Below are positions 1-64,000 of a stretch of 64,000 nt of DNA, piece after piece. The notes beneath the pieces were generated by a model. It did no database searches and was not told the DNA's origin. It worked only from the letters and a program-made list of their open reading frames with translations. Position numbers and translations under genes: made by a program. Position 1 is the stretch's first letter. Each line of letters begins with the position of its first letter. Source of the stretch: Anaerolineae bacterium (GTDB taxonomy: Bacteria > Chloroflexota > Anaerolineae > Anaerolineales > E44-bin32); NCBI GenBank assembly GCA_011174825.1, contig DUEZ01000075.1, forward strand, positions 104,507 through 168,506. Reading direction: 5' to 3'.

Positions 1-1878
1 TTGTCGTAGATAAGTCGATTTGCCGCTCATGTTCGGGCCGGTTATGATCCGTACCCGCTCACTCTCTTCATAAACCGTATCATTGGGGACGAAGCGTGCA
101 CCTGAGAGGAACTCTTCCACAACGGGGTGACGGCCATCGCGGATTTCGATAATGTCCGCCTCGATGACTTCGGGTCTCACATATCCTTTTGAAGAAGCGG
201 TCTCCGCCAGGGATCCTACGACATCCAACCGTGCCAACGCACGGGCTGTACCGATGAGGCGTGAAGCATGTTCTGCCACCAACTGACATAGCTCTTTGAA
301 CAACTTACTTTCGATCTCACGGATTCGTTCCTCCGCGTTGAGGACAAGGGACTCATACTCCTTCATTTCGGGGGTGATATAGCGCTCAGCATTTACCAGC
401 GTTTGTTTGCGGATGTACTCCTCAGGAACAAGTTTGGTATTCGCTTTTGTCACTTCGATGTAGTAACCAAATACCTTGTTATATCCAACTTTGAGGTTCT
501 TGATGCCCGTCCTCTCCCGCTCCACTGATTCCAGTTGAGCGATCCAATCACGCGCCTCGCGTGATGATTCGAGGACTCCATCCAGTTCCTCAGAGTATCC
601 CTCTCGGATCACACCGACGTGGGCAAGAGTCGCCGGGGGTTCATCTGACACCGCTCGTTCCAGCAATTCACCCACATCCAAGCATGGATCGAGACTCGAT
701 GCGATCGAACCTAACGCTCCGTCAACATGTCCTCCCAATAAATCGATAATCGGGGGGAGACTTTGGATAACTATCCGCAACCCAACCAAGTCACGCGGAC
801 CCGCAACACCCGCCGCGATACGGTTGGTTAATCGCTCTAAGTCACCCAGAGCATGTAGAGCCTGCCGCAGCTCGGCCCTTAAAAGTCCTTCTAAATGTAA
901 TGTTTCGACTTGATCTTGTCGACGACGGATGCGATCCAAATCCAGCAGGGGCTTCCCTATCCACTGGCGGAGCATCCGCTTACCCATCGGCGATACCGTT
1001 GAGTCGATCACTCCTAACAACGAACCTCTCACCTCGCCCGTTCTTATGGTTTCTGTCAACTCGAGGTTTCGCCGCGTTGCCGCGTCCAATACCATGAATT
1101 CATCCAACGAGTAGGTTGAAAGACCGGTAAGCAATTGAAGTGCAGCTTGTTGTGTTTGTTTGAGGTAATCGATGATCGCACCCGCAGCACGTGAAGCAAG
1201 AGGGTGCTCTGCTAAGCCGAAACCGTCGAGCGTAACCGTTCCAAAATGATCTTTCAATGTCTCAACAGCTCGATCTTCTTCAAATTTCCAATCCGGTAAG
1301 GGAGTGAGGTGTCCATCCCATTCATTCTCAAGCAGCAGCGATTCCGGAAGGATTACTTCAGCTGGTTGAATGCGTGTCAACTCATGCCGAATAACGTTCA
1401 GCGGGATCGACGCTTTGATCTGGGTGGCTGCGAATTCACCGGTCGTGATATCGACAAAGGCTACCCCCGCGGATCCCCCATCTGTAACGACTGCCGCAAG
1501 GAAGTTATTGGAGTCGCTCGGAAGCATGTCCGGTTCAACCACCGTCCCTGGTGTAACCACCCGAACCACTTCGCGGGGGAAAAGGCCCTTCACCGGTCCA
1601 TCACCCATTTGCTCACAGATTGCTACGTGATATCCCTTTTCGATTAACCTGGCCAAGTAGCTATCGATCGCGTGGTGTGGAATGCCAGCCATCGGCACCC
1701 GATCACCCTTCGCCACATTACGCGAAGTGAGGACGATGTCTAATTCGCGAGACGTGATTTCCGCGTCTTCGTCAAAGGTCTCGTAGAAATCTCCGAGCCG
1801 GAAAAAGAGAATAGCGTCCGGATAGCGACGCTTGATTTCCAAGTATTGTTTGCGTATCGGGGTTATATTCTTACTCAT
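1..1878 (-). CDS. mutS: DNA mismatch repair protein MutS (5' part, runs off window)
   Basis: This gene is missing from the ORF track because its stop codon lies beyond the left edge. Translating the reverse strand from the ATG at 1878 gives 626 residues that end in frame at base 1. Near the N-terminus (about residues 23-35) is the MutS domain I signature LFFRLGDFYE, including the Phe-x-Glu mismatch-reading motif. The last residues contain the Walker A loop GPNMSGKST (about 614-622), so most of the ATPase domain lies outside the window. MutS recognises mispairs and starts methyl-independent or MutL-dependent repair. The start is 60 bases from a divergent ROK kinase gene. Identity is secure; only completeness is unknown. 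Confidence 0.97.
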   Translation of the reverse strand, partial: MSKNITPIRKQYLEIKRRYPDAILFFRLGDFYETFDEDAEITSRELDIVLTSRNVAKGDRVPMAGIPHHAIDSYLARLIEKGYHVAICEQMGDGPVKGLFPREVVRVVTPGTVVEPDMLPSDSNNFLAAVVTDGGSAGVAFVDITTGEFAATQIKASIPLNVIRHELTRIQPAEVILPESLLLENEWDGHLTPLPDWKFEEDRAVETLKDHFGTVTLDGFGLAEHPLASRAAGAIIDYLKQTQQAALQLLTGLSTYSLDEFMVLDAATRRNLELTETIRTGEVRGSLLGVIDSTVSPMGKRMLRQWIGKPLLDLDRIRRRQDQVETLHLEGLLRAELRQALHALGDLERLTNRIAAGVAGPRDLVGLRIVIQSLPPIIDLLGGHVDGALGSIASSLDPCLDVGELLERAVSDEPPATLAHVGVIREGYSEELDGVLESSREARDWIAQLESVERERTGIKNLKVGYNKVFGYYIEVTKANTKLVPEEYIRKQTLVNAERYITPEMKEYESLVLNAEERIREIESKLFKELCQLVAEHASRLIGTARALARLDVVGSLAETASSKGYVRPEVIEADIIEIRDGRHPVVEEFLSGARFVPNDTVYEESERVRIITGPNMSGKSTYLRQ

Positions 1879-1925
1879 CACAAATCATTCTAAGCTGAGG
1901 CATGCCAAACATCAAGCCTATATGA

Positions 1926-1938
1926 TATACTCCTCGCA
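1926..1938 (+). promoter_or_regulatory. -10 element giving a probable leaderless start for the ROK gene
   Basis: TATACT at 1926-1931 sits six bases before the ATG at 1938. The expected transcription start therefore falls on or next to the initiation codon. No Shine-Dalgarno sequence is visible in the intervening tcctcgc. The -35 region is poor. Confidence 0.45.
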
Positions 1939-2885
1939 TGGCTCAGTTTATCGCTGTCGACCTCGGAGGAACCAACATCCGAGTTGCCTATTTCCCCAAG
2001 GCGGAACTTCCACCATCAACCCAAAGTAAAACACCGACTCATGCATCCGAAGGCCCTGACGCAGTGATCGAGCGACTGTGCCAAGCTATCGACGAGCAAT
2101 TGCCAACAGATCAATCGGATTTATCCATTGGTATCGGTGCGCCAGGCCCATTAGATCCCAGACATGGTCTGGTGCTCAAGGCGGTCAACCTGCCTGGTTG
2201 GGAAATGATCCCGCTTAAATCGATCCTTGAAACGCGATTTGTTTGTCCAGTTTTCGTAGGTAATGATGCGAATCTCGCCGCACTTGGTGAATGGCGTTTC
2301 GGCGCCGGACAGGGCACATCCGATCTAATCTACCTGACGATCAGCACCGGAATCGGCGGTGGTGTTATTATTGATGGCAAGCTTCTCGTTGGCAATTGGG
2401 GTTTGGGCGCTGAATTGGGTCATATGACAGTCGATCCCAATGGCCCAATCTGTAGTTGCGGTAAACATGGACATTTGGAAGCCGTCGCCTCCGGCCCCGC
2501 TATCGCCAGGAGAGCGATGGCCAGGATTGAAGCAGGAGAATTCTCCAGCCTGACCGATCAATTAAAAACCAGCGGATCTCTGACCGCCGTGGATGTTGGT
2601 GATGCGGCACAAGCTGGTGACCCACTGGCATGTGAAGTGATTGAAGAAGCAGCTGAGTACATCGGTCGTCATATGGCAGATTTGGCCCACGCGTTCAATC
2701 CAGAAATATTTGTGATCGGGGGTGGTGTCTCACAATTAGGACCGCTATTATTTAAACCTATCGAACGCGCTGTTGAAGCCAATGTCATGAGCCTGGCCTA
2801 TATGATGAATCTGCAAATCTCTCCAGCAGCCCTTGGCGACGACGCTGGCCTTATCGGAGCCATGGTCCTCGCTAGTCAAGAATGA
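1938..2885 (+). CDS. ROK family sugar kinase (glucokinase-like)
   Basis: This 315-residue cytoplasmic kinase has the ROK layout: a phosphate-binding DLGGTN at residues 8-13, a GNDAN segment before the sugar site, an STGIGGG loop, and a zinc motif preceded by ELGH. Family members phosphorylate glucose, N-acetyl sugars or act as NagC-type repressors; no HTH domain is present, so a kinase is expected. The zinc motif reads CSCGKHGHLE, with His where the usual CxCGxxGCxE has a third Cys. The stop overlaps the next start by ATGA, so it is probably cotranscribed with the ABC importer and may phosphorylate a substrate that enters through it (inference). Substrate is not determinable from sequence. 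Confidence 0.85.
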   Translation: MAQFIAVDLGGTNIRVAYFPKAELPPSTQSKTPTHASEGPDAVIERLCQAIDEQLPTDQSDLSIGIGAPGPLDPRHGLVLKAVNLPGWEMIPLKSILETRFVCPVFVGNDANLAALGEWRFGAGQGTSDLIYLTISTGIGGGVIIDGKLLVGNWGLGAELGHMTVDPNGPICSCGKHGHLEAVASGPAIARRAMARIEAGEFSSLTDQLKTSGSLTAVDVGDAAQAGDPLACEVIEEAAEYIGRHMADLAHAFNPEIFVIGGGVSQLGPLLFKPIERAVEANVMSLAYMMNLQISPAALGDDAGLIGAMVLASQE

Positions 2886-4471
2886 AACTCCATCAAATAC
2901 CACTGCTCATCATCCTCTCTGTTATCTTGGTCTCGATCGCAACAGCCTGTTCTATTGGTGACGAAAAAACTTCAACCTTAGTTTATGGATTAACCCTCTC
3001 CCCCTCAGGGATTGACCCCCATCTTAACGCTTCCTCGGAGCTTGGTATCCCGCTCGCATCTGTTTATGACACGTTAGTGTTTCGTGATCCCGAGACAGGT
3101 GAGTTTGTCCCTGGTCTCTCAGAGGATTGGGCGATCTCACCCGATGGCCTCAAATACACCTTCTACCTTCGACGCGATGTGACCTTCCACGACGGCACCC
3201 CGTTTAATGCTCATGCAGTGAAAGCCAATTTGGACTATGTGATGAATCCTGACCATCACTCTCAGAAAGCTCTCTTCATGCTTGGTTCTCTCCAGGAAGT
3301 TGAAATCATCGATGACTTCACAGTCGCGCTACACCTCGTTGAACCTTTCGCACCATTACTCGATTCCCTTTCCGATGTCTACCTAGGTATGGCGTCCCCA
3401 ACGGCTCTTGAGACCTGGGGACCTACCGAGTATCAATTCCATCAGGTCGGCACAGGGCCCTATCGTTTTGATGAATATATTCCTAATGACAAGATCACCC
3501 TCTCCCGCAACCCGGATTACGCATGGGCACCATCGATTTATAGAAACTCAACAGCTAAAATAGAGACCATCGTTTTCCATTTTTACGAAGATCCATCTAC
3601 TCGTGCGATAGCCCTTGAGAGTGGCGAGGTGGATATCGTTGGCGAAATCCTACCTCATGACGCGAATCGATTCGCCGTCAGCTCTGATTTCAACCTCTAC
3701 CCAATACCCATCCCGGGCCAACCGATGCAATTCTTTTTCAACACTCATCGAGAACCGACAGATGATGTACGCGTGAGGCTAGCGTTGATGTACGCTGTCA
3801 ATCGACCTCAAGCAGTGAAGACCATCTTCGATGTATATTCACCCGTTGCTCAAAGCCCGTTCTTGGCAAGCTCTTTTGATCTTGAACCTCAAGAATCCTT
3901 CCCGGCATATGATCCTGACACAGCTGCTGCGTTATTGGATGAATCTGGATGGAAAATAACCGGCCATGATAACATTCGAAGCTTAAATGGTGTCCCTTTA
4001 GAGCTCCACATCGTCGCCCCATCCTGGGGATCCAATCCTGAAATGGCGCAATTGATCCAAGCGGATTGGGAGGCGATCGGTGCTCACGTTACATTGGAGA
4101 TCGCGCCTGGATTCGGACCGCTTAAAGAAGCACAAACGAACGGAGAATATCACGCGATCGGCATTAATTTCTTCGGGACAGATCCGGACTTATTGCGCTC
4201 TTTCTACACCAGCACAGGACTTTACAACTGGTCGGGATTTGAGGATCCAGAATTGGATCAACTTCTGAACCGAGCCTCTCAAATACCGCTCGATCTTGAA
4301 TCACGATTAACGCTCTATGAAGAATTTTCTTCTCGGGTGCGAGAGGAAGCCTTGGTTCTACCTATACGCAATTATGTCAATCTCGTCGTGGTCAGCAATC
4401 GAATAGAAGGGTTGCATTTTTCTGCACAAGGATGGTATCCAATTCTGATCGACCTTCAAATGGCGCCTTAG
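2882..4471 (+). CDS. ABC transporter substrate-binding lipoprotein, SBP_bac_5 (oligopeptide/nickel) family
   Basis: The 529-residue product starts with a hydrophobic signal ending in a lipobox-like IATAC, so it should be anchored to the outer face of the membrane. The body matches family 5 solute-binding proteins (DppA/OppA/NikA type), with the DPHLN opening, an early 'VYDTLVFRDPETGEFVPGL' stretch and the LSEDWAISPDGLKYTFYLR block. These proteins bind peptides, nickel chelates or oligosaccharides. It begins inside the ROK stop codon and runs into the first permease with a 40-base overlap, so the four genes form one transcription unit. The ligand is unknown; a sugar-derived compound would fit the ROK neighbour. 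Confidence 0.88.
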   Translation: MKLHQIPLLIILSVILVSIATACSIGDEKTSTLVYGLTLSPSGIDPHLNASSELGIPLASVYDTLVFRDPETGEFVPGLSEDWAISPDGLKYTFYLRRDVTFHDGTPFNAHAVKANLDYVMNPDHHSQKALFMLGSLQEVEIIDDFTVALHLVEPFAPLLDSLSDVYLGMASPTALETWGPTEYQFHQVGTGPYRFDEYIPNDKITLSRNPDYAWAPSIYRNSTAKIETIVFHFYEDPSTRAIALESGEVDIVGEILPHDANRFAVSSDFNLYPIPIPGQPMQFFFNTHREPTDDVRVRLALMYAVNRPQAVKTIFDVYSPVAQSPFLASSFDLEPQESFPAYDPDTAAALLDESGWKITGHDNIRSLNGVPLELHIVAPSWGSNPEMAQLIQADWEAIGAHVTLEIAPGFGPLKEAQTNGEYHAIGINFFGTDPDLLRSFYTSTGLYNWSGFEDPELDQLLNRASQIPLDLESRLTLYEEFSSRVREEALVLPIRNYVNLVVVSNRIEGLHFSAQGWYPILIDLQMAP

Positions 4472-5391
4472 CCACCGTTAGTCGACGGGTCATAGAAGGT
4501 GTGCTCACCGCTTGGGCCGCGGTCAGTCTGACGTTTTTTGCCTTACGCCTCATCGCTGGCGATCCAGTCGCCAGCCTCCTCTCACAAGGCCTCGCTTCTC
4601 CCGATCAGGTTGAGAATCTCCGAAGGTCCTTAGGCTTAGATGCACCTTTACTCATTCAATATCTCAAGTTCCTCAGTGGTCTCTTCCGTGGGGATCTCGG
4701 GACATCCCTCTACACAAGTCGCCCTGTAGGCACTGTTATCGCAGAGCAACTTCCGGCAACGGCTCAGCTTGCTCTCACCGGACTTGGTTTCGCACTTCTC
4801 ATCGGACTGACTCTGGGCGTGATTTCAGCATGGAAGGAAGAGACTTCCCTGGGACAATTCGCGGCGAGCACTGCAGGACTTGCCACAGCGCTGCCAGTAG
4901 CATTTACAGGCATTCTTGGATTGATTTTGTATCGACAGATCTTAGGGGTAATGCCGATCCTCGGCCATGACGTGGTCAGACGTCTTATCCTTCCCGCATC
5001 CCTCCTTGGTTTTGCTTCAGCTGGAGCGATCGCTCGTGTCGTTCAGGCCAGTCTAAAAGAGACGATGAAAGGACCTTACATCTTGGCCGCCCGAGCGAGG
5101 GGAATCGGGCACGGTTTCCGCTTATTATGGCATGCACTGCGACCTGCATTGCCACCCGTTGTTTCCTTAACGGCGTTGGAGGCAGCGTTTTTATTCGCCG
5201 GAACAGTGGTAACAGAAACGGTATTCTCTAGACCAGGTCTCGGTCGTCTTTTAGTCACATCCATCCTTCAGGGTGATTATCCAATCGCGCAAGGATTAGT
5301 CGCCTTGGCTGCGATGTTCTATACAACCAGTCACATGCTTGCCGACATCCTTGCCTTTACGATCGATCCTCGGCTGCGGAGGGTGACATGA
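4432..5391 (+). CDS. ABC transporter permease, DppB/OppB family
   Basis: This 319-residue integral membrane protein has the DppB-type N-terminus (LRLIAGDPV, then the SLGLDAPL-IQYL-F segment), several hydrophobic segments and the cytoplasmic EAA loop region around 'ILAARARGIG', where the ATPase docks. It forms a heterodimeric channel with the following permease. The chosen ATG overlaps the preceding lipoprotein gene by 40 bases; starts further in would cut into the first transmembrane segment. No ATP-binding subunit is encoded nearby. Confidence 0.88.
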   Translation: MVSNSDRPSNGALATVSRRVIEGVLTAWAAVSLTFFALRLIAGDPVASLLSQGLASPDQVENLRRSLGLDAPLLIQYLKFLSGLFRGDLGTSLYTSRPVGTVIAEQLPATAQLALTGLGFALLIGLTLGVISAWKEETSLGQFAASTAGLATALPVAFTGILGLILYRQILGVMPILGHDVVRRLILPASLLGFASAGAIARVVQASLKETMKGPYILAARARGIGHGFRLLWHALRPALPPVVSLTALEAAFLFAGTVVTETVFSRPGLGRLLVTSILQGDYPIAQGLVALAAMFYTTSHMLADILAFTIDPRLRRVT

Positions 5392-6176
5392 GGCATCACC
5401 TGTCCGTGTTCTTATCCATTGGTTGGTTGCTTCTCGTTTTTGGGATGAGTATTGTTGTTCCGATGATCTCGGATACGAATCCACGGCAACCAGTGTCCGA
5501 ACCCCTGTTGTCTCCCGCGCAACATCCCCCATTGGGAACGGACGCTTTAGGGCGAGATGTATGGACCAGGATCGTCCATGGAGGTCGCATCAGCCCGGGC
5601 GCCTCTCTTGTCGCAACGATCATCACCGTTCTCGTTGGCGGGATTGCGGGTCTGATCGCTTCTTCGATGGGAGGATGGCTTGATCGAGTGATCGTGTGGC
5701 TCTCAAATTCCTTCCTCGCCATCCCCGGCCTGCTCCTCGCGATGCTGCTCGTCGCCGCGATGGGGCCTAGGCTCTTGACTGTGATCCTCGCCGTAGGATT
5801 TGGAGCCGCTCCAGGCTTTGTGCGACTTTCGCGTACGGTCTTCCTCCAAATCCGAGAGCAGAACTATGTGACCGCTTCGATCGCGCTCGGTGCCAACCGT
5901 TCATGGATTGCTAGCCATCATATATTGCCTAATACAAAGAATCAGTTGCTCTCACTTGCAACGACCCACTACGCCTGGGCATTCATGGGTACAACGACCT
6001 TGACATTCCTTGGTCTCGCCGGTGACCCATCGATTCCAGAATGGGGTGTCATGCTCAATGCTGGTCGAGCACACATCATCGATGCCCCTTGGTTGGCCTT
6101 GTTGCCTGGATGTGCGATCAGCCTGACCATCCTCGCTGTCCATCGCTTGGGCGCGTGGCTTTCAGAGATGGAATAG
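5388..6176 (+). CDS. ABC transporter permease, DppC/OppC family
   Basis: The 262-residue product carries the DppC hallmarks HPPLGTDALGRDVWTRIVHGGR after the first membrane helix and the EAA-like segment TASIALGANRSWIASHHILPN. It pairs with the upstream DppB-like protein. Start and upstream stop overlap in an ATGA. It is the last gene of the unit: after it come 259 bases with a palindromic repeat and then a convergent gene, so the two ATPases this family needs must be encoded elsewhere. Confidence 0.88.
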   Translation: MRHHLSVFLSIGWLLLVFGMSIVVPMISDTNPRQPVSEPLLSPAQHPPLGTDALGRDVWTRIVHGGRISPGASLVATIITVLVGGIAGLIASSMGGWLDRVIVWLSNSFLAIPGLLLAMLLVAAMGPRLLTVILAVGFGAAPGFVRLSRTVFLQIREQNYVTASIALGANRSWIASHHILPNTKNQLLSLATTHYAWAFMGTTTLTFLGLAGDPSIPEWGVMLNAGRAHIIDAPWLALLPGCAISLTILAVHRLGAWLSEME

Positions 6177-6317
6177 GCTAGACAGCACCCTTCAACATGT
6201 AACTTCGAATCAGCAATACCAACTTGTATAAATATCATCGTAGGGTCAATTGTGAGTGGGCTTTATCGACAGGCTAAATATAAATGAAAAACAATCTCCA
6301 AATCGGACAACACGAAT

Positions 6318-6386
6318 GTAGGGGCAATTCACCGTTCGTACCGCGAGAACCGGCAGGCCGGTGCGAGACGGTATGAATTGCCCCTT
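6318..6386. repeat. Palindromic intergenic repeat, family R1 (copy 1)
   Basis: GTAGGGGCAATTCA at the left is mirrored by TGAATTGCCCCT at the right, around a GC-rich middle that contains ccgttcg and gcgagacgg. A longer copy with the same ends lies at 16381-16475. It has no coding capacity and looks like a short palindromic or MITE-like element. It sits in the gap between the DppC-like gene and the 3' end of miaA. Confidence 0.8.
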
Positions 6387-6435
6387 CATCTCTAGTGGAT
6401 GATTTGTATTCTATCCCGATACCTTAGTTACAGAA

Positions 6436-7362
6436 TTAGCCCCTAAGCCAAGTTCTAATCAAGCTCTCTACGCTATCGATGACATCGTCTCGAACATCGA
6501 ACCAATGGATCCGATCGTCATCCTGCTTAAACCAATTCGATTGACGGCGCACAAATTGCCTGGTCGCTTTTCGCATTTGATGTATTGCTTCATCCAAACT
6601 GATCAATCCCCTCAGGTGATCGGCGATCTGACGGTACCCGATGGCGGTCATCGCTGGCAGATCTGGAGCATAACCTCGTTCAAGCAGTTCTCCTACTTCA
6701 TCAATGAAACCCGCATCCAACATCGCGTCGATCCGGGTATCGATTCGAGCATAGAGTTCCGGTCTTGGCAATTTAAGGCCAACACGTAGAGTTTGGTAGG
6801 GTGGAGGTTGATTGGACCGCTGTTGGCTGGGTGGAAAACCGGTAATGTGGTAAATCTCAAGAGCTCGGACGACGCGACGGACATTTCGATGATCAATTTT
6901 GGCCGCACTTGTGGGATCAATCTCCTCAAGCTGCTCATGTAAGGCCACGGAACCGTGCTCTTCAGCATAGTTTTCCAACCTCTGACGCAGAGATGGGTCA
7001 CCTGATTTAGGCGGTGGAATCCATCCTTCTAAGATGGCGGTCACATATTGACCCGTGCCCCCAACCAACATCGGAAGCCGACCACGTTGATGTATCGCAT
7101 GGATAACATCCATCGCTTCGCGTCGGTAAATCGCCAGGCTCCATGGTTGGTCAGGATCTGTGACATCGATCAAGTGATGCGGAATATGAGACCGTACCTC
7201 CTTCAAGGGCTTATCCGTTCCGATATCCATACCACGGTAGAGCAACCTGGAGTCGGCAGATACGATCTCACCCCCCAATCTTTCTGCCAAACAGATTGAG
7301 ATCTCGGTCTTTCCGACCGCGGTGGGGCCAACAATGGCCACAAGAGGATCTTCCTGCGTCAC
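6436..7362 (-). CDS. miaA: tRNA dimethylallyltransferase
   Basis: MiaA transfers a dimethylallyl group to N6 of A37 in tRNAs that read UNN codons. The 308-residue product has the P-loop GPTAVGKT (12-19), the SADSRLLYRGMDIGTDKP block, the VGGTGQYV motif and the C-terminal ATRQFVRRQSNWFKQD segment, all typical of the family, at the usual length. The start codon is GTG (bases 7362-7360) and overlaps the yraN stop as GTGA, so the two genes are translationally coupled. Confidence 0.96.
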   Translation of the reverse strand: MTQEDPLVAIVGPTAVGKTEISICLAERLGGEIVSADSRLLYRGMDIGTDKPLKEVRSHIPHHLIDVTDPDQPWSLAIYRREAMDVIHAIHQRGRLPMLVGGTGQYVTAILEGWIPPPKSGDPSLRQRLENYAEEHGSVALHEQLEEIDPTSAAKIDHRNVRRVVRALEIYHITGFPPSQQRSNQPPPYQTLRVGLKLPRPELYARIDTRIDAMLDAGFIDEVGELLERGYAPDLPAMTAIGYRQIADHLRGLISLDEAIHQMRKATRQFVRRQSNWFKQDDDRIHWFDVRDDVIDSVESLIRTWLRG

Positions 7363-7736
7363 GTTATGTCCCGCTCCCCATTCACTGCATCGATGTAGTG
7401 CTCCAATCTTTCCACACCACCTAAGCGATCACGATCGATGGCGATGACATCAATACGCCAGAGAACATCGATGAGATCTTGATCTGAAAGATAAGCCATG
7501 GCCGATCGCTGTAATCGACGGCGCTTTGCTGCCGTAATACTCTCTTCGGGCCACCCGAAATCCTTGCTTGTACGTGTTTTGACCTCCACAAAGACAACCG
7601 TCTCCCCGTCCTGAGCCACCAGATCCACCTCCCCCTCTTGTGTTCGCCAGTTCCGAGCGAGAATCTGGTAGCCCTTGGCTTCAAGATACTTAGAAGCGAT
7701 CTCCTCACCCCATGCCCCGATATGATGACTCTTCAT
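7359..7736 (-). CDS. YraN/UPF0102 family nuclease-fold protein
   Basis: This 125-residue protein carries the UPF0102 signature: GAWGEEIASKYLEAKGY near the N-terminus, then NWRTQEGEVDLVAQDG and VVFVEVKTR. These place it in the PD-(D/E)xK nuclease-like fold (E...D...ExK). Its cellular role is poorly known in the family; involvement with Holliday-like DNA has been suggested. It is the first gene of a two-gene unit with miaA. Confidence 0.93.
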   Translation of the reverse strand: MKSHHIGAWGEEIASKYLEAKGYQILARNWRTQEGEVDLVAQDGETVVFVEVKTRTSKDFGWPEESITAAKRRRLQRSAMAYLSDQDLIDVLWRIDVIAIDRDRLGGVERLEHYIDAVNGERDIT

Positions 7737-8330
7737 TGCTCCCTATCCCACGATACTGAGGAAGAACAAGGTCGAGACCCTTAACTCTCTGTCTCGATGC
7801 CGATGATAATCCTAGCCCCGCAAAGGAAAGGCGTCAAGCAAGCTCCTTTGAGACGAAATTCGCGGCAGTATGAAGGTGTAAAAACCGCGCGAACATAGAC
7901 CTGCGGTTTGATACCCACCACAAAGCTTGCTAAGGGGATCATGACGTAGGGTTCAGTATGAACCCCGTTTCATGTCCTTCTGAGCCGGAGCAAAGCGGAG
8001 GCGAAGAATCCCAAGGATGATTCGAGTTCATAGGTATCATCATAGGGATCCTTCGCTTCGCTCAGGATGACATTAAAAAGTGAAGATAACCTGAAACTAT
8101 CTTGTTTAGAGATTAACTATTCAGAGGGTTACTTTAATCGACCCTCTAGCAGCCTTCACTCTACACTCGTTCCTCAACCTCAACGCAGGGCTCGGTACTG
8201 GCAGGCTTCGTGGGGAGACCACCACTCAAATCCAAACAGCACGACAAGTCAGGAGATCGTCGAATTTTCTATTCCCTTTTCTGAAAATCTTGTGCTAGAC
8301 TGGCAGAACCACTCAAGGGAGCACTGTAAC
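7737..8330. other. Non-coding stretch upstream of the cNMP-binding gene
   Basis: The ORF track extends the downstream gene to 8067, but the part before 8331 has no family similarity and lies partly in repeat sequence. Apart from the R4 repeat at 7972-8072 I see no gene or RNA here. Confidence 0.5.
7972..8072. repeat. Palindromic intergenic repeat, family R4 (copy 1)
   Basis: The left end TGTCCTTCTGAG is mirrored by CTCAGGATGACAT. Inside are gcgaagaatcccaaggatg and atagggatccttcgc, again in opposite orientation. The same nested layout is found at 43148-43252, and shorter pieces occur at 22686, 36383, 43379 and 49121. Confidence 0.75.
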
Positions 8331-8861
8331 ATGAGCCACGCGGGGATGCTGAGACAGGCGGACATTTTCCAAGACCTCACTCCTGAACAGATCGAGCGGA
8401 TCGCATCGATTTGTGAGGAGAAACGCTACAGTGTAGGTGAGCTGGTCTTTGAAGAGAAATCTTCCAGCGATGAGCTGTATATCATCGCCCGTGGGCAAGT
8501 AGAAATCCTCGTTGACCCTGCATTGGTGAGCGATCGCATAGACGCCCCTAGTCGTCCGTCTACGATCGCTATCCTTCGCAGAGGTCAATCGTTTGGCGAA
8601 ATGGCCCTCGTCGATCGAGGTTTGCGCTCAGCGAGTGCTCGTTGTGCAAGTCCAGAAACACGCTTGATCATCATCCCTCGTGAAGAATTGATGAGGATCT
8701 GCGACGACGATCCGGTTCTGGGCTATCGTTTGATGTACAACCTGGCAGCCGATCTGGCGCTTAAAATTCGCGGCTCCGGTCTTATGATTCGTGAAAAACT
8801 GCTTTATTCAGGACGAGAGGAGGGATCCCCAAGCGGGAACATGCCGAGTCGAGAAGAATAA
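8331..8861 (+). CDS. Cyclic nucleotide-binding domain protein without DNA-binding domain
   Basis: I start the gene at the ATG at 8331, which has caaggga about 12 bases upstream; the longer track ORF adds residues with no family match. The 176-residue product is essentially one CAP_ED/cNMP-binding beta-roll: IFQDLTPEQIERIA, an LYIIARGQVEI strand, and a phosphate-cassette-like FGEMALVDRGLRSASA with the expected Glu, Arg and Ser. No helix-turn-helix follows; the C-terminus is a helix and a polar tail. It may be a stand-alone sensor or a partner subunit. Ligand and target are unknown. Confidence 0.82.
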   Translation: MSHAGMLRQADIFQDLTPEQIERIASICEEKRYSVGELVFEEKSSSDELYIIARGQVEILVDPALVSDRIDAPSRPSTIAILRRGQSFGEMALVDRGLRSASARCASPETRLIIIPREELMRICDDDPVLGYRLMYNLAADLALKIRGSGLMIREKLLYSGREEGSPSGNMPSREE

Positions 8862-9074
8862 AAAGTATTTGTCTCTGGATCATTCCTAATTCGTCATCCA
8901 ATCAACAGAATTACAAAATGGGTCATGGCCGTATTCGTGCCAATCAACCACCTAGCATTGACAACCTTAAAAGCTATGATAAATTATTATCTAAGTTACT
9001 GTGAATGAGATAGAAAACTGCATATGATCAAAACGAAACGTTCACTTGTCTCAACTTTGTACTGGTGTTACTGG

Positions 9075-9172
9075 TATACTCTTAGACCATAAGAGCCCAT
9101 CCCGGTTGCAAGGGTGAGGCACGACACTTTCTTTCAAGTGAGCGTGAAACACCTCCCGACCGGGAGGTGTTT
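9075..9172 (+). promoter_or_regulatory. Structured, terminator-ended leader upstream of the liv operon
   Basis: A -10 like TATACT at 9075-9080 is followed by a chain of hairpins: CTCTTA-gacca-TAAGAG, a CCC/GGG pairing around cggttgcaa, CACTT-tctttc-AAGTG, and finally a perfect 11-bp stem AAACACCTCCC/GGGAGGTGTTT (9147-9172). This order, with a terminator-like stem last and 200 bases before livK, suggests transcription attenuation or a riboswitch. I could not match it to a known riboswitch class. The U-tract after the last stem is short. Confidence 0.5.
9147..9172 (+). terminator. Terminator-like stem in the liv leader
   Basis: AAACACCTCCC pairs with GGGAGGTGTTT around a gacc loop; the run then reads TTTATCATTAT. 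The stem core CACCTCCC/GGGAGGTG is the same as in the proC leader terminator at 16007-16035. Confidence 0.55.
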
Positions 9173-9369
9173 ATCATTATTCGATCCGGAATAGTCCTTG
9201 ACAATCAATTCTTGGCAGTCTTTAATGTCCATTCAATCTGTCACGACTTACCGGCTACCATCAGAAAGGAGGAGATACTGCCCAAATTTGTTTCGCCATT
9301 TTCATCAGAAACTCCTGAACAGACCATGAGTAAGCTAGGTCAAGATTATCGGAGGAGGAGAGGACAGAC

Positions 9370-10572
9370 ATGAAACGCTTAATCAGATTGGTCGCGGTGC
9401 TGATGTTGACAAGCATGATCTTTACAGCTTGTGCACCAGCAGCTGAGGAACCTGTCGTCATCGAAGACGAATGGGGGTTGATTACCTTCGCTCCCGGATC
9501 AAAAATCACAATTGGCGTCTCATCGGCTTTGGCCGGTGCTTACGCCGTGTATGGCCAGGACATGCTTAACGGTGTGGACCTCGCCATAGCCGATTTTGGT
9601 GGCAACCTACAGGGCTGGGATCTCATATCCGAGGGTGGCGACGATGGATGTGAGGGCGCACCTGCAGTCACCGTGGCAGAACAATTTGCCGCTGATCCCA
9701 CCCTGCTTGCCGTGATTGGACCCATGTGCTCCGGATCCGTCGTGCCCGCTTCGGATATCTATGCCGAGCACAACATTGTCATGGTCACCCCCTCGTCAAC
9801 TGCCGTTGTTGTAACCGCGAGAGGTTACGAAAACCTGTTCCGCCTGGTGGCCAACGATGACCTGCAGGCTGAAGTCACAGCCGACTTCCTAAGGCAAGAT
9901 TTGGGTCTTTCAACCTTGGGAATTCTACATGACCAAAGCATTTACGGTCAAGGTGTCGCGGAAGCCGTGCTTGGGAAATTCTCAGCAGCCGGTGGTGATA
10001 TAACCGCAGAAGAAGGTATTACCCGCGGTGATGTCGACTTCAGCGCTGTCATCGCATCGGTCTTGGCTGGCAATCCCGAAGCGATATACTTCGGCGGCAT
10101 GGACGCAGAAGGTGCATTGATCATCAGCCAGCTCCGCAGCGCGGGCTTTGAGGGCGTCTTCTTCGGCCCGGATGGCATCAAGTCCAAGCCTACCTACATC
10201 GACGCATCGGGCGGCGCGGCAGAGGGCAGCTATGCAACCTTTGGCGCCGTTGGTGGCGCGACCGGGTACGATGAATGGGAAGTCAAGTTCACTGAACTGT
10301 ACGATGCTCCAGTCGCATACGCCCCTGGATCGTACGACGCTGCTTTGATCATCCTACAAGCTGCAGACGCTGTGGCTGAGATCGACTCAGATGGCAATCT
10401 GGTGATCGGTCGGAAGGCGTTGGCCGACAAGATCCGTGAAACACCATACGCAGGCATTACTGGCGCTTTGGAATTCACAGCAACGGGCGACCTTGGCAAA
10501 GTCTCCATCACTGTTTTCCATGTCGAAAACGGTGAATTCGTCGAGGTTAAGAAAATCGACTTCGGCGATTAG
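9370..10572 (+). CDS. livK: Branched-chain amino acid ABC transporter, substrate-binding lipoprotein (LivK type)
   Basis: This 400-residue protein has a lipoprotein signal ending in FTAC and then a type I periplasmic-binding fold: ITIGVSSALAGAYAVYGQDMLNGVDLA, VIGPMCSGSVVPASDIY and the receptor-family QSIYGQGVAE segment. It captures leucine/isoleucine/valine or related compounds outside the membrane for the LivHMGF translocator. A strong ribosome-binding site, ggaggagag, precedes the ATG. A long hairpin follows the stop codon and probably raises its level relative to the membrane subunits. Confidence 0.93.
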   Translation: MKRLIRLVAVLMLTSMIFTACAPAAEEPVVIEDEWGLITFAPGSKITIGVSSALAGAYAVYGQDMLNGVDLAIADFGGNLQGWDLISEGGDDGCEGAPAVTVAEQFAADPTLLAVIGPMCSGSVVPASDIYAEHNIVMVTPSSTAVVVTARGYENLFRLVANDDLQAEVTADFLRQDLGLSTLGILHDQSIYGQGVAEAVLGKFSAAGGDITAEEGITRGDVDFSAVIASVLAGNPEAIYFGGMDAEGALIISQLRSAGFEGVFFGPDGIKSKPTYIDASGGAAEGSYATFGAVGGATGYDEWEVKFTELYDAPVAYAPGSYDAALIILQAADAVAEIDSDGNLVIGRKALADKIRETPYAGITGALEFTATGDLGKVSITVFHVENGEFVEVKKIDFGD

Positions 10573-10619
10573 CTAATCGCTTACCTCCGAAAAAGCTGAG
10601 AAGCTTTAAGTCGGATAAG

Positions 10620-10653
10620 CTGGGAGGTGGATATTACGATATCCGCCTCCCAG
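10620..10653 (+). terminator. 15-bp hairpin with UACG loop after livK
   Basis: CTGGGAGGTGGATAT and ATATCCGCCTCCCAG form a nearly perfect stem closed by a TACG tetraloop. No U-run follows, so it is more likely a partial terminator or an mRNA 3' end stabiliser that sets a high ratio of binding protein to permease, as is common in liv-type operons. Confidence 0.6.
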
Positions 10654-10768
10654 TCGCCAGTGTAATTAATCAATAGATCCCTGAAAATATTATGGGCAAA
10701 GCTCATATCCGTGAGACATGACCCGATAGGGGAGTTCCGCGGATCATCATCACTAGAATTAATCATCG

Positions 10769-11305
10769 ATGATCAATAGAATCGGCAGGTATTTATCAGC
10801 GATATCACATGCAATTATAAAACCCCAGATATTCTTCTTTGGGGTGATGGCTGTTGCATTTGTCCAACCGGCTGATCAAACAAATGCAGCTTCTTCAACC
10901 CCGCCATTGGTGGTCGGCGTGGCAAGCTGGCGCCATGTCGATGGCCCGATCATCGAAGTCCAAGAAAACACCTTTCAGCGTCTCAGTCGTGAGATTGAAC
11001 GTATGGGGTTGGACGATATTTCCGTTATACGTTTACCCATATCCTTGAAAAATGCTGATGCCACTGACACGATCGGATCGAAGTTCAACATTGACATGGT
11101 AGTTTGGGGATGGTATGACAAGATTGCCGTTCGGGGTTATGTTGACCTTGTGAATGCCACGAGAACAGATGGTATGACCAACTGCCTCTCAACATTCCTT
11201 GAAAGAGGCGGTAACACAAATGTTATTCGAGTCTTGAAGGTGTTAAGCGAATTCGATTATTATCAGGACGGTGTATCATTTTGCGTCCCCCGTTGGACGC
11301 CCTGA
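10769..11305 (+). CDS. Hypothetical secreted or membrane-anchored protein inside the liv operon
   Basis: This 178-residue product lies between livK and livH, in the same orientation. It has a hydrophobic N-terminal segment (about residues 18-33) followed by an Ala-Ala-Ser stretch that could be a signal peptidase site. The rest shows an alternating strand/helix pattern (PLVVGVASW, a helix, SVIRLPI, then NIDMVVWGWYDKIAVRGYVDLV) that recalls the small TolB-amino-terminal-like sensor domains of bacterial signalling proteins. That resemblance is weak. I do not recognise the family. It ends 36 bases before livH. Confidence 0.55.
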   Translation: MINRIGRYLSAISHAIIKPQIFFFGVMAVAFVQPADQTNAASSTPPLVVGVASWRHVDGPIIEVQENTFQRLSREIERMGLDDISVIRLPISLKNADATDTIGSKFNIDMVVWGWYDKIAVRGYVDLVNATRTDGMTNCLSTFLERGGNTNVIRVLKVLSEFDYYQDGVSFCVPRWTP

Positions 11306-11341
11306 ACATCGTCGAAAGCTAGATCCTTCCAGGAGCATTCT

Positions 11342-12364
11342 ATGGGTTTTGATTTGTCCTCATTTATTGAACAGCTGATCAATGGTCTAACCGTAGGAAG
11401 CTTTTACGCTTTAATCGCGCTGGGATACAGCATGGTGTACGGCGTTCTTACGATGATCAATTTTGCTCATGGTGAGATCTTCATGGTTGGCGCTTATGTC
11501 GGCTTGTACACCATGAATCGGCTGGTGGATGTCGGCCTGTATGATTCTAGCCGCATCTTAGCGGTTGGCATAACCCTCATCGCCGGCACAATTGGTGCGG
11601 CCATTACCGGCGTCACTGTAGAGAGGCTGGCTTACCGACCGTTGCGTCGTGCCGCTCGACTAGCTCCCCTCATCAGCGCCATCGGGATGTCCATCTTCCT
11701 TCAGGAATTCATTCGGCTGCTACCCAAGATGGGTGAAGCCATCACCAGCATTAGCATCGGAACTTTCACAATCTTCCCGGAGAACATCCAAACTGCTGTG
11801 GTTGGTTTTCTTGAAGAATTTGGTGGTGCTCGTGTAAAAACTTATCCTGGTGTCTTTGGTGTCGGAGGTTTTGATATCGGCGACATCCATATTACTTACA
11901 GCCGCGTGATCATCCTCATCATGTCTGTGCTCACGATGATTGGACTTTATTTCCTTGTTCGTTACAGTCGCTTTGGAAAGGCAATGCGTGCAGTCGCAGA
12001 AGACAAGGACATCGCATCTTTGATGGGAATCGATATCGACCAAGTTATTTCCCGCACATTCTTAGTCGGTTCAGCTCTGGCAGGTATCGCGGGAGTTATG
12101 ATGGGCATGTTCTACCTCCAGATCCGCCCGACCATGGGTTTCGTTCCTGGGATAAAAGCTTTTACGGCGGCGGTTTTAGGTGGGATCGGAAACATCCCAG
12201 GCGCAATGCTTGGTGGCTATGCCTTAGGACTGGGTGAAGTCATCGGCGTGCAATTCTTGCCCGCTGTATATAAAGATATTGTCTCTTTCAGCATACTTGT
12301 CTTAATCCTGATATTCAAACCGACCGGCATCCTTGGCGAGGGTTTAGCTGAGAAGAAAATGTAG
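11342..12364 (+). CDS. livH: Branched-chain amino acid ABC transporter permease LivH
   Basis: The 340-residue membrane protein has the LivH signatures LINGLTVGSFYALIALGYSMVYGVL and NFAHGEIFMVGAY at the N-terminus, and MRAVAEDKDIASLMGID plus ILGGIGNIPGAMLGGYALG in the second half. It forms the channel together with LivM. A spacer segment of about 50 residues around 140-185 is longer than in the E. coli protein. A ccaggagcattct ribosome-binding region precedes the ATG; livM follows after two bases. Confidence 0.94.
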   Translation: MGFDLSSFIEQLINGLTVGSFYALIALGYSMVYGVLTMINFAHGEIFMVGAYVGLYTMNRLVDVGLYDSSRILAVGITLIAGTIGAAITGVTVERLAYRPLRRAARLAPLISAIGMSIFLQEFIRLLPKMGEAITSISIGTFTIFPENIQTAVVGFLEEFGGARVKTYPGVFGVGGFDIGDIHITYSRVIILIMSVLTMIGLYFLVRYSRFGKAMRAVAEDKDIASLMGIDIDQVISRTFLVGSALAGIAGVMMGMFYLQIRPTMGFVPGIKAFTAAVLGGIGNIPGAMLGGYALGLGEVIGVQFLPAVYKDIVSFSILVLILIFKPTGILGEGLAEKKM

Positions 12365-12366
12365 GT

Positions 12367-13428
12367 GTGATGATTATGAAGAAGAGAATTGCCTCAGTAA
12401 CCGAGCGCTTGAAAGAAATCCTTTCAAGCCCAATTGGGAGATGGGCGCTCATTGGAGCGGTCGTCGCGGTGATCTTGATCATCCCAATGATTCAGTTCCA
12501 GCAGCGTGCGTTTTGGGTCCGCGTCATAGGATATACGGGTTTATATATCATTCTCGGATTGGGCTTGAATGTTGTTGTCGGACTTGCTGGACTGCTTGAC
12601 CTTGGTTATGTAGCCTTCTATGCGATTGGCGCCTACGCGTATGCACTTTTAGCATCGGGGCATTTCGATACTCACATTTCCTTCTGGTTGGTACTCCCGT
12701 TTGCAGCGCTCCTGGCGGGATTTGCAGGGATTCTCTTAGGTATACCTGTTTTGCGAATGCGGGGGGATTACCTGGCGATCGTCACCCTTGGTTTTGGCGA
12801 GATCATCCGTATGTTGGTAACGAATCTCACAGATTTAACCAACGGATCTCAGGGGGTAATTGGTATTGATTCACCTTACCTCTTCGGACTCGAGTTGAAG
12901 ACAAGCACACACTTTTATTACATGATTTTTATCTTTGTCATCGCAGTCATCTTCATCACCCAGAGACTTGATCGCTCACGGGTTGGACGCTCATGGATCG
13001 CGATGCGAGAAGATGAGGACGCAGCTCAAATGGTAGGCGTGAACACGACCCGATATAAACTGCTCGCCTTTGCAGTCGGGGCGCTTATCGGTGGTCTTGG
13101 TGGAGCTATCTTTGCCGCATGGCAGGGCTCGATATTTCCTGATAATTTCAACCTTATGGTCTCGGTCAATGTCCTTTGTTTAATCATCATCGGCGGGATG
13201 GGCAGTATTCCAGGGGTTGTCATTGGATCTTTTGCTCTGATCACCCTGCCCGATATTCTGCGTCAGTTCTCGGATTATCGACTACTGTTATTTGGGTTCT
13301 TGCTCATTGTGATGATGATCGCTCGACCGGAAGGTTTTATCCCGTCTCAACGTCGACGACTGGAATTACATGCCGAGAAGTTAGCCCACGCAGGACCATC
13401 TGAATCAATCACGGAGGGTGGAGCGTGA
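12367..13428 (+). CDS. livM: Branched-chain amino acid ABC transporter permease LivM
   Basis: This 353-residue membrane protein shows the LivM pattern: LGLNVVVGLAGLLDLGYVAFYAIGAYAYALL, an MRGDYLAIVTLGFGEIIRM block and VLCLIIIGGMGSIPGVVIGS. A GTG at 12367 and an ATG at 12370 could both start it; the ATG follows taggtgtg closely. It is translationally coupled to livG through a GTGA overlap. Confidence 0.94.
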   Translation: MMIMKKRIASVTERLKEILSSPIGRWALIGAVVAVILIIPMIQFQQRAFWVRVIGYTGLYIILGLGLNVVVGLAGLLDLGYVAFYAIGAYAYALLASGHFDTHISFWLVLPFAALLAGFAGILLGIPVLRMRGDYLAIVTLGFGEIIRMLVTNLTDLTNGSQGVIGIDSPYLFGLELKTSTHFYYMIFIFVIAVIFITQRLDRSRVGRSWIAMREDEDAAQMVGVNTTRYKLLAFAVGALIGGLGGAIFAAWQGSIFPDNFNLMVSVNVLCLIIIGGMGSIPGVVIGSFALITLPDILRQFSDYRLLLFGFLLIVMMIARPEGFIPSQRRRLELHAEKLAHAGPSESITEGGA

Positions 13429-14216
13429 CCATTCTCTCATCCAACAACGTAACTAAGCGGTTCGGCGGACTGGTTGCTGTGGACCAGTTTGATCTTGGTC
13501 TTCAAGAGCTTGCCATCCATAGCATTATTGGTCCGAATGGAGCCGGAAAAACGACCTTCTTCAACTGCGTTACAGGATTTTATTGGCCTGAAGAGGGCGA
13601 AATCTATTTCAACGGTCAATCACTCAAGGGATTGCAGCCTGACCGTATCGCCCATCTAGGAATCGCTCGCACCTATCAGAATATCCGTCTGTTCTCAAAT
13701 ATGACTGCAATTGAGAATATTTTGGTCGGTCAACATCCAAGGTTGAAAGCGTCACCGATCGATGCCATCCTTCACACGCCACACTTCCATAAAGAAGAAG
13801 AAGCAGCACTCGAAGAAGCAAATCGACTTGTCCGTTTTGTAGGCCTCGTGGGTCTAGGTGACCATTTGGCTCGAAACCTACCCTATGGTGCTCAGCGAAG
13901 GTTGGAAATCGCCCGCGCGCTCGCCAGTAAACCTAAATTGTTGTTGTTAGATGAGCCTACAGCCGGAATGAATCCCCAAGAATCCGCTGAGATGATGCGT
14001 TTTATCCGAAATTTACGCGATGAATTAGCGATCACCATCCTGTTGATTGAGCATGACATGCGCGTGGTTATGGGAATCAGCGAAATTATCACCGTACTCG
14101 ATTATGGCATGAAAATCGCTGAGGGTTCTCCTGAGGAGATCCAACGCAATCCGCGTGTGATCGAGGCCTATCTTGGTCGCGGAGCAGCTTCAGGCCTGGG
14201 TCAGAATTCGGACTGA
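13425..14216 (+). CDS. livG: Branched-chain amino acid ABC transporter ATPase LivG
   Basis: The 263-residue ATPase has Walker A GPNGAGKTT, a Q-loop region in RTYQNIRLF, a signature loop that reads LPYGAQRRLEIARAL instead of LSGGQ (normal for LivG), Walker B LLLLDEPTAGMNP and the H-loop LLIEHDMRVVM. It energises uptake together with LivF. The start codon is GTG, inside the livM stop. Confidence 0.95.
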   Translation: MTILSSNNVTKRFGGLVAVDQFDLGLQELAIHSIIGPNGAGKTTFFNCVTGFYWPEEGEIYFNGQSLKGLQPDRIAHLGIARTYQNIRLFSNMTAIENILVGQHPRLKASPIDAILHTPHFHKEEEAALEEANRLVRFVGLVGLGDHLARNLPYGAQRRLEIARALASKPKLLLLDEPTAGMNPQESAEMMRFIRNLRDELAITILLIEHDMRVVMGISEIITVLDYGMKIAEGSPEEIQRNPRVIEAYLGRGAASGLGQNSD

Positions 14217-14245
14217 AATGCTTCTTAGAAGAAGAGAATAACCTT

Positions 14246-14959
14246 ATGGCATTACTTGAAATCCATAATCTTCACGCTTATTACGGCAATATCCAAGCAC
14301 TAAAGGGTATCTCCTTGAACGTAGATCAAGGTGAGATTGTCACTTTGATTGGCTCTAACGGTGCGGGGAAGACGACAACGCTGCGCATCATCAGTGGCTT
14401 ACTGAAGCCCCGTCAAGGTAGCGTCTTATTAAACGGCGAAGATCTTGCAGCTTACAAAGCCCACCAAGTTGTAAATCAGGGTGTGGCAATGGTCCCTGAA
14501 GGCCGAGGTATCTTCTCTAAACTCACCGTATACGAAAATCTCGAAATGGGTGCCTACAGTCGAAACGATAAAGCTGAGATTCAAGAAGACCTCGAAAGTA
14601 TCTTTGACATCTTTCCACGGCTTAAAGAACGTCGCACGCAAGTCGGTGGGACGCTTTCGGGTGGTGAGCAGCAAATGTTATCCACTGCACGCGCACTGAT
14701 GGCGCGGCCTTCCCTCCTACTTATGGATGAACCGTCGATGGGGCTGGCTCCGGTGTTGATCGAAAGCGTTTTTGAATCGCTGCAAGAAATCAATAGGCAA
14801 GGTACGACGATCCTGCTTGTCGAACAAAATGCGCACATGGCGCTCCAAGTAGCAAACCGAGGGTATGTGCTTCAAACTGGAGAAATCGTCCTGAGCGATA
14901 CCGCTGATGGGCTACGAGAGAATGAGATGGTGCAAAAAGCCTATCTTGGTATTGATTGA
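14246..14959 (+). CDS. livF: Branched-chain amino acid ABC transporter ATPase LivF
   Basis: This 237-residue ATPase has Walker A GSNGAGKTT, the LivF-typical VPEGRGIFSKLTVYENLEMGAY, signature LSGGEQQML, Walker B LLLMDEPSMGLAP and LLVEQNAHMAL. It starts 29 bases after livG and closes the operon. A strong hairpin lies about 40 bases downstream. Confidence 0.95.
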   Translation: MALLEIHNLHAYYGNIQALKGISLNVDQGEIVTLIGSNGAGKTTTLRIISGLLKPRQGSVLLNGEDLAAYKAHQVVNQGVAMVPEGRGIFSKLTVYENLEMGAYSRNDKAEIQEDLESIFDIFPRLKERRTQVGGTLSGGEQQMLSTARALMARPSLLLMDEPSMGLAPVLIESVFESLQEINRQGTTILLVEQNAHMALQVANRGYVLQTGEIVLSDTADGLRENEMVQKAYLGID

Positions 14960-15000
14960 ACCCACTGAAAAAGGTAAACTGCGAGATGATGATTTGTAAT

Positions 15001-15031
15001 GAAGGGGTGTGGGCTATGCCCACACCCCTTC
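15001..15031. terminator. Bidirectional hairpin between convergent livF and proC
   Basis: GAAGGGGTGTGGGC and GCCCACACCCCTTC pair over 14 bp with a TAT loop. It is placed between two converging genes and could end transcription from both, although neither side has a clear U-tract. Confidence 0.7.
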
Positions 15032-15089
15032 ATGTATCTCTCCCCGAAGCACGCGGTTTAGTTATGATCTCAGTTATTGATATCTGATC

Positions 15090-15938
15090 TTATTCTTCCC
15101 CTTCACCTAAACGCTTCTTTTTCCTGCCCTCCCCTAAGGTCAACGAGCGTTGATAAGCCGCCCAGATGGCGCGCGACAGCGCGGTTCTAAAGCCAGCTCT
15201 CTCAAGATAGTACAAGGCTTCTGCTGAGGTACCCCCAGGAGACGTCACTTGGTTACGCAAACGAGAGAGATGATGGGGGGATTGCTGAACATACGCCACC
15301 GAGCCGCTTACCGTTTGGAGCACCAACTTCTCGGCAATATAGCGTGGGAATCCAAGATGAACCCCCGCATCGATCATTGCCTCCATGAAGAGAAACACAT
15401 AGGAAGGGCCCGTTCCTGAGAGGGCCGTCGCCATGTCAAGGTAATCCTCGTCCTCGACATAAATCTCCTCGCCAAATGCGGTGAGGATCGTCCTGGCTTG
15501 TCCACGCTGTTCTTCGTTAACCGAGTCGGAAGCCGTCCATACTGTAATACCCTCACCTATCTGAGCCGGCGTATTGGGCATAGACCGCGCGATAGCCTTG
15601 TGATCAAGCCCCTGTTCGATGGTATCAATTTTCGCTCCCGCCACAATCGAAAGAACAAGCGAATCTTCGAGAACCGCGCCTCGTAATTCTGACATGACCT
15701 GAGAAAGCATCTGAGGTTTAACGGACATCACGACAATATCAGCATCTCGTAACGCCGATCGGTTGTCCGTCGATGGATGGACACCGTACTCCTTCCCCAA
15801 ATATTCACCTCGTTCCGGACGTGGGCCGGAGGCAATGATGTTCTTGGCTGAGGTCACTTCCTTACGAAGCAACCCGGTTATCATCGCCTCCGCCATGACG
15901 CCGGAACCAATAAATGCGATCCTCTTATCGGATAACAT
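15090..15938 (-). CDS. proC: Pyrroline-5-carboxylate reductase
   Basis: ProC reduces pyrroline-5-carboxylate to proline with NAD(P)H. The 282-residue protein has the nucleotide-binding IAFIGSGVMAEAMI at the N-terminus, the VKPQ motif, RSMPNTPAQIGEG, a LSGTGPSYVFLFMEAM dimer segment and the C-terminal TSPGGTSAEALYYLE signature. The tail GRKKKRLGEGEE is charged and not conserved. The gene is preceded by a 185-base leader with a terminator, so it is probably controlled by attenuation. Confidence 0.96.
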   Translation of the reverse strand: MLSDKRIAFIGSGVMAEAMITGLLRKEVTSAKNIIASGPRPERGEYLGKEYGVHPSTDNRSALRDADIVVMSVKPQMLSQVMSELRGAVLEDSLVLSIVAGAKIDTIEQGLDHKAIARSMPNTPAQIGEGITVWTASDSVNEEQRGQARTILTAFGEEIYVEDEDYLDMATALSGTGPSYVFLFMEAMIDAGVHLGFPRYIAEKLVLQTVSGSVAYVQQSPHHLSRLRNQVTSPGGTSAEALYYLERAGFRTALSRAIWAAYQRSLTLGEGRKKKRLGEGEE

Positions 15939-16006
15939 AGGAACTACCCTCCACTGATTTCATGCAACAAATCTATCAAAGTTCTCTCCCTAAGCTGTTC
16001 CTGCTC

Positions 16007-16035
16007 GAAAAAAACCACCTCCCAGCTGGGAGGTG
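16007..16035 (-). terminator. Rho-independent terminator in the proC leader
   Basis: Read on the minus strand, CACCTCCC-agct-GGGAGGTG is followed by GGTTTTTTTC. It lies 70 bases before the proC start and after a good promoter, so readthrough must be regulated or partial. Confidence 0.75.
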
Positions 16036-16226
16036 CTTCTCGCTTTCATTCTTCCAGCACATCGCGCTACACCATCACAGCCAGTGTCCTCTTCGGATCC
16101 CATGGGAAATGAGGTCCAGGGGTGCCATGGAAAGGAACCCGGCAACCATCTGCGATTTGAACATCATTAATAACAGCGATCTCAGAAATCATGTCCAAAC
16201 TTTATCATAGGATTCAACGCTGTCAA
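16007..16226 (-). promoter_or_regulatory. proC promoter and attenuator-type leader
   Basis: On the minus strand TTGACA (16226-16221), a 16-base spacer and TAAAGT form a credible promoter. About 185 bases of leader follow and end in the terminator at 16035-16007. The leader contains a segment reading tggtgtagcgcga (within 16054-16076) that loosely resembles the T-box core TGGTACCGCGA, and 5'-GGTG there could pair with CACC of the terminator as an antiterminator. A proline-sensing T-box would make biological sense, but the match is too poor to assign. Confidence 0.5.
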
Positions 16227-16380
16227 GAATCCTCATATTCGAGAGGATGCGTTATCAAGGAACACGCTCGCAATTTCAGAACATTGAGATTGGTCTGACA
16301 TGGTGTCCCGAGCATTGGCATGCTGGTTCTAAGCCCTGCGCTAATCTCGCCGAAGGATCGATGAAAGGAGCCGAGTCCGA

Positions 16381-16475
16381 GTAGGGGCAATTCACCGTTC
16401 GCGCCGCGAGACGCCGAGAAAAACACTCGACACTTTCAGCCGGCCAGGGTGCGAGACGGCATGAATTGCCCCTAC
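16381..16475. repeat. Palindromic intergenic repeat, family R1 (copy 2)
   Basis: GTAGGGGCAATTCA and TGAATTGCCCCTAC form perfect 14-base inverted ends. The interior matches copy 1 at 6318 in ccgttcg and gtgcgagacgg, but has an extra stretch of about 25 bases. Confidence 0.82.
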
Positions 16476-16560
16476 TTCTTTGACAAAGATGGGCGCTCAG
16501 AATGACATCTGGGGAGGTGGCTTTTACTGTAGCCTCAGGCTTCTGCCTGCGCATCGGTGT

Positions 16561-16681
16561 ACCCTAAAGGGTGCGGCTACGTTGGATATCATCTTCCCTA
16601 ATAGATGCTTGTAACCCAAGATCATCGTAGGAGCGCACGGGCAGGGAAGATCACCCTGCATCTTCGACCGTGCGCCCCTAC
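16561..16681. repeat. Composite intergenic repeat R2+R3 (copy 1)
   Basis: ACCCTAAAGGGTGCGGCTAC-gttggatatca (R2) is followed after about 45 bases by GGAGCGCACGG...CCGTGCGCCCCTAC (R3), an imperfect inverted repeat. The same two blocks in the same order are at 55667-55761, R3 alone at 43283, and R2 alone at 63906. Confidence 0.75.
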
Positions 16682-16861
16682 TTATCCAAGGACACTTTGA
16701 GTCATCATAAGGGTTTTGGCTTGACTCAGACAGTATCTGAGCCCTGTCCCTACATGAAGTACTTTCTTAAGAGCAATACCCATAATATCCATGAACTTGG
16801 TCCCAACGACATTGGTGCATATAATCTCAAGAGCCGAGGTAGCATTCATGGAGGATGGAAG

Positions 16862-17851
16862 ATGGAAATCCGATTCTTAGATGCAAGTGATGTCCGTCAG
16901 TCTCTACCTATGGTATTGGCCATTGAGGCGATGAAAGATGCCTTCGCTCAACTATCCATGGGGAAGGCAACCGTGCCAATGCGCAGCCATATTGAAGTGA
17001 AGCGGCAGGATGGTATCATCCTTTTCATGCCCGCCCTACTCCATGAGTCCCAAGATCTGGCGATCAAAATCGTCTCCGTCTTCCCCAAGAACATTGAGCG
17101 CGATCAGCCTACGATTAATGCTCTCGTCATTGCGATCGACACCACAACCGGGATGCCTAAAGCCGTGATGGAGGGCGCGTCCCTGACGGCTATACGCACT
17201 GGAGCTGCTTCAGGAGCGGCTACGGATCTTCTCGCTCGTGAGGACGCGACCATCGTCGCCATTTTCGGCAGCGGTGTACAAGCGCGCACACAGCTTGAGG
17301 CGGTTTGCACTATACGTAAGATTCAGGAGGTGCGGATTTATAGTTTGGACAAACCGGGGGCTCGTACTTTTGTCGAAGAAATGGCGGGAATCGGACCGAT
17401 CCCCAAGAACATCCAAATGGTTAATACCCCTAAGGAGGCCATCATCAAGGCTGACATCATCTGCACCGCGACCACCTCCTCCACCCCTGTTTTCAATGGT
17501 AAGGATCTTGAACCCGGAACGCATATCAATGCCATTGGATCTTTCACCCCCGAGATGCAGGAACTTGACATAGAAACAGTGGTGAATTCGCTGGTCGTCG
17601 TAGATTCCCGGGAAGCTGCTTTGATCGAAGCTGGTGATCTGATCATCCCCATCGAGAAAGGTGTGATCAACCCTGAATGGATTTATGCTGAAGTTGGAGA
17701 ACTGGTCAGATCGGTAAAACCTGGTCGAACCAATCCAGATCAGATCACGCTCTTTAAATCGGTGGGCGTCGCAGTACAGGACGCGATCTCTGCCAGCCTT
17801 GCGTTAGCCAGGGCTGAGGAAATCGGATTAGGAAAAACCTTGCGTCTCTGA
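16862..17851 (+). CDS. Ornithine cyclodeaminase / mu-crystallin family protein
   Basis: I start this gene at 16862, where ggaggatggaag gives a ribosome-binding site; the track start at 16670 would add 64 residues from repeat DNA. The 329-residue product has the family core: KIVSVFPKN, GMPKAVMEGASLTAIRTGAASGAATDLLAREDA and the Rossmann GSGVQARTQLEA loop. Members deaminate ornithine to proline, or act as alanine dehydrogenases or ketimine reductases using NAD(P)H. The FAD amine oxidase gene follows 62 bases later and proC is nearby, so a proline/ornithine or imino-acid role is plausible but unproven. Confidence 0.88.
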   Translation: MEIRFLDASDVRQSLPMVLAIEAMKDAFAQLSMGKATVPMRSHIEVKRQDGIILFMPALLHESQDLAIKIVSVFPKNIERDQPTINALVIAIDTTTGMPKAVMEGASLTAIRTGAASGAATDLLAREDATIVAIFGSGVQARTQLEAVCTIRKIQEVRIYSLDKPGARTFVEEMAGIGPIPKNIQMVNTPKEAIIKADIICTATTSSTPVFNGKDLEPGTHINAIGSFTPEMQELDIETVVNSLVVVDSREAALIEAGDLIIPIEKGVINPEWIYAEVGELVRSVKPGRTNPDQITLFKSVGVAVQDAISASLALARAEEIGLGKTLRL

Positions 17852-17913
17852 AAAAAAATCTAGCCGCATTTGAATAACTGTGGAACTCGGAGTTGCGGAT
17901 GGAGTGAAAGTGC

Positions 17914-19074
17914 ATGATCAGTGAACTGCCACCCTCAGCGGATGTGGTCATCATTGGTGGTGGCGTGATGGGAGCCAGCACTGCATACCACCTGGCGCTC
18001 GCAGGGATTCGTGATGTACTGCTTCTCGAACGAGAAACCCATTTCGGCCAAGGCGCTTCAGGCCGTTGCGCTGGCGGAGTTCGTTATCAGTTTTCCACGG
18101 AGGTCAATATCAAACTCTCCCTCGCCAGCCTTCCGATGCTTGAAAGGTTTCGCGAGGAGATCGGACAAGAATGTAACTATCGCAAATATGGCTACCTCTT
18201 TGTGCTCACCAGGACAGAGGAAGTGGAGGTTTTCAAAAAGAATGTAACACTGCAACGAAGCCTAGGTGTGGACACGGAGTGGTTATCAGGTGATGAGGTC
18301 CGCAATTATTTGCCAGCTATGAGCTTTGAAGATGCGTTGGCCGGGACCATTCACATGAACGATGGCTTAGCCGATCCGAACAGTGTGGTCATGGGGTATA
18401 TCAACCGTGCCCGCCAGCTCGGTGTCCAACCATTTACGGAGGTCGAAGTCACTGGGATCAAACAGATCGGTAACCGTATCATAAGAGTTAATACCTCAGC
18501 TGGCCCGATTGGTTGTGGTACTGTTATCAACGCCGCTGGACCCTGGTCTAGGCTCATTGGGAGGATGGTCGAACTCGATATTCCCATCACCCCTCTCCGG
18601 CGACAGATGGTCACCACAAGCTCGCTGCCTAAGCTTCCGCAGAATTTTCCCTTTGTGATCGATTTCGCTCAATCCCTCTACTTTCATCGTGAGGGAGAAG
18701 GGATCCTCACGGGCATGTCCAATCCCAATGAAACACCTAGCTACGATCAACGCATCGATCCAGCATGGGAGCTGATCGCTATGGAAGCCGCCGTCAAGCG
18801 GATGCCAATGCTTGAGCACGCTGGTCGATTGAGCGGTTGGGCAGGGCTCTATGAAGTTACCCCGGATGCTCATCCCATCTTCGGACCGACAGCGGTGGAG
18901 GGATTCTGGGTAGTTGGCGGTTTCTCGGGCCATGGCTTTATGCATGGTCCAATCGCTGGTAAACTGATGGCTGAGTTCATTCTCGCGGGCGAAGCACAAA
19001 CAGTGGATGTCTCCATGCTGAATCTGGCGCGTTTTACTGAAGGGCGATTAATTCAGGAGTACAACGTCGTATGA
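17914..19074 (+). CDS. FAD-dependent amine/amino-acid oxidoreductase (DAO family, sarcosine oxidase beta-like)
   Basis: The 386-residue flavoprotein begins with the FAD motif VVIIGGGVMGASTAYHLALAG (residues 11-31) and has GQGASGRCAGGVR just after, where related enzymes bind flavin. The C-terminus has the DAO-family HPIFGPTAVEGFWVVGGFSGHGFMHGP. Such enzymes oxidise secondary or D-amino acids (sarcosine, proline, glycine derivatives) to imines. Its product would be a suitable substrate for the upstream OCD-family reductase (inference). The stop overlaps the cinA-like start as ATGA. Confidence 0.87.
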   Translation: MISELPPSADVVIIGGGVMGASTAYHLALAGIRDVLLLERETHFGQGASGRCAGGVRYQFSTEVNIKLSLASLPMLERFREEIGQECNYRKYGYLFVLTRTEEVEVFKKNVTLQRSLGVDTEWLSGDEVRNYLPAMSFEDALAGTIHMNDGLADPNSVVMGYINRARQLGVQPFTEVEVTGIKQIGNRIIRVNTSAGPIGCGTVINAAGPWSRLIGRMVELDIPITPLRRQMVTTSSLPKLPQNFPFVIDFAQSLYFHREGEGILTGMSNPNETPSYDQRIDPAWELIAMEAAVKRMPMLEHAGRLSGWAGLYEVTPDAHPIFGPTAVEGFWVVGGFSGHGFMHGPIAGKLMAEFILAGEAQTVDVSMLNLARFTEGRLIQEYNVV

Positions 19075-20225
19075 AAACCTTGGAAGCGGAAATCATAACC
19101 ATCGGGACCGAGCTCTTACTGGGGGAACTTGTCGACACGAACACCCGCAGGATTGCGCACGCTTTGCGTGACATTGGTCTCGATTTGTATCGCACATCTA
19201 CCGTTGGTGATAACGCTGAGCGTATCGCACAAGCAATACGCGAGAGTATCTCCAGAGCGCAGGTGGTGATCACAACGGGAGGGTTGGGCCCGACCGTGGA
19301 CGACCCCACCCGAGAAGGGATTGCACTGGCATTCGGAGTGCCTAATGAATATCGACCGGAATTATGGGAACAGATCCAAGAGCGATTCGAGCGGTTTGGA
19401 CACACACCCACAGAGAACAATCGACGACAGGCTTTTATCCCCCGAGGGGCGACGGCGATTGAGAACCCCATCGGTACTGCCCCAGCGTTCATGATGGTTG
19501 AGGAGGAAAGCGTCGTCATCGCGTTACCTGGAGTCCCAGCGGAGATGCAGCACCTGCTGGAGGGTTTTGTCCTACCCTTCCTGCAAGAGCAATTGAAGTT
19601 AAGCGGCATGATCAAAACACGCTTACTTCGCACTTCGGGCGTAGGTGAGTCCTGGTTGGATGACCACATCGGCGATCTCGAGCATCTCAGCAATCCCACG
19701 GTTGGATTGGCCGCTCATCCAGGTCGGGTAGACATACGGATAACCGCGAAAGCAGCGACGCCTGAAGCTGCAGAGGAGATGATCGAGCAGGTCAGTTCGA
19801 CTATCCGTGAAAGACTGGGGGATGTCATCTATGGGCTTGACGATGCGAGCTTGGAGGAGGTCGCCCTGGATTCGGTCACCGAGCGTGGGTGGCGACTGGT
19901 GGTTCTCGAAGCTGGCACCGGCGGCGTGATCGCAGCCGGTTTCTCAGATCACGGATCAGGGTTTGCTGGGGGACAAGTCCTGCCTCTCCCAGAAGAGGAT
20001 CAAGATTTGGGGAAAGCCTTAATCGATCTTCAGAGTGAACTCTCAGCCGAGGTTGGATTGGCGCTGGCTTTGAAGTCTGAGGGAGAACGGCACGTCATCG
20101 AGGTCATCTTCCGTACCCCCGATGGGGAAAAATACCTCGAGCGTTCTTACGGTGGTCCGCCCACCTACGCTCCCGAGTGGGCCTTAAGTTTGGCCGCCAA
20201 CCTGATCCGGCGTCGATTGTCTTGA
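19071..20225 (+). CDS. CinA-like protein with degenerate C-terminal deamidase domain
   Basis: The N-terminal part (about 1-170) is a clear MoaB/CinA nucleotide-binding domain with EIITIGTELLLGELVDTNT and VITTGGLGPTVDDPTREG; in the family this half hydrolyses ADP-ribose or NAD-related compounds. The C-terminal part, which in intact CinA is the NMN deamidase (PncC), is shortened and altered: the conserved ESCTGG serine region reads LEAGTGG, and the following loop is unlike the usual SSxxFxGG. At 384 residues it is also shorter than typical CinA (about 410-420). Deamidase activity is therefore unlikely. Confidence 0.88.
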   Translation: MKTLEAEIITIGTELLLGELVDTNTRRIAHALRDIGLDLYRTSTVGDNAERIAQAIRESISRAQVVITTGGLGPTVDDPTREGIALAFGVPNEYRPELWEQIQERFERFGHTPTENNRRQAFIPRGATAIENPIGTAPAFMMVEEESVVIALPGVPAEMQHLLEGFVLPFLQEQLKLSGMIKTRLLRTSGVGESWLDDHIGDLEHLSNPTVGLAAHPGRVDIRITAKAATPEAAEEMIEQVSSTIRERLGDVIYGLDDASLEEVALDSVTERGWRLVVLEAGTGGVIAAGFSDHGSGFAGGQVLPLPEEDQDLGKALIDLQSELSAEVGLALALKSEGERHVIEVIFRTPDGEKYLERSYGGPPTYAPEWALSLAANLIRRRLS

Positions 20226-20402
20226 CAGACCTTCCTCTACCTCACTATACGTTCTGTTGTCCTATACGATCCTGACTGAACATTTCCCGGTGCGCATTCC
20301 ACGCTACGATCTGCTTCAGCAAGGCTAATACCACTACAAGTTGATATTCCACAATAAGCTGAAAAATGACTTTAAGGGCACAAGACCAACAACAATCTCT
20401 TT

Positions 20403-22187
20403 TTAATGAACAAATAACAATCGTATCATCCCCTCATCCGATACGGGCCATAGCTTGAGGTAATTGTCCACGCCAGATTCTATCCATTCGGAAAGCACAG
20501 GATTGATCTCGTACCGTGAATCCACATAAATTGCGCGTATCTCTTCACACTTCAGCCATTCGTGGAAATCATCAGAGGACATCTCCTCAATTGGCGTTCT
20601 TGACATCAGAAAATCTCTCATTCCCGCGGCAACAGCAGGAGATGGAAACGGCACAAGCACCCATGAATCTGAGGGAAGTTCCGCTTGCATGGCATGGATC
20701 GCTTGTTGCTCAGGATAATTCCGAAGTGAAGGGTAATTTGGGAAGGTATATGAACCTCGTAGGATTACACCTGCTACCAGAAGCAGCATGAGTGAGAGGG
20801 TCTCTGCCTCAATGGGAGACCGTATTCTTAGCCGAATAATCCAGGCAAGTGCGAAGACACAAGCAGTAATGAATCCCCCCATCATAAATGCCAACTTATT
20901 ATCTACATATCCATATAACGCAAACGTGATTACGACAAGAAGTTGAACACCCCTTTGACGGTTGGATACATTGGAGTTAAATATATCGCTTATACCGATC
21001 GAGCCGACAATCAGAGGAATGTAACAAATTTGCGGGATGAAATGCAAGGTCAGGAATCCCAACGAGACAACAGGCTGGAGCGACCATAAGAACATGATTC
21101 CAAGAACATGCAATGCACGTTTGCGAATCAATACATAAACTCCCCAGAGCGCAAAAAGAAAAAGAACTGGACCAATCCTTTTTCCAAAGAAATCCAAGTA
21201 CATGGATGGGATCCTCTTTGCGTTTGCTATGATGCGAAGCCCGAAAGCCGATGGATTCCGCAGGATAGCACGGATAACTGATCCTCGGTTTTCTTCCTTC
21301 GTCCCAAACAATCTCCGGGTTTCTTGTATCGCTTCATCAAAATCTCCTCCTGTCGATACAGGTTGATTCACTTCAAATGATTCGTACGACTTGGTACCTA
21401 TACCAAGATCAAAGGTCCCTGAGGAGATACGATGGACAAGGACAAAAAATCCGAATATCACCACACTGGGCAGGAGCGACGCTATCAGAAGTCTCTTCAG
21501 CGAGTGGTGTCGAAGACCAAAAATCAAAGTGAGAGCCAGAAATAGAGGAAGCAGAACGATCGACTCAACTCTCGCGAGTACAAAAAGACCCAAAAACGCC
21601 GATCCCATCCACACATCACGCACCCGGTGATTGTTACGAAACGAGATGAGTTTAGCCAATGCTAAGGCGGAGAGACTGGCAAATAGAGCATCACTTTGGT
21701 TCACCACGACGAAAAGAAATGGCAGATTGACAAAGATCACTCCTATCACAACATAGGGATGCGTATGCTCTTTCAGTTTGGTTGCCAAGTAGAATGTGCT
21801 TAGCCAAAGTGACCCGAATAACAAAAAGCGTCCCGCCCAAGCCTCGATCAGAAACCAATCAGGCATATGTCTGAAAATGAGATGAAACGGCGCATAAACA
21901 ACGGCCACCAAAGGACCCCAAGACAGATCCCGAACCTCTAGCTCAATCAGATAGCGTCCACTTTCAATGTACTTCGCTTCGTCATAGGGATTGATATCGG
22001 AAAACATAGGCATGAGATCCGGTCCTACTAGGATGAGGTTGATCGCAAGTACAAGCAGGACGAACAGTGCCTCACGCTTACCATTCGAAGCAGGTTCCAT
22101 TAAAAACGCGACCCAGAGGTTACGTAGTTTTTCAAACCAACCATGCGTTCTCCCTGCTACGTCTCTAACCAATGACGATGCGATCAT
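20403..22187 (-). CDS. Multispanning GT-C-like glycosyltransferase (PMT/ArnT type), putative
   Basis: This 594-residue protein has about ten to twelve hydrophobic segments. After the first membrane helix comes MFSDINPYDEAKYIESGRYL, whose acidic DE pair matches the lipid-linked sugar GT-C signature of family 39-type transferases. Several later helices and a soluble C-terminal region (about 500-594) fit the same layout. Such enzymes move sugars from polyprenyl carriers onto proteins or lipids outside the cell. The donor and acceptor are not predictable. It is a single-gene unit. Confidence 0.65.
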   Translation of the reverse strand: MIASSLVRDVAGRTHGWFEKLRNLWVAFLMEPASNGKREALFVLLVLAINLILVGPDLMPMFSDINPYDEAKYIESGRYLIELEVRDLSWGPLVAVVYAPFHLIFRHMPDWFLIEAWAGRFLLFGSLWLSTFYLATKLKEHTHPYVVIGVIFVNLPFLFVVVNQSDALFASLSALALAKLISFRNNHRVRDVWMGSAFLGLFVLARVESIVLLPLFLALTLIFGLRHHSLKRLLIASLLPSVVIFGFFVLVHRISSGTFDLGIGTKSYESFEVNQPVSTGGDFDEAIQETRRLFGTKEENRGSVIRAILRNPSAFGLRIIANAKRIPSMYLDFFGKRIGPVLFLFALWGVYVLIRKRALHVLGIMFLWSLQPVVSLGFLTLHFIPQICYIPLIVGSIGISDIFNSNVSNRQRGVQLLVVITFALYGYVDNKLAFMMGGFITACVFALAWIIRLRIRSPIEAETLSLMLLLVAGVILRGSYTFPNYPSLRNYPEQQAIHAMQAELPSDSWVLVPFPSPAVAAGMRDFLMSRTPIEEMSSDDFHEWLKCEEIRAIYVDSRYEINPVLSEWIESGVDNYLKLWPVSDEGMIRLLFVH

Positions 22188-22547
22188 AAGCGAATAACCC
22201 TTTCAAAGTGACGTTTTCAAGCAATGCGTTTTCGATTCGGTATTCAGTGTTTTCCTCAGACCAGATCTCCTCGAAACTGTTTCAAGTTGATTGTTTCTTT
22301 GTATTATAGCAACGAGACTACGAAGTTTATTTCCAGTTCAAACCGGATCACATGAACCCCAACGTAAACGATGAGAGGTATATAGAGATAGTACTTTGTT
22401 TATATGTAAAATAGGATTACAAATCTTAGAAGACCAAGAAACAACATACGACGAACAACGGGCACGCCCTGGCACAATTCCTCGAGCTGGCCAATACCTA
22501 GAATCTTGACATACCTCCCCCTGGAACCTATAATCCTCGGCGCGTAA
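22188..22547. other. Gene-free upstream region
   Basis: Apart from the tRNA promoter at 22506-22534 I see nothing here. The AT-rich part around 22320-22440 presumably holds the promoter of the divergent membrane protein gene. Confidence 0.4.
22506..22534 (+). promoter_or_regulatory. Consensus sigma-70-type promoter of tRNA-Gly
   Basis: TTGACA (22506-22511) and TATAAT (22529-22534) are both perfect, with a 17-base spacer. The expected start is around 22541, a few bases before the mature tRNA. Confidence 0.85.
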
Positions 22548-22619
22548 GCGGGTGTCGCCAAGTGGTAAGGCAGTAGCTTCCCAAGCTACCATTCGTGGGT
22601 TCGAATCCCATCACCCGCT
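22548..22619 (+). tRNA. tRNA-Gly (anticodon CCC)
   Basis: All arms can be drawn: acceptor GCGGGTG/CACCCGC, D-arm GCC-aagtggtaa-GGC, anticodon stem GTAGC/GCTAC around TTCCCAA (anticodon CCC, reading GGG), and T-arm GTGGG-TTCGAAT-CCCAT. The discriminator base is T and CCA is not encoded. A consensus promoter lies upstream and a T-run plus hairpin downstream. Two decayed copies of its 3' half lie at 25885 and 28416. Confidence 0.95.
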
Positions 22620-22667
22620 CTTTTTTTTGTAACAGCCACGTTGATTTTGTCAAAGTGTGGCTGTTTT
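22620..22667 (+). terminator. T-run and hairpin after tRNA-Gly
   Basis: An eight-T run directly follows the tRNA, and AACAGCCAC (22631-22639) pairs with GTGGCTGTT (22657-22665) followed by TTT. Confidence 0.75.
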
Positions 22668-22685
22668 CACAATTTAAAAGTAATA

Positions 22686-22718
22686 GCAATCATCCTTCGA
22701 CTGGCTCAGGATGATTGC
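22686..22718. repeat. Short R4-type palindrome
   Basis: GCAATCATCCT and AGGATGATTGC pair over 11 bases around tcgactggctc. The core CCTTCGAC-GGCTCAGG recurs at 49121-49190. Positioned just after the ABC-2 operon stop, it may double as its terminator. Confidence 0.7.
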
Positions 22719-22749
22719 CATTTCTGCCTCGATCAATCAACCGCGAAAA

Positions 22750-23541
22750 TCAAGCAGATGCACCAGTGTAGTTCCGCAACCCAAATTTCCAGAACATCCG
22801 CGATGCGACCAGACTCAAGGCTGCTACGACGAGTGCGAGGAGCAGCATCTGAGTGTTGAGTCTTGCCGTCAACGCTTCGGCTGGGGCGGTTACAGCGAAC
22901 GCCACCGGAACCAAGAATGTAAGAATCATTCGTAACCACGACGGATAGATCCCAACCGGCCAGCGACCGGCTTGATACATGTTCTCGAAGAAATCGAAAA
23001 GCGACCAAATACGGACCACCCAGAAGGAGGTCGTCGCGATCGCCAACCACAGGCTGTAGACCATCAATCCACCACAGAGCAACACCAAGGTGAAGATAAC
23101 TGCCTCTTCAATACCGACTCTAGCTTCAATTTTTAGCACCGCGTACACCAGAACCAGAATGCCAATAATCACATCAACCAGTTTCCACAATTCGAAGTTG
23201 GCCATGCTGACCAGAAGCTGCGAGTCCTCCGGCTTAGTAAGGGTGAAATCCAATGTGCCTTCATGAACGCCATCCAAGATGCGCCACATGTTGGGCTGGA
23301 TGATGGCGCGGATCAGTCCCCCGATAAGCGTGTAGACCCCAACCACCACCAGCAGCTCCATGGGTTCCCATCCCGCCAAGGATTCGGTGTGATAGAAAAC
23401 CAGCGCCAGCCCGATCAGACCATTGGCCAGGGTCAACAGCGAGCTGAAAAACTGCATAAAGAAGTTGGCTCGATACTGCAACTCATTGAGCGCGCTCAGA
23501 CGGGTGAAGGTCCAGATCAGGCGAAGGTATCGCAACATCAT
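22750..23541 (-). CDS. ABC-2 type transporter permease (PF06182-like), subunit B
   Basis: I start it at 23541, where the ATG overlaps the stop of the upstream permease (ATGA); the longer track start would reach far back into that gene. The 263-residue product has about six membrane helices. The segment AIIQPNMWRILDGVHEGTLDFTLTKPEDSQLLVS is typical of the ABC2_membrane_6 (former DUF990) exporters. It is the last gene of a three-gene export operon with an ATPase and a sister permease. Substrate unknown; relatives are linked to antibiotic or lipid export. Confidence 0.82.
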   Translation of the reverse strand: MMLRYLRLIWTFTRLSALNELQYRANFFMQFFSSLLTLANGLIGLALVFYHTESLAGWEPMELLVVVGVYTLIGGLIRAIIQPNMWRILDGVHEGTLDFTLTKPEDSQLLVSMANFELWKLVDVIIGILVLVYAVLKIEARVGIEEAVIFTLVLLCGGLMVYSLWLAIATTSFWVVRIWSLFDFFENMYQAGRWPVGIYPSWLRMILTFLVPVAFAVTAPAEALTARLNTQMLLLALVVAALSLVASRMFWKFGLRNYTGASA

Positions 23542-24341
23542 CCCCCCACTGCGGCGTATTGTTTGACCGCGCTCCGCCAAACAAGACGAACCACGATCGC
23601 GGTCCCTGTGAGCCAAAGCGCCTGCATCAGGAATCCATGCAAGGCTTCCTGAGGCGAAAGCCGGCCGAGAAGCAATTCAAGCGGAAAGGCGAACATCCAT
23701 TGAAAGGGAAGGACATTAGCAATGTTTAGCGCCCATTCTGGGAGCACGGAAAGCGGTGCCACCCGTCCGGAGGTGAAAAACTCCACTGCGAACCACAGCT
23801 CAAAGAGCGCCGTAACCCGCGTGGTCCAAAAGGCAGTCACTGCCAAGGCGTACATCAACGTGTAGCGAAGCAAAAAAGCCAGCACCAGAGCAGGTAGCAG
23901 CGTCAGAAGTGACCAAGGGATGAGAGCGAACTCCGGCCTGAAAATCAATGAAAGGAGGAAGATCGTCGGAACTAGCGTAAACATAGCGATGGATTTCATC
24001 CCCATCATCCTCCCCATATCGACGAAATACGGATGAATGGGGCGTAGTAGCAACGTATTAAATTCGCCACGACGGATGCGCATTTCCATCCACCAGGGGC
24101 TCCAGCCGGTCGTCATGTGTCGCACGAAGGTCCATGCGATGAAATAGCCAGCGAATTCGCCCTCAGTGTAGCCTCCAACTGAGCCACCCTGGGCGCGGGC
24201 GATGGTTGTCCATACCACCAGATAAACAAGGGATTCAACTAGTAAACCAAGTAATGCCATGCCCTCCTGCACTCGGTACTGGAAGCTGGCCATCATGGAG
24301 ATCTTGGTCTCCGCAAGCAGGATCTTAAGCGTTCGCAGCAT
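23538..24341 (-). CDS. ABC-2 type transporter permease (PF06182-like), subunit A
   Basis: The start at 24341 (MLRTLKILLAE) is chosen because the track start lies deeper in the ATPase gene; it still overlaps that gene by about 17 bases. The 267-residue protein has around six hydrophobic segments and the family motif MEMRIRRGEFNTLLLRPIHPYFVDMGR. It should heterodimerise with the next gene's product. Confidence 0.82.
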   Translation of the reverse strand: MLRTLKILLAETKISMMASFQYRVQEGMALLGLLVESLVYLVVWTTIARAQGGSVGGYTEGEFAGYFIAWTFVRHMTTGWSPWWMEMRIRRGEFNTLLLRPIHPYFVDMGRMMGMKSIAMFTLVPTIFLLSLIFRPEFALIPWSLLTLLPALVLAFLLRYTLMYALAVTAFWTTRVTALFELWFAVEFFTSGRVAPLSVLPEWALNIANVLPFQWMFAFPLELLLGRLSPQEALHGFLMQALWLTGTAIVVRLVWRSAVKQYAAVGG

Positions 24342-25350
24342 CGTCACCCTCGGCAAAAACGGTTTCAATCACATCCTCGATGGGCGGGTCTTCCACCGAG
24401 AGGTCGATGATGGGGATTTCCGCTAAGAGCTTGGCGGTGACCTTAGAGATCTCCTCTCGAGGTACTCTTAAGGAAACGACACCTGAATCTCGGCTCATGA
24501 TTTCTCCATAACCTGAAAGATCCAGGGATTGATCTTCGGGTTTAACCATGATCCGCTTGTGGCCGGTGAAACGACGCACGAGGTCACTCAGATCACCGTC
24601 AAAGAGCAGATGCCCTTGATGGATGACAATCACCCTCTTACAAAGTGCCACAACGTCCGCCATGTAATGGCTGGTGAGCAGAATGGTCGCGCCCTCGCGA
24701 CGATTGTACTCGGCGAAAAAACGGCGGATACGCCGCTGCATGGTGATGTCCAATCCGAGGGTGGGCTCATCCAGAAAGAGCACTCGTGGGCGGTGAAGCA
24801 ATGAGCCGGCAATTTCAACCTTCATACGTTCACCGAGAGACAGATTACGAACCGGTTTCGTTATCAACTCTTCAAGTTCCAGCAATTCCACAAATTCATC
24901 CACTGTACGTTTAAAATCCGTTGGTGTCAGATCATACACGGCTTTGAAGAGCTCATACGAATCCCTCGCCGGGATATCCCAGACGAGTTGATTGCGTTGA
25001 CCGGTCACCAAGGTGATCTGACGTAGGAAGTCCTTGTTACGCTCATGCGGGGTATAACCCAGCACATGCGCAGTCCCTTTCGTGGGGAACAACAAGCCAG
25101 AGAGCATCTTGAGCGTGGTCGTCTTACCAGCACCATTAGGACCCAGGAAACCAACCATTTCGCCAGGCACTATCTGGAACGAGATCGTATCAACCGCCCG
25201 TACCTCCTTTTTCGTGCGGCGAAATAATCCCTTCATAGCGTCTCTCAGACCGCCTGATCGTTCTGATACGGTATATGTCTTGGAAAGTTCCTTTACATCA
25301 ATCGTGAGGGCTTTCGAAGCACCCAACCTTCTGCTCCTTCCTACATACAC
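24325..25350 (-). CDS. ABC transporter ATP-binding protein for the ABC-2 exporter
   Basis: This 341-residue ATPase has Walker A GPNGAGKTT, Q-loop region VTGQRNQLVWDIPARDSYELFKAVYDL (the NatA/ABC-2 type with the QLVWDLP motif), signature LSLGERMKVEIAGSLLHRP, Walker B VLFLDEPTLGLD and H-loop LLTSHYMADV. The C-terminal 80 residues form the small domain common in ABC-2 ATPases. It is the first gene of the operon. Confidence 0.93.
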   Translation of the reverse strand: MYVGRSRRLGASKALTIDVKELSKTYTVSERSGGLRDAMKGLFRRTKKEVRAVDTISFQIVPGEMVGFLGPNGAGKTTTLKMLSGLLFPTKGTAHVLGYTPHERNKDFLRQITLVTGQRNQLVWDIPARDSYELFKAVYDLTPTDFKRTVDEFVELLELEELITKPVRNLSLGERMKVEIAGSLLHRPRVLFLDEPTLGLDITMQRRIRRFFAEYNRREGATILLTSHYMADVVALCKRVIVIHQGHLLFDGDLSDLVRRFTGHKRIMVKPEDQSLDLSGYGEIMSRDSGVVSLRVPREEISKVTAKLLAEIPIIDLSVEDPPIEDVIETVFAEGDDAANA

Positions 25351-25884
25351 GGACCATGCTTCAACTGACTAGCGAAGCTTGATACTAAAAGCTCTCGGAT
25401 ATTTAGAAGCTAAGTTGCACATCCACTTCATAGAAGAATTCACTCTTAACTTCCTCGATGCACATGCCGGCTTCTGGCAAGGGAATGAAAATCAAATCAA
25501 GGGAAGCTGACTACCTGTCATGATCGTAAGCTGATGGCAGACATCAATGCTAGCTGGCGGAACTCTCAACTTTCCAATCAGAATTTGAAGCAACCCCTGA
25601 GAAGAACTATCGGTTTTAGGCGAATGCTCATAAGCACCGCCCAAGATTATACTTTACGTTGTCGTTTGGTTTCGTTTGACCAAACCTTAAGAATACACCC
25701 ATCAATCTGATAGATCTGCTCCCGAATAGAGTGCATGTTCTAGCAACGATCTGCGAAGGGAGCAGCCCATCAGTAATAGCATGGAAGGCTTTTTTTAGTC
25801 AAGATATTTATCCGTCGATATTCCCACTTACTGGTCCATTTAAGTGCAATACAAAATTAGAAAAAACATACCGAAACTGCGAAG

Positions 25885-25930
25885 AGCTTACCAAACTCCC
25901 ATGCTTGGGTCCGAATCCCGCCCGCTCTTT
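25885..25930 (+). pseudogene. Decayed 3' half of tRNA-Gly (remnant 1)
   Basis: The stretch agcttaccaaactcccatgc ... gggtccgaatcccgcccgctctttt follows the tRNA-Gly(CCC) sequence from the anticodon loop to the T-run, with several substitutions and a two-base loss in the acceptor end. The 5' half is absent, so it cannot be a working tRNA. Confidence 0.65.
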
Positions 25931-26098
25931 TATTTTCCGAAAAACGGATTTGTCATTTCGTACCTATTCCTCCTTTCCGTAACGGTCTCATGAGAAGGGA
26001 TCATAAAGCACTTCTTTGGGCAGAATTGCTTGCCAAGTCATCGCTGAAAAATCTTGAGTCAATAAAGGCTAGATCAGATTATTCTCTTGTTTAAAGAA

Positions 26099-26127
26099 AC
26101 GTGTCTTCACGCTGTGAAGACACGTTC
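26099..26127 (-). terminator. Terminator of the sigma/DUF5667 operon
   Basis: GTGTCTTCACAGC and its mirror GTGAAGACAC form a 10-bp stem, followed on the minus strand by TTTCTTTAAAC. It lies about 60 bases after the stop of the DUF5667-like gene. Confidence 0.7.
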
Positions 26128-26187
26128 GACAAATTCGTAAACCATGAAAACGGTTATTAATTCTTCATTATCTCCAACATTCGGTGC

Positions 26188-27261
26188 CTAAGGATCTCCA
26201 TCAGGAGGTCGATTCGGGCATTCGCATGGCGTTCCATCACCATTTCCATTTCCATAAGCTCCCCCACCCTCACAACTCCCATCACCATAGCCATCGCCGT
26301 ATGCACCACCGCCATCGCCCGTGCCGTCACCATATCCATTCCCGTATGCCCCGCCACCGGCTCCCGTGCCGTCACCAAAGCCTTGCCCTGACGACCCTTC
26401 ATCTGCAGGTGGTGGGGACGTACTCTTCTTCTTGGGAGGGACATTCTCAGGCTGCTGGGGAGCATCTTCAGGTCTGTTCTTTCCATGCCGCAGGCGGAAG
26501 TTCATCGGATCTGCCAAACCGTCCTCGGCTTCGTTTTGGGCACGGTTCATGGCTCTGATTGCGTACTCCAAGCCCTGACATGCTTCAGCAGGCGCTTTCT
26601 GTTGTAATTGTTGCATCGCTTGAACGCGGACCTGAGCCATGTTTCGCAGGCGTTGAAGGGCGCCCATGAAGGCAGGATCGCCCAATTGCGCGGTTTCGGA
26701 AAGCGCCAACTGCAAGTGGTGTTCGAGGCGTAGTGGTGTCTCTTCAGGAATCTGGAGACCTTTATCGGCCAGAGCCATCATTTCGTTTACACGTTCCTCC
26801 GCCAAGGTAAGCAACAAATTCACTTCGTTTTCAGGATCCGTCGTAAGAGCGAGCCGGACATCTTCCGTCAACTGCTTTACGGGGTAAAGAGGATCGGTCG
26901 GCAAGCTAGCTTGGGCAGCATAGGCCGTAGAGCCAACCCCGCCGAAGGCAACGATCAATGCAAGCAGAACACTCGCAAGGGTACTCATTGGTGAACGCTC
27001 CTTTCTTTGAAATATATTCCACCTCTTATGACGTGTTTTCGAGACCTCAGATACGGGTACTGTTATGGATTTTGCCTGCTGCAGAAAAGCCCGACGTCCT
27101 TTCGCTTGAGCCTCTGAATCTCTCTCAGGAACGTTCCGCAGCACCTCAAGTTTTTCCAAGGTCGAGACATAGGGATCGATCATTCCTGTCTTGGAACGTC
27201 TGCCTGTCATGTAATCAGAGAGCGCTTTATCGATACTTTCATCATTTTCTAGCATGTCCAA
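26188..27261 (-). CDS. Membrane protein with DUF5667-like domain and Gly-rich repeat tail; putative anti-sigma partner
   Basis: The 357-residue product has a charged cytoplasmic part (1-95), one transmembrane segment (about 96-118, TLASVLLALIVAFGGVGSTAYAA), and an exported part with the DUF5667 hallmark LPTDPLYPVKQLTEDVRLALT. The C-terminal 65 residues contain three imperfect 15-residue repeats of the type GDGTGAGGGAYGNGY and then CECPNRPP. It starts seven bases after the ECF sigma gene. Sigma and single-pass protein in tandem suggest a sigma/anti-sigma pair, but no zinc-anti-sigma motif (HxxxCxxC) is visible, so this is only inferred from context. Confidence 0.75.
   Translation of the reverse strand: MDMLENDESIDKALSDYMTGRRSKTGMIDPYVSTLEKLEVLRNVPERDSEAQAKGRRAFLQQAKSITVPVSEVSKTRHKRWNIFQRKERSPMSTLASVLLALIVAFGGVGSTAYAAQASLPTDPLYPVKQLTEDVRLALTTDPENEVNLLLTLAEERVNEMMALADKGLQIPEETPLRLEHHLQLALSETAQLGDPAFMGALQRLRNMAQVRVQAMQQLQQKAPAEACQGLEYAIRAMNRAQNEAEDGLADPMNFRLRHGKNRPEDAPQQPENVPPKKKSTSPPPADEGSSGQGFGDGTGAGGGAYGNGYGDGTGDGGGAYGDGYGDGSCEGGGAYGNGNGDGTPCECPNRPPDGDP
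26233..26370 (-). repeat. In-gene 45-base tandem repeat encoding a Gly-Asp-Tyr tail
   Basis: About three 45-base units encode the GDGxGxGGGAYGxGY repeats. On the plus strand they read as ccatcgcc/ccgtatgc-rich sequence. Such repeats can change copy number by slippage. Confidence 0.7.
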
Positions 27262-27268
27262 AACTCCA

Positions 27269-27820
27269 TCAGGCTTCTGCGGGTGTAAGCATCCTTCGTA
27301 GAGCGTTCAGTGCACGATGTTGCAAAGACTTCACAGCTCCCACGGGTTTGTCTAAGATCTGCGAAACTTCGTGGTTGCTTAATCCTTCGAAATACTTCAG
27401 AACCACTACCTGCCTCTGATCGGGAGTCAGTTTCCACAAAACTCTGCGCACCTTAGCCTGCTCAAGAGAATGCTCTACTTCTTGCACCGGATCTTCACTT
27501 AGGTCTTGAATGGGTACGTTCTCCCAATCAAGGTTCAGCTCAATGAGCGGGTGGCGGCGAAAGTGATCCACGATCAAGTTGTGAGCCACCCGATAGAGAT
27601 AGGCTTTCAGGTGTTCATTAGGCCCGCCACCCGCCCCGATTGAGCGCAACAAACGGTAAAACGTCTCAGCCACGATTTCCTCAGCCACTTCACGGTCACC
27701 GAGCAACCGGTAAGCGTAGCAGAAGATGGCCATGTTGAATGCATCATAAATTGCCGCCAGCGCTTCCTCATCAAGCCGACGAGCACCATCAAGCCAATTA
27801 TCTTCGGGTTGTGGCATCAC
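27269..27820 (-). CDS. RNA polymerase sigma factor, ECF type
   Basis: This 183-residue sigma factor has a region 2 (AIFCYAYRLLGDREVAEEIVAETFYRLLRS, then YLYRVAHNLIVDHFRR) and a region 4 with the helix-turn-helix LTPDQRQVVVLKYFEGLSNHEVSQILDKPVGAVKSLQHRALNALRR. It lacks region 3 and has no C-terminal extension. It is transcribed together with the DUF5667-like membrane protein, which may control its activity at the membrane. Confidence 0.94.
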   Translation of the reverse strand: MMPQPEDNWLDGARRLDEEALAAIYDAFNMAIFCYAYRLLGDREVAEEIVAETFYRLLRSIGAGGGPNEHLKAYLYRVAHNLIVDHFRRHPLIELNLDWENVPIQDLSEDPVQEVEHSLEQAKVRRVLWKLTPDQRQVVVLKYFEGLSNHEVSQILDKPVGAVKSLQHRALNALRRMLTPAEA

Positions 27821-28671
27821 TTCTCCAAATATGACGCAGTTAATGTCACTTAGATACGGCCAAAACTTACGCTTCTACCGCTCACTCTCATCCGACAAGT
27901 ACATTCGAAACTTACGGAATGCTCATTGATTGCGTCCACTTCCTATGTCGTTGAATAGACTCGGAGTATTGGGTCAGATGCGATCTGAGAGTGATGTTTC
28001 AATGCCAGTTGAATGCTCTCAGTTCTTACTGCCAGACTGATCTAAATGATCGCCTCAGACTTTGAGATTCCAACCATAAATTTATAACCTTGGACTTTCA
28101 AAAGAAATTCCTCTTATATCGTACCTTTTATCACTTAAAGAATGATGCTAGTACAGACATGTAGTGAGTAATGCGAGGGATTCGAGATTACGGATGCTAT
28201 CCCTTTCTCGAGATTGTGACCAACTATGTGAGAGGTAATGTATAAATCATCTTTGGTTCCAGCTTGAATCCAATTTTAGCTATCCATTTCATATATGCAT
28301 TCCTAAGGGCTCATTCGTGAACGCATTGAGTTTAGCATTTCCTATGGGATAACCGTGACAGTGCTAGGCTTCACCAGAGACGTGATTTAACCTGGGGCGA
28401 TCAGTTGTGAGATATCAGCTTCCCAAATCAGAATAGCGGGTTCGAATCTCATCACCCGCTCATTTGATTCAAGTAACAGCACTTCAGTTTTGAGGAAAAC
28501 AAATCGCTTGGAACGCTAGAAGGTTCCAAGCTACTTCTATATTACTCGTGGGCCTAGCGAAGAGCAGTCAAATGTCTCAAAACGGGAAGCCCCGGGAGGA
28601 GATCATCAAATAACGTCAACCGCTTCAATCGACCAAAACCTAAAGAAATAGAGAATCTTCACGGACTGATT
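27821..28671. other. Gene-free region holding a second tRNA remnant
   Basis: About 850 AT-rich bases. I find no ORF with protein character; the remnant of tRNA-Gly at 28416-28480 is the only recognisable element. The sigma gene promoter is expected near 27830-27900. Confidence 0.5.
28416..28480 (+). pseudogene. Decayed 3' half of tRNA-Gly (remnant 2)
   Basis: cagcttcccaa, then gcgggttcgaatctcatcacccgctc and, after a short gap, gtaacagc repeat the tRNA-Gly(CCC) anticodon loop, T-arm, acceptor 3' strand and downstream flank (compare 22577-22638). The match continuing past the tRNA end shows that the copied unit included the flank. The 5' half is missing. Confidence 0.72.
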
Positions 28672-29160
28672 TTAATTATCAGCAACAAGATGAACGGTTA
28701 CTTGAGGGGGAATCGATACGGAAAATTCAAATTTCGCGAACTTATAACCATAACCCTCAGTGATGCTAGCTAGATCATAAGTCTTAAGCAAGGTCTTGAT
28801 CATGGCTGTTTGTGTCTTTGACAATATTTGATCTTCACTTTCGATAAGCTTGGAAAGTCTGTCTTTCCCATCTCCCATGTCTTCAATAATCATTCTCGCT
28901 CTTGGGGGTATAGAGATCGTCACGCTGACATCGATAATACGAAAGCCACTGTTCTGGAGAATGGTCATGATCTGCTTTGTCTCATCAATAAGCGTGACCA
29001 TACCTTCATGAAGTTTATCTTTTCCAACATCAAGCATGTCAACAGCGGCATCTTTGGCCAAGATGACAGAATCCGCTCCCGCATCTAACACCTCAGAGGC
29101 TGTCTCCTTGGCTTTGTCGGCAGTCTCTTTCGCTTTATCGAAGAACTTATCAAATGCCAT
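28672..29160 (-). CDS. Hypothetical protein with amphipathic helical N-terminus
   Basis: The 162-residue product opens with repeated FDKAKETADKAKETASEV-type helical units, as in YtxH- or LEA-like proteins, and continues with a compact domain (SGFRIIDVSVTISIPPRARMIIE ... FEFSVSIPPQVTVHLV) in which the SIPP strand occurs twice. I do not recognise the family. There is no signal peptide. Codon use and a regular start make it a likely real gene. It forms a minus-strand series with the two small genes upstream of it. Confidence 0.65.
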   Translation of the reverse strand: MAFDKFFDKAKETADKAKETASEVLDAGADSVILAKDAAVDMLDVGKDKLHEGMVTLIDETKQIMTILQNSGFRIIDVSVTISIPPRARMIIEDMGDGKDRLSKLIESEDQILSKTQTAMIKTLLKTYDLASITEGYGYKFAKFEFSVSIPPQVTVHLVADN

Positions 29161-29245
29161 CTACATCCTCTACCCGACTCATCATTAAACTACATGCGAC
29201 AAGAAATATTTATAAACCAAGTCTAATACAAGTGAAAACTAAATT

Positions 29246-29548
29246 CTAAAAAGCCGGAATGAAATCATCAGGGATACGCGCTATCGACTGCTCGACATGA
29301 TCGAGTTTCGAGTTCGCCTGAGCAAGGATTCCCTTTAAATCTGGATCTTCTGCTTTGGCGATGGCGAGAAAGAGTAATTCACGAATTCCATCGATCTCAA
29401 GGATGAGTTCCCACCGCCTGCTTGCCAACTCGTCCCTCAACCCTTTAAGCGTTTCTATATAGGCTTCGGAAGATTTATCACGAAGTTCACGGCGTAGTCG
29501 ATGCAAGTTATCCTCACCCACGTTTCGCCTCCCTGATGTGTACATCAT
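29246..29548 (-). CDS. Hypothetical small helical protein
   Basis: A 100-residue, mostly helical and charged product (RRELRDKSSEAYIETLKGLRDELASRRWELILEIDGI...). No motif is recognised and no membrane segment is present; it could form a coiled coil. Start could be either of the two Met codons at the beginning. Two neighbours on the same strand are also unknown. Confidence 0.5.
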   Translation of the reverse strand: MMYTSGRRNVGEDNLHRLRRELRDKSSEAYIETLKGLRDELASRRWELILEIDGIRELLFLAIAKAEDPDLKGILAQANSKLDHVEQSIARIPDDFIPAF

Positions 29549-29681
29549 AACGCGAAATGAACACTCGATTAACGCTACCCCTATAGTATCATCCTAAGCG
29601 ACCTATTCCCAAATCCCAATCCTTATAATCCTCACCCTTATAAGCCTCCTCACACATTGAAGGGAGGTACGCTGCACTCAA

Positions 29682-29882
29682 TCACCGGACAAGTATAGCA
29701 ATATGATCTAGTTCTATTCGGTTTCCATTTGTCAATTCCACACGCCTTTCACTCACCCTACGAACCACATAATCTTTCCAATTTTTGTAAGCTAATTGCA
29801 AGCTTCGTTCGGCTCCTGACATGCTAGGATAGATATGCAAATCGCCAGTGGGATTTGGTTTGGAAGACAACACCACCCACAT
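29682..29882 (-). CDS. Possible small protein, 66 residues
   Basis: The ORF has a plausible composition (beta-strand pattern in VVRRVSERRVELTNGNRIELDHIAILVR, which reads like a small beta-barrel) and lies in series with two other small minus-strand genes. An aagggt ribosome-binding-like sequence touches the ATG, which is too close. I am not sure it is translated. Confidence 0.3.
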   Translation of the reverse strand: MWVVLSSKPNPTGDLHIYPSMSGAERSLQLAYKNWKDYVVRRVSERRVELTNGNRIELDHIAILVR

Positions 29883-29889
29883 ACCCTTA

Positions 29890-30035
29890 TAAGTATCGAG
29901 CGTCGGGACCCTCGGATGCCTCCCGAGAAACGCTCCAAATTCCTCTCGAGTCTTCCATGACCTGGCTTAGTCTGGCCTTTTGCTCTCCTCCTCCCCGGAG
30001 CCCTCGGTTTCGCCGAGGGCTCTGCTGGTTTTTTA
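29890..30035 (+). ncRNA. Candidate structured RNA ending in a strong terminator, upstream of argF
   Basis: GAGCGT (29898-29903) pairs with ACGCTC (29930-29935), enclosing a CGGGA/TCCCG pairing. After about 60 bases comes a 10-bp stem GAGCCCTCGG/CCGAGGGCTC with U-tract TTTTTT (29998-30034). The argF promoter lies beyond the terminator, so this is either an independent short transcript or the leader of a second, upstream argF promoter. No known RNA class was recognised; I checked for SRP RNA features on both strands and found only a partial ccaggtca. Confidence 0.35.
29998..30034 (+). terminator. Rho-independent terminator before argF
   Basis: GAGCCCTCGG-tttcg-CCGAGGGCTC followed by tgctggTTTTTT on the plus strand. 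No annotated plus-strand gene ends upstream of it, which is why an RNA is suspected. Confidence 0.8.
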
Positions 30036-30090
30036 ACCCTATCCTGCATCCTTGGACCCAAAAATGTTTAGCATGGGTCCATTCACTTAT

Positions 30091-30099
30091 GCTATACTG
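30091..30099 (+). promoter_or_regulatory. Extended -10 promoter of argF
   Basis: TGCTATACT matches the extended -10 form (TGn followed by TATACT). The -35 region is weak, as usual for this promoter type. Transcription would start near 30106, giving a leader of about 30 bases with agggaga as ribosome-binding site. Confidence 0.6.
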
Positions 30100-30134
30100 C
30101 CACCGCCAAAAACTCAAGCAAGGGAGATAGCAAG

Positions 30135-31052
30135 ATGCGACATTTCTTATCCATACTGGACACATCATCCAAGGAACTAGATGATCTGCTCACCCTCGCT
30201 ACGCGCCTAAAAACTGAATGGCAGAGCGGAGGGAATGAGCCGTTGCTCTCTGGTAAAGTGCTCGCGATGGTCTTCCAAAAACCCAGCCTCCGAACCCGGG
30301 TCTCCTTTGATATGGGTATGAGACATCTCGGTGGAGATGCACTTTATCTCTCTCCCGATGAGATCGGTCTCGGAAAACGCGAATCCATCTCTGACGTCAG
30401 TAGAGTTCTCTCTGGTTACGTCGACGGTATCATGGCTCGCGTGTTTGATCATGAACACATCCTAGAGCTAGCTCGCTACGCGACCGTTCCGGTTATCAAT
30501 GGACTCAGTAATTTTAACCACCCTTGCCAAGCCCTAGCGGATGTATTGACGATCCTTGAGAATTTTGGTCACCTTGAGGATCTGAACGTCGCGTTTATAG
30601 GGGATGGTAACAATGTAGCCACGTCACTCCTCTTCTCGTGTGCACGTTTGGGGATGAACTTCTCCATCGCCTCGCCCGAAGGGTATGGGCTTCCAGAGGA
30701 TGTGATTGGGAAAGCGAAAGAGATAGCTCAAGAAACCGAGATCTCGATTAAATCCACACGCGATCCCATAGAAGCCGTCAAAAACGCTCAAGTGATCTAC
30801 ACCGACACATGGGTAAGTATGGGACAAGAGCAGGAGATGAAACAACGGGAACTTGATTTCACGCCTTACCAGGTGAACGCCGAATTGGTCTCTCAGGCAG
30901 ACCCATCAGCGATTGTTTTACACTGCTTGCCAGCTCATCGTGGACAAGAGATAACGGATGAAGTGGCTGATGGACCACATTCGAAGATATTTCCCCAGGC
31001 AGAAAATCGGATGCATGCGCAAAAAGCTGTGCTTGTCACTCTTATGGGATGA
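30135..31052 (+). CDS. argF: Ornithine carbamoyltransferase
   Basis: The enzyme makes citrulline from ornithine and carbamoyl phosphate in arginine synthesis. The 305-residue protein has the carbamoyl-phosphate loop FQKPSLRTR (47-55; the SxRTR form with Leu), the NHPCQALAD motif, the ornithine-specific [11 protein letters not shown] and the active-site HCLPAHRG. Length is typical. A ribosome-binding site agggag lies upstream of the ATG. It is followed by pyk after 37 bases. Confidence 0.95.
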
Positions 31053-31089
31053 AGAAGCTTTCAGACTAGTTTCAGATGAGAAGACCAAC

Positions 31090-32520
31090 ATGAAACGGCG
31101 AGCGAAAATTATTGCGACCATTGGCCCAGCCACAAAGACGCGTGATCAATTGCGAGAATTAGTGGCTGCCGGGATGGACGTTGTCCGACTCAACTTCTCC
31201 CACGGCGATCACCAAGATCACGCTAACGCAATATGTCATATCCGAGAGGTAGCGGAGGAAACGGGCAGTGCTATAGCCATACTGCAGGACCTTCAAGGCT
31301 CAAAGCTCCGCACAGGTGATCTGGCTCAAAAAGACCCGGTTCTTCTAAAAGCTGGACAACCCTTGGTCCTCACAACAACTCCCATCCTTGGATCTGAGAA
31401 ACGCATCCATGTGAATTACCCCGCTCTACCTCGAGAGGTTAGACCCGGCGACAGGATCTTGATCGACGATGGGGCGATGGAACTGGTGGTAACTTCTATC
31501 TCAGACTCAGATGTGGAAACAGAGGTCATCCAAGGAGGACCTTTAGGAAGACATAAAGGTATTCATTTACCAGGAGTCCAACTTTCAGCACCTCCCCTAA
31601 CTTCCAAGGACTTGGATGACCTTTCCTTTGGGCTGGAACAAGGTGTCGATATGGTGGCATTATCCTTCGTGCGAAAAGCAGAGGATTTGATCGAGCTTCG
31701 TAAAACACTGATAGCGAAGGATCCGAAAGCTCAAGAAATACCGATCATCGCCAAACTTGAGACACCCGAAGCTGTTGACCAAATTGATGCGATCCTCGAA
31801 GTGTGTGACGGGGTAATGGTTGCCAGAGGAGATTTAGGGGTCACAATGTCCCCGGAGCGCGTCCCCTCACTTCAAAAACACATCATAAGGTGTGCAAACA
31901 CAAAACTTAAGTGTGTGATCACTGCGACTCAAATGCTTGAGACCATGATCGATAATCCAAGCCCTACACGTGCGGAGGCGTCAGATGTCGCCAATGCTGT
32001 TTTTGACGGTAGCGATACGCTTATGCTATCTGGAGAAACCGCAATTGGAAAATACCCGATCAAAGCTGTAGAGACGATGTCTCGCATCATTATTGATGCC
32101 GAGGAACACGCCCCTGAATGGGGTTACCATCCCATGGCTGAAATTGCCACCACCGAGGACGATGCTGTAGCCACGACACACGCTGCTCGTTCACTGGCAC
32201 AGGATCGAAGCGTAGCCGCGATCGCTGTATTCACCCGCTCCGGAAAGACCGCACGCTTGATGTCCAAAGTGCGACCACAAGCTCCAATTTTAGCATTCAC
32301 GCCAGAACAGATCACTTATCAACGGATGGCATTGTTCTGGGGTGTGATCCCTTATCAGGTGCCCATGGCTCACTCGGTGGAAGAGATGATCGACCGTGTT
32401 CGACATGCGTGTCTTGCCTCTGGTATCGTCCGCTCCGGGGAACAGGTTGTATTGGTTGCAAGCCTCCCGGTAGGTGCTATGGGACCGCCCAACTTCACCC
32501 TCCTGCACACAATCCAATAG
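31090..32520 (+). CDS. pyk: Pyruvate kinase
   Basis: I start the gene at 31090 (MKRRAKIIATIGPATKTRDQL), which fits the family N-terminus; the track start at 30958 lies inside argF. The 476-residue enzyme has VRLNFSHGDH, LQDLQGSKLRTG (the usual DLqGPKIR with Ser), the IDDGAMEL block, the lysine loop IPIIAKLETPEAVDQ and MVARGDLGV. The C-terminal allosteric domain is of normal size and there is no extra phosphohistidine domain. It converts PEP and ADP to pyruvate and ATP. Confidence 0.95.
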   Translation: MKRRAKIIATIGPATKTRDQLRELVAAGMDVVRLNFSHGDHQDHANAICHIREVAEETGSAIAILQDLQGSKLRTGDLAQKDPVLLKAGQPLVLTTTPILGSEKRIHVNYPALPREVRPGDRILIDDGAMELVVTSISDSDVETEVIQGGPLGRHKGIHLPGVQLSAPPLTSKDLDDLSFGLEQGVDMVALSFVRKAEDLIELRKTLIAKDPKAQEIPIIAKLETPEAVDQIDAILEVCDGVMVARGDLGVTMSPERVPSLQKHIIRCANTKLKCVITATQMLETMIDNPSPTRAEASDVANAVFDGSDTLMLSGETAIGKYPIKAVETMSRIIIDAEEHAPEWGYHPMAEIATTEDDAVATTHAARSLAQDRSVAAIAVFTRSGKTARLMSKVRPQAPILAFTPEQITYQRMALFWGVIPYQVPMAHSVEEMIDRVRHACLASGIVRSGEQVVLVASLPVGAMGPPNFTLLHTIQ

Positions 32521-32723
32521 TTAACCCCAATTCTTCCCCTTTTTCAGCCGTGAATCTGATGCCTTTCGCGCCGAGGTATCATAGCTATGTTCCTTTCGAT
32601 CAGATAGGGATCCCTAGCTGCGCTCGGAATGACACAATGCTGGGGAAGATAATGTCTGTAAGAAAAAGGAGGATTTGCTGAAGAATGAAGTTTAGGAAGA
32701 TATAGAAATAGCTGAGGCTTGGT

Positions 32724-33002
32724 TTATATAAGATTATCCGTCATTAGGATAAGCGCGTTCCGCAATAAGCTCTTTTCACTCGGCGTGGGATGATGCAGGA
32801 CATCAAAAATGCCTTGCCCGGAAACGAGGAGCATGGCATTAAATTCAAGGAGTGTAAGATGTCCTGTAACTCCGTTTCTTAGACTGAACCACCGACCCGG
32901 TTCAATCTGATCTGGTCGTTCAGGAACATGCGCAGCAAGCCACTCTGCTAAGGCGATGCGTCGTTTAGGGGTGAGCATGATCAAAGTTTTTTCTATATCC
33001 AT
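32724..33002 (-). CDS. Hypothetical protein, about 92 residues
   Basis: The likely start is the Met in MDIEKTLIMLTPKRRIALAEWLAAHVPERP (33002); the track begins five residues earlier. The product has a helical first half and a more mixed second half (RNGVTGHLTLLEFNAMLLVSGQG). No family is recognised and no membrane segment is seen. Composition and ordered helices suggest a real gene. Confidence 0.5.
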   Translation of the reverse strand: MDIEKTLIMLTPKRRIALAEWLAAHVPERPDQIEPGRWFSLRNGVTGHLTLLEFNAMLLVSGQGIFDVLHHPTPSEKSLLRNALILMTDNLI

Positions 33003-33138
33003 CCTATCGCCTTCCACAACTAGATCGCTTGTGTGCCAGTAATGTTATCCCGGCTTGGTACAATCGGCGAATGTTAGCATAGGTCGCACGAGGCCGCTAC
33101 TGAATAAAAAGAGGGACATTACTTGGTTTGAAAGGAAT

Positions 33139-33165
33139 GTAGGGGCGGGGTAACCCCGTCCCTAC
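33139..33165. repeat. Short perfect palindrome after the Etf operon
   Basis: GTAGGGgCGGGGT and ACCCCGtCCCTAC are mirror images around ta. It shares its GTAGGGGC edge with repeat R1 and lies about 80 bases after the etfB stop, so it could serve as terminator. Confidence 0.65.
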
Positions 33166-33245
33166 TTGATTATAACGATCCAACCCAGGAGGGTATATTT
33201 GCTGTAGGTGTCTTATCTGTAATCCCAACTCGCCTGACGTTCGCC

Positions 33246-34043
33246 TCACATAAGATCTTGAACCAAATCGACCAACCGTCGGACCACCTCATCACGGTTT
33301 CCGGTCAAGAACTCTCGTTTTCGCTCCCGAACGGCAGCCTGCTCAAATCCACTAACAATCGTCGGTGATCCCGGTGTACCAATGTAATCCTCATCCGCCT
33401 CGATGTCCTCGCGTGTCCAAACAGTTACATTGGCACCCTTGAAGGCATCCTCTTTGATCTCATAGTCCATAAACCGGGGCTCATTCGAGGCTGTCTTTAC
33501 CGAAACCACTGCCGGCGTAGGGACTTCCAATACTTCATGCCCACCTCTCACCTCGCGCCGACCCCTTACAACTTGCCGTTCAAGATCCACTTCCAGATCA
33601 GTCACGAGCGTGATTTGCGATTGATCCAACCATTCAGCTATCCCTGGCGGAACTTGCCCAGTCGCACCGTCCGAAGACTCTTCTCCACAGATGATCAAAT
33701 CTGGGTCACCGAGTTTTTCGATCCCCTTCGCCAGCGTATAGGTCGTCGCCAAAGTGTCCGCTCCAGCAAAATGCTGATCACTGAGGAGGAACGCCTCATC
33801 TGCACCCATCGCTAACCCGACTCGGAGATACTTTTCAAAGAGAGGAGGACCCATCGATAGGAGTATCACCCGCGCCTGATGAAGGTCTTTTAATTTAAGA
33901 GCCATCTCCAAAGCGTTCATGTCCGGAGGGTTGATCTCTGATCGTACCTGGCTTCGTTCGATCCGTCGTGTCTCCGGATCAACTCGGATCTCCTCTGGTT
34001 TAGGGACAACTTTCATGCAAACGATAACCTTGAGTTCAGTCAT
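33246..34043 (-). CDS. etfB: Electron transfer flavoprotein, beta subunit
   Basis: EtfB binds the second nucleotide (AMP or FAD) of the heterodimer. The 265-residue protein has the family opening VIVCMKVVPKPEEIRVDPE, INPPDMNALEMALKLKD, and GADEAFLLSDQHFAGADTLATTYTLAKGIEK, followed by DLIICGEESSDGATGQVPP. The GADTLATTYTLA segment resembles bifurcating-type ETFs that hold FAD here, rather than the AMP-binding mitochondrial type; this needs alignment to confirm. It overlaps etfA by eight bases and is the last gene of the Kor-Hdr-Etf operon. Confidence 0.9.
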   Translation of the reverse strand: MTELKVIVCMKVVPKPEEIRVDPETRRIERSQVRSEINPPDMNALEMALKLKDLHQARVILLSMGPPLFEKYLRVGLAMGADEAFLLSDQHFAGADTLATTYTLAKGIEKLGDPDLIICGEESSDGATGQVPPGIAEWLDQSQITLVTDLEVDLERQVVRGRREVRGGHEVLEVPTPAVVSVKTASNEPRFMDYEIKEDAFKGANVTVWTREDIEADEDYIGTPGSPTIVSGFEQAAVRERKREFLTGNRDEVVRRLVDLVQDLM

Positions 34044-35058
34044 TTGATGTCGTGCGTTCCTTTTGAATGTCCTCGATCAACGCTGGAATAAATTGGAGGG
34101 CGTCATCCACGATACAAATATCCGCATATTCAAAGATCGGGGCGTTGGGATCCGAGTTGATCGCCACCACAAAATCGGCATCCTGAATTCCAACCACGAA
34201 GTGGAATGCGCCACTGATACCGCAAGCAAAAGCGATCTTCGGGCGACAAACAACGCCTGTTTGTCCTACTTGTCTTTCACGTTCGATGTGTCCCTCGTCC
34301 ACAGGGGGGCGTGTTGCGCCAACATCGCCATGCATCAAATCGGCTAGCTCTTGGAGCATGTCGAACTTACCCTCGATCCCTCGTCCACCACATACAAGGA
34401 CCGGTGTTTGAGTGAGGTCAACACCCTCTCCGACAACACGCTCGATCAGCTTGGTGGGGATCATTCCTTCCACGATCTCGATCTCCATCACATGAGTAAG
34501 TCCCACCCTGTTGGGATCCTCGTCACCCAAAGGGAAAACCCCCGGTCGCACGGTAGACATCTGAGGGCGGTGGTGAGGTGATTCAAGTAACGCTATCACG
34601 CCTCCCCCAAAACCTGTGACCTCAGATGTCAGCAAGCCGCTCTGTGGATCAAGCCGTAAATCGGTACAATCAGCGTTAAGCCCTGTTCTAAGCCTAACCG
34701 CCAGTCGTCCCGCCAAATCTCTTCCGTTGGGAGTCGCGCCGCACAGGAAAACACTGGGACGACCTTTCACCAATGCTTTTTCGACGACGTGTGTGTAAGC
34801 ATCTACCGTGAAGTGCTCTAGTAGTGGATGTTCTGCAATCCAAATCTCGTCAGCGCCGTACGTAATTGCTCTCTGCACCTGATCACTGATTTGATGACCA
34901 AGAAGTAAACCGTTAAGCGACCAGCCGGCTTCATCGGCGAGCTGTCTTCCCTTGGACAGGATCTCCAGTGACACCCGTTCCAATTCACCATCTACTTGAT
35001 CCAAGAAGACCCAGATGGTTTTCTGTTCATCGTCAACGCTGTACAGCGAAGCGACCAA
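34036..35058 (-). CDS. etfA: Electron transfer flavoprotein, alpha subunit
   Basis: The 340-residue protein has a C-terminal FAD domain with VCGGRGIEGKFDMLQELA, VGATRPPVDEGHIERERQVGQTG, ACGISGAFHFVVGIQDADFVVAINSD and APIFEYADICIVDD. The N-terminal half pairs with EtfB. It carries electrons between flavins of the partner dehydrogenase and the Hdr-type subunits encoded just upstream (inference from the operon). A gap of about 90 bases separates it from the CCG protein gene. Confidence 0.93.
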   Translation of the reverse strand: MVASLYSVDDEQKTIWVFLDQVDGELERVSLEILSKGRQLADEAGWSLNGLLLGHQISDQVQRAITYGADEIWIAEHPLLEHFTVDAYTHVVEKALVKGRPSVFLCGATPNGRDLAGRLAVRLRTGLNADCTDLRLDPQSGLLTSEVTGFGGGVIALLESPHHRPQMSTVRPGVFPLGDEDPNRVGLTHVMEIEIVEGMIPTKLIERVVGEGVDLTQTPVLVCGGRGIEGKFDMLQELADLMHGDVGATRPPVDEGHIERERQVGQTGVVCRPKIAFACGISGAFHFVVGIQDADFVVAINSDPNAPIFEYADICIVDDALQFIPALIEDIQKERTTSND

Positions 35059-35150
35059 TTGCTACCTCCTAGGAGGATGACCAAACGGACAGGAATGGTA
35101 ATTCGATTCTTCGATTCGGCAGATTAAAGGCAATACCATCTTACAAAGGA

Positions 35151-36347
35151 TTATCTTGGAAGAGCTTTCGCAGCAATTTCAGCGATATCTAAGACCTCTA
35201 GTCCTTTGATATCAAGTGACTTGATGCTATCTTCCAAACACGTGATGCAGTAGGGACATGCCGTGGCGATGACGCTAGCGCCTGTCGACGCTGCTTCTTG
35301 GACACGGAGATCGGAGAAGCGTTCATCTGGGGCTGTCTCCATCCACATCCTCCCCCCACCTCCCCCACAACACAAACTATCCGGTCCGAAATTCTCCATC
35401 TCTACCAATGTCAAACCTGGGATGTTTTCTAGGACCACTCGTGGCGCCTCATAACGTTGGTTTCTTCGACCCAGAAAACAGGGATCATGAAAGGTGACCT
35501 TTCGGTCGAAAGACTCCTGAAACTGCGAATCATCCCAATCCACGACTGAGGCTAGATATTCTGTGTAATGAAGCGGTTCAAAGGTCTCGTTCACCTCTGG
35601 ATAATGATTCAAGAATACATCATAACAATGTGGCGAAACTGCGACCAACTTCCTAACCCCTCTATCTCGAAAGATCTTGGCTCCTGCCTCCGCGATTTCC
35701 GTGAAATAGGGAAGATGGCCGAGTCGTAGGACCGTCTCACCACAACACGGCTCGTCTTCACCAAGCACTCCAAAAGGGATTTGAAACGCTCTGAAGATCT
35801 GTATCAATGAATGAGCAAGACTTTGAGCGCGTCGATCATAGGATGCTGTGCATCCGATATAAAGCAGGATCTCATGTTGATCTGGATCAAACGCTGGGAG
35901 ATCGAGCGTTACAGCCCACTGCATCCGCTGGGATGGGGGTTGAAACCAGGGATTGTTATTCCAATAAACGGACCAAAGAAGCGAGGGTAATCCAGCCAAG
36001 GTAGCTCGGCGTTTCCACATAAGATAACGTAGAGCCTGAATAACCTCAACAATGGGCACACCGCGCGGGCAGTTAGGCTCACACTGGGAACAAGTTGTAC
36101 ATAACCACAGTTCCTCTTGCCCGTCCAAGACTCCCAATTGTGCTTTTCGAATAAGCTTCCTCACTGAAAAGGTCTCGCCACGAACGAGACCCCAGGGACA
36201 TGACGCGGTGCACACGCCACATTGAAAACAGGGCGCGGCTGCACCACCCGTCAGCGCCAGTAATTCTTCCCATATTTCATCATCGAGGACCAGGTAATCA
36301 ACCGTTTCCATTACAATCCAACTCATTCTCCCAACATAATTTAACAT
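35151..36347 (-). CDS. HdrD-like iron-sulfur protein (2x[4Fe-4S] ferredoxin plus two CCG domains)
   Basis: The 398-residue protein starts with two ferredoxin motifs, CFQCGVCTASCPWG and CTTCSQCEPNCPRG, as in HdrC. It continues with an HdrB-like part with two CCG domains: IGCTASYD...DEPCCGE, and DPCFLGRRN...SLCCGGGGGR...ATACPYC. This HdrC-HdrB fusion order is that of HdrD/GlpC-type subunits, which host non-cubane clusters and reduce disulfides or quinones. The first CCG lacks the usual second Cys of its final CxxC (PHCYDVF). The start may be one of several Met codons; METVDYL is also possible. It lies between the giant HdrA fusion and EtfAB. Confidence 0.88.
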   Translation of the reverse strand: MLNYVGRMSWIVMETVDYLVLDDEIWEELLALTGGAAAPCFQCGVCTASCPWGLVRGETFSVRKLIRKAQLGVLDGQEELWLCTTCSQCEPNCPRGVPIVEVIQALRYLMWKRRATLAGLPSLLWSVYWNNNPWFQPPSQRMQWAVTLDLPAFDPDQHEILLYIGCTASYDRRAQSLAHSLIQIFRAFQIPFGVLGEDEPCCGETVLRLGHLPYFTEIAEAGAKIFRDRGVRKLVAVSPHCYDVFLNHYPEVNETFEPLHYTEYLASVVDWDDSQFQESFDRKVTFHDPCFLGRRNQRYEAPRVVLENIPGLTLVEMENFGPDSLCCGGGGGRMWMETAPDERFSDLRVQEAASTGASVIATACPYCITCLEDSIKSLDIKGLEVLDIAEIAAKALPR

Positions 36348-36382
36348 TCAGGCTAGAACGGTGCCAAGGTGAACGGCCTGGT

Positions 36383-36445
36383 TTGTCGTCCTGAGCGGGA
36401 CCTTCGGTTCCACCGATGGTCCCGAGCGAAGCCGAGGCGCTCAGG
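36383..36445. repeat. R4-type repeat inside the Hdr operon
   Basis: TCGTCCTGAGCgggacc-ttcggttccaccgat-ggtcccgagcgaagccgaggCGCTCAGG is an imperfect palindrome of the R4 class. It lies in the 249-base gap between the HdrA fusion and the CCG gene, which are otherwise in one operon, so it must be transcribed. Confidence 0.6.
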
Positions 36446-36596
36446 CCAGGTTCCGTGAAGCGAAGGATCTCGTTTTCAGAATTCAAATAATATTTCATCC
36501 CAACAACGAGATTCTCACCCTTCGGGTACGATGTCGGCGCTCCGCGCGCCTCAGAACGACATTAACAGATATGCTTTTTATAAATTGATTACTCCC

Positions 36597-39500
36597 TCAA
36601 TCGGAAGCGGGTTCGCTTTCAGTAGCCTTTTGAGGCAAATCGTTGGCATACCTCTGGAGAACCGCATCCATCTCTCGGATCTTTTCAGCGAACTCCTTAC
36701 CCTCTGCAGCGGAAACCCATTCCAACTGCAGCCGTTCCGGATCGATTCCCTTTCGTTTATATTTCCTTTGCCAGTGTTTAAAACGCTTGAATGTAAGACG
36801 ATTAGCATAATTGTAGTGACAATCGGATCCCGTCTCCGTCAATCGACATCCCGTAACGAGGACAGCCCCGGCCCCATTCTCGAAGGCGCGGTCGATGAAA
36901 TCCTCTTCAAACCGCGCGGAGCACATGGTTCGCACAATACGTGCCGAAGTCGGATATTGACGTTTTTCGATACCTGCCAGATCGGCACCAGCATATGAGC
37001 ACCAGTTACACGTGAAGACGATACATTTGTTTTCAGGTTGATTGACTAACGCCGCGTCGATTTGAGCCATGATTTGACTCTTCGTGAAGTAGGGCATCTC
37101 AATCGCATTGAAATTGCACTCAGCAGCACATGTACCACATCCCATACAAACGGCTTCTAAGATTCGAACCTTGCCTTCCTTGACCGGCCCAATTTGTTCG
37201 ATCGCCCCATAAGGACATACCTGAACACACCGCATGCATCCGGTACACAACTCCTCGTCCACATAGGCTGTCAGAGGTTCCTTCTCAATCACGCCCCGCG
37301 ACAGCAAGGCTCCTGCTTTTCCCGCAGCAGCCAAAGCCTGCGCCATGGACTCACGCACATCCTTAGGACCTTGAGCCGTACCAGCGAGATAAATCCCCTG
37401 TGATGCTGTTTCAGCCGGTCCCAGCTTGGGATGCAGCTCCATTAAGAAGCCATCCTCGCTTCGGGATAATTTCAATTGATCAACGACATTGTTTTCGCTA
37501 GGGCTCATCCCCACGACCAACACCAAGAGATCAGTCGGAATACGGATCTTAGCTCCAAGCAGGCTATCAAAAACTTCAATGTATTCCTCTGTGAATGTGA
37601 TCACCTCTTGTGGTCTCAAGTTGACATCGTAACGAAAGAATTGCACTCCCGCGCGCATCGCTTCTTCATAGATCTCCTCAGCCTGGCGACTATACGTGCG
37701 GATATCCTTGTAGAGGACACGGACTTTTTTACCCATCCGTCGAAGCCGTAGAGCTTGTGCGATCATTGAAGTGCAACAGTAACGCGAACATCCCATGCGT
37801 TCATGACGCGAACCAACACAGGCAATAAAAGTGACCCGCTCCGCATCCAATCCCCCCTGCTCCAGGTACCGTTCTAATTCTAAATTCGTGATCACCCGAG
37901 GATCTTCACCATAACCAAATTCCATTGGTTGGTAAGGCTCAGAACCTGTAGCAAGGAGCACTGCTCCAACAATTAACTCCGTACCATCTGTGAGCCTGAC
38001 ATGGAAGTCTCCGACAACACCGCGGATGGTCTCAACCTGTACTCCGAGGTAAGTTTTGACATCACTTTCGACGATCTCACGCTTTTTCACCTCTAAAAGG
38101 TGCTGTGCTTTGATCCCAGCTGGTGAGATGTCATCCAATTCTTTTAATAAACCACCTAGTGATGCTGATCGTTCAATGAGATGGGTTTCAAAACCCTGTC
38201 GCACCAACGATATGGCTGCGGTCATCCCGGCGATGCCCCCCCCAATAACCAAGACGCTCTGTGTTAATGGCAGCTCAGTGATCTCTAAGGGAACCAAAAG
38301 CCGCGCCTTCTCCACCGCCATCGCGACCATATCTATTGCTTTCGTAGTCGCGGCTTCCTTATCAAACTTGTGAACCCATGAATCCATGTTGCGGATGTTG
38401 GACATCTCCAGCAGAAACGGGTTCAGCCCGGATCTCATCAATACACCACGGAAAATGGACTCGTGTGTTTTCGGTGAGCAAGCTGCGATCACCACGCGGT
38501 TTATCCCCTCGGCTTTGATCGCTTCCTCAATCTCATGTTGCGTATTACCGGCACACGAAAACATCTGATCGGAGGTATAGACAACATCGGGCAAGGTAGC
38601 TGCATGTTCGACGACTCGTTTTACATCAACCACACCGGCGATGTTGCTCCCACAATGGCAAACGAAGACCCCAACGCGGGGTATTTCGATATCTTTCACA
38701 GGCTCGACTTGAATAGGCTCTGGCCAATAGCGATCCGTTAAATGCCCTAACGCCAACGACGCGGCGCCACTCCCTTCAGCAACGCTATCAGGGATATCTT
38801 TCGGACCCGTAACGCACCCTGCAGCATAAATACCCTGCCGACTCGTAACGATCAACCCGCCCTCTACTTCGAGCGTTCGAATGAACCCATCCGCGTCCAA
38901 CTCAATCCCCAAACGGTCCGCTAAATCCGCCAACCCTTCCGGTGGTGCAACCGCATTTGCTAGCACCACCATGTCGTAATCCTCCTTTACATTGACAGCC
39001 AGATCCGTGTCTTCGTAGTTGACATTAATTGAACCTGCTCCGTTGGCTGAGATGCGTGAGGGACGTCCGCGCAGAAATCTTGCACCAGCCTCCTCCGTAC
39101 GACTCCAGAAGCCATCAAAACCTTTCCCATAGGCTCGGATATCCATGAAAAGCACTGAGACATCCTCAATCCCGTGATCAAGAGCCTGATAAGCGTGCTT
39201 GATCGAATACATGCAGCAGAAACGCGAGCAATAACGGAAGAAGCGTTGGTCACGAGAACCCACGCAGAGGACAAAGAGGATATTCCTTGGATGTTCGCCG
39301 TTTGAGGGTCGGAGGATTTCCCCACCCGTAGGTCCAGCCGAATTGATCAACCGCTCAAACTCAAGCGCGGTCATGACATCCGGGTGGTCGCCATAACCGA
39401 ACTCCCGCAGCCTTCGTGGATCGAGGCTGTCGTAGCCGACCGCAACGACTATCGAACTCACCTCTCGGGTTAGGATCGACTCCCGCGGCTTAAGGAAATC

Positions 39501-40019
39501 AATCGCATCAGGCAAACAAGCCTGGCTGCATCGGTCGCATGGGAGATAGTTGGGTGGATCGTTGAGGCAGTGGTCGATATCAATGACGTAAGTCCCCGGG
39601 ACGGATTGAGGGATTGGCGTATAGATCGCTTTACGAGAAGCCATACCGGAGTCGAATTCACTCGGTAAAACGACAGGGCAAACTTCCGTGCAGTCATTGC
39701 ACCGCGTGCATGCATCGGTCACGAAGCGATTTCTCTGAAGAATGCGGACCCGGAAATCACCCGGGCCGCCTTCAAGACCATCCACCTCAGCCATAGAGAT
39801 GATCTCGATGTTAGGATGGAGATCGACCTCCGACATCTTCGGTGCCTCGATACAGATGGAGCAATCGAGTGTTGGAAAATTCTTATCCAGCACCGCCATA
39901 ACCCCACCGATCGTGGGTGCTCGCTCAACGAGAACGACCCGAGCTCCAGCGTTCGCCAAGTCGAGCGCGGCCTGGATCCCTGCGATTCCACCACCGATCA
40001 CGAGCACCGAGTCACTCAT
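36597..40019 (-). CDS. Giant HdrA-HdrA-ferredoxin-MvhD fusion flavoprotein (1140 residues)
   Basis: Domains in order: a first HdrA/QmoA-like flavin part (about 1-430) with VLVIGGGIAGIQAALDLANAG, a CTRCNDCTEVCP cluster motif and a CSRFCC element; a second, complete HdrA (about 440-920) that begins with VGVFVCHCGSNIAGVVDV and has its own VLVIGGGIAGMTAAISL and CSRYCC; two ferredoxin clusters (925-970; CTGCMRCVQVCPYG and CMGCGTCAAECN); and an MvhD domain (999-1118; FTCNWCSYAGADLAG ... MCSAR). It looks like QmoA and QmoB joined in one chain. HdrA flavins are known sites of electron bifurcation. Start ATG overlaps the korC stop. A very large but intact ORF with no frame break. Confidence 0.92.
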   Translation of the reverse strand: MSDSVLVIGGGIAGIQAALDLANAGARVVLVERAPTIGGVMAVLDKNFPTLDCSICIEAPKMSEVDLHPNIEIISMAEVDGLEGGPGDFRVRILQRNRFVTDACTRCNDCTEVCPVVLPSEFDSGMASRKAIYTPIPQSVPGTYVIDIDHCLNDPPNYLPCDRCSQACLPDAIDFLKPRESILTREVSSIVVAVGYDSLDPRRLREFGYGDHPDVMTALEFERLINSAGPTGGEILRPSNGEHPRNILFVLCVGSRDQRFFRYCSRFCCMYSIKHAYQALDHGIEDVSVLFMDIRAYGKGFDGFWSRTEEAGARFLRGRPSRISANGAGSINVNYEDTDLAVNVKEDYDMVVLANAVAPPEGLADLADRLGIELDADGFIRTLEVEGGLIVTSRQGIYAAGCVTGPKDIPDSVAEGSGAASLALGHLTDRYWPEPIQVEPVKDIEIPRVGVFVCHCGSNIAGVVDVKRVVEHAATLPDVVYTSDQMFSCAGNTQHEIEEAIKAEGINRVVIAACSPKTHESIFRGVLMRSGLNPFLLEMSNIRNMDSWVHKFDKEAATTKAIDMVAMAVEKARLLVPLEITELPLTQSVLVIGGGIAGMTAAISLVRQGFETHLIERSASLGGLLKELDDISPAGIKAQHLLEVKKREIVESDVKTYLGVQVETIRGVVGDFHVRLTDGTELIVGAVLLATGSEPYQPMEFGYGEDPRVITNLELERYLEQGGLDAERVTFIACVGSRHERMGCSRYCCTSMIAQALRLRRMGKKVRVLYKDIRTYSRQAEEIYEEAMRAGVQFFRYDVNLRPQEVITFTEEYIEVFDSLLGAKIRIPTDLLVLVVGMSPSENNVVDQLKLSRSEDGFLMELHPKLGPAETASQGIYLAGTAQGPKDVRESMAQALAAAGKAGALLSRGVIEKEPLTAYVDEELCTGCMRCVQVCPYGAIEQIGPVKEGKVRILEAVCMGCGTCAAECNFNAIEMPYFTKSQIMAQIDAALVNQPENKCIVFTCNWCSYAGADLAGIEKRQYPTSARIVRTMCSARFEEDFIDRAFENGAGAVLVTGCRLTETGSDCHYNYANRLTFKRFKHWQRKYKRKGIDPERLQLEWVSAAEGKEFAEKIREMDAVLQRYANDLPQKATESEPASD

Positions 40020-40555
40020 TGACCCGTCTCCATTTTGCGTGCGTATTCATAACCTGCGTTAAAAGCTTTCATGTTCAACTCAAGGACATTTTCCGGGATA
40101 GAGGTCTTGATCGCGTCTTCAATCGATTCACGCTCAACTAAATCTGTGGCCGCGGTGAAGAAACCCAACATAACAACGTTGGCTACAATCCTTCGCCCCA
40201 GATCTTCTGCCAGTTTGGTCGCAGGGACTTTGAGGCAAGTATCCTGTGGAGATGGCTCAACCAAATCCTCATCGATAATCACGATCGCTTCGGGTTTAGC
40301 TTCAGCTCGAAAACGCGAGTAGGCCTCTTGCGAAAGTGTGACGAGAACGTCCGCTTCTTGAACAAATGGGAAATCTATCGGTCGATCTGCAACGACCAGG
40401 TTTGTGCTCGAAGCACCCCCTCTCGCCTCAGGACCGTACGCCTGCGTCATGACCGCTTCCAAGCCATCGTACAAGGACACGGCCTTGCCTAAAATCAAGC
40501 CTGCTAAGCCGATACCTTGTCCACCAAAGCCCGCAAGACGGATTTCCACCCTCAT
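40016..40555 (-). CDS. korC: 2-oxoacid:ferredoxin oxidoreductase, gamma subunit (KorC-like)
   Basis: The 179-residue protein has the gamma-domain opening VEIRLAGFGGQGIGLAGLILGKAV and the YGPEARGGASSTNLVVADRPIDFPFVQEADVLVTLSQEAY block, which help CoA binding in the assembled enzyme. It overlaps korB by four bases upstream and the HdrA fusion downstream, indicating tight coupling of the oxidoreductase to the Hdr-type subunits. Confidence 0.92.
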   Translation of the reverse strand: MRVEIRLAGFGGQGIGLAGLILGKAVSLYDGLEAVMTQAYGPEARGGASSTNLVVADRPIDFPFVQEADVLVTLSQEAYSRFRAEAKPEAIVIIDEDLVEPSPQDTCLKVPATKLAEDLGRRIVANVVMLGFFTAATDLVERESIEDAIKTSIPENVLELNMKAFNAGYEYARKMETGQ

Positions 40556-41382
40556 TCAATATCCTCAAGTCTTACCGGCTGATAGGGTGCAAGATCACGA
40601 TCGACAAAGCGACCGACATAGATTGGTTGATCAGCTCGAAGGTCGATCCCAAGCTCATCGATAGGAGTCCCATCAGCGATGACGCAGCGTTCCTTGTAGA
40701 GCAACATTTCGTCCAAGCCTTTATCGATGTAATTCATCTTCCCAAAACCGACTGGACAAGGCACCAAGACTTCGACGAAGGAGAACCCCGGTTTACTAAA
40801 CATATACAGGATGTCACGTTTAAGTTGACGCACGTGAATTGTGGTCCAACGGGCAACGAAATTCGCTCCCGAAGCAGCTAACAAGTAAGGAAAGTTGAAG
40901 GGCAATTCAGGGCTTCCGTATGGCGAGGTGGTTGTCCGGGCACCAAAAGGCGTCGTTGGACCCAATTGCCCCCCGGTCATACCGTAATTGAAGTTGTTGG
41001 CACAAATGACGGAGATGTCAACATTCCGTCTCGCAGCATGGATCAAATGATTACCGCCAATTGCGGCTAAATCACCGTCTCCACTGAACACCGATACGGT
41101 AAGTTCTGGATTGGCGAGCTTCAGACCGACAGCAAATGGGATCGCTCGTCCATGGGTGGTGTGATACGAATCGATCTTCATATACCCAGCCACTCTGCCA
41201 GAACACCCGATCCCTGAAATCAAAACATGGTCGTCCCGAGGTATCCCCGAGTCAAGAATTGCCTGAGCATAGCAACGCATCGCGATCCCGATCCCGCATC
41301 CAGGACACCAGATATGGGGTATCCGATCAGAACGCAGGATAACATCCAAAGGATGACTGTCAACGTTGATGGGTGTCGTCAC
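40552..41382 (-). CDS. korB: 2-oxoacid:ferredoxin oxidoreductase, beta subunit (KorB-like)
   Basis: This 276-residue TPP-binding subunit has the CPGCGIGIAMRCYAQAI cluster motif, SGIGCSGRVAGYMKIDSYHTTHGRAIPFA, the thiamine diphosphate motif GDGDLAAIGGNHLIHAARRN...NNFNYGMTGGQ and CPVGFGKMNY with a further cluster Cys. The GQ(L)GPTTPFGARTTTSPYG region is typical of 2-oxoglutarate-type enzymes. The gene overlaps korA by 23 bases. Confidence 0.92.
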   Translation of the reverse strand: MTTPINVDSHPLDVILRSDRIPHIWCPGCGIGIAMRCYAQAILDSGIPRDDHVLISGIGCSGRVAGYMKIDSYHTTHGRAIPFAVGLKLANPELTVSVFSGDGDLAAIGGNHLIHAARRNVDISVICANNFNYGMTGGQLGPTTPFGARTTTSPYGSPELPFNFPYLLAASGANFVARWTTIHVRQLKRDILYMFSKPGFSFVEVLVPCPVGFGKMNYIDKGLDEMLLYKERCVIADGTPIDELGIDLRADQPIYVGRFVDRDLAPYQPVRLEDIE

Positions 41383-42532
41383 GCGTGGCTACCTCTCGGA
41401 TTGCCTTAAGAATGCGGTCGGGAGCCATCATGACCCCGCCAGCATGATAAACGCCAGTTACTGGTCGTCGTATGTGCCGCTCGACCTCGAGGGCCATCTG
41501 CCCTAAATTCATTTCGGCCACAATAAAAGAGTCCGCCTGATCAGCAAGCTTTTTAATTTGTTCAGCGGGAAATGGCCAAAGGGATACCAACCTCAAGAAT
41601 CCAGCGGGGATGCCCTCTTGCCTGGCATCCTTCACTGCCCGACGCGCTGACCGAGCTGTGCTGCCATATGCAATCACGACGATGCGCGCATCGTCCATGA
41701 AATGATCTTCCGTCCGTACAATGTTCTCCGCGTTGTGATTGATTTTTTCAACCAGTCGAGTGACTAAGCGATGGTGAGTTTCCGCGTCCATGTCAGGGTA
41801 GCCTTGTTCATCGTGTGTCAAACCAGTAAAGTGAACGCGATATCCCTCCCCAGCATGTGCTAGTGGCGGGACCAAATCAGGATCTTCAGCTAGAAAAGGC
41901 TCAAAGGAGTCTTTTTTCTTCGGATCCGGGCGTTTACGCTCCCATCGAGGAATCTGATCCTCTGGGGGAATCACAACGCGCTCTACCATGTGTCCCACCA
42001 CCTCGTCAGCCATGAGGAGTACTGGTACGCGGTAGCGATCAGCCACGTTGAAGGCATGAATCGTGAGGTCAAACATCTCTTGAGGAGACCATGGCGAGAA
42101 GGCTGCAAGCGCATAATCACCATGGGTGCCCCACCGGGCCTGCATCACATCCGATTGACCGGGTAATGTCGGAAGTCCTGTCGAAGGTGAACCACGCTGT
42201 ACGTTTACAACAACACAGGGAAGCTCCATCATCACCCCTAAGCCGATGTTCTCCATCATCAAGCTGAAACCTGGTCCTGATGTTGCAGTCATAGCGCGTG
42301 CGCCCGCTGCGGAAGCGCCGAGGATGGCGGCCATGCTTCCCATTTCATCTTCCATCTGGATGAAAACACCCCCGATCTCTGGGAAACGGTGGGCCAAACG
42401 CTCAGCGATTTCAGTTGAGGGAGTAATAGGATAGCCCCCGAAGAAGCGGCATCCTGCCGCAATGGCTCCTTCGGCGCACGCTTCATCACCTTGGAAAAAA
42501 TGCTTGCCTGTAAGCACACCCGAGGATGTCAT
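41360..42532 (-). CDS. korA: 2-oxoacid:ferredoxin oxidoreductase, alpha subunit (KorA-like)
   Basis: The 390-residue subunit has FFGGYPITPSTEIAERLAHRFP, QMEDEMGSMAAILGASAAGARAMTATSGPGFSLMMENIG and VNVQRGSPSTGLPTLPGQSDVMQARWGTHGD, all KorA signatures. The long hinge rich in Lys/Pro (about 205-240) is also typical of KorA, which accepts 2-oxoglutarate. Together with KorB/C/D it forms succinyl-CoA and reduced ferredoxin from 2-oxoglutarate, or the reverse. It starts with an ATGA overlap after korD. Confidence 0.92.
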   Translation of the reverse strand: MTSSGVLTGKHFFQGDEACAEGAIAAGCRFFGGYPITPSTEIAERLAHRFPEIGGVFIQMEDEMGSMAAILGASAAGARAMTATSGPGFSLMMENIGLGVMMELPCVVVNVQRGSPSTGLPTLPGQSDVMQARWGTHGDYALAAFSPWSPQEMFDLTIHAFNVADRYRVPVLLMADEVVGHMVERVVIPPEDQIPRWERKRPDPKKKDSFEPFLAEDPDLVPPLAHAGEGYRVHFTGLTHDEQGYPDMDAETHHRLVTRLVEKINHNAENIVRTEDHFMDDARIVVIAYGSTARSARRAVKDARQEGIPAGFLRLVSLWPFPAEQIKKLADQADSFIVAEMNLGQMALEVERHIRRPVTGVYHAGGVMMAPDRILKAIREVATRDDTHQR

Positions 42533-42798
42533 TCATCGACCTCCAAGGTAAAAATGGCAAATTCAGGACAAACGATTGAGCAAAACTCACAATGAACGCA
42601 CGCGCGTTCCTTACCTGGGGCAATTTCGGGGAGGTGATAACCTTTGGCGTTCGTTTGACTTGAAACCTGCAAAACCTGTTGAGGGCAGAATTCAACACAG
42701 ATGTTGCATCCCTTACATCGTTCAGGAATAAGATACACCTGCCCGTGCGGTACGTGTACCTCTGCCAAATCGATCGGTGTTCTTGCAAACACTCTCAT
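42529..42798 (-). CDS. korD: 2-oxoacid:ferredoxin oxidoreductase, delta (ferredoxin) subunit (KorD-like)
   Basis: An 89-residue 2x[4Fe-4S] protein with CKGCNICVEFCP and CVHCEFCSIVCPEFAI. It passes electrons from the TPP site to external carriers. The gene order D-A-B-C equals that of methanogen-type 2-oxoglutarate oxidoreductases. It is the first gene of the long Kor-Hdr-Etf operon; ggtgaaacg precedes the ATG as a weak ribosome-binding site. Confidence 0.92.
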   Translation of the reverse strand: MRVFARTPIDLAEVHVPHGQVYLIPERCKGCNICVEFCPQQVLQVSSQTNAKGYHLPEIAPGKERACVHCEFCSIVCPEFAIFTLEVDE

Positions 42799-43147
42799 CG
42801 TTTCACCAAGCGTTTAACTCGTATCAAACTCTGAATTAACAACTCAAACTTATACATGATAGGCGAACATAGGACAAATCGAGCAAATTACACCATCATG
42901 GTTAAAATAGCAAACTCGGCATACGCTGCCAAGTCGCTGCCTCATGTGCAGATTAGAGTCAAACCCTAAATGAAGCAAGTATCAACTGTCAGCGAAAATG
43001 AGGCCTATCGTCAGAACATCCGCCCAAGCCACAGATTTCAACCTGCGGCTACATATGAAGCCTGAGAGGAATATTTTGATTGCCGTACCTTTAGGATACG
43101 GGGATGCGCTGGCTAGAGCCTGCGGCTAGAAAATGTCACCTCCCAAG

Positions 43148-43252
43148 ATGTCATTCTGAGCGCCGAAAGGCGCGAAGAATCCCTGCGATGTTAGGAATAT
43201 TGAAGTTTCCTCATAGGGATTCTTCGCCCGCTTCGCTTACTCAGAATGACAT
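43148..43252. repeat. Palindromic intergenic repeat, family R4 (copy 2)
   Basis: ATGTCATTCTGAG and CTCAGAATGACAT form perfect 13-base inverted ends; inside, cgcgaagaatccct and agggattcttcgc are also mirrored. It is the best preserved R4 copy. Confidence 0.85.
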
Positions 43253-43282
43253 TCAAAAAAGTTAGATACTTCGCTGGGTTGT

Positions 43283-43332
43283 AGAGCGCACGGGTAGGGA
43301 AGATCATCCTGCATCTTCGACAGTGCGCCCCT
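43283..43332. repeat. Intergenic repeat, family R3 (copy 2)
   Basis: GAGCGCACGGGtagggaagatcatcctgcatcttcgacaGTGCGCCCCT is nearly identical to 16630-16679 (gcagggaagatcaccctgcatcttcgaccgtgcgcccct). The ends are inverted. Confidence 0.75.
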
Positions 43333-43378
43333 GCTTTAGATCAAGCTAATGATTTTGGAATCCAAAAGATCTGCTTTT

Positions 43379-43407
43379 TGCTCCGTCCTGAGCTTATCGA
43401 AGGAGGC
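43379..43407. repeat. Short R4-type palindrome
   Basis: gCTCCgtcctgagcttatcgaaGGAGgc, a minor relative of the CCTGAGC...TCGAAGG core. Confidence 0.5.
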
Positions 43408-43483
43408 GCAAGCAGAGCTTGCGGATTCCAAAACTACCCCAATGGATGCGACGATAAATCCACATACCTCAGGAATGCAGGAC

Positions 43484-43511
43484 TTGAGATAATTATGAAC
43501 TGCAATATACT
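43484..43511 (+). promoter_or_regulatory. Promoter of the SucC-like gene and TCA operon
   Basis: TTGAGA (43484-43489), a 16-base spacer and TATACT (43506-43511). The start codon is at 43540, with gtgagga as ribosome-binding site. Confidence 0.6.
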
Positions 43512-43539
43512 TCTGTAACCATAATTTGTGAGGATTTCT

Positions 43540-45072
43540 ATGGCTCGGCTACATGAATACCAAGGCAAGCCACTCCTAAACGAAAAGAAGATCAACATAC
43601 CGCAAGGCGGTCCCGCTAGCTCCCCCGGCGAAGCAAAAACGATCGCTGAAGAGATCGATGGTCCGGTGGTGATCAAAGGACAAGCTTGGCTGACAGGGAG
43701 AGCAGCTTTGGGTGCAATCCGTTTCGCAGAGACTCCATCCGAAGCTAGCGAAGCGGCCGCCGCTGTTCTTGGGATGAAGATCAAAGGCATTTCCATTGAC
43801 ACGGTGTTGGTGGAAGTGAAATTAGATATCGACCGCGAATTCTACGCTGGGATCATCATCGACGATGTATCCAAAGCGCCCATGGTGATCTTTAGCCGCA
43901 TCGGTGGCAGTGGAATTGAAGAGATTGCACAAGAGCATCCGGAAGCCCTGGCCCGAGCGGTGATCGACATAAGAACAGGCTTGCTCGATTATCAGGCTCG
44001 TGATCTGGTACGTCAGGTCGGGATACACGGCAAACTCCAACTGGAGCTAGGTACTTTGCTGACCCGTCTCTATAGCGTCGCTCGAAAATATGATGCGCGT
44101 TCAGCGGAGATCAACCCCATCGCACTTACAACGGATGGAAGACTATACGCAGCCGATTGTCGGTTAACCATCGATGACTACGCAGTCTATCGACATCCTG
44201 AGTTAGGGATCGAAATCGCACGTGAGTTTGACCGTCCACCAACACTCTTAGAGAAAATCGCGTGGCAGGTCGAGAAAAACGACTACCGAGGGACTTTCTA
44301 TTTCATACAATTAGAACAGGATTTCAACAAGGGTGAAGGCGTTATTGGGTTCCACGGTGCAGGTGGTGGAGGCTCGATGATGAGCATGGACGCGATTCTC
44401 AATCGCGGTTACAGGCTGGCAAATTTCGTCGACACCAGCGGCAATCCACCGGCCTCTAAGGTTTACCGAGCTGCGCGCATCATCCTCGCCCAAGAGGGCA
44501 TCGATGGCTATTTCGCCTCAGGTTCTGGCGTGGCATCGCAAGAACAGTTTCACAGTGCCCGAGGATTGGTGAAAGCCTTCATGGAGGTCCCGCTCACGGT
44601 TCCAGCTGTGATCCGGCTTGGTGGGAATGCTGAAGAGCGTGCGATCGCCATCTTGGAGCGGGCGCAGGAGCAAATCCCTGCTCCGGTGGAAGGGTATGGC
44701 AAAGATGACACCCCTGAGTTCTGCGCCAGCCGCCTAGATTCGCTCATCAAAGCTGTCAAAGCGCCGACTAAGAAACCATCTGGATTAGAGTATCCTCAAC
44801 TGCTAGAACCATATGCCTTCGAAACTGTTACCGGAGGGAGGGTTACGCTCGATCACAGTGCCTGCAGAGAATGTACATCGAAGGTGTGCATCGATACATG
44901 TGTGCCTGGAATCCTCAGCCTCGATGATGGCCTGCCCGTGTTGAATATCTCGGGTGAGGAAGCCAAGAAGGGTGGATGTATCGAGTGTTTGGCATGCGAA
45001 ATTGAGTGTTATTTTGAGGGTAATCGAGGAGGGCGCGTCGATCTTCCTCTACCTGAGTTGGACGAGCATTGA
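43540..45072 (+). CDS. SucC-like acyl-CoA synthetase beta subunit with C-terminal 2x[4Fe-4S] domain
   Basis: The start at 43540 (MARLHEYQGKPLL) fits the SucC family and has gtgagga upstream; the track adds four residues. Residues 1-400 form an ATP-grasp plus ligase_CoA layout: PVVIKGQAWLTGRAALGAIRFA, YAGIIIDD, EINPIALTTDGRLYAADCRLTIDD, GAGGGGSMMSMDAIL and ANFVDTSGNPPASKVYRAARIIL. The unusual part is residues 442-490: CRECTSKVCIDTC and CIECLACEIEC, two ferredoxin cluster motifs fused to the C-terminus. It would work with the SucD-like subunit as a succinyl-CoA or citryl-CoA synthetase. The function of the clusters is unknown; regulation by redox state or docking to Kor/Hdr are possible. Confidence 0.85.
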   Translation: MARLHEYQGKPLLNEKKINIPQGGPASSPGEAKTIAEEIDGPVVIKGQAWLTGRAALGAIRFAETPSEASEAAAAVLGMKIKGISIDTVLVEVKLDIDREFYAGIIIDDVSKAPMVIFSRIGGSGIEEIAQEHPEALARAVIDIRTGLLDYQARDLVRQVGIHGKLQLELGTLLTRLYSVARKYDARSAEINPIALTTDGRLYAADCRLTIDDYAVYRHPELGIEIAREFDRPPTLLEKIAWQVEKNDYRGTFYFIQLEQDFNKGEGVIGFHGAGGGGSMMSMDAILNRGYRLANFVDTSGNPPASKVYRAARIILAQEGIDGYFASGSGVASQEQFHSARGLVKAFMEVPLTVPAVIRLGGNAEERAIAILERAQEQIPAPVEGYGKDDTPEFCASRLDSLIKAVKAPTKKPSGLEYPQLLEPYAFETVTGGRVTLDHSACRECTSKVCIDTCVPGILSLDDGLPVLNISGEEAKKGGCIECLACEIECYFEGNRGGRVDLPLPELDEH

Positions 45073-45109
45073 TTTTATTAGCGGGTAAGTTATTAGAGTT
45101 GTTTCACAT

Positions 45110-47383
45110 ATGAGGCGGGATGTGATTCGATCAATTATATTGATCCTTTTCATGCTATCTGGTTTTCTATGTTCCTCGTGCACTTCAGAAACGATCGAAG
45201 TTCCAAGAGCTACCTTTTCAACCAGCTCAACATCCACTCATGAACCCACTCAAACACCGATGGGTGGTGGTTCGGGAAACATCGTGTTTTCTTCCTACCG
45301 CGAGGGTGAGTCAGAGATCTTCACCATAGACTTGGATGGATCGGGAATGATCAGGCTTACGGAGGACACCGCTCGATTGAACCAACCTACGTGGTCGCCC
45401 GATGGCAGTCACATCGCCTACGTCCGACGAGAATGGCCCACGAACCTGGAAATCTATGTCATGAAAGCCGATGGCTCGGATCAGATTCGCTTGACTCACA
45501 ACTTCCACGCGTTCGACATCGAGCCGGATTGGTCCCCCGATGGTTCGCAGATCGCATTCGCGTCTTCAATGTTTGGATATCTAGACATCTTCACGATCAA
45601 CCTTGATGACTTTCAACAAACCAGACTGACGGAAAATTGGGGTGTTGATTCAAGCCCCGATTGGTCCCCAAACGGCCAACAGATCGTTTATCGTTCCGAA
45701 CACAACGAGAACAACGAGATCTTCATCATGGACGCCGATGGATCAGCGAAAATAAATTTAACGAACCATCCCGCGAGTGATACAGATCCCGCTTGGTCGC
45801 ACGATGGGAGTAGGATCGCGTTTGTATCCGATCGAAATGAGTCCGAAGACATCTATGTGATGAACGCCGATGGCTCCAATCTTTTCCGACTCACGAACAG
45901 CCCAGCAAAAGACACCTATCCTGCCTGGTCACCTGATGGCAGGATGATTGCGTTCTATTCCGATCGAAGCGGGAACTTTGAGATCTACGTGATGGAAGCG
46001 GATGGTTCAAACCAGATCCCGATCACGGATCATGGGGATTTTGACGGCTTCCCTGATTGGGAACCTCAGCCGTCGGCTATTCAAACCATCTCCATTCAAC
46101 CACTTCATTCCGTCAATCCCGAAATCCTCTCCTGGCTTCAACAGAACGCATTTCTTATCCCGAGCATCACACCAAGAGCCGGTTACAATGATCTTCTACC
46201 CCTCAAGGAGGTCTTCGAGGAAGCTCGCTTCGTCGCATTGGGAGAAGCAGCTCTTGGAACAGTTGAATCCATTCGGATGAAGCATCTCATGGTGGAATTC
46301 TTAATTTCCGAGTTAGGATTTAATAAGATCATCCTCGCTATGGATTGGGAAACTGCAAATCAAATAAACCAATCAATTCAAGCTAACGATGACGATCTTG
46401 AGCAGATCTTAGCGGCTCTTGACCATGCGAGCTGGAGCACGGTAGAGATGCTTGATTTAATCAACATGCTGCGATCATATATTCAGTTCTACGATAGTCC
46501 CACGCGTCCAATCATCGTAAGCGGATATTACAATATCACGCCAGATCTCCCGATGGATCAGGTGATCCAATTCCTTGAACGGATAGATCCAGCGAGTGCT
46601 GAAATCGTTGTAAACCGCTATTCATGCTTCAGGAAATTCTACCCAAGCTGGTTTATGTACTCCGAAATACCGAATGAAGAAAAGGAATTTTGCAGTGAGG
46701 AGGTGCAATCGGTCCTTGATTATTTACGCTCCCAAAGGTCAGTATATGAATCCTCATTCACACCTGAGTATTATTCTTACGTCCTCTTAAGTGCTCAATT
46801 GGTAGCAAACTTTGAAGAGCAATATCGCGTCGAAGATCCTTGGCTCCGTGAATCACGCAGCAGACGCAACACCGCCGAGAGTATTCGCTGGCTGGGGGAA
46901 CAGGGCGGAAATGATGACAAAGTAATCTTACTAGGTGATAATTTCACTATCGCCGATTATGATCCATCCTTTTCCACTGGAAATCTCGCTAGCCAAGGTC
47001 ATCATCTGCAGGACTATTATGGGAAGGCAATGGTTGCCATTGGATTTGCCTTCCACTCTGGCGGGGTAAATGCGCGCAACTTTGGTATGGGCAGCCCGAT
47101 CATGGTACAACAAGTACAGCCTGCATCGGAGGGCTCCTTCGAGTGGGTCGCACACAATCTTGGCTGGCCCGCATTCATGCTCGACCTAAGAGAGATCGAT
47201 TTGGAGCAATTAGGAGCAGTCTGGTTGGATCAACCGCTCTATCTTCACAGCATAGGCGAGTTTTATCGTCGTAGTGATCCCGAAACCTATTTCTTTCAAT
47301 ACCACCTTCCTACTGCTTTTGACGCCATCCTTTATATCGATGAGGTGACCCCTTCTCACTTGTTGCCATCATCAGATGATTAA
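45110..47383 (+). CDS. Lipoprotein with TolB-like beta-propeller and catalytically degenerate erythromycin-esterase domain
   Basis: The 757-residue product has a signal with lipobox LCSSC. Residues about 50-320 contain six WD40-like PD40 repeats of the type WSPDGxxIAFxSxRxxxxxIYVMxADGSN. Residues about 350-750 resemble the erythromycin esterase fold (FVALGEAALGTVESIRMKHLMVEFLISELGFNKIILA ... AMVAIGFAFHSGGVNA). The two histidines expected in active esterases are gone: the GExxHG motif reads GEAALG, and the AHNxHI motif reads GDNFTI. A surface binding or scaffolding role is more likely than hydrolysis. It lies oddly between the two subunit genes of the CoA ligase. Confidence 0.8.
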   Translation: MRRDVIRSIILILFMLSGFLCSSCTSETIEVPRATFSTSSTSTHEPTQTPMGGGSGNIVFSSYREGESEIFTIDLDGSGMIRLTEDTARLNQPTWSPDGSHIAYVRREWPTNLEIYVMKADGSDQIRLTHNFHAFDIEPDWSPDGSQIAFASSMFGYLDIFTINLDDFQQTRLTENWGVDSSPDWSPNGQQIVYRSEHNENNEIFIMDADGSAKINLTNHPASDTDPAWSHDGSRIAFVSDRNESEDIYVMNADGSNLFRLTNSPAKDTYPAWSPDGRMIAFYSDRSGNFEIYVMEADGSNQIPITDHGDFDGFPDWEPQPSAIQTISIQPLHSVNPEILSWLQQNAFLIPSITPRAGYNDLLPLKEVFEEARFVALGEAALGTVESIRMKHLMVEFLISELGFNKIILAMDWETANQINQSIQANDDDLEQILAALDHASWSTVEMLDLINMLRSYIQFYDSPTRPIIVSGYYNITPDLPMDQVIQFLERIDPASAEIVVNRYSCFRKFYPSWFMYSEIPNEEKEFCSEEVQSVLDYLRSQRSVYESSFTPEYYSYVLLSAQLVANFEEQYRVEDPWLRESRSRRNTAESIRWLGEQGGNDDKVILLGDNFTIADYDPSFSTGNLASQGHHLQDYYGKAMVAIGFAFHSGGVNARNFGMGSPIMVQQVQPASEGSFEWVAHNLGWPAFMLDLREIDLEQLGAVWLDQPLYLHSIGEFYRRSDPETYFFQYHLPTAFDAILYIDEVTPSHLLPSSDD

Positions 47384-47397
47384 AACGAGATTAGCAT

Positions 47398-48309
47398 ATG
47401 TCTATCCTGATTGATCAAACAAAACGTGTTCTTGTCCAAGGCATCACTGGCCGTGAGGGGCGCGCCAGAGCGCAACTGATGAAGGAGTATGGAACGCAGG
47501 TCATCGCTGGCGTGACACCTGGCAAAGGTGACCAAGAAGTTGACGGTGTACCTGTCTTTGACACCATTCGAGAAGCTTGGGAAATCGTAGGTGAAATCGA
47601 CATCAGCGTTCTGTTCATCCCGGCTCCGATCGTGAAGAGTGCAGCATTAGAGGCGATCGATGCAGGGGTCAAACTCTTGGTCATCGTTCCTGATCGCGTG
47701 CCCATCTATGATGTCCTTGAAATCGCCGATGCTGCTCAAGCGGCGGAAGCCCAATTCGTAGGCCCCAATACCCTCGGTGTACTCTCGCCCGGGAAGGCGG
47801 TCCTGGGAATGATCGGTGGAAGAGCGGCCTCTGCACGTTCGTGGTTTATTCCGGGTCCGGTGGGGATAACCTCACGCTCTGGGGGAATCACCTCCTCCAT
47901 GGCTTATTATCTGGCCCAGGAAGGCATAGGAGCCACAACTCTCGTGCATGTCGGCGGGGACGTGGTTGTGGGGCTCCCTCACCCCGAGATCACTAAACTG
48001 TTCGAAAACGATCCCGAAACTGAAGCCATCGTGATGTTCGGAGAGATCGGCGGGGGTCAAGAGGAGCAAGTCGCTGATTTGGTGGAAGCAGGCGAGGTGA
48101 CCAAGCCGATCATCGCCTTCATCGGAGGAAAAGCCGCAAAGAGCGGGACACGCTTTAGCCATGCAGGTGCGATCATCGAGGGCGGTCGAGGGACCTATGA
48201 AGGAAAGGTCAATCGTTTGAGAGAAGTCGGTGTGACAGTCGTGGAGGCCTTCGGTGAACTACCCCAAGCGACGAAGGCCGTTCTCCAAAAACACGGGATG
48301 ATGAGATGA
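47398..48309 (+). CDS. SucD-like acyl-CoA synthetase alpha subunit
   Basis: This 303-residue subunit has the CoA-binding fold start [33 protein letters not shown], the [18 protein letters not shown] stretch, [20 protein letters not shown] and the phosphohistidine site FSHAGAI (His255). It carries the phosphate during ligation of succinate (or citrate) with CoA. The stop overlaps the start of the citryl-CoA lyase-like gene as ATGA. That is the same order in which these domains are joined in ATP-citrate lyase, so a citrate-cleaving or citrate-forming complex is plausible. Confidence 0.9.
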
Positions 48310-49082
48310 ACGAAACAACCTGGAAAACAGCGATCACAGAGATCAATCCGAACGAGGTCAGGCTTCGAGGATACCGAATCGATGAACTGATGGGTGAAAT
48401 CACTTTCGCCCAGTCTATTTTCTTGGCCTTGAAAGGTGAATTGCCCCCAGCAGGGGTTGCGAAAATGCTTGACGCTATGCTCGTGTCCTCGATTGACCAC
48501 GGAGCGACACCGCCATCAACAATCGCCGCGCGTACTGCTGTCTCAACCGGTGCCCCCCTCAACGCTGCTCTTGCAGCGGGGGTATTATCCATCAATCGCT
48601 ACCATGGCGCGGCAATTTATGACTGCATGGGCGTGCTTGAGGAAGGTCTAAGACTCGTGAGGGAAACGGGTAAGAATATGGAAACCATTGCGGCTGAACT
48701 CCTTGCGGAATACCAGGAGAAAAAGAAACGAATCGCCGGTTTTGGTCACCGCATACATTCCTCCGATCCAAGGACTGCCAAGCTGTTCTCCCTTGCAGAA
48801 ACGTTAAGTGTTGCTGATGATGGTGTGGCAATGATTCTGGCCTTGCAGTCGGCGTTCCGTGAATCTGGAAAGGACCTGCCGATTAACGTCGATGGTGCGA
48901 TCGCGGCTCTGCTCATTGATCTCGAAATGCCGCGCGAGTTAGCCAACGCCTTCTTTATTATGGCTCGCGTACCTGGATTGATAGCCCACATCTATGAAGA
49001 ACAAACTCGTGAGCGCCCGATGCGTCGAATCCATCCTTCGAATCATACATACGACGGCCCTGCGCCAAGGGATCTATCCTAA
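48306..49082 (+). CDS. Short citrate-synthase-like protein, citryl-CoA lyase type
   Basis: At 258 residues it is much shorter than citrate synthases (about 370-430) and matches the stand-alone citryl-CoA lyase size. Three catalytic positions can be aligned: His65 (SIDHGATPPSTIAAR), His100 (NRYHGAA) and Asp196 (INVDGAI). The arginine-rich RIAGFGHRIHSSDPRT block is present. The enzyme should split citryl-CoA into acetyl-CoA and oxaloacetate, or condense them. A succinyl/citryl-CoA synthetase alpha gene immediately precedes it with an overlap. It could alternatively act on a related tricarboxylic acid such as 2-methylcitrate. Confidence 0.82.
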   Translation: MNETTWKTAITEINPNEVRLRGYRIDELMGEITFAQSIFLALKGELPPAGVAKMLDAMLVSSIDHGATPPSTIAARTAVSTGAPLNAALAAGVLSINRYHGAAIYDCMGVLEEGLRLVRETGKNMETIAAELLAEYQEKKKRIAGFGHRIHSSDPRTAKLFSLAETLSVADDGVAMILALQSAFRESGKDLPINVDGAIAALLIDLEMPRELANAFFIMARVPGLIAHIYEEQTRERPMRRIHPSNHTYDGPAPRDLS

Positions 49083-49120
49083 GTGATCCGCCAACCAGGA
49101 TTTGAGGCACAATACAGGTT

Positions 49121-49190
49121 AAAGCACCCTGAGCCTGTCGAAGGGTGCTTTCAACACGATTCCGTCATCCTTCGACAGGCTCAGGATGAC
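49121..49190. repeat. Two R4-type hairpins in opposite orientation
   Basis: AAAGCACCCTgagcctgtcgaAGGGTGCTTT (49121-49151) and GTCATCCTtcgacaggctcAGGATGAC (49164-49190). The loops gagcctgtcga and tcgacaggctc are themselves complementary. The first has a T-run and could end transcription after the lyase gene. Confidence 0.75.
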
Positions 49191-49225
49191 TATAATCCAT
49201 CTCATTAAGTCGAGGAGAGATCGAG

Positions 49226-49765
49226 ATGCAGAAAGAGTTAATCAAGCTCATCCCAGAGTTCAACGCCATTGAAGATGATGACCTACGTCAACGGGTCTTG
49301 GATGTCTGGACGGAAGCCATGGAGATCGGCGGGTGGACTGTAGATGATCTGCGTGAGTTGCCCTATACACTATTGGTAGAGGATGTGGATATCACCTTCC
49401 CCCAACATGTTAGCGTTGTCTGCCGTTTGTGTATCGCGATCGAATCGGTGCTCAAAAATACTTACGGTGAACGATACGAGATCAACCACAACACTCTAGT
49501 TGCAGGTGCCCTCTTGGCTGATGTAGGGAAACTGATCGAGTTTCGAAAGGTGGACAGTGATTATCAGTGGGCGAGCATGTACCAGTATCTGCGCCACCCT
49601 TTCACCGGAGTTGGTCTTTGTTTTAAGCACGAAATCCCGGAGGCGGTCATGCATGTCGTCGCTACGCATTCCTGGGAAGGGGATAAATTTAAACGACGCC
49701 CGGAATCAATCATCTTCCACCACGCCGATTTCACGGATTTTGATTTGACGAAGAATTGGGGGTAA
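49226..49765 (+). CDS. HD-fold protein with altered metal site
   Basis: The 179-residue protein has an HD-superfamily pattern: FPQHVSVVCRLC, ALLADVGKLIEF where active members have LLHDVGK, then HPFTGVGLCFKHEIPEAVMHVVATHSWEG and a late FHHADFTDFD. The His of the central HD pair is replaced by Ala, so normal two-metal phosphohydrolase activity is doubtful. It stands between the citryl-CoA lyase-like gene and the aconitase genes. I cannot name a substrate. gaggagag precedes the ATG. Confidence 0.7.
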   Translation: MQKELIKLIPEFNAIEDDDLRQRVLDVWTEAMEIGGWTVDDLRELPYTLLVEDVDITFPQHVSVVCRLCIAIESVLKNTYGERYEINHNTLVAGALLADVGKLIEFRKVDSDYQWASMYQYLRHPFTGVGLCFKHEIPEAVMHVVATHSWEGDKFKRRPESIIFHHADFTDFDLTKNWG

Positions 49766-49864
49766 ATAATTGGGCACTTAAGCACCAGGGCGTTTGACCT
49801 TGATGATTCTTGAACTATTCAGTGATAATCTGATCAATAGAAAGTATCAATGATAGGGAGAAGC

Positions 49865-51121
49865 ATGGGACAGACTTTTGCAGAGAAAATCCTGGCCAAG
49901 AAAGCCGGGGTGAAGAAAACACAACCAGGCGAGATTGTAGAGGTCGCTCCCGATGTCGCTCTTTCACACGACAATACGGCTGCCATTTATGAGATTTTCA
50001 AGCGAATGGGAGGCGAGAGCGTATTTGACCCGGGAGTACATGCCATTTTCCTCGACCATGCCGCACCAGCACCAACGACGAAACACGCTGAAAACCACCA
50101 CCTCATCCGTCAATTTGTGCAAGATCAGTCTATCCCACACTTTTACGACGTTGGTCGTGGAATTTGTCATCAGGTCTTAGTCGAGGAGGGCTTGGCTCTC
50201 CCTGGTGAGTTGGTCTTGGGCTCTGATTCACATACCCCACATGCAGGTGTGATGGGTGCTTTCGCGGCAGGGATCGGTCGCAGTGAGATGGCTTCCATCT
50301 GGGCGCTCGGTAATCTTTGGTTGCGTGTCCCTGAGACCATGAAGATCATCGTTAAGGGACAACTTATGGAAGGCGTGACATCCAAGGATCTGGCGTTACA
50401 CGTCATCGGAGATTTAGGTAGTGATGGCGCTCTCTACATGTCGGTCGAATGGCATGGCGATGGTGTCGAAGCACTTAGCCTTGCAGAACGTGCGGTTTTA
50501 CCCAATATGACGGCAGAGATGGGCGCAAAGAACAGCTACCTCCCTCCCGATCAGGTGGTATTCGATTATCTCAACCAGAGAGCCAAGCGTTCCTACGAAC
50601 CGATCTTGCCCGATCCAGACGCTCAATATGCGATGGTAAAAGAATATAAATCCGCGGAGATCGAGCCATTGATCGCCTGTCCTCATACCGTGGACAATGT
50701 GAAACCCCTCTCTGAAATCGCCGGCACACACGTTGACCAAGCATTCCTGGGGACATGCACCAACGGCCGCTTGGAAGATTTGGCCATGGCTGCAGAGGTG
50801 TTATCCGGTCGACAACTGGCGAAGGGCACTCGAATGATCGTCATCCCTGCTTCTTCGGAAGTTTACAAAGAAGCTTTACTCGCAGGATACATTGAGGTTT
50901 TCCTCAGCGCAGGTGCCATCGTGGAAAGCCCTGGTTGTGGACCATGCATGGGTAACCACATGGGCGTACCTGCTGTTGGTGAAGTCACCATCAGCAGCGC
51001 CAACCGGAACTTCCGGGGTCGCATGGGTACCAAAGATAGCGAGATTTATCTAGCGAACCCTAAAGTTGTCGCTGCCTCGGCTGTTGCGGGTGAAATCATC
51101 CATCCAAAGGATCTACAGTGA
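49865..51121 (+). CDS. Aconitase/3-isopropylmalate dehydratase family, large subunit (LeuC-like)
   Basis: The start at 49865 ([15 protein letters not shown]) has agggagaagc upstream; the track adds five residues. The 418-residue protein has [42 protein letters not shown], and the cluster ligands [17 protein letters not shown] and [14 protein letters not shown] for one [4Fe-4S]. LeuC-type two-subunit enzymes isomerise isopropylmalate, homocitrate or citrate. In this neighbourhood (IDH, lyase, Kor) citrate/isocitrate is the natural substrate, but the sequence alone cannot rule out leucine synthesis. Confidence 0.9.
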
Positions 51122-51648
51122 TGAATGCAAATTTCGTGATCAAAGGTCGCGTTTGGAAATATAGCGATAATGTCAATACAGATGTGATTTTCCCTGGCAA
51201 GTACACCTACACCGTCAGCGACCCAGCTGAAATGCCGCAGTACGCGCTTGCAGACTTGGATCCTAACTTCGCAGAACAGGTCCAACCTTTTGACATCATC
51301 GTGGCGGGAACCAATTGGGGCTGTGGCTCTTCGCGGGAGCAAGCTGTGACGTGCCTCAAGGAAAGTGGATTAGGGGCCATTGTAGCGAAATCTTTCGCCA
51401 GGATTTACTACCGCAATTGCCTCAACGCTGCGCTTCCGGCTTTGATCAGTCCTGATGCAGTAGACGCGATTCAGGACGGTGAGATCATCGAGATCAACTT
51501 GCAACGAGGCGAGATCCACTGCGCGGCCGGGACATTCACCTTTCCCCCACTGCCTGAGACGGTGATGAAGATCTTCGATGTCGGTGGATTGATACCTTAT
51601 ACACACCAAAGATTAAAAACTCAGAAGGAGGGCCAGAAAAAGGGCTGA
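51118..51648 (+). CDS. Aconitase/3-isopropylmalate dehydratase family, small subunit (LeuD-like)
   Basis: This 176-residue swivel subunit has [20 protein letters not shown] and [46 protein letters not shown]. The GCGSSREQA loop binds substrate. It starts with GTG at 51118 or ATG at 51121, overlapping the large subunit stop. Together they form the active dehydratase. Confidence 0.9.
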
Positions 51649-51679
51649 CATCTCTCAATAAAGAAGTTAGACCCGTACA

Positions 51680-52930
51680 TTGACACAAAAACACAATGGG
51701 CAAAGCACCTTGAAAAGAGACCGGGAAAATTCTAGCAATTCGATACAGGGAACAACCACATTAAGATCCTTATGGAAAGCAATCTTCTGGGTTTCCTTCC
51801 CCTTTGGTATCCTCTCGTTCGTCCTACCCATTTACGGCAAAGATTTAGGAGCCTCCGCCCTTGAGATCGGAGGCTTCTTCTCCGCCATGTCCGTTGTACC
51901 TGTTATTGTGCGACCCTTTCTTGGCCGAGCGCTAGACAAGTGGGGGAGGCGTCCATTTCTTCTGATTGGACTGTTCAGCCATGCAATAGCCATGGTTGCG
52001 TTCTCTTTCTCGAGCACGGTCGTTCTGCTGACTGGCGCTCGGTTTGTGCAGGGCTTAGGAACGGCTTTCCTCTGGCTGACGGCTTACACGATCGTCGCGG
52101 ATAAGGCAAAAGAAACAGGACGCGGCCATAACTTTGGCCTCATTGACGAAGCCGCAAATCGGGGTGCGATCATCGGCACGACAGCAGGTTTTTTAGCGCT
52201 TTTTGCCCTATCGAATGTTGAATGGAGATACATTTGGTTCTGGCTATTCTTTTGTTATGGGATATTCTCACTTTTAGGTTTTTGGTACGGCTGGCGTGGT
52301 GTCGGCGAAACCCGGCCAACGGACGTTTCTCCGCGGGCAGAAAGTCGTCCCATTTCAGGTCAGTTGCTGGCGCTAATGGGCATCATTTTCATCACCGGTG
52401 CATCCACTGCCATGGTCTGGCCACTGCTTATGGTCTTTCTGCAAGACATCCTTCAAGCAGAGATATGGGCGCTGGCCTCCGCTTATCTCCCGGCCGCATT
52501 GCTCAGCGCTTATCTCCCCTCACACATGGGGAAGATCGCTGATCGATGGGGACGTAAACCGCCTATGATCGCTGGTCTGGTGATAGGAGCCATCGCATCC
52601 GCGCTGATCCCCCATCTACGGAGCATCATTGGACTAGCAACTTTGTGGGCAGTTGAATCGCTGGGATACGTCACCTCTCTACCAGCAGAACGAGCTTTCG
52701 TCGCTGACATCGCCGGAGAAGACGTCCGCGGAACAAGTTATGGACTCTATACCTTCGCTTATTTCCTTGGGGCAGTGCTTGGGCCATTGGTTGGTGGATG
52801 GTTGTATGACACCTATGGGCATGGAACGCCGTTTTATCTCAATGCAGCAGTTCTGCTTCTCGGAGGTCTATTGGTCGCGATCATTTTACGTGAAACCAAA
52901 CCGAGTCAAACCCTTGTGACAAGGATTTGA
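51680..52930 (+). CDS. Major facilitator superfamily transporter
   Basis: The 416-residue product has about twelve membrane helices and the MFS loop motif VRPFLGRALDKWGRRPFLLIG between helices 2 and 3, with a second copy (GKIADRWGRKPPMIAGLVIG) in the other half. The track start is a TTG with a weak ribosome-binding region; an internal start is possible because the first 30 residues are polar and unconserved in appearance. Placed between aconitase and IDH genes, it may carry a di- or tricarboxylate, but this is only positional evidence. Confidence 0.85.
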   Translation: MTQKHNGQSTLKRDRENSSNSIQGTTTLRSLWKAIFWVSFPFGILSFVLPIYGKDLGASALEIGGFFSAMSVVPVIVRPFLGRALDKWGRRPFLLIGLFSHAIAMVAFSFSSTVVLLTGARFVQGLGTAFLWLTAYTIVADKAKETGRGHNFGLIDEAANRGAIIGTTAGFLALFALSNVEWRYIWFWLFFCYGIFSLLGFWYGWRGVGETRPTDVSPRAESRPISGQLLALMGIIFITGASTAMVWPLLMVFLQDILQAEIWALASAYLPAALLSAYLPSHMGKIADRWGRKPPMIAGLVIGAIASALIPHLRSIIGLATLWAVESLGYVTSLPAERAFVADIAGEDVRGTSYGLYTFAYFLGAVLGPLVGGWLYDTYGHGTPFYLNAAVLLLGGLLVAIILRETKPSQTLVTRI

Positions 52931-52967
52931 TCAGATTTATTAAACTTCACATGAGAAGAGGTCAACA

Positions 52968-54086
52968 ATGACAAAATATCGTATCGCTTGGATGCCAGGC
53001 GATGGCATTGGTGTGGATGTGATGGAAGCCGCACGGATTGTCCTGGACGCACTGGAACTTGACGCAGAATATGTTCCGGCAGATATCGGTTGGGAGTTTT
53101 GGTGCCGAGAAGGAAATCCGTTACCTCAACGGACGATTGATATTTTGCAGACTTGCACCTGCGGGCTTTTCGGTGCCATCACATCAAAACCCAAGGACGA
53201 AGCTGCATTAGAACTAGCACCTGAACTGCAGGGTAAAGGGCTAACATACAGTAGTCCGATCGTAGGCCTACGTCAATTATTCGACCTTTACACGAATCTG
53301 CGCCCATGTAAAGCTTATCCAGGCAACCCTCTCAATTACCGTGACGACATCGATCTCGTTGTCTTTCGTGAAAATACCGAGGGACTTTACAGTGGAGTGG
53401 AATTTCACCCCCTTCCTGGTGAGCTTCGGACGATCATGACGAAATATAACCCTAGGATGACGCGCTTCGAAGACATCCCAGGGGATGAAATTTCCGTGAG
53501 CTTAAGAGTGATCACCATGAGGGGGGCAAGACGCATCATCAAGAAAGCCTTTGAGTATGCTCGTCAGTATGGTTACCCAACCGTGACACTTGTTGAGAAG
53601 CCGAACGTGTTGCGCGAAACTAGCGGAATGATGACCCGCGTCGCGCGGACAGTGGCCAAGAATTTCCCACAGATCGAACTTTGGGAGACGAACATCGACG
53701 CGCAGATGATGTGGCTGCTCAAGAATCCAGACGATTACGGTGTGATCGTAACCAGCAACATGTTCGGTGATATCGTCTCTGACCTTTCAGCACAGCTCGT
53801 GGGTGGTCTTGGCTTCGCTTCAAGCGGCAATATCGGCGATGATTTCGCTGTTTTTGAGCCCACCCACGGCTCGGCACCGAAGTACGCCGGACAATACAAG
53901 GCAAACCCTACCGCTATGCTGCTTGCGGTCAAGTTGATGCTCAATTGGCTAGGTGAGACAGAGATGGCCGAAGCGCTAGAGACCGCGATTGCTAAGGTGA
54001 TTGCAGAAGGCAAAGTACGCACCTACGATATGGGTGGGGATAGTTCAACGCTAGAAGTAGCACATGCTATTGTGGAAAAGCTGTAA
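52968..54086 (+). CDS. Isocitrate/isopropylmalate dehydrogenase family enzyme, probably NADP-isocitrate dehydrogenase
   Basis: The 372-residue enzyme has MPGDGIGVDV, the substrate block LYTNLRPCKAYPG, FRENTEGLYSGVEF, a YGYPTVTLVEKPNVLRETSGMM segment and TSNMFGDIVSDLSAQLVGGLGFASSGNIG. The coenzyme loop reads HGSAPKYAGQYKANPTA: the Lys-Tyr pair equals the NADP-binding residues of E. coli Icd, while NAD enzymes have Asp-Ile or similar there. It should convert isocitrate to 2-oxoglutarate, or reductively carboxylate it, feeding the Kor enzymes encoded nearby. Confidence 0.87.
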   Translation: MTKYRIAWMPGDGIGVDVMEAARIVLDALELDAEYVPADIGWEFWCREGNPLPQRTIDILQTCTCGLFGAITSKPKDEAALELAPELQGKGLTYSSPIVGLRQLFDLYTNLRPCKAYPGNPLNYRDDIDLVVFRENTEGLYSGVEFHPLPGELRTIMTKYNPRMTRFEDIPGDEISVSLRVITMRGARRIIKKAFEYARQYGYPTVTLVEKPNVLRETSGMMTRVARTVAKNFPQIELWETNIDAQMMWLLKNPDDYGVIVTSNMFGDIVSDLSAQLVGGLGFASSGNIGDDFAVFEPTHGSAPKYAGQYKANPTAMLLAVKLMLNWLGETEMAEALETAIAKVIAEGKVRTYDMGGDSSTLEVAHAIVEKL

Positions 54087-54187
54087 AGATGTCAGATGTC
54101 AGTAGTCAGATTTCAGACTTCAGAGAATAGACTCAAGATTTCATATTTCCACAGCTTTTCGTAATAGGAATTATTGTCTGACTACTG
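54075..54187. repeat. Interleaved inverted repeats between IDH and PrpD genes
   Basis: GAAAAGCTGT (54075-54084) is mirrored by ACAGCTTTTC (54151-54160), and CAGTAGTCAGA (54100-54110) by TCTGACTACTG (54177-54187). The two pairs overlap in order, so both cannot form as nested hairpins. Several gtcag/cagac direct motifs also occur. Confidence 0.6.
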
Positions 54188-54226
54188 TAATCTGACTGCT
54201 GGCTACTGAAAATTGGAGGTCAAAAC

Positions 54227-55603
54227 ATGCAATCCATAAGCCGTCAAATGGCAGAGTTTGCACATACGCTGGAATATTCAGATATACCACAGGAAGCCGT
54301 CCACGAGGCAAAACGCTTCCTTTTGGACAGTATGGGGTGCGCGCTAACGGCTATACGAAATGAAGACATGTCAGCGATGCATCGTTTTGTTGAGAAGTTG
54401 GGCGGAACGCCTGAAGCAACGGTCATCGGCAGCGGTCTTCGCACCAACGCCCCCAATGCCGCCTTGATGAACTGCCTTCTCACTCGGGCTTTGGATTATA
54501 ACGATATTTATTGGGAACAAGACCCGAGCCATCCTTCAGACATCATCGGTGTTGCCCTTGCTGCCGGAGAAGCCAACGGGCTTGACGGTATGCAAGCCAT
54601 CGTAGGGATCATCATTGCTTATGAGTTAGAGATGCGCTGGTGCCACGCCGCTGAGCCAGGCATTCGAGAAGTCGGTTGGCATCACGCTTCTCTCACCCAA
54701 TTCGTCAGCCCATTGGTCGCTGGTCGCATGTATGGGTTAGACCTCGATCAACTCGTAGCCGCGGTCGGAATAAGTGGGAGCAGTCATTTCACGCTCGGCG
54801 GTGTTGTCGCCGGTCACCTAACCAACATGAAGAACACAGCTGATCCGCTCGCGGCCCAAGCAGGCGTTTACGCTGCGATGATGGCTCAGGAAGGGACTAG
54901 CGGACCCGTGGAAGTGATCGAGGGTAAAGAGGGGGTAATTGAAGTTCTTTCGAATGTAACATGGCACGTAGATGAGTTGCTTAAAGATCTTGGAGGTGAA
55001 TTCATCATCACTCGTTGTAGTTATAAAGCATTTCCCACCGAAGCCCTTACTCACCAACCCATCAGCGCTACACTACAGGTTTGTCGTGACCATCAGATAA
55101 CGGACGAGGATATAGCTGAGATCCTGATCGAGACAACAACCCGTGGCGCAGATATCCTTTCAGATCCAAGTAAATACAAACCTGAAACAAAAGAGACGGC
55201 CGATCATAGCTTACCCTACGTTATCGCTGTCGCTGCAGTGGATGGAAACGTGTTGCCGGACGCTTTTAGTGACGAGAAATTACATGACCCCCGCATCTGG
55301 GAAATGCTGCCGAAAATTAAGGTCATCGCTGATCCGGAGATCGATCGTCTTTTCCCAAGAATCAAGCGCGCACGTGTAAGAATTACGACAAAAGATGGCT
55401 ATACGCATCAAGCTCAAACGGATGTTGCAAAAGGATCTCCCGACGACCCGCTAAGCGATGATGAGGTCGTGGCCAAGTTCCGCGCCAATGCAAGGGGTAT
55501 CGTAAGCGATCAGAGAATGGACGAGATCATCGAAGCAACATGGAGGTTTGAAAACGTTTCTGATCTGCGTGATTACATGGCTCTCTTGGTCGCTGATCTT
55601 TAA
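54227..55603 (+). CDS. MmgE/PrpD family protein
   Basis: The 458-residue product matches the MmgE/PrpD fold: KRFLLDSMGCALTA near the N-terminus, AALMNCLLTRALDYNDIYW, SHPSDIIGVALAAGEANG, EVGWHHASLTQFVSPLVAGRMYGL and RCSYKAFPTEALTHQPISATL. Members include 2-methylcitrate dehydratase, cis-aconitate decarboxylase and iminodisuccinate epimerase. In this cluster a tricarboxylic acid substrate is likely. PrpB and PrpC partners of a methylcitrate cycle are not visible in the window. taggaggt-like aattggaggtc precedes the ATG. Confidence 0.87.
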   Translation: MQSISRQMAEFAHTLEYSDIPQEAVHEAKRFLLDSMGCALTAIRNEDMSAMHRFVEKLGGTPEATVIGSGLRTNAPNAALMNCLLTRALDYNDIYWEQDPSHPSDIIGVALAAGEANGLDGMQAIVGIIIAYELEMRWCHAAEPGIREVGWHHASLTQFVSPLVAGRMYGLDLDQLVAAVGISGSSHFTLGGVVAGHLTNMKNTADPLAAQAGVYAAMMAQEGTSGPVEVIEGKEGVIEVLSNVTWHVDELLKDLGGEFIITRCSYKAFPTEALTHQPISATLQVCRDHQITDEDIAEILIETTTRGADILSDPSKYKPETKETADHSLPYVIAVAAVDGNVLPDAFSDEKLHDPRIWEMLPKIKVIADPEIDRLFPRIKRARVRITTKDGYTHQAQTDVAKGSPDDPLSDDEVVAKFRANARGIVSDQRMDEIIEATWRFENVSDLRDYMALLVADL

Positions 55604-55666
55604 ACCAAATTTCAATCCAACGATATCATCTACTCTTTTACCGCAACCTTCAGCCTACAATTCAAC

Positions 55667-55761
55667 GCACCCTTAAGGGTGCGGCTACATTGGATATCAC
55701 TTCCCTGAGGACACTAGGTACCCAGTATCGTCGTAGGGGCGCACGGCCGTGCGCCCCTACT
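55667..55761. repeat. Composite intergenic repeat R2+R3 (copy 3)
   Basis: CACCCTTAAGGGTGCGGCTACattggatatcac followed by gtcgtaGGGGCGCACGGCCGTGCGCCCC. The R3 part is here a near-perfect palindrome without the long middle of the other copies. Confidence 0.75.
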
Positions 55762-55804
55762 TTATTATCTCTGATCGCAGTATTGGCATCCCAATTTTGC
55801 GGAA

Positions 55805-57022
55805 CTACGCCTCTGGACCTTCAACCGTCGTCTCATCTTCAGGTATCGGCGAAACAGGCGGTGGTGGTGGAATCTGTGATCCGGGTGGTTCTACTTCCGA
55901 AGGCGTTTCACCATAAGGTGATGGCAGCTTCTCTATGGACGGAATCGTAGCTTTTCGGCGTCCGATCAACCAACCGACAACGAGAAGTACCAATCCGATA
56001 CCACCAATAAGCAGCGCATGGAACATTAAAAGACCAAGAATAACGTCTATCAAGCCTTCAACGACCAGTTTACCCATCTCATATACCGCCGGTGATTCAT
56101 AGCGGATATCCGAGAGTAAACGAGGCAGCAGTTGCTCACGTGCGAGAGGCGTCAGGAGGGCATATCCAAAAATGAAGACCCCGCTCAAGAGAAGTGGAAT
56201 CCCCCACCATCGGCCAAATTCGCTCCACGATCGGATAGCGAAAGCCATGATCAGGCCAAGCAAAGCGATCGGTACGAGCCAGATGGATCGCGAGAGTGTT
56301 CGCACTAAGCGGATCCAATCCTTCATGACCATCATATCAACCGCCTCCTGAGGGTCGATTTCCTCTCCGCCAATAACGAACTCAGGAGGGATTTCTCTCA
56401 AGGCCTCCATCATCATCTCTGTCGCATAACTCATGAGACGCTCGCGATACGGCTCGGGAGGTTCACAGCGTAAGATGGGAACCGCTTCAGATCGCCGTAA
56501 AGCTTGCTGGATTTCCTCATTCTGATTGGTTGTGCAACTCGGCCAGGAGTCAACAATCATCTCAAGGATCTCCTCAGCACCTCCCCTCATGAGCCGGTCT
56601 TTAAATGGTTGAATATCGAGGACAAGTTTAGGTACGGGCTCCTCGCTGTCAATCCAAGAATTCAATGCATTGAATACCTCAGCGATCTGACTCTTGATCC
56701 ATCCGGAAGGTAGTACGATGTCAACCAAGGTTTCCCGATCGCCCGGTGATAAATCTTGCAGCAGTTCCATTAAGTTAATATCACCAGGTCCCATCCTACC
56801 TAAAAACTCTGGTGAGAGTAGCTGATCGGTAACAAATGACCGCAAGACGCCCGACTCAATCAACTCCGCTGTGAGCTGTTCACTTAGGATTTCAGGCGAA
56901 AACACTACCCGCGAAACATCGAATATCAAAAGTGTTAGCGGTAGGGTCAAGATGACCAAGAGAGCCAGAAAGCCGGCGATCAACTTCATCGTGGTTCCGA
57001 GGCAACCATTAGATTGAGACAT
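55805..57022 (-). CDS. Hypothetical membrane protein with Pro-rich C-terminal tail
   Basis: The 405-residue protein has one N-terminal membrane helix (about 12-36), an external region of about 190 residues rich in acidic helices, three more helices (about 240-345) and a cytoplasmic tail with SQIPPPPPVSPIPEDET. I do not recognise the family. Nothing in it points to transport or catalysis. It is a single-gene unit, convergent with the PrpD-family gene and upstream of the KorAB operon end. Confidence 0.6.
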   Translation of the reverse strand: MSQSNGCLGTTMKLIAGFLALLVILTLPLTLLIFDVSRVVFSPEILSEQLTAELIESGVLRSFVTDQLLSPEFLGRMGPGDINLMELLQDLSPGDRETLVDIVLPSGWIKSQIAEVFNALNSWIDSEEPVPKLVLDIQPFKDRLMRGGAEEILEMIVDSWPSCTTNQNEEIQQALRRSEAVPILRCEPPEPYRERLMSYATEMMMEALREIPPEFVIGGEEIDPQEAVDMMVMKDWIRLVRTLSRSIWLVPIALLGLIMAFAIRSWSEFGRWWGIPLLLSGVFIFGYALLTPLAREQLLPRLLSDIRYESPAVYEMGKLVVEGLIDVILGLLMFHALLIGGIGLVLLVVGWLIGRRKATIPSIEKLPSPYGETPSEVEPPGSQIPPPPPVSPIPEDETTVEGPEA

Positions 57023-57596
57023 GGTAACCCTCCTTCGAGTGAATACTCACCCGCTTAGGTATTTCCCATGGGTGATTTCGTGATTGTCGTGTTGATCAAT
57101 CCTGCGCTCACGAGTGTTGTACTTAAAGCTTCGCTCATTTATCGTTGATCAACTTGAAATCCACCTCAGAAGGCCGTGATAAGCGTCAGGCATTCAATGC
57201 CAAGAATAAGCTGAAGACAAACCAACATGAAAGGTGGAAGTACATCGTGATCCACTTTGCTTACGACATACATTCCACCCCAAATACTGGTCGCTGTCAA
57301 TCCAGCGAAAATCCCATAGGCTTGCACCCGTCCCTCAATGGAGCGCGATGATACTCACCAACCCCAGACCCCGATAGCATTCTTGCTCACACCGCCTTGG
57401 TACACTCCCCAGAACCCCTAAAGACTTCTTCATCTATCCCATCCTCACCATGAACCGCCCTAAGGAACAGCACAAGTCGTAAACTTGAAGTCTACAGTAA
57501 CCTCCCCGCGAGTTTAAAAACTCGCGGGGAGGTTGTTTGATAGCTTGCAGCTTGAGCTCGAAGCCTCCAGCTTGTATTTTGAGATTTGCGACTCGT
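57023..57596. other. Gene-free region
   Basis: It holds the promoter side of the hypothetical membrane protein gene and the terminator at 57498-57534. The 68-residue track ORF at 57145 has no protein-like features. Confidence 0.5.
57498..57534. terminator. Strong palindromic terminator after the KorAB operon
   Basis: ACCTCCCCGCGAGTTT and AAACTCGCGGGGAGGT pair over about 16 bases around aa, with T-rich flanks. It lies 60 bases after the korB2 stop, so it should end that operon. Confidence 0.8.
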
Positions 57597-58649
57597 TTAC
57601 CGAAACGCCTCCATAACCTGGTCTAAGCTGTCTTTCGATGGTCGAAGCTCCTGCTCCGTAAGATAGACCAGCGGAGTATCAACCATCTCCTCGGTCTCAG
57701 GTAATGGGGGCTGCTCTTCGTTAATGAAAATCAGTCCGGTGACCAAAACTCCACCACAACAGGTCTCCTCAAGCATCTTGAGGGCTTCCATACGATCGGT
57801 GGGGTTGTAATCTTGTTCAAGTTTTTTAAACAACAGTGTGGAACCATCGTACATGTCGACCTCGGTGATCTCACCAGGCTTGTACTCGACTTGGATCTCG
57901 TCCCTCTTAGGAACCCATGTAACGTCATGCAACGGGTACTCATGAGCCTTCCCCCAAGTATAGCTTTTCGTCGACTCTCCTCGATTATTAAACGTCACGC
58001 AGGGGCTGATGATATCCAACACAGCTGTCCCTTGGAAACTCAAGGCGGCTTTTAGCAATTCCTTCACTTGCTTCGGATCCCCTGCAAACGAACGGGCGAC
58101 GAATCCACAATTGGCGATCAGCGCCTCCATACAAACGTCAACCGGCATGAAGGGGTTCACGCCAATTTTCCTAAGCACCTGACCTTTGTCGGCCGTTGCA
58201 GAAAATTGTCCCTTGGTGAGACCATAGACACCGTTATTCTCAATGATGTAGACCATAGGGACATTTCTCCGGACCAGATGAATAAATTGACCAATGCCAA
58301 TGCTCGCGGTGTCACCATCTCCTGATACCCCTATCAACTTGATAGATCTATTTGCTAAAGCGGTGCCTGTAGCAATAGAAGGCATCCGTCCGTGCAAACT
58401 GTTAAAACCATGCGAACGGTTCAGGAAATAGGTGGGACTTTTGCTCGAACATCCTATCCCGGATAGTTTGACGATCTTTTCCGGCTTTATCGATAACTCA
58501 TATAAGGAAGTCATGATCTGACTCGAGATTGAGTTGTGACCACAACCTTGGCACAGGGTTGTCGCTGAACCTTTGTAATCCGCTTTCGTTAACCCTAATT
58601 GATTGACGTTTATTGTTGGAGTATCTTTCTCAGAAACATCAGTAGCCAT
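57597..58649 (-). CDS. 2-oxoacid:ferredoxin oxidoreductase, beta subunit (KorAB type)
   Basis: I start it at 58649 (MATDVSEKDTPTINV), one base after the alpha gene stop; the track start lies inside that gene. The 350-residue TPP subunit has LCQGCGHNSISSQ, GIGCSSKSPTYFLNRSHGFNSLHGRMP, GDGDTASIGIGQFIHLVRRN with NNGVYGLTKGQ, and SPCVTFNN for the cluster. It pairs with the fused alpha/gamma subunit as in two-subunit Kor enzymes. The substrate may be 2-oxoglutarate, pyruvate or another 2-oxoacid. Confidence 0.9.
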   Translation of the reverse strand: MATDVSEKDTPTINVNQLGLTKADYKGSATTLCQGCGHNSISSQIMTSLYELSIKPEKIVKLSGIGCSSKSPTYFLNRSHGFNSLHGRMPSIATGTALANRSIKLIGVSGDGDTASIGIGQFIHLVRRNVPMVYIIENNGVYGLTKGQFSATADKGQVLRKIGVNPFMPVDVCMEALIANCGFVARSFAGDPKQVKELLKAALSFQGTAVLDIISPCVTFNNRGESTKSYTWGKAHEYPLHDVTWVPKRDEIQVEYKPGEITEVDMYDGSTLLFKKLEQDYNPTDRMEALKMLEETCCGGVLVTGLIFINEEQPPLPETEEMVDTPLVYLTEQELRPSKDSLDQVMEAFR

Positions 58650-58650
58650 C

Positions 58651-60489
58651 CTAACCTCCCGCTCGATCGAGTACCGCCTCGACAACCCATCGTGCACTCA
58701 ATGGCAACCCATTGTTATGTGTTAGCGAATGAAGTTTACCCGCTTGATCCGGTACTTCCAGCTGAAGTAATTTATGCATCTGACCATCGGTGTTCATCTC
58801 AATAACGTAAACGGCGTCATGCTCCCTAATGAAGATTTCTACTTCAGGAGCGAAAGGCACGGCACGGACTCGCAAATAATCCGTTGATAGACCCTCCATT
58901 TTCAAACGATCCAAGGCTTCTATAATCGCAGGATCTGTCGAGCCATATCCGATCAATCCGATACGAGCGCCATGGGTTTTCTGAATTACAGGACGAGGCA
59001 ACAGGTTCCGCGCCGTTTCAAGTTTTCGCCATATCCGTTCGATATTGTTGTCCCAATCATCGGGTTGTTCACTGTAGACAGCATGTTCGTTATGTCCCGT
59101 TCCGCGAGTGAAGTACGCCGCCAAAGGATGATCCGTTCCCGGTAAAGTCCTGTAGGTGATCCCATCACCATCCACATCTCGGTAGCGAGCGAACTCACGA
59201 AATCGATCAAGATCTTCCGCTGTTAGGATCTTACCTCGATCGAAGGGTTGGGATGGATATGCGAACTTTTCCGATATCCAAAGGTTCATACCCAGGTCTA
59301 AATCACTGAGCACAAATATTGGGGTTTGTAGTCGCTCTGCAAGGTCAAACGCTTGCCAACCAAACTCGAAGCACTCGACGATTGAGCCGGGAAGCAGCAT
59401 GACTTGTTTTGTGTCCCCATGTCCAAGGAATCGCACGAAGAGGATATCTCCTTGGGATGTACGGGTCGGAAGCCCAGTGCTCGGTCCCATCCTTTGAACA
59501 TCCCAGACCACGATTGGAATTTCTGCAAAGAAAGCGAGCCCTGCAAATTCCGCCATCAATGAGATCCCTGGTCCTGAGGTAGAAGTCATCGCCCGTGCGC
59601 CGGCCCATCCCGCACCAACGGCCATCCCTATCGCAGCCAATTCATCTTCAGCTTGTATTACCACGTAGGTAGCTTTACCGGACTCCTCATCCTTTCGAAG
59701 TTGAGGCAAATATTCCTCTAAGGCATCGGCTAGGCTTGAGGCGGGTGTGATCGGATACCAGGCAGCAAAACCTACACCACCATAGATCGCACCCAACGCA
59801 GAGGCGGTGTTGCCATCAACGAGGAGCAAGTCATGGGTTTGATCGCTCCGTTCAATGTGATACCGATCCTGCTTGATCAGGTTCTCATCTGCCCAAGATG
59901 CAGCCGCTTGGATCATACGCATGTTCAAATCCACGGCACTTTGTTTACCCATGAAGTGCGTCTCGAGGGCACCTTGGATTTCGTCTATCTCTATTCCGAG
60001 CATCTCAGCAACCACACCGACATAGGCCATGTTTGCGATGTAATCTCGCAAATCTTGAGCGGGATTAACGTCTTTGACCAAATCACGCACGGGCATGGGA
60101 TAGAAGACGACATCAGATCGCTCTTCCGTGATCGTAAACCGATCGTCGTAGAAACAGACCCCATCGGGTGCCAGATCTTTTAGATCCTCGGCAAATGTGG
60201 TCGGGTTCATCGCGATCAAGATTTCAGCGCTGTCTCGACGAGCCGAATATCCCTCTGAGCTTACCCGGATGGTAAACCACGTGGGTAAACCCTGGATATT
60301 GGACGGGAACAAATTCTTCCCACTCACAGGAATACCCATCCTGAACAAGGATCGGATGATCGCTAGGTTTGAGGTTTGACTTCCTGATCCGTTAACAGTT
60401 GCCACGACCATCGAGAAATCGTTAACGATATGTTCTTTGTTCTTCTTTGATTTGGTTTTTTCCCGTACAGTAATGTCAGATTCCGTCAT
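58651..60489 (-). CDS. 2-oxoacid:ferredoxin oxidoreductase, fused gamma-alpha subunit (KorAB type)
   Basis: The 612-residue chain begins with a charged tail, then a gamma domain (about 25-200; VATVNGSGSQTSNLAIIRSLFRMGIPVSGKNLFPSNIQGLPTWFTIRVS) and an alpha domain (about 230-612) with AAWYPITPASSLADALEEYLP, QAEDELAAIGMAVGAGWAGARAMTSTSGPGISLMAEFAG and RMGPSTGLPTRTSQGDILFV. No extra ferredoxin subunit is encoded, as usual for this type. It follows the GntR regulator gene after 13 bases, so that gene probably controls this operon. Confidence 0.92.
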   Translation of the reverse strand: MTESDITVREKTKSKKNKEHIVNDFSMVVATVNGSGSQTSNLAIIRSLFRMGIPVSGKNLFPSNIQGLPTWFTIRVSSEGYSARRDSAEILIAMNPTTFAEDLKDLAPDGVCFYDDRFTITEERSDVVFYPMPVRDLVKDVNPAQDLRDYIANMAYVGVVAEMLGIEIDEIQGALETHFMGKQSAVDLNMRMIQAAASWADENLIKQDRYHIERSDQTHDLLLVDGNTASALGAIYGGVGFAAWYPITPASSLADALEEYLPQLRKDEESGKATYVVIQAEDELAAIGMAVGAGWAGARAMTSTSGPGISLMAEFAGLAFFAEIPIVVWDVQRMGPSTGLPTRTSQGDILFVRFLGHGDTKQVMLLPGSIVECFEFGWQAFDLAERLQTPIFVLSDLDLGMNLWISEKFAYPSQPFDRGKILTAEDLDRFREFARYRDVDGDGITYRTLPGTDHPLAAYFTRGTGHNEHAVYSEQPDDWDNNIERIWRKLETARNLLPRPVIQKTHGARIGLIGYGSTDPAIIEALDRLKMEGLSTDYLRVRAVPFAPEVEIFIREHDAVYVIEMNTDGQMHKLLQLEVPDQAGKLHSLTHNNGLPLSARWVVEAVLDRAGG

Positions 60490-60502
60490 TCACTGCCTCT
60501 CC

Positions 60503-61222
60503 CTATTCATCCCGTAGATCGCTCTTCTCACCCAACCTTGATTTCGGTATGTTTGCACTCAGTTCAGGACGATAATGCAACATCCCTACATGTTCAACCA
60601 GAGCACGGTACCCGGCATCGTAATCGCCATTGTTAATCGCCTCGACCATTTCCTGATGGTAGGACCACACACGCTCAAGGTACTTGTAATCTGAATATAC
60701 GTTTAATCCGACGGTCTCGTATGCATCCCAATAGACCTCAAGCAAATCCGTGACCAAAGGATTCTTCAACCTTGAATAGATGGTGAGATGTAAATCTCTA
60801 TGCTCTTGGTGGGGAATCTGAATCGGATTACCCTGCAACATCTGCCACGCGCGTTCGATTAAAGATTGCAGATGTTGTTTTTCCTCGGTTCGGAGTAACC
60901 GCACTGCCTCATGCCAGTAAGCCGCTTCTAAGTGATCCCTCAAACTACCCAGGCGTTCGAAATTGCCCGGATCGATCAACAAGGCGAAGCTAAGGCTGGC
61001 CCGGAGACATGGCAGGAAAGAATACTCAAGTGTCCGCATCCCGGTTTTCGGTCGAACTTCCACCAGTCCCATCAGGCGAGCGACCTCAAGCTGTTCTCGA
61101 AGCTTACTGCTGCTTATCCCTAGATGCCGAGCAAGTTCTTGGATCGCTGGAAGTCGATGATCAGGTTTCCCATCCAGGTCAGCAAGATAGCGAAGGAACT
61201 CAGATTGGACTTGTAGCAGCAT
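60503..61222 (-). CDS. GntR family transcriptional regulator with FCD domain
   Basis: The start at 61222 (MLLQVQSEFL) has gaggtg six bases upstream; a GTG two codons earlier is the track start. The 239-residue protein has a winged helix (LPAIQELARHLGISSSKLREQLEVARLMGLVEVRPKTG) and an FCD effector domain (about 90-225) of the FadR group, which commonly binds organic acids. It is the first gene of the KorAB operon, and a long palindrome just upstream of it is its likely operator. Confidence 0.92.
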   Translation of the reverse strand: MLLQVQSEFLRYLADLDGKPDHRLPAIQELARHLGISSSKLREQLEVARLMGLVEVRPKTGMRTLEYSFLPCLRASLSFALLIDPGNFERLGSLRDHLEAAYWHEAVRLLRTEEKQHLQSLIERAWQMLQGNPIQIPHQEHRDLHLTIYSRLKNPLVTDLLEVYWDAYETVGLNVYSDYKYLERVWSYHQEMVEAINNGDYDAGYRALVEHVGMLHYRPELSANIPKSRLGEKSDLRDE

Positions 61223-61242
61223 GATCACCTCAACGCTTTCTC

Positions 61243-61275
61243 AATCATATGTTTTATCAGATAAATCATATGATT
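61243..61275 (-). promoter_or_regulatory. Nested palindromic operator upstream of the GntR gene
   Basis: The 33 bases read AATCATATG-ttttatcagataaat-CATATGATT: the outer 9-base arms are perfect mirrors and the centre TTTATC-a-GATAAA is a second palindrome on the same axis. It lies about 20 bases before the regulator's start. The size and position suggest binding of two regulator dimers or one dimer with extended contacts. Confidence 0.7.
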
Positions 61276-61343
61276 ACAGCACATCGCAGTTTATCACACC
61301 TTCTACTTGGCTGTCAACATGTGCTCTCCGACCCTAACTTTGG

Positions 61344-61349
61344 TAGAAT
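61344..61349 (+). promoter_or_regulatory. -10 element of the SanA-like gene
   Basis: TGG-TAGAAT (extended -10) ends six bases before the ATG at 61356. A leaderless transcript is likely, although a gagg also stands directly before the ATG. Confidence 0.4.
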
Positions 61350-61355
61350 CTGAGG

Positions 61356-62006
61356 ATGAATATCAACACACTCTCGCCTACCCTTCGATGGGCCATCCTT
61401 GGCATAATCATCGCCCTTTTGTTTTTCATCCCACGTTGGCTTCTGATCCGACGGTATAACGATCGTATTTTTACGCTTGAAAACGCACCGGGAAAAACAA
61501 CCGCTATTGTTTTCGGAGCCGGATTGCGTCGCGACGGCACCCCAACAACCGTGCTTGCCGATCGAGTGGCAACCGCTGCTTCTCTCTATCGTGAAGGTAA
61601 AGTTGAGACGATCCTCATGAGCGGATCTATCAGTGGGGAGCATTACAACGAACCAGCTGCCATGCGATCGCTTGCTATAGATTTGGGTGTCTCGACTCAA
61701 GACATCCTTGTCGATACGGGTGGAACTCGCTCGCTTTACACATGCCAGCGAGCTCATCAGGTATTCGGGATCGAACAAGCCCTCCTGATATCCCAACGCT
61801 TTCATCTCCCTAGAGCGTTGATTATCTGTGACGCGATGGGCCTTTCTGCTGAGGGTGTCTCCTCCGATTTGCACCTTTACCGATCGAGATTCCTCTGGGA
61901 ATTGAGAGAGATACCTGCCACCCTGAGAGCCCTATGGGATGCATGCATCATCAAGAATCAAGCGATCAACACCATCGCTCAGGAGCCTGAAGATAGAAAG
62001 GGTTGA
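61356..62006 (+). CDS. SanA/YdcF (DUF218) family membrane protein
   Basis: This 216-residue protein has one N-terminal membrane helix (about 12-30) and the ElyC/SanA/YdcF domain: TAIVFGAGLRRDGTPTTVLADRVATAASLYREGKVETILMSG, then QDILVDTGGTRSLYTCQRAHQVFGIEQALLISQRFHLPRAL. In E. coli SanA and ElyC relate to envelope integrity and vancomycin tolerance. It overlaps nothing, but the HD gene starts five bases after its stop codon, so they form a pair. Confidence 0.88.
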   Translation: MNINTLSPTLRWAILGIIIALLFFIPRWLLIRRYNDRIFTLENAPGKTTAIVFGAGLRRDGTPTTVLADRVATAASLYREGKVETILMSGSISGEHYNEPAAMRSLAIDLGVSTQDILVDTGGTRSLYTCQRAHQVFGIEQALLISQRFHLPRALIICDAMGLSAEGVSSDLHLYRSRFLWELREIPATLRALWDACIIKNQAINTIAQEPEDRKG

Positions 62007-62010
62007 TACG

Positions 62011-62574
62011 ATGGAACGAGACGAAGCTTTAGCCATCATCCAAGAATTTGTACAGAACCAGAACCTTCGGCGCCATATGCTTGCTGTGGAAGCAGCAATG
62101 CGTGACTATGCGAAGTTTTATGGGGAAGATTCTGACGAATGGGGGCTTGTGGGCTTGTTGCACGATTTCGATTGGGAGATACATCCTTCACTCGAAAGCC
62201 ATCCTCAGGAGGGCGCACCGATCCTTCAGGAGCGCGGTGTCCCGGAACATATCATTCGTTGCATCCTATCCCACGCAGACCATACAGGTGTCCCTCGCCA
62301 AACACTCATGGAACGTGCGCTTTACGCTTGTGACGAAATCACCGGTTTGATCGTCGCTGTTGCCTTGGTGCGTCCCTCTCGTTCGTTGCATGATTTAAAA
62401 GTCCGCTCCGTCCGCAAGAAATGGAAGGAAACCCGATTCGCGGCGAACGTCGATCGAGACCAGATCGCCCGTGGCGCTGAAGAGCTTGGTGTAGATCTCT
62501 GGGAACATGTTGATCGGGTCATCCATGCGATGCAAACAATAGCCGAGGAATTAGGCTTAGAAGAGAATAGCTGA
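62011..62574 (+). CDS. HD domain phosphohydrolase family protein
   Basis: I start it at 62011 (MERDEALAIIQEFVQNQNLRRHMLAVEAAM) with gaaaggg upstream; the track start is 24 codons earlier, inside the previous gene. The 187-residue protein keeps all HD ligands: RRHMLAVE, LLHDFDWE, SHPQEG, SHADHTG and the late CDEITG. It resembles the small predicted HD hydrolases. The substrate is unknown. Confidence 0.87.
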   Translation: MERDEALAIIQEFVQNQNLRRHMLAVEAAMRDYAKFYGEDSDEWGLVGLLHDFDWEIHPSLESHPQEGAPILQERGVPEHIIRCILSHADHTGVPRQTLMERALYACDEITGLIVAVALVRPSRSLHDLKVRSVRKKWKETRFAANVDRDQIARGAEELGVDLWEHVDRVIHAMQTIAEELGLEENS

Positions 62575-62637
62575 TCAGACCACCTCGATGGCATAATAAG
62601 CCGTTCAATCTTCTGCAGCTTGACAAAACGACGATCC

Positions 62638-62666
62638 TTGGGAACTTATCAAGCTGCTGGTATAAT
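62638..62666 (+). promoter_or_regulatory. Promoter of the LysM protein gene
   Basis: TTGGGA (62638-62643), 17-base spacer ending in TGG, and TATAAT (62661-62666). The predicted start is 30 bases before the ATG at 62703. Confidence 0.7.
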
Positions 62667-62702
62667 TCGACGGCTTTAAAGGTCATCTGACCACCCACGA
62701 AA

Positions 62703-63842
62703 ATGACAGACCAAGTGCAAGAAACTTCTTCCGATCGCCTCTTGTGCCCGACCTGTGGCACCAGCTTGGCGGAAAACGCCTCTCGATGTGTCGTCTGTGG
62801 GACGGTATTACAAACGGCAAAAGGGCGGAATCCACCGCGAACTAGGGCTCAAATAACTCTCTCCTTACCACTTGCATTAGCTTTAATCGCGATCTTCGCG
62901 CTGCTTTCGGCAGGCTTGACATATGGTGCAACAGCCCTTTTAGGTGATAACCAAGAGGCAATCCCTTCGCTAACCCCAACTTTCACAGCGACTCAATCGC
63001 TCACTCCCGAGCCAACCGCCACCGAAACAATCGCCTCCAGCCCAACACCCCTTCCAACTCTCGCTTATGTGATTGTCGCTGGTGATACCTGTTTGGGCAT
63101 CGCGGTTTCTTTCGATGTGTCGGTCCAATCCATCAGGCTCATGAATCCAGGCTTGATATGTGAGGCGTTAACGGTCGGAAATACGATATTCCTCCCCCAA
63201 CCAACACCCACACCATCCCCCGAACCAACAGCCACACTGCCACCTGAGGAAGCTACTCTGGCTGCCTGTGAGACAATCACGTACACCGTGGAAGCCAACG
63301 ATACCCTGGGCGGTATAGCATCAAACTACAATGTCAGTATGCGATCGATTATGGACTTTAATGGCATGACCAGCGAAACGGTCTTACTTGGCCAAGTGCT
63401 TATCATCCCTCTTTGTGAACGGCTACCTACACCTGGTCCCTCCCCGACCGCAACTTCCCCACCACCCCATCCGGCTCCTAATCTGCTCTTACCGCAAGAC
63501 GGGGCGCCATTCACCCTCGCCCATGACACGGTCACCCTCCAATGGGCCTCCGTTGGTGAACTGCGTGAAAATGAAGTTTATCGTGTGATCGTTGAAGATA
63601 TCACCGAAGGATCCGGTACAGTGAAACTTGAAGCGTATGTCAGCGATACCAAGTACATTGTCCCGACTTCGATGCGCCCGACGGAACCTGTCCCGCATAT
63701 TATGCGGTGGTGGGTGCAGGTTGTCCGTCAAGTTGGGACCACTGTAGAGGGTAAACCATCCTATCGCTCCGCTGGTGCTATCAGCATCAAGCGCGATTTT
63801 ACCTGGTCAGGTGCTGTACCCGGTGCAACAGCTACACCGTAG
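62703..63842 (+). CDS. Membrane-anchored protein with zinc ribbon and two LysM domains
   Basis: The 379-residue protein begins with a zinc ribbon (CPTCGTSLAENASRCVVCGT, about 15-34), one membrane helix (about 55-78), a Thr/Pro-rich linker, LysM 1 (about 119-162; YVIVAGDTCLGIAVSFDVSVQSIRLMNPG), a second linker with TPTPSPEPTATLPP, LysM 2 (about 195-240; YTVEANDTLGGIASNYNVSMRSIMDFNG) and a C-terminal beta-rich domain (about 265-370). LysM domains bind peptidoglycan-type glycans. The two Cys in each LysM half may form a disulfide. It probably links the cell envelope to a cytoplasmic zinc-ribbon contact. Confidence 0.85.
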   Translation: MTDQVQETSSDRLLCPTCGTSLAENASRCVVCGTVLQTAKGRNPPRTRAQITLSLPLALALIAIFALLSAGLTYGATALLGDNQEAIPSLTPTFTATQSLTPEPTATETIASSPTPLPTLAYVIVAGDTCLGIAVSFDVSVQSIRLMNPGLICEALTVGNTIFLPQPTPTPSPEPTATLPPEEATLAACETITYTVEANDTLGGIASNYNVSMRSIMDFNGMTSETVLLGQVLIIPLCERLPTPGPSPTATSPPPHPAPNLLLPQDGAPFTLAHDTVTLQWASVGELRENEVYRVIVEDITEGSGTVKLEAYVSDTKYIVPTSMRPTEPVPHIMRWWVQVVRQVGTTVEGKPSYRSAGAISIKRDFTWSGAVPGATATP

Positions 63843-63872
63843 TGGTTTAATAACAATATAGGTAGTAACTGT

Positions 63873-63901
63873 AGGACAGGCCTGGAAGCCTGCCCTGTTT
63901 A
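63873..63901 (+). terminator. Terminator after the LysM protein gene
   Basis: ggaCAGGC-ctggaa-GCCTGccctgtttaatt forms a stem followed by a short T-run, about 35 bases after the stop. Confidence 0.55.
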
Positions 63902-63905
63902 ATTG

Positions 63906-63948
63906 CGCACCCTAAAGGGTGCGGCTACATTGGATATCACCTCCCCGG
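63906..63948. repeat. Intergenic repeat, family R2 (copy 4, without R3)
   Basis: GCGCACCCTAAAGGGTGCGGCTACATTGGATATCACCTCCCC repeats the R2 block of 16561 and 55667. A different sequence follows: the hairpin GGGGCTG-tcccaaaaggt-CAGCCCC (63947-63971). Confidence 0.75.
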
Positions 63949-64000
63949 GGCTGTCCCAAAAGGTCAGCCCCATTCGCGTTTTAGGGAGATATCCATACAA

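Follow-up and report, generated by a model that had tools for sequence, protein, structure and literature searches.

A putative split ATP-citrate-lyase-like system with a ferredoxin-tailed ligase subunit in an Anaerolineae genome

Described citrate enzymes and layout of the locus

To our knowledge, citrate is cleaved or made with ATP by few routes: ATP-citrate lyase, citryl-CoA synthetase with citryl-CoA lyase (CCS/CCL), and reversed citrate synthase. The ATP-citrate lyase of Desulfobacter postgatei operates in the citrate-forming direction and yields ATP. In Hydrogenobacter and other Aquificae, CcsA, CcsB and Ccl are encoded by three separate genes. A split CCS/CCL was also described in Planctomycetes OTU-14, where the genes carry succinyl-CoA synthetase and citrate synthase annotations, CcsB and Ccl are fused in relatives, and CODH/ACS is present in the genome (PMC5459899).

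The window analysed here is a 64,000-nucleotide stretch of the genome of an Anaerolineae bacterium (G000). The three genes reported in a sequence-only reading, a SucC-like gene upstream of overlapping SucD-like and lyase genes, were confirmed at their place. The SucC-like ligase beta subunit (43540..45072, +) consists of an ATP-grasp domain and a substrate domain and ends in a ferredoxin-like tail of the 2x[4Fe-4S] type. The first start of its reading frame is GTG 43528, and the likely start is ATG 43540, giving MARLHEY as in known SucC; residue numbers were counted from this ATG. The SucD-like alpha subunit (47398..48309, +) has the phospho-histidine H255 in SHAGA, and its gene overlaps that of the citryl-CoA-lyase-like protein (48306..49082, +) by 4 bases, ATGA. 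The order beta-alpha-lyase is, as proposed earlier, that of the ATP-citrate lyase domains in Chlorobium AclA/AclB and human ACLY. The gene between the ligase subunits (45110..47383, +; 757 aa) encodes a TolB-type propeller and an erythromycin-esterase domain according to Pfam, with a lipoprotein-like start. Since G002 has this gene (62% identity) whereas G004 of the same genus and other relatives lack it, it was regarded as a local insert outside the conserved module.

The lyase gene is followed by genes for an HD-domain protein (49226..49765, +), the large LeuC/HacA-type (49850..51121, +) and small LeuD-type (51118..51648, +) aconitase-like subunits, an MFS-type transporter (51680..52930, +) recognised by eye and found in part of the family, an enzyme of the isocitrate/isopropylmalate dehydrogenase family with the NADP-type motif THGSAPKYAG (52968..54086, +), and an MmgE/PrpD-family dehydratase (54227..55603, +). 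In the family of the window genome the HD histidine is replaced by Ala (LADVGK), and no match to the HD protein was found in a PDB search. A divergent KorA-KorB-KorG operon of the 2-oxoglutarate:ferredoxin oxidoreductase (OGOR) type (40016..42532, -) is followed by genes for HdrA of the HdrA2 class, an HdrC-like Fe-S protein and EtfAB (33246..40019, -). A second 2-oxoacid:ferredoxin oxidoreductase (57597..60489, -) has a fused gamma-alpha and a beta subunit. The aconitase-like, IDH-like and two KOR sets noticed in the sequence-only reading are thus present in the window.

The SucC, SucD and lyase genes are contiguous in about 25 relatives, in many of them alongside HD, aconitase and IDH genes. 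The whole block SucC-SucD-lyase-HD-aconitase-IDH is found again in several families within the class, and WOR-3 also has SucC-SucD-lyase-HD. In other families a second LeuCD-like pair occupies the position of PrpD. Conservation of the trio as a unit, together with the aconitase, IDH and OGOR-type KOR genes, was confirmed. SucD and the lyase are fused in one family of relatives (G189, G278, G045, G172), an architecture typical of AclA. These fused genes mostly adjoin an ADP-ribosylglycohydrolase-like gene, not aconitase.

The lyase-like protein and the tailed ligase

The lyase-like protein has 258 residues and a PF00285 match spanning profile positions 165-355 only, and so differs from citrate synthases, which match PF00285 in full length and have about 360-430 residues. 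It scored 269.7 bits with the NCBIfam citryl-CoA lyase model NF004869 (cut-off 212), and its best solved relative was the Hydrogenobacter thermophilus citryl-CoA lyase (PDB 6HXP, E=1.8e-57). These matches are far beyond chance and support its place in the citryl-CoA lyase family. The three catalytic residues of the citrate synthase fold, said earlier to be alignable, were found as H100, H148 and D196, corresponding to H274, H320 and D375 of pig citrate synthase. The triad and three arginines, R156, R221 and R240, are the same as in 6HXP; in citrate synthase these arginines bind both carboxylates of oxaloacetate. In comparison with the Aquificae lyase, the signature HR(I/V/Y)H..DPR is one residue shorter than HRYYKDFDPR.

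The SucC-like substrate domain contains GGGGS (275), GNPPA (301), GSGVASQEQF (328) and RLGGN (359). With succinyl-CoA synthetase the pair shares the overall fold, the ATP-grasp domain, the phospho-histidine and the Leu of the RLxG motif, but it has GNPPA for GGGA and GGGGS for NGAGLAM. The domain after the ATP-grasp matched Pfam Citrate_bind with 29.3 bits (cut-off 26.8; the homologues L042 and L083 fell just below), and no Ligase_CoA match was found there. In contrast, the ordinary SucC of the same genome matched Ligase_CoA with 104 bits and not Citrate_bind. The overall scores of the SucC-like and SucD-like proteins were 232 and 287 bits to SucC/SucD versus 118 and 168 bits to CcsA/CcsB.

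Like the Aquificae system, the locus has three separate genes with the same folds, and GGGGS and GNPPA are common to the SucC-like protein and CcsA (6HXQ). Other pocket features of CcsA differ: GSGVASQEQF lies in place of the ANN-type loop (ANNTR), at the position of ACLY 343-348, and IRL was found for the VRR motif of ACLY, CcsA and AclB. In every tailed SucC, the second Arg of VRR, which aligns with human Arg379, is replaced by Leu or Ile. The window genes also differ from ATP-citrate lyase, being unfused, far in sequence from AclB/AclA and lacking the Arg379 equivalent.

A further difference from CcsA is the tail with eight cysteines (442, 445, 450, 454, 480, 483, 486 and 490), invariant in 26 relatives. 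Its matches were weak, the best ones being OorD ferredoxin subunits. No description of a tailed ligase variant was found in the literature searched; the planctomycete system resembles the window by its split genes, but no ferredoxin tail is reported there, a comparison made by description (PMC5459899). The AlphaFold model of the tailed protein had a mean pLDDT of 62.5 and about 30 in the tail, too low for docking or a fold search.

Trees were calculated without type II ACL, planctomycete CCS-CCL and Leptospirillum sequences. In the lyase tree, H. thermophilus CCL was separated from the lyases of the tailed clusters and grouped (100/99) with those of G042 and G091, whose ligase shows all the CcsA motifs. 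The SucD tree likewise separated the tailed-cluster SucD from the Hydrogenobacter/G042 Ccs group. The tailed SucC proteins were nearer to SucC than to CcsA (98/95), whereas their grouping with CcsA/AclB was not rejected (p-AU 0.098). The ligase falls outside the SucC and SucD clades and is not an ordinary SucCD. The earlier statement that the three proteins equal CcsA/CcsB/Ccl did not hold, as the lyase and SucD form their own clades and the CcsA pocket motifs are shared in part only.

Neighbouring enzymes and citrate metabolism in the genome and its relatives

The best family of the divergent KorB was the 2-oxoglutarate ferredoxin oxidoreductase beta subunit, and KorA scored 285 bits to the OGOR 8YS5 versus 69 bits to POR. 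An OGOR-type enzyme fits a path from isocitrate to 2-oxoglutarate. No ferredoxin subunit gene was found in this operon. The IDH-like enzyme has Ile at Asn115 of isocitrate dehydrogenase and Ile/Val at positions where isopropylmalate dehydrogenase has hydrophobic residues. The scores of the LeuCD/LeuB-like partners pointed towards the homoaconitase and homoisocitrate dehydrogenase families. For citrate, it is unusual to have two separate hydro-lyases.

Neither KARI nor an HMGL-family synthase was found in G000, G002 and G113; G298 and G320 lack KARI, and their sole HMGL match is carboxylase-like (510/511 aa). These absences indicate that there is no leucine or homocitrate pathway, and an isopropylmalate/leucine role of the LeuCD/LeuB-like genes was ruled out on this ground. 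A 2-methylcitrate role was rejected as well: isomerisation would give a tertiary alcohol, which IDH is unable to oxidise, leaving the conserved IDH idle.

Elsewhere in the window genome, a full-length citrate synthase (contig C82) and an ordinary SucCD (contig C36) were found, as well as AcnA, NADP-type Icd and SDH/FRD. The module is therefore redundant for ordinary citrate metabolism. The closed reductive cycle suggested in the sequence-only reading is no more than a possibility in this genome, in which candidates for citrate cleavage, OGOR and SDH/FRD are present beside citrate synthase, AcnA and Icd. In three relatives that are at least 92% complete (G113, G320 and G298), searches revealed no full-length citrate synthase, no aconitase beyond that of the cluster, and isocitrate dehydrogenase only in the cluster, save a fragment in G298; ordinary SucCD is present in them, as in most genomes checked. 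PF02910 (SDH/FRD) is absent in G113, G031, G250 and G009, so that in such relatives the module would not be part of a full cycle.

Proposed function and competing explanations

The three genes probably encode a split, reversible ATP-citrate-lyase-like system, and judged by its sequences the trio would be a distinct, uncharacterised branch of ATP-dependent citrate enzymes. Working through phospho-His255, the SucC/SucD-like pair would be a citryl-CoA synthetase (citrate + CoA + ATP <-> citryl-CoA + ADP + Pi). The short protein of the citrate synthase fold would be the citryl-CoA lyase (citryl-CoA <-> acetyl-CoA + oxaloacetate). Citrate and isocitrate could be interconverted by the PrpD-type and LeuCD-type hydro-lyases, the NADP-type isocitrate dehydrogenase would provide the link to 2-oxoglutarate, and the divergent KOR with HdrA/Etf may lead onward to succinyl-CoA and low-potential electrons. 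Relatives with no other citrate-forming enzyme probably run the system towards citrate with a gain of ATP; the window genome, having citrate synthase as well, could run it towards cleavage. We infer citrate as the substrate, the partners and the direction, and the tail may be an electron-transfer contact, a sensor or structural.

This assignment is supported by the lyase family, Citrate_bind, the gene order, the fusion, the lack of alternatives in G113, G320 and G298, and the OGOR-type KOR. Against it stand Leu/Ile at Arg379, the loop of its own, Ile at Asn115 of the IDH, the two hydro-lyases, the mostly aconitase-free surroundings of the fused genes and the redundancy in the own genome. In relatives, GNP-type ligases also adjoin HMG-CoA-lyase-like, CitE-like and other lyase genes, and 'citryl-CoA lyase' models also hit proteins in unrelated contexts, e.g. 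a threonine-synthase fusion; neither feature therefore proves citrate. A more elaborate version appears rather unlikely: the tail would replace the ferredoxin subunit that the divergent KOR lacks, the citrate/ATP step would be physically coupled to or gated by low-potential electrons, and the genes would be an independently evolved further ATP-citrate-lyase lineage that also gave rise to a fused form.

If the split citrate system is real, it would explain how citrate and 2-oxoglutarate are made in bacteria where no other citrate-forming enzyme can be recognised, and the split lineage, together with the fused form in a relative, would offer another example of the origin of ATP-citrate lyase. 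It would also add lineages in which standard annotation gives 'succinate-CoA ligase' and 'citrate synthase'.

Among the alternatives, a different acid handled by the same chemistry is the most serious, at a clearly lower probability than citrate. The ligase and lyase would then act on homocitrate, citramalate or another 2-hydroxy acid derived from acetyl-CoA and a 2-oxo acid; the hydro-lyases and the LeuB-like dehydrogenase would elongate or degrade it, and a KOR would use the resulting 2-oxo acid. Leu at human Arg379, the private substrate loop, the homoaconitase/homoisocitrate dehydrogenase-directed scores, the IPM-dehydrogenase-like Ile/Val of the IDH, the conservation of two hydro-lyases and the paralogous GNP ligases beside other lyases all agree with this. 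However, the lyase retains the three arginines for the oxaloacetate carboxylates, the divergent KOR is OGOR-type, the genomes searched for KARI and HMGL-family synthases gave only the carboxylase-like matches, and module-only genomes would have no visible route to citrate.

It is improbable that the ligase is an additional succinyl-CoA synthetase, whose OorD-like tail might dock it to the 2-oxoglutarate oxidoreductase, and that the lyase is an unrelated neighbour. The higher overall scores to SucC/SucD, the SucC tree and the OorD matches of the tail speak for it, but most genomes checked have ordinary SucCD, the substrate domain matches Citrate_bind and not Ligase_CoA, SucD and the lyase overlap or are fused, and the grouping with CcsA/AclB was not rejected. 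Finally, a true Aquificae CcsA/CcsB/Ccl set that came in by transfer and carries a fused ferredoxin would account for the shared GGGGS/GNPPA and the best lyase hit 6HXP. This is very improbable: the motifs and the trees of the lyase and SucD led to its rejection, and the Citrate_bind score of 29 bits versus 108 bits for L104 also speaks against it.

Proteins encoded by the gene trio

The SucC-like gene (43540-45072; the ORF alternatively opens at GTG 43528), the SucD-like gene (47398-48309) and the lyase-like gene (48306-49082), the latter two with a 4-base ATGA overlap, were all confirmed where the sequence-only reading had placed them as a split citryl-CoA synthetase/lyase candidate. A lipoprotein-like protein of 757 aa, TolB-propeller plus erythromycin-esterase-like, is encoded between the two ligase-subunit genes (45110-47383). 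This gene is a recent insert, since its identity in the relative G002 is 62% compared with about 88-94% for the neighbouring genes, and it is absent from G004 of the same genus. Two species of the window's genus carry it at this place.

The lyase-like protein passed the NCBIfam citryl-CoA lyase model with 269.7 bits (cut-off 212 bits), and its best PDB match was the Hydrogenobacter thermophilus (Hth) citryl-CoA lyase 6HXP (E=1.8e-57). As had been proposed, the three catalytic residues of the citrate synthase fold can be aligned in this short protein: H100, H148 and D196, together with the arginines R156, R221 and R240, match residues of both citrate synthase and 6HXP in the alignment, and their roles are presumably those known for the family. 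Lyase relatives were detected in 49 of 298 genomes in the class-wide scan.

In the SucC-like protein, the ATP-grasp domain is followed by a domain matching Pfam Citrate_bind at 29.3 bits (cut-off 26.8 bits), and there is no Pfam Ligase_CoA match. The ordinary SucC of the same genome has the opposite pattern, i.e. Ligase_CoA at 104 bits and no Citrate_bind match. The CcsA-like protein of G042 reaches 108 bits with Citrate_bind. The motifs of the SucC-like protein are mixed: GGGGS and GNPPA are common with CcsA (6HXQ), whereas IRLGG occupies the position of VRR in CcsA, AclB and ACLY, the second Arg of which is human Arg379 by alignment numbering. The loop GSGVASQEQ is invariant in, and private to, the tailed ligases. 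Their C-terminal tail, about 85 residues in the window, has eight cysteines which are kept in 26 of 26 relatives, WOR-3 included. The best matches of the tail, all weak, were OorD (PDB 8YS5_D, E=0.0096; NCBIfam OorD, E=1.3e-4), which is the ferredoxin subunit of 2-oxoglutarate oxidoreductase, and Fer4 domains.

Relation to known citrate-cleaving systems

A tree was built for each of the three proteins. Ordinary SucC and ordinary SucD each formed a clade supported at 100/99, and the tailed group lay outside both. The SucD and lyase of the tailed group were also apart from the Ccs/Ccl group, and Hth CCL formed one group with the G042 and G091 lyases at 100/99. For the large subunit, grouping with CcsA and AclB was not rejected (p-AU 0.098), the references being partial sequences from PDB alignments with long branches. 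The claimed equality with the Aquificae CcsA/CcsB/Ccl set was not supported. The separate genes, the 6HXP-like lyase and GGGGS/GNPPA are shared with that set; membership in it was rejected by the SucD and lyase trees and the motifs. By the tests run, the trio is outside the Aquificae set; it would be a variant of the known citrate-cleaving kind and resemble CCS/CCL and ATP-citrate lyase in how it works. Among the cases described in the literature searched, the closest, likened by description only, is the split CCS/CCL with fused relatives of planctomycete OTU-14 (PMC5459899).

Gene order, genome content and proposed function

The block SucC-SucD-lyase-HD-LeuC-like-LeuD-like-(MFS)-IDH-PrpD repeats across the window's family and G250/G298. 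PrpD is replaced at its position by a second LeuCD-like pair in G113, G031, G126 and G199; G320 has two such pairs and its IDH further away. The WOR-3 block is SucC-SucD-lyase-HD. The HD-domain gene (49226-49765) stays beside the lyase even there, and the HD histidine is alanine in the window's family. In G189, G278, G045 and G172, SucD and lyase form one ORF of about 565-590 aa with the AclA architecture and no adjacent aconitase; in G278 and G045 it adjoins an ADP-ribosylglycohydrolase-like gene. In the window, a KorABG operon of the OGOR type diverges from the cluster, and after it come the genes for HdrA, an HdrC-like protein and EtfAB.

The ligase would interconvert citrate, CoA and ATP with citryl-CoA via His255, and the lyase citryl-CoA with acetyl-CoA and oxaloacetate. 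These steps would be connected to citrate/isocitrate interconversion, the NADP-type isocitrate dehydrogenase of the cluster (motif THGSAPKYAG) and a ferredoxin-dependent 2-oxoglutarate oxidoreductase. Towards citrate the system would save ATP, as was reportedly proposed for Desulfobacter postgatei by Moller et al. in 1987, as cited in PMC9768450; in the opposite direction it would be the citrate cleavage of a reductive cycle. A split system acting reversibly on citrate is the best reading; its substrate and direction, like the role of the tail, are inferred. Doubts about this reading come from the Leu that replaces Arg379, from Ile in place of Asn115 in the cluster IDH, from the two hydro-lyases and from GNP-motif ligases of a similar kind that stand next to other lyases.

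The full-length citrate synthase and second sucCD sought elsewhere in the window's genome were both found, on contigs C82 (beside genes reading as CODH/ACS) and C36, respectively; AcnA and NADP-type Icd are on C24, and an SDH/FRD flavoprotein is present. The one-contig relative G002 carries the same set, which rules out contamination. In G113, G320 and G298 (92-95% complete, 5-6% contamination), neither full-length citrate synthase nor KARI was found, every aconitase is in or near the cluster, and so is the sole isocitrate-dehydrogenase-family gene, except for a fragment in G298. An HMGL-family enzyme was not found in G113, and G320 and G298 have only a carboxylase-like match of 510/511 aa. 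The module is therefore the only visible branch from acetyl-CoA to 2-oxoglutarate in these genomes; single absences in MAGs are uncertain, and what carries the argument is that three genomes, each of a different family, agree. Ordinary SucCD is present in all three. Since no SDH/FRD match was found in G113, its module would not be part of a closed cycle.

Other lyase and ligase relatives

Outside Aquificae, apparently genuine CcsA/CcsB/Ccl genes, all CcsA motifs included, occur at L104:4409-7327 (G042) and L109:2473-4728 (G091); the end of the contig truncates the ligase gene of G091. The window's lyase has a close relative in four Aminicenantes loci (L038, L041, L046, L047), where it comes directly after genes which we read as S-adenosylmethionine synthetase and adenosylhomocysteinase and is accompanied by neither ligase nor aconitase. 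More distant lyase relatives (L094, L099, L100, L110) adjoin ADP-forming acyl-CoA-synthetase-like and ADP-ribosylglycohydrolase-like genes; the last arginine is missing from the ones whose sequence was read as far as the C-terminus. A single ORF at L102:564-2630 (-) joins an N-terminal threonine synthase to a C-terminal citryl-CoA-lyase-like domain. Tandem citrate-synthase-fold gene pairs at L111:3984-5959 and L112:8550-10501 have altered GHR or NVDGA motifs (e.g. PALGVSD, LDMLGA). A second cluster type (L186:8618-15068, L187:7973-14465), possibly another CoA-ligase/lyase catabolic route, combines a SucC/SucD-like pair with HMG-CoA-lyase-like and PrpF-like genes and a LeuCD-like pair.
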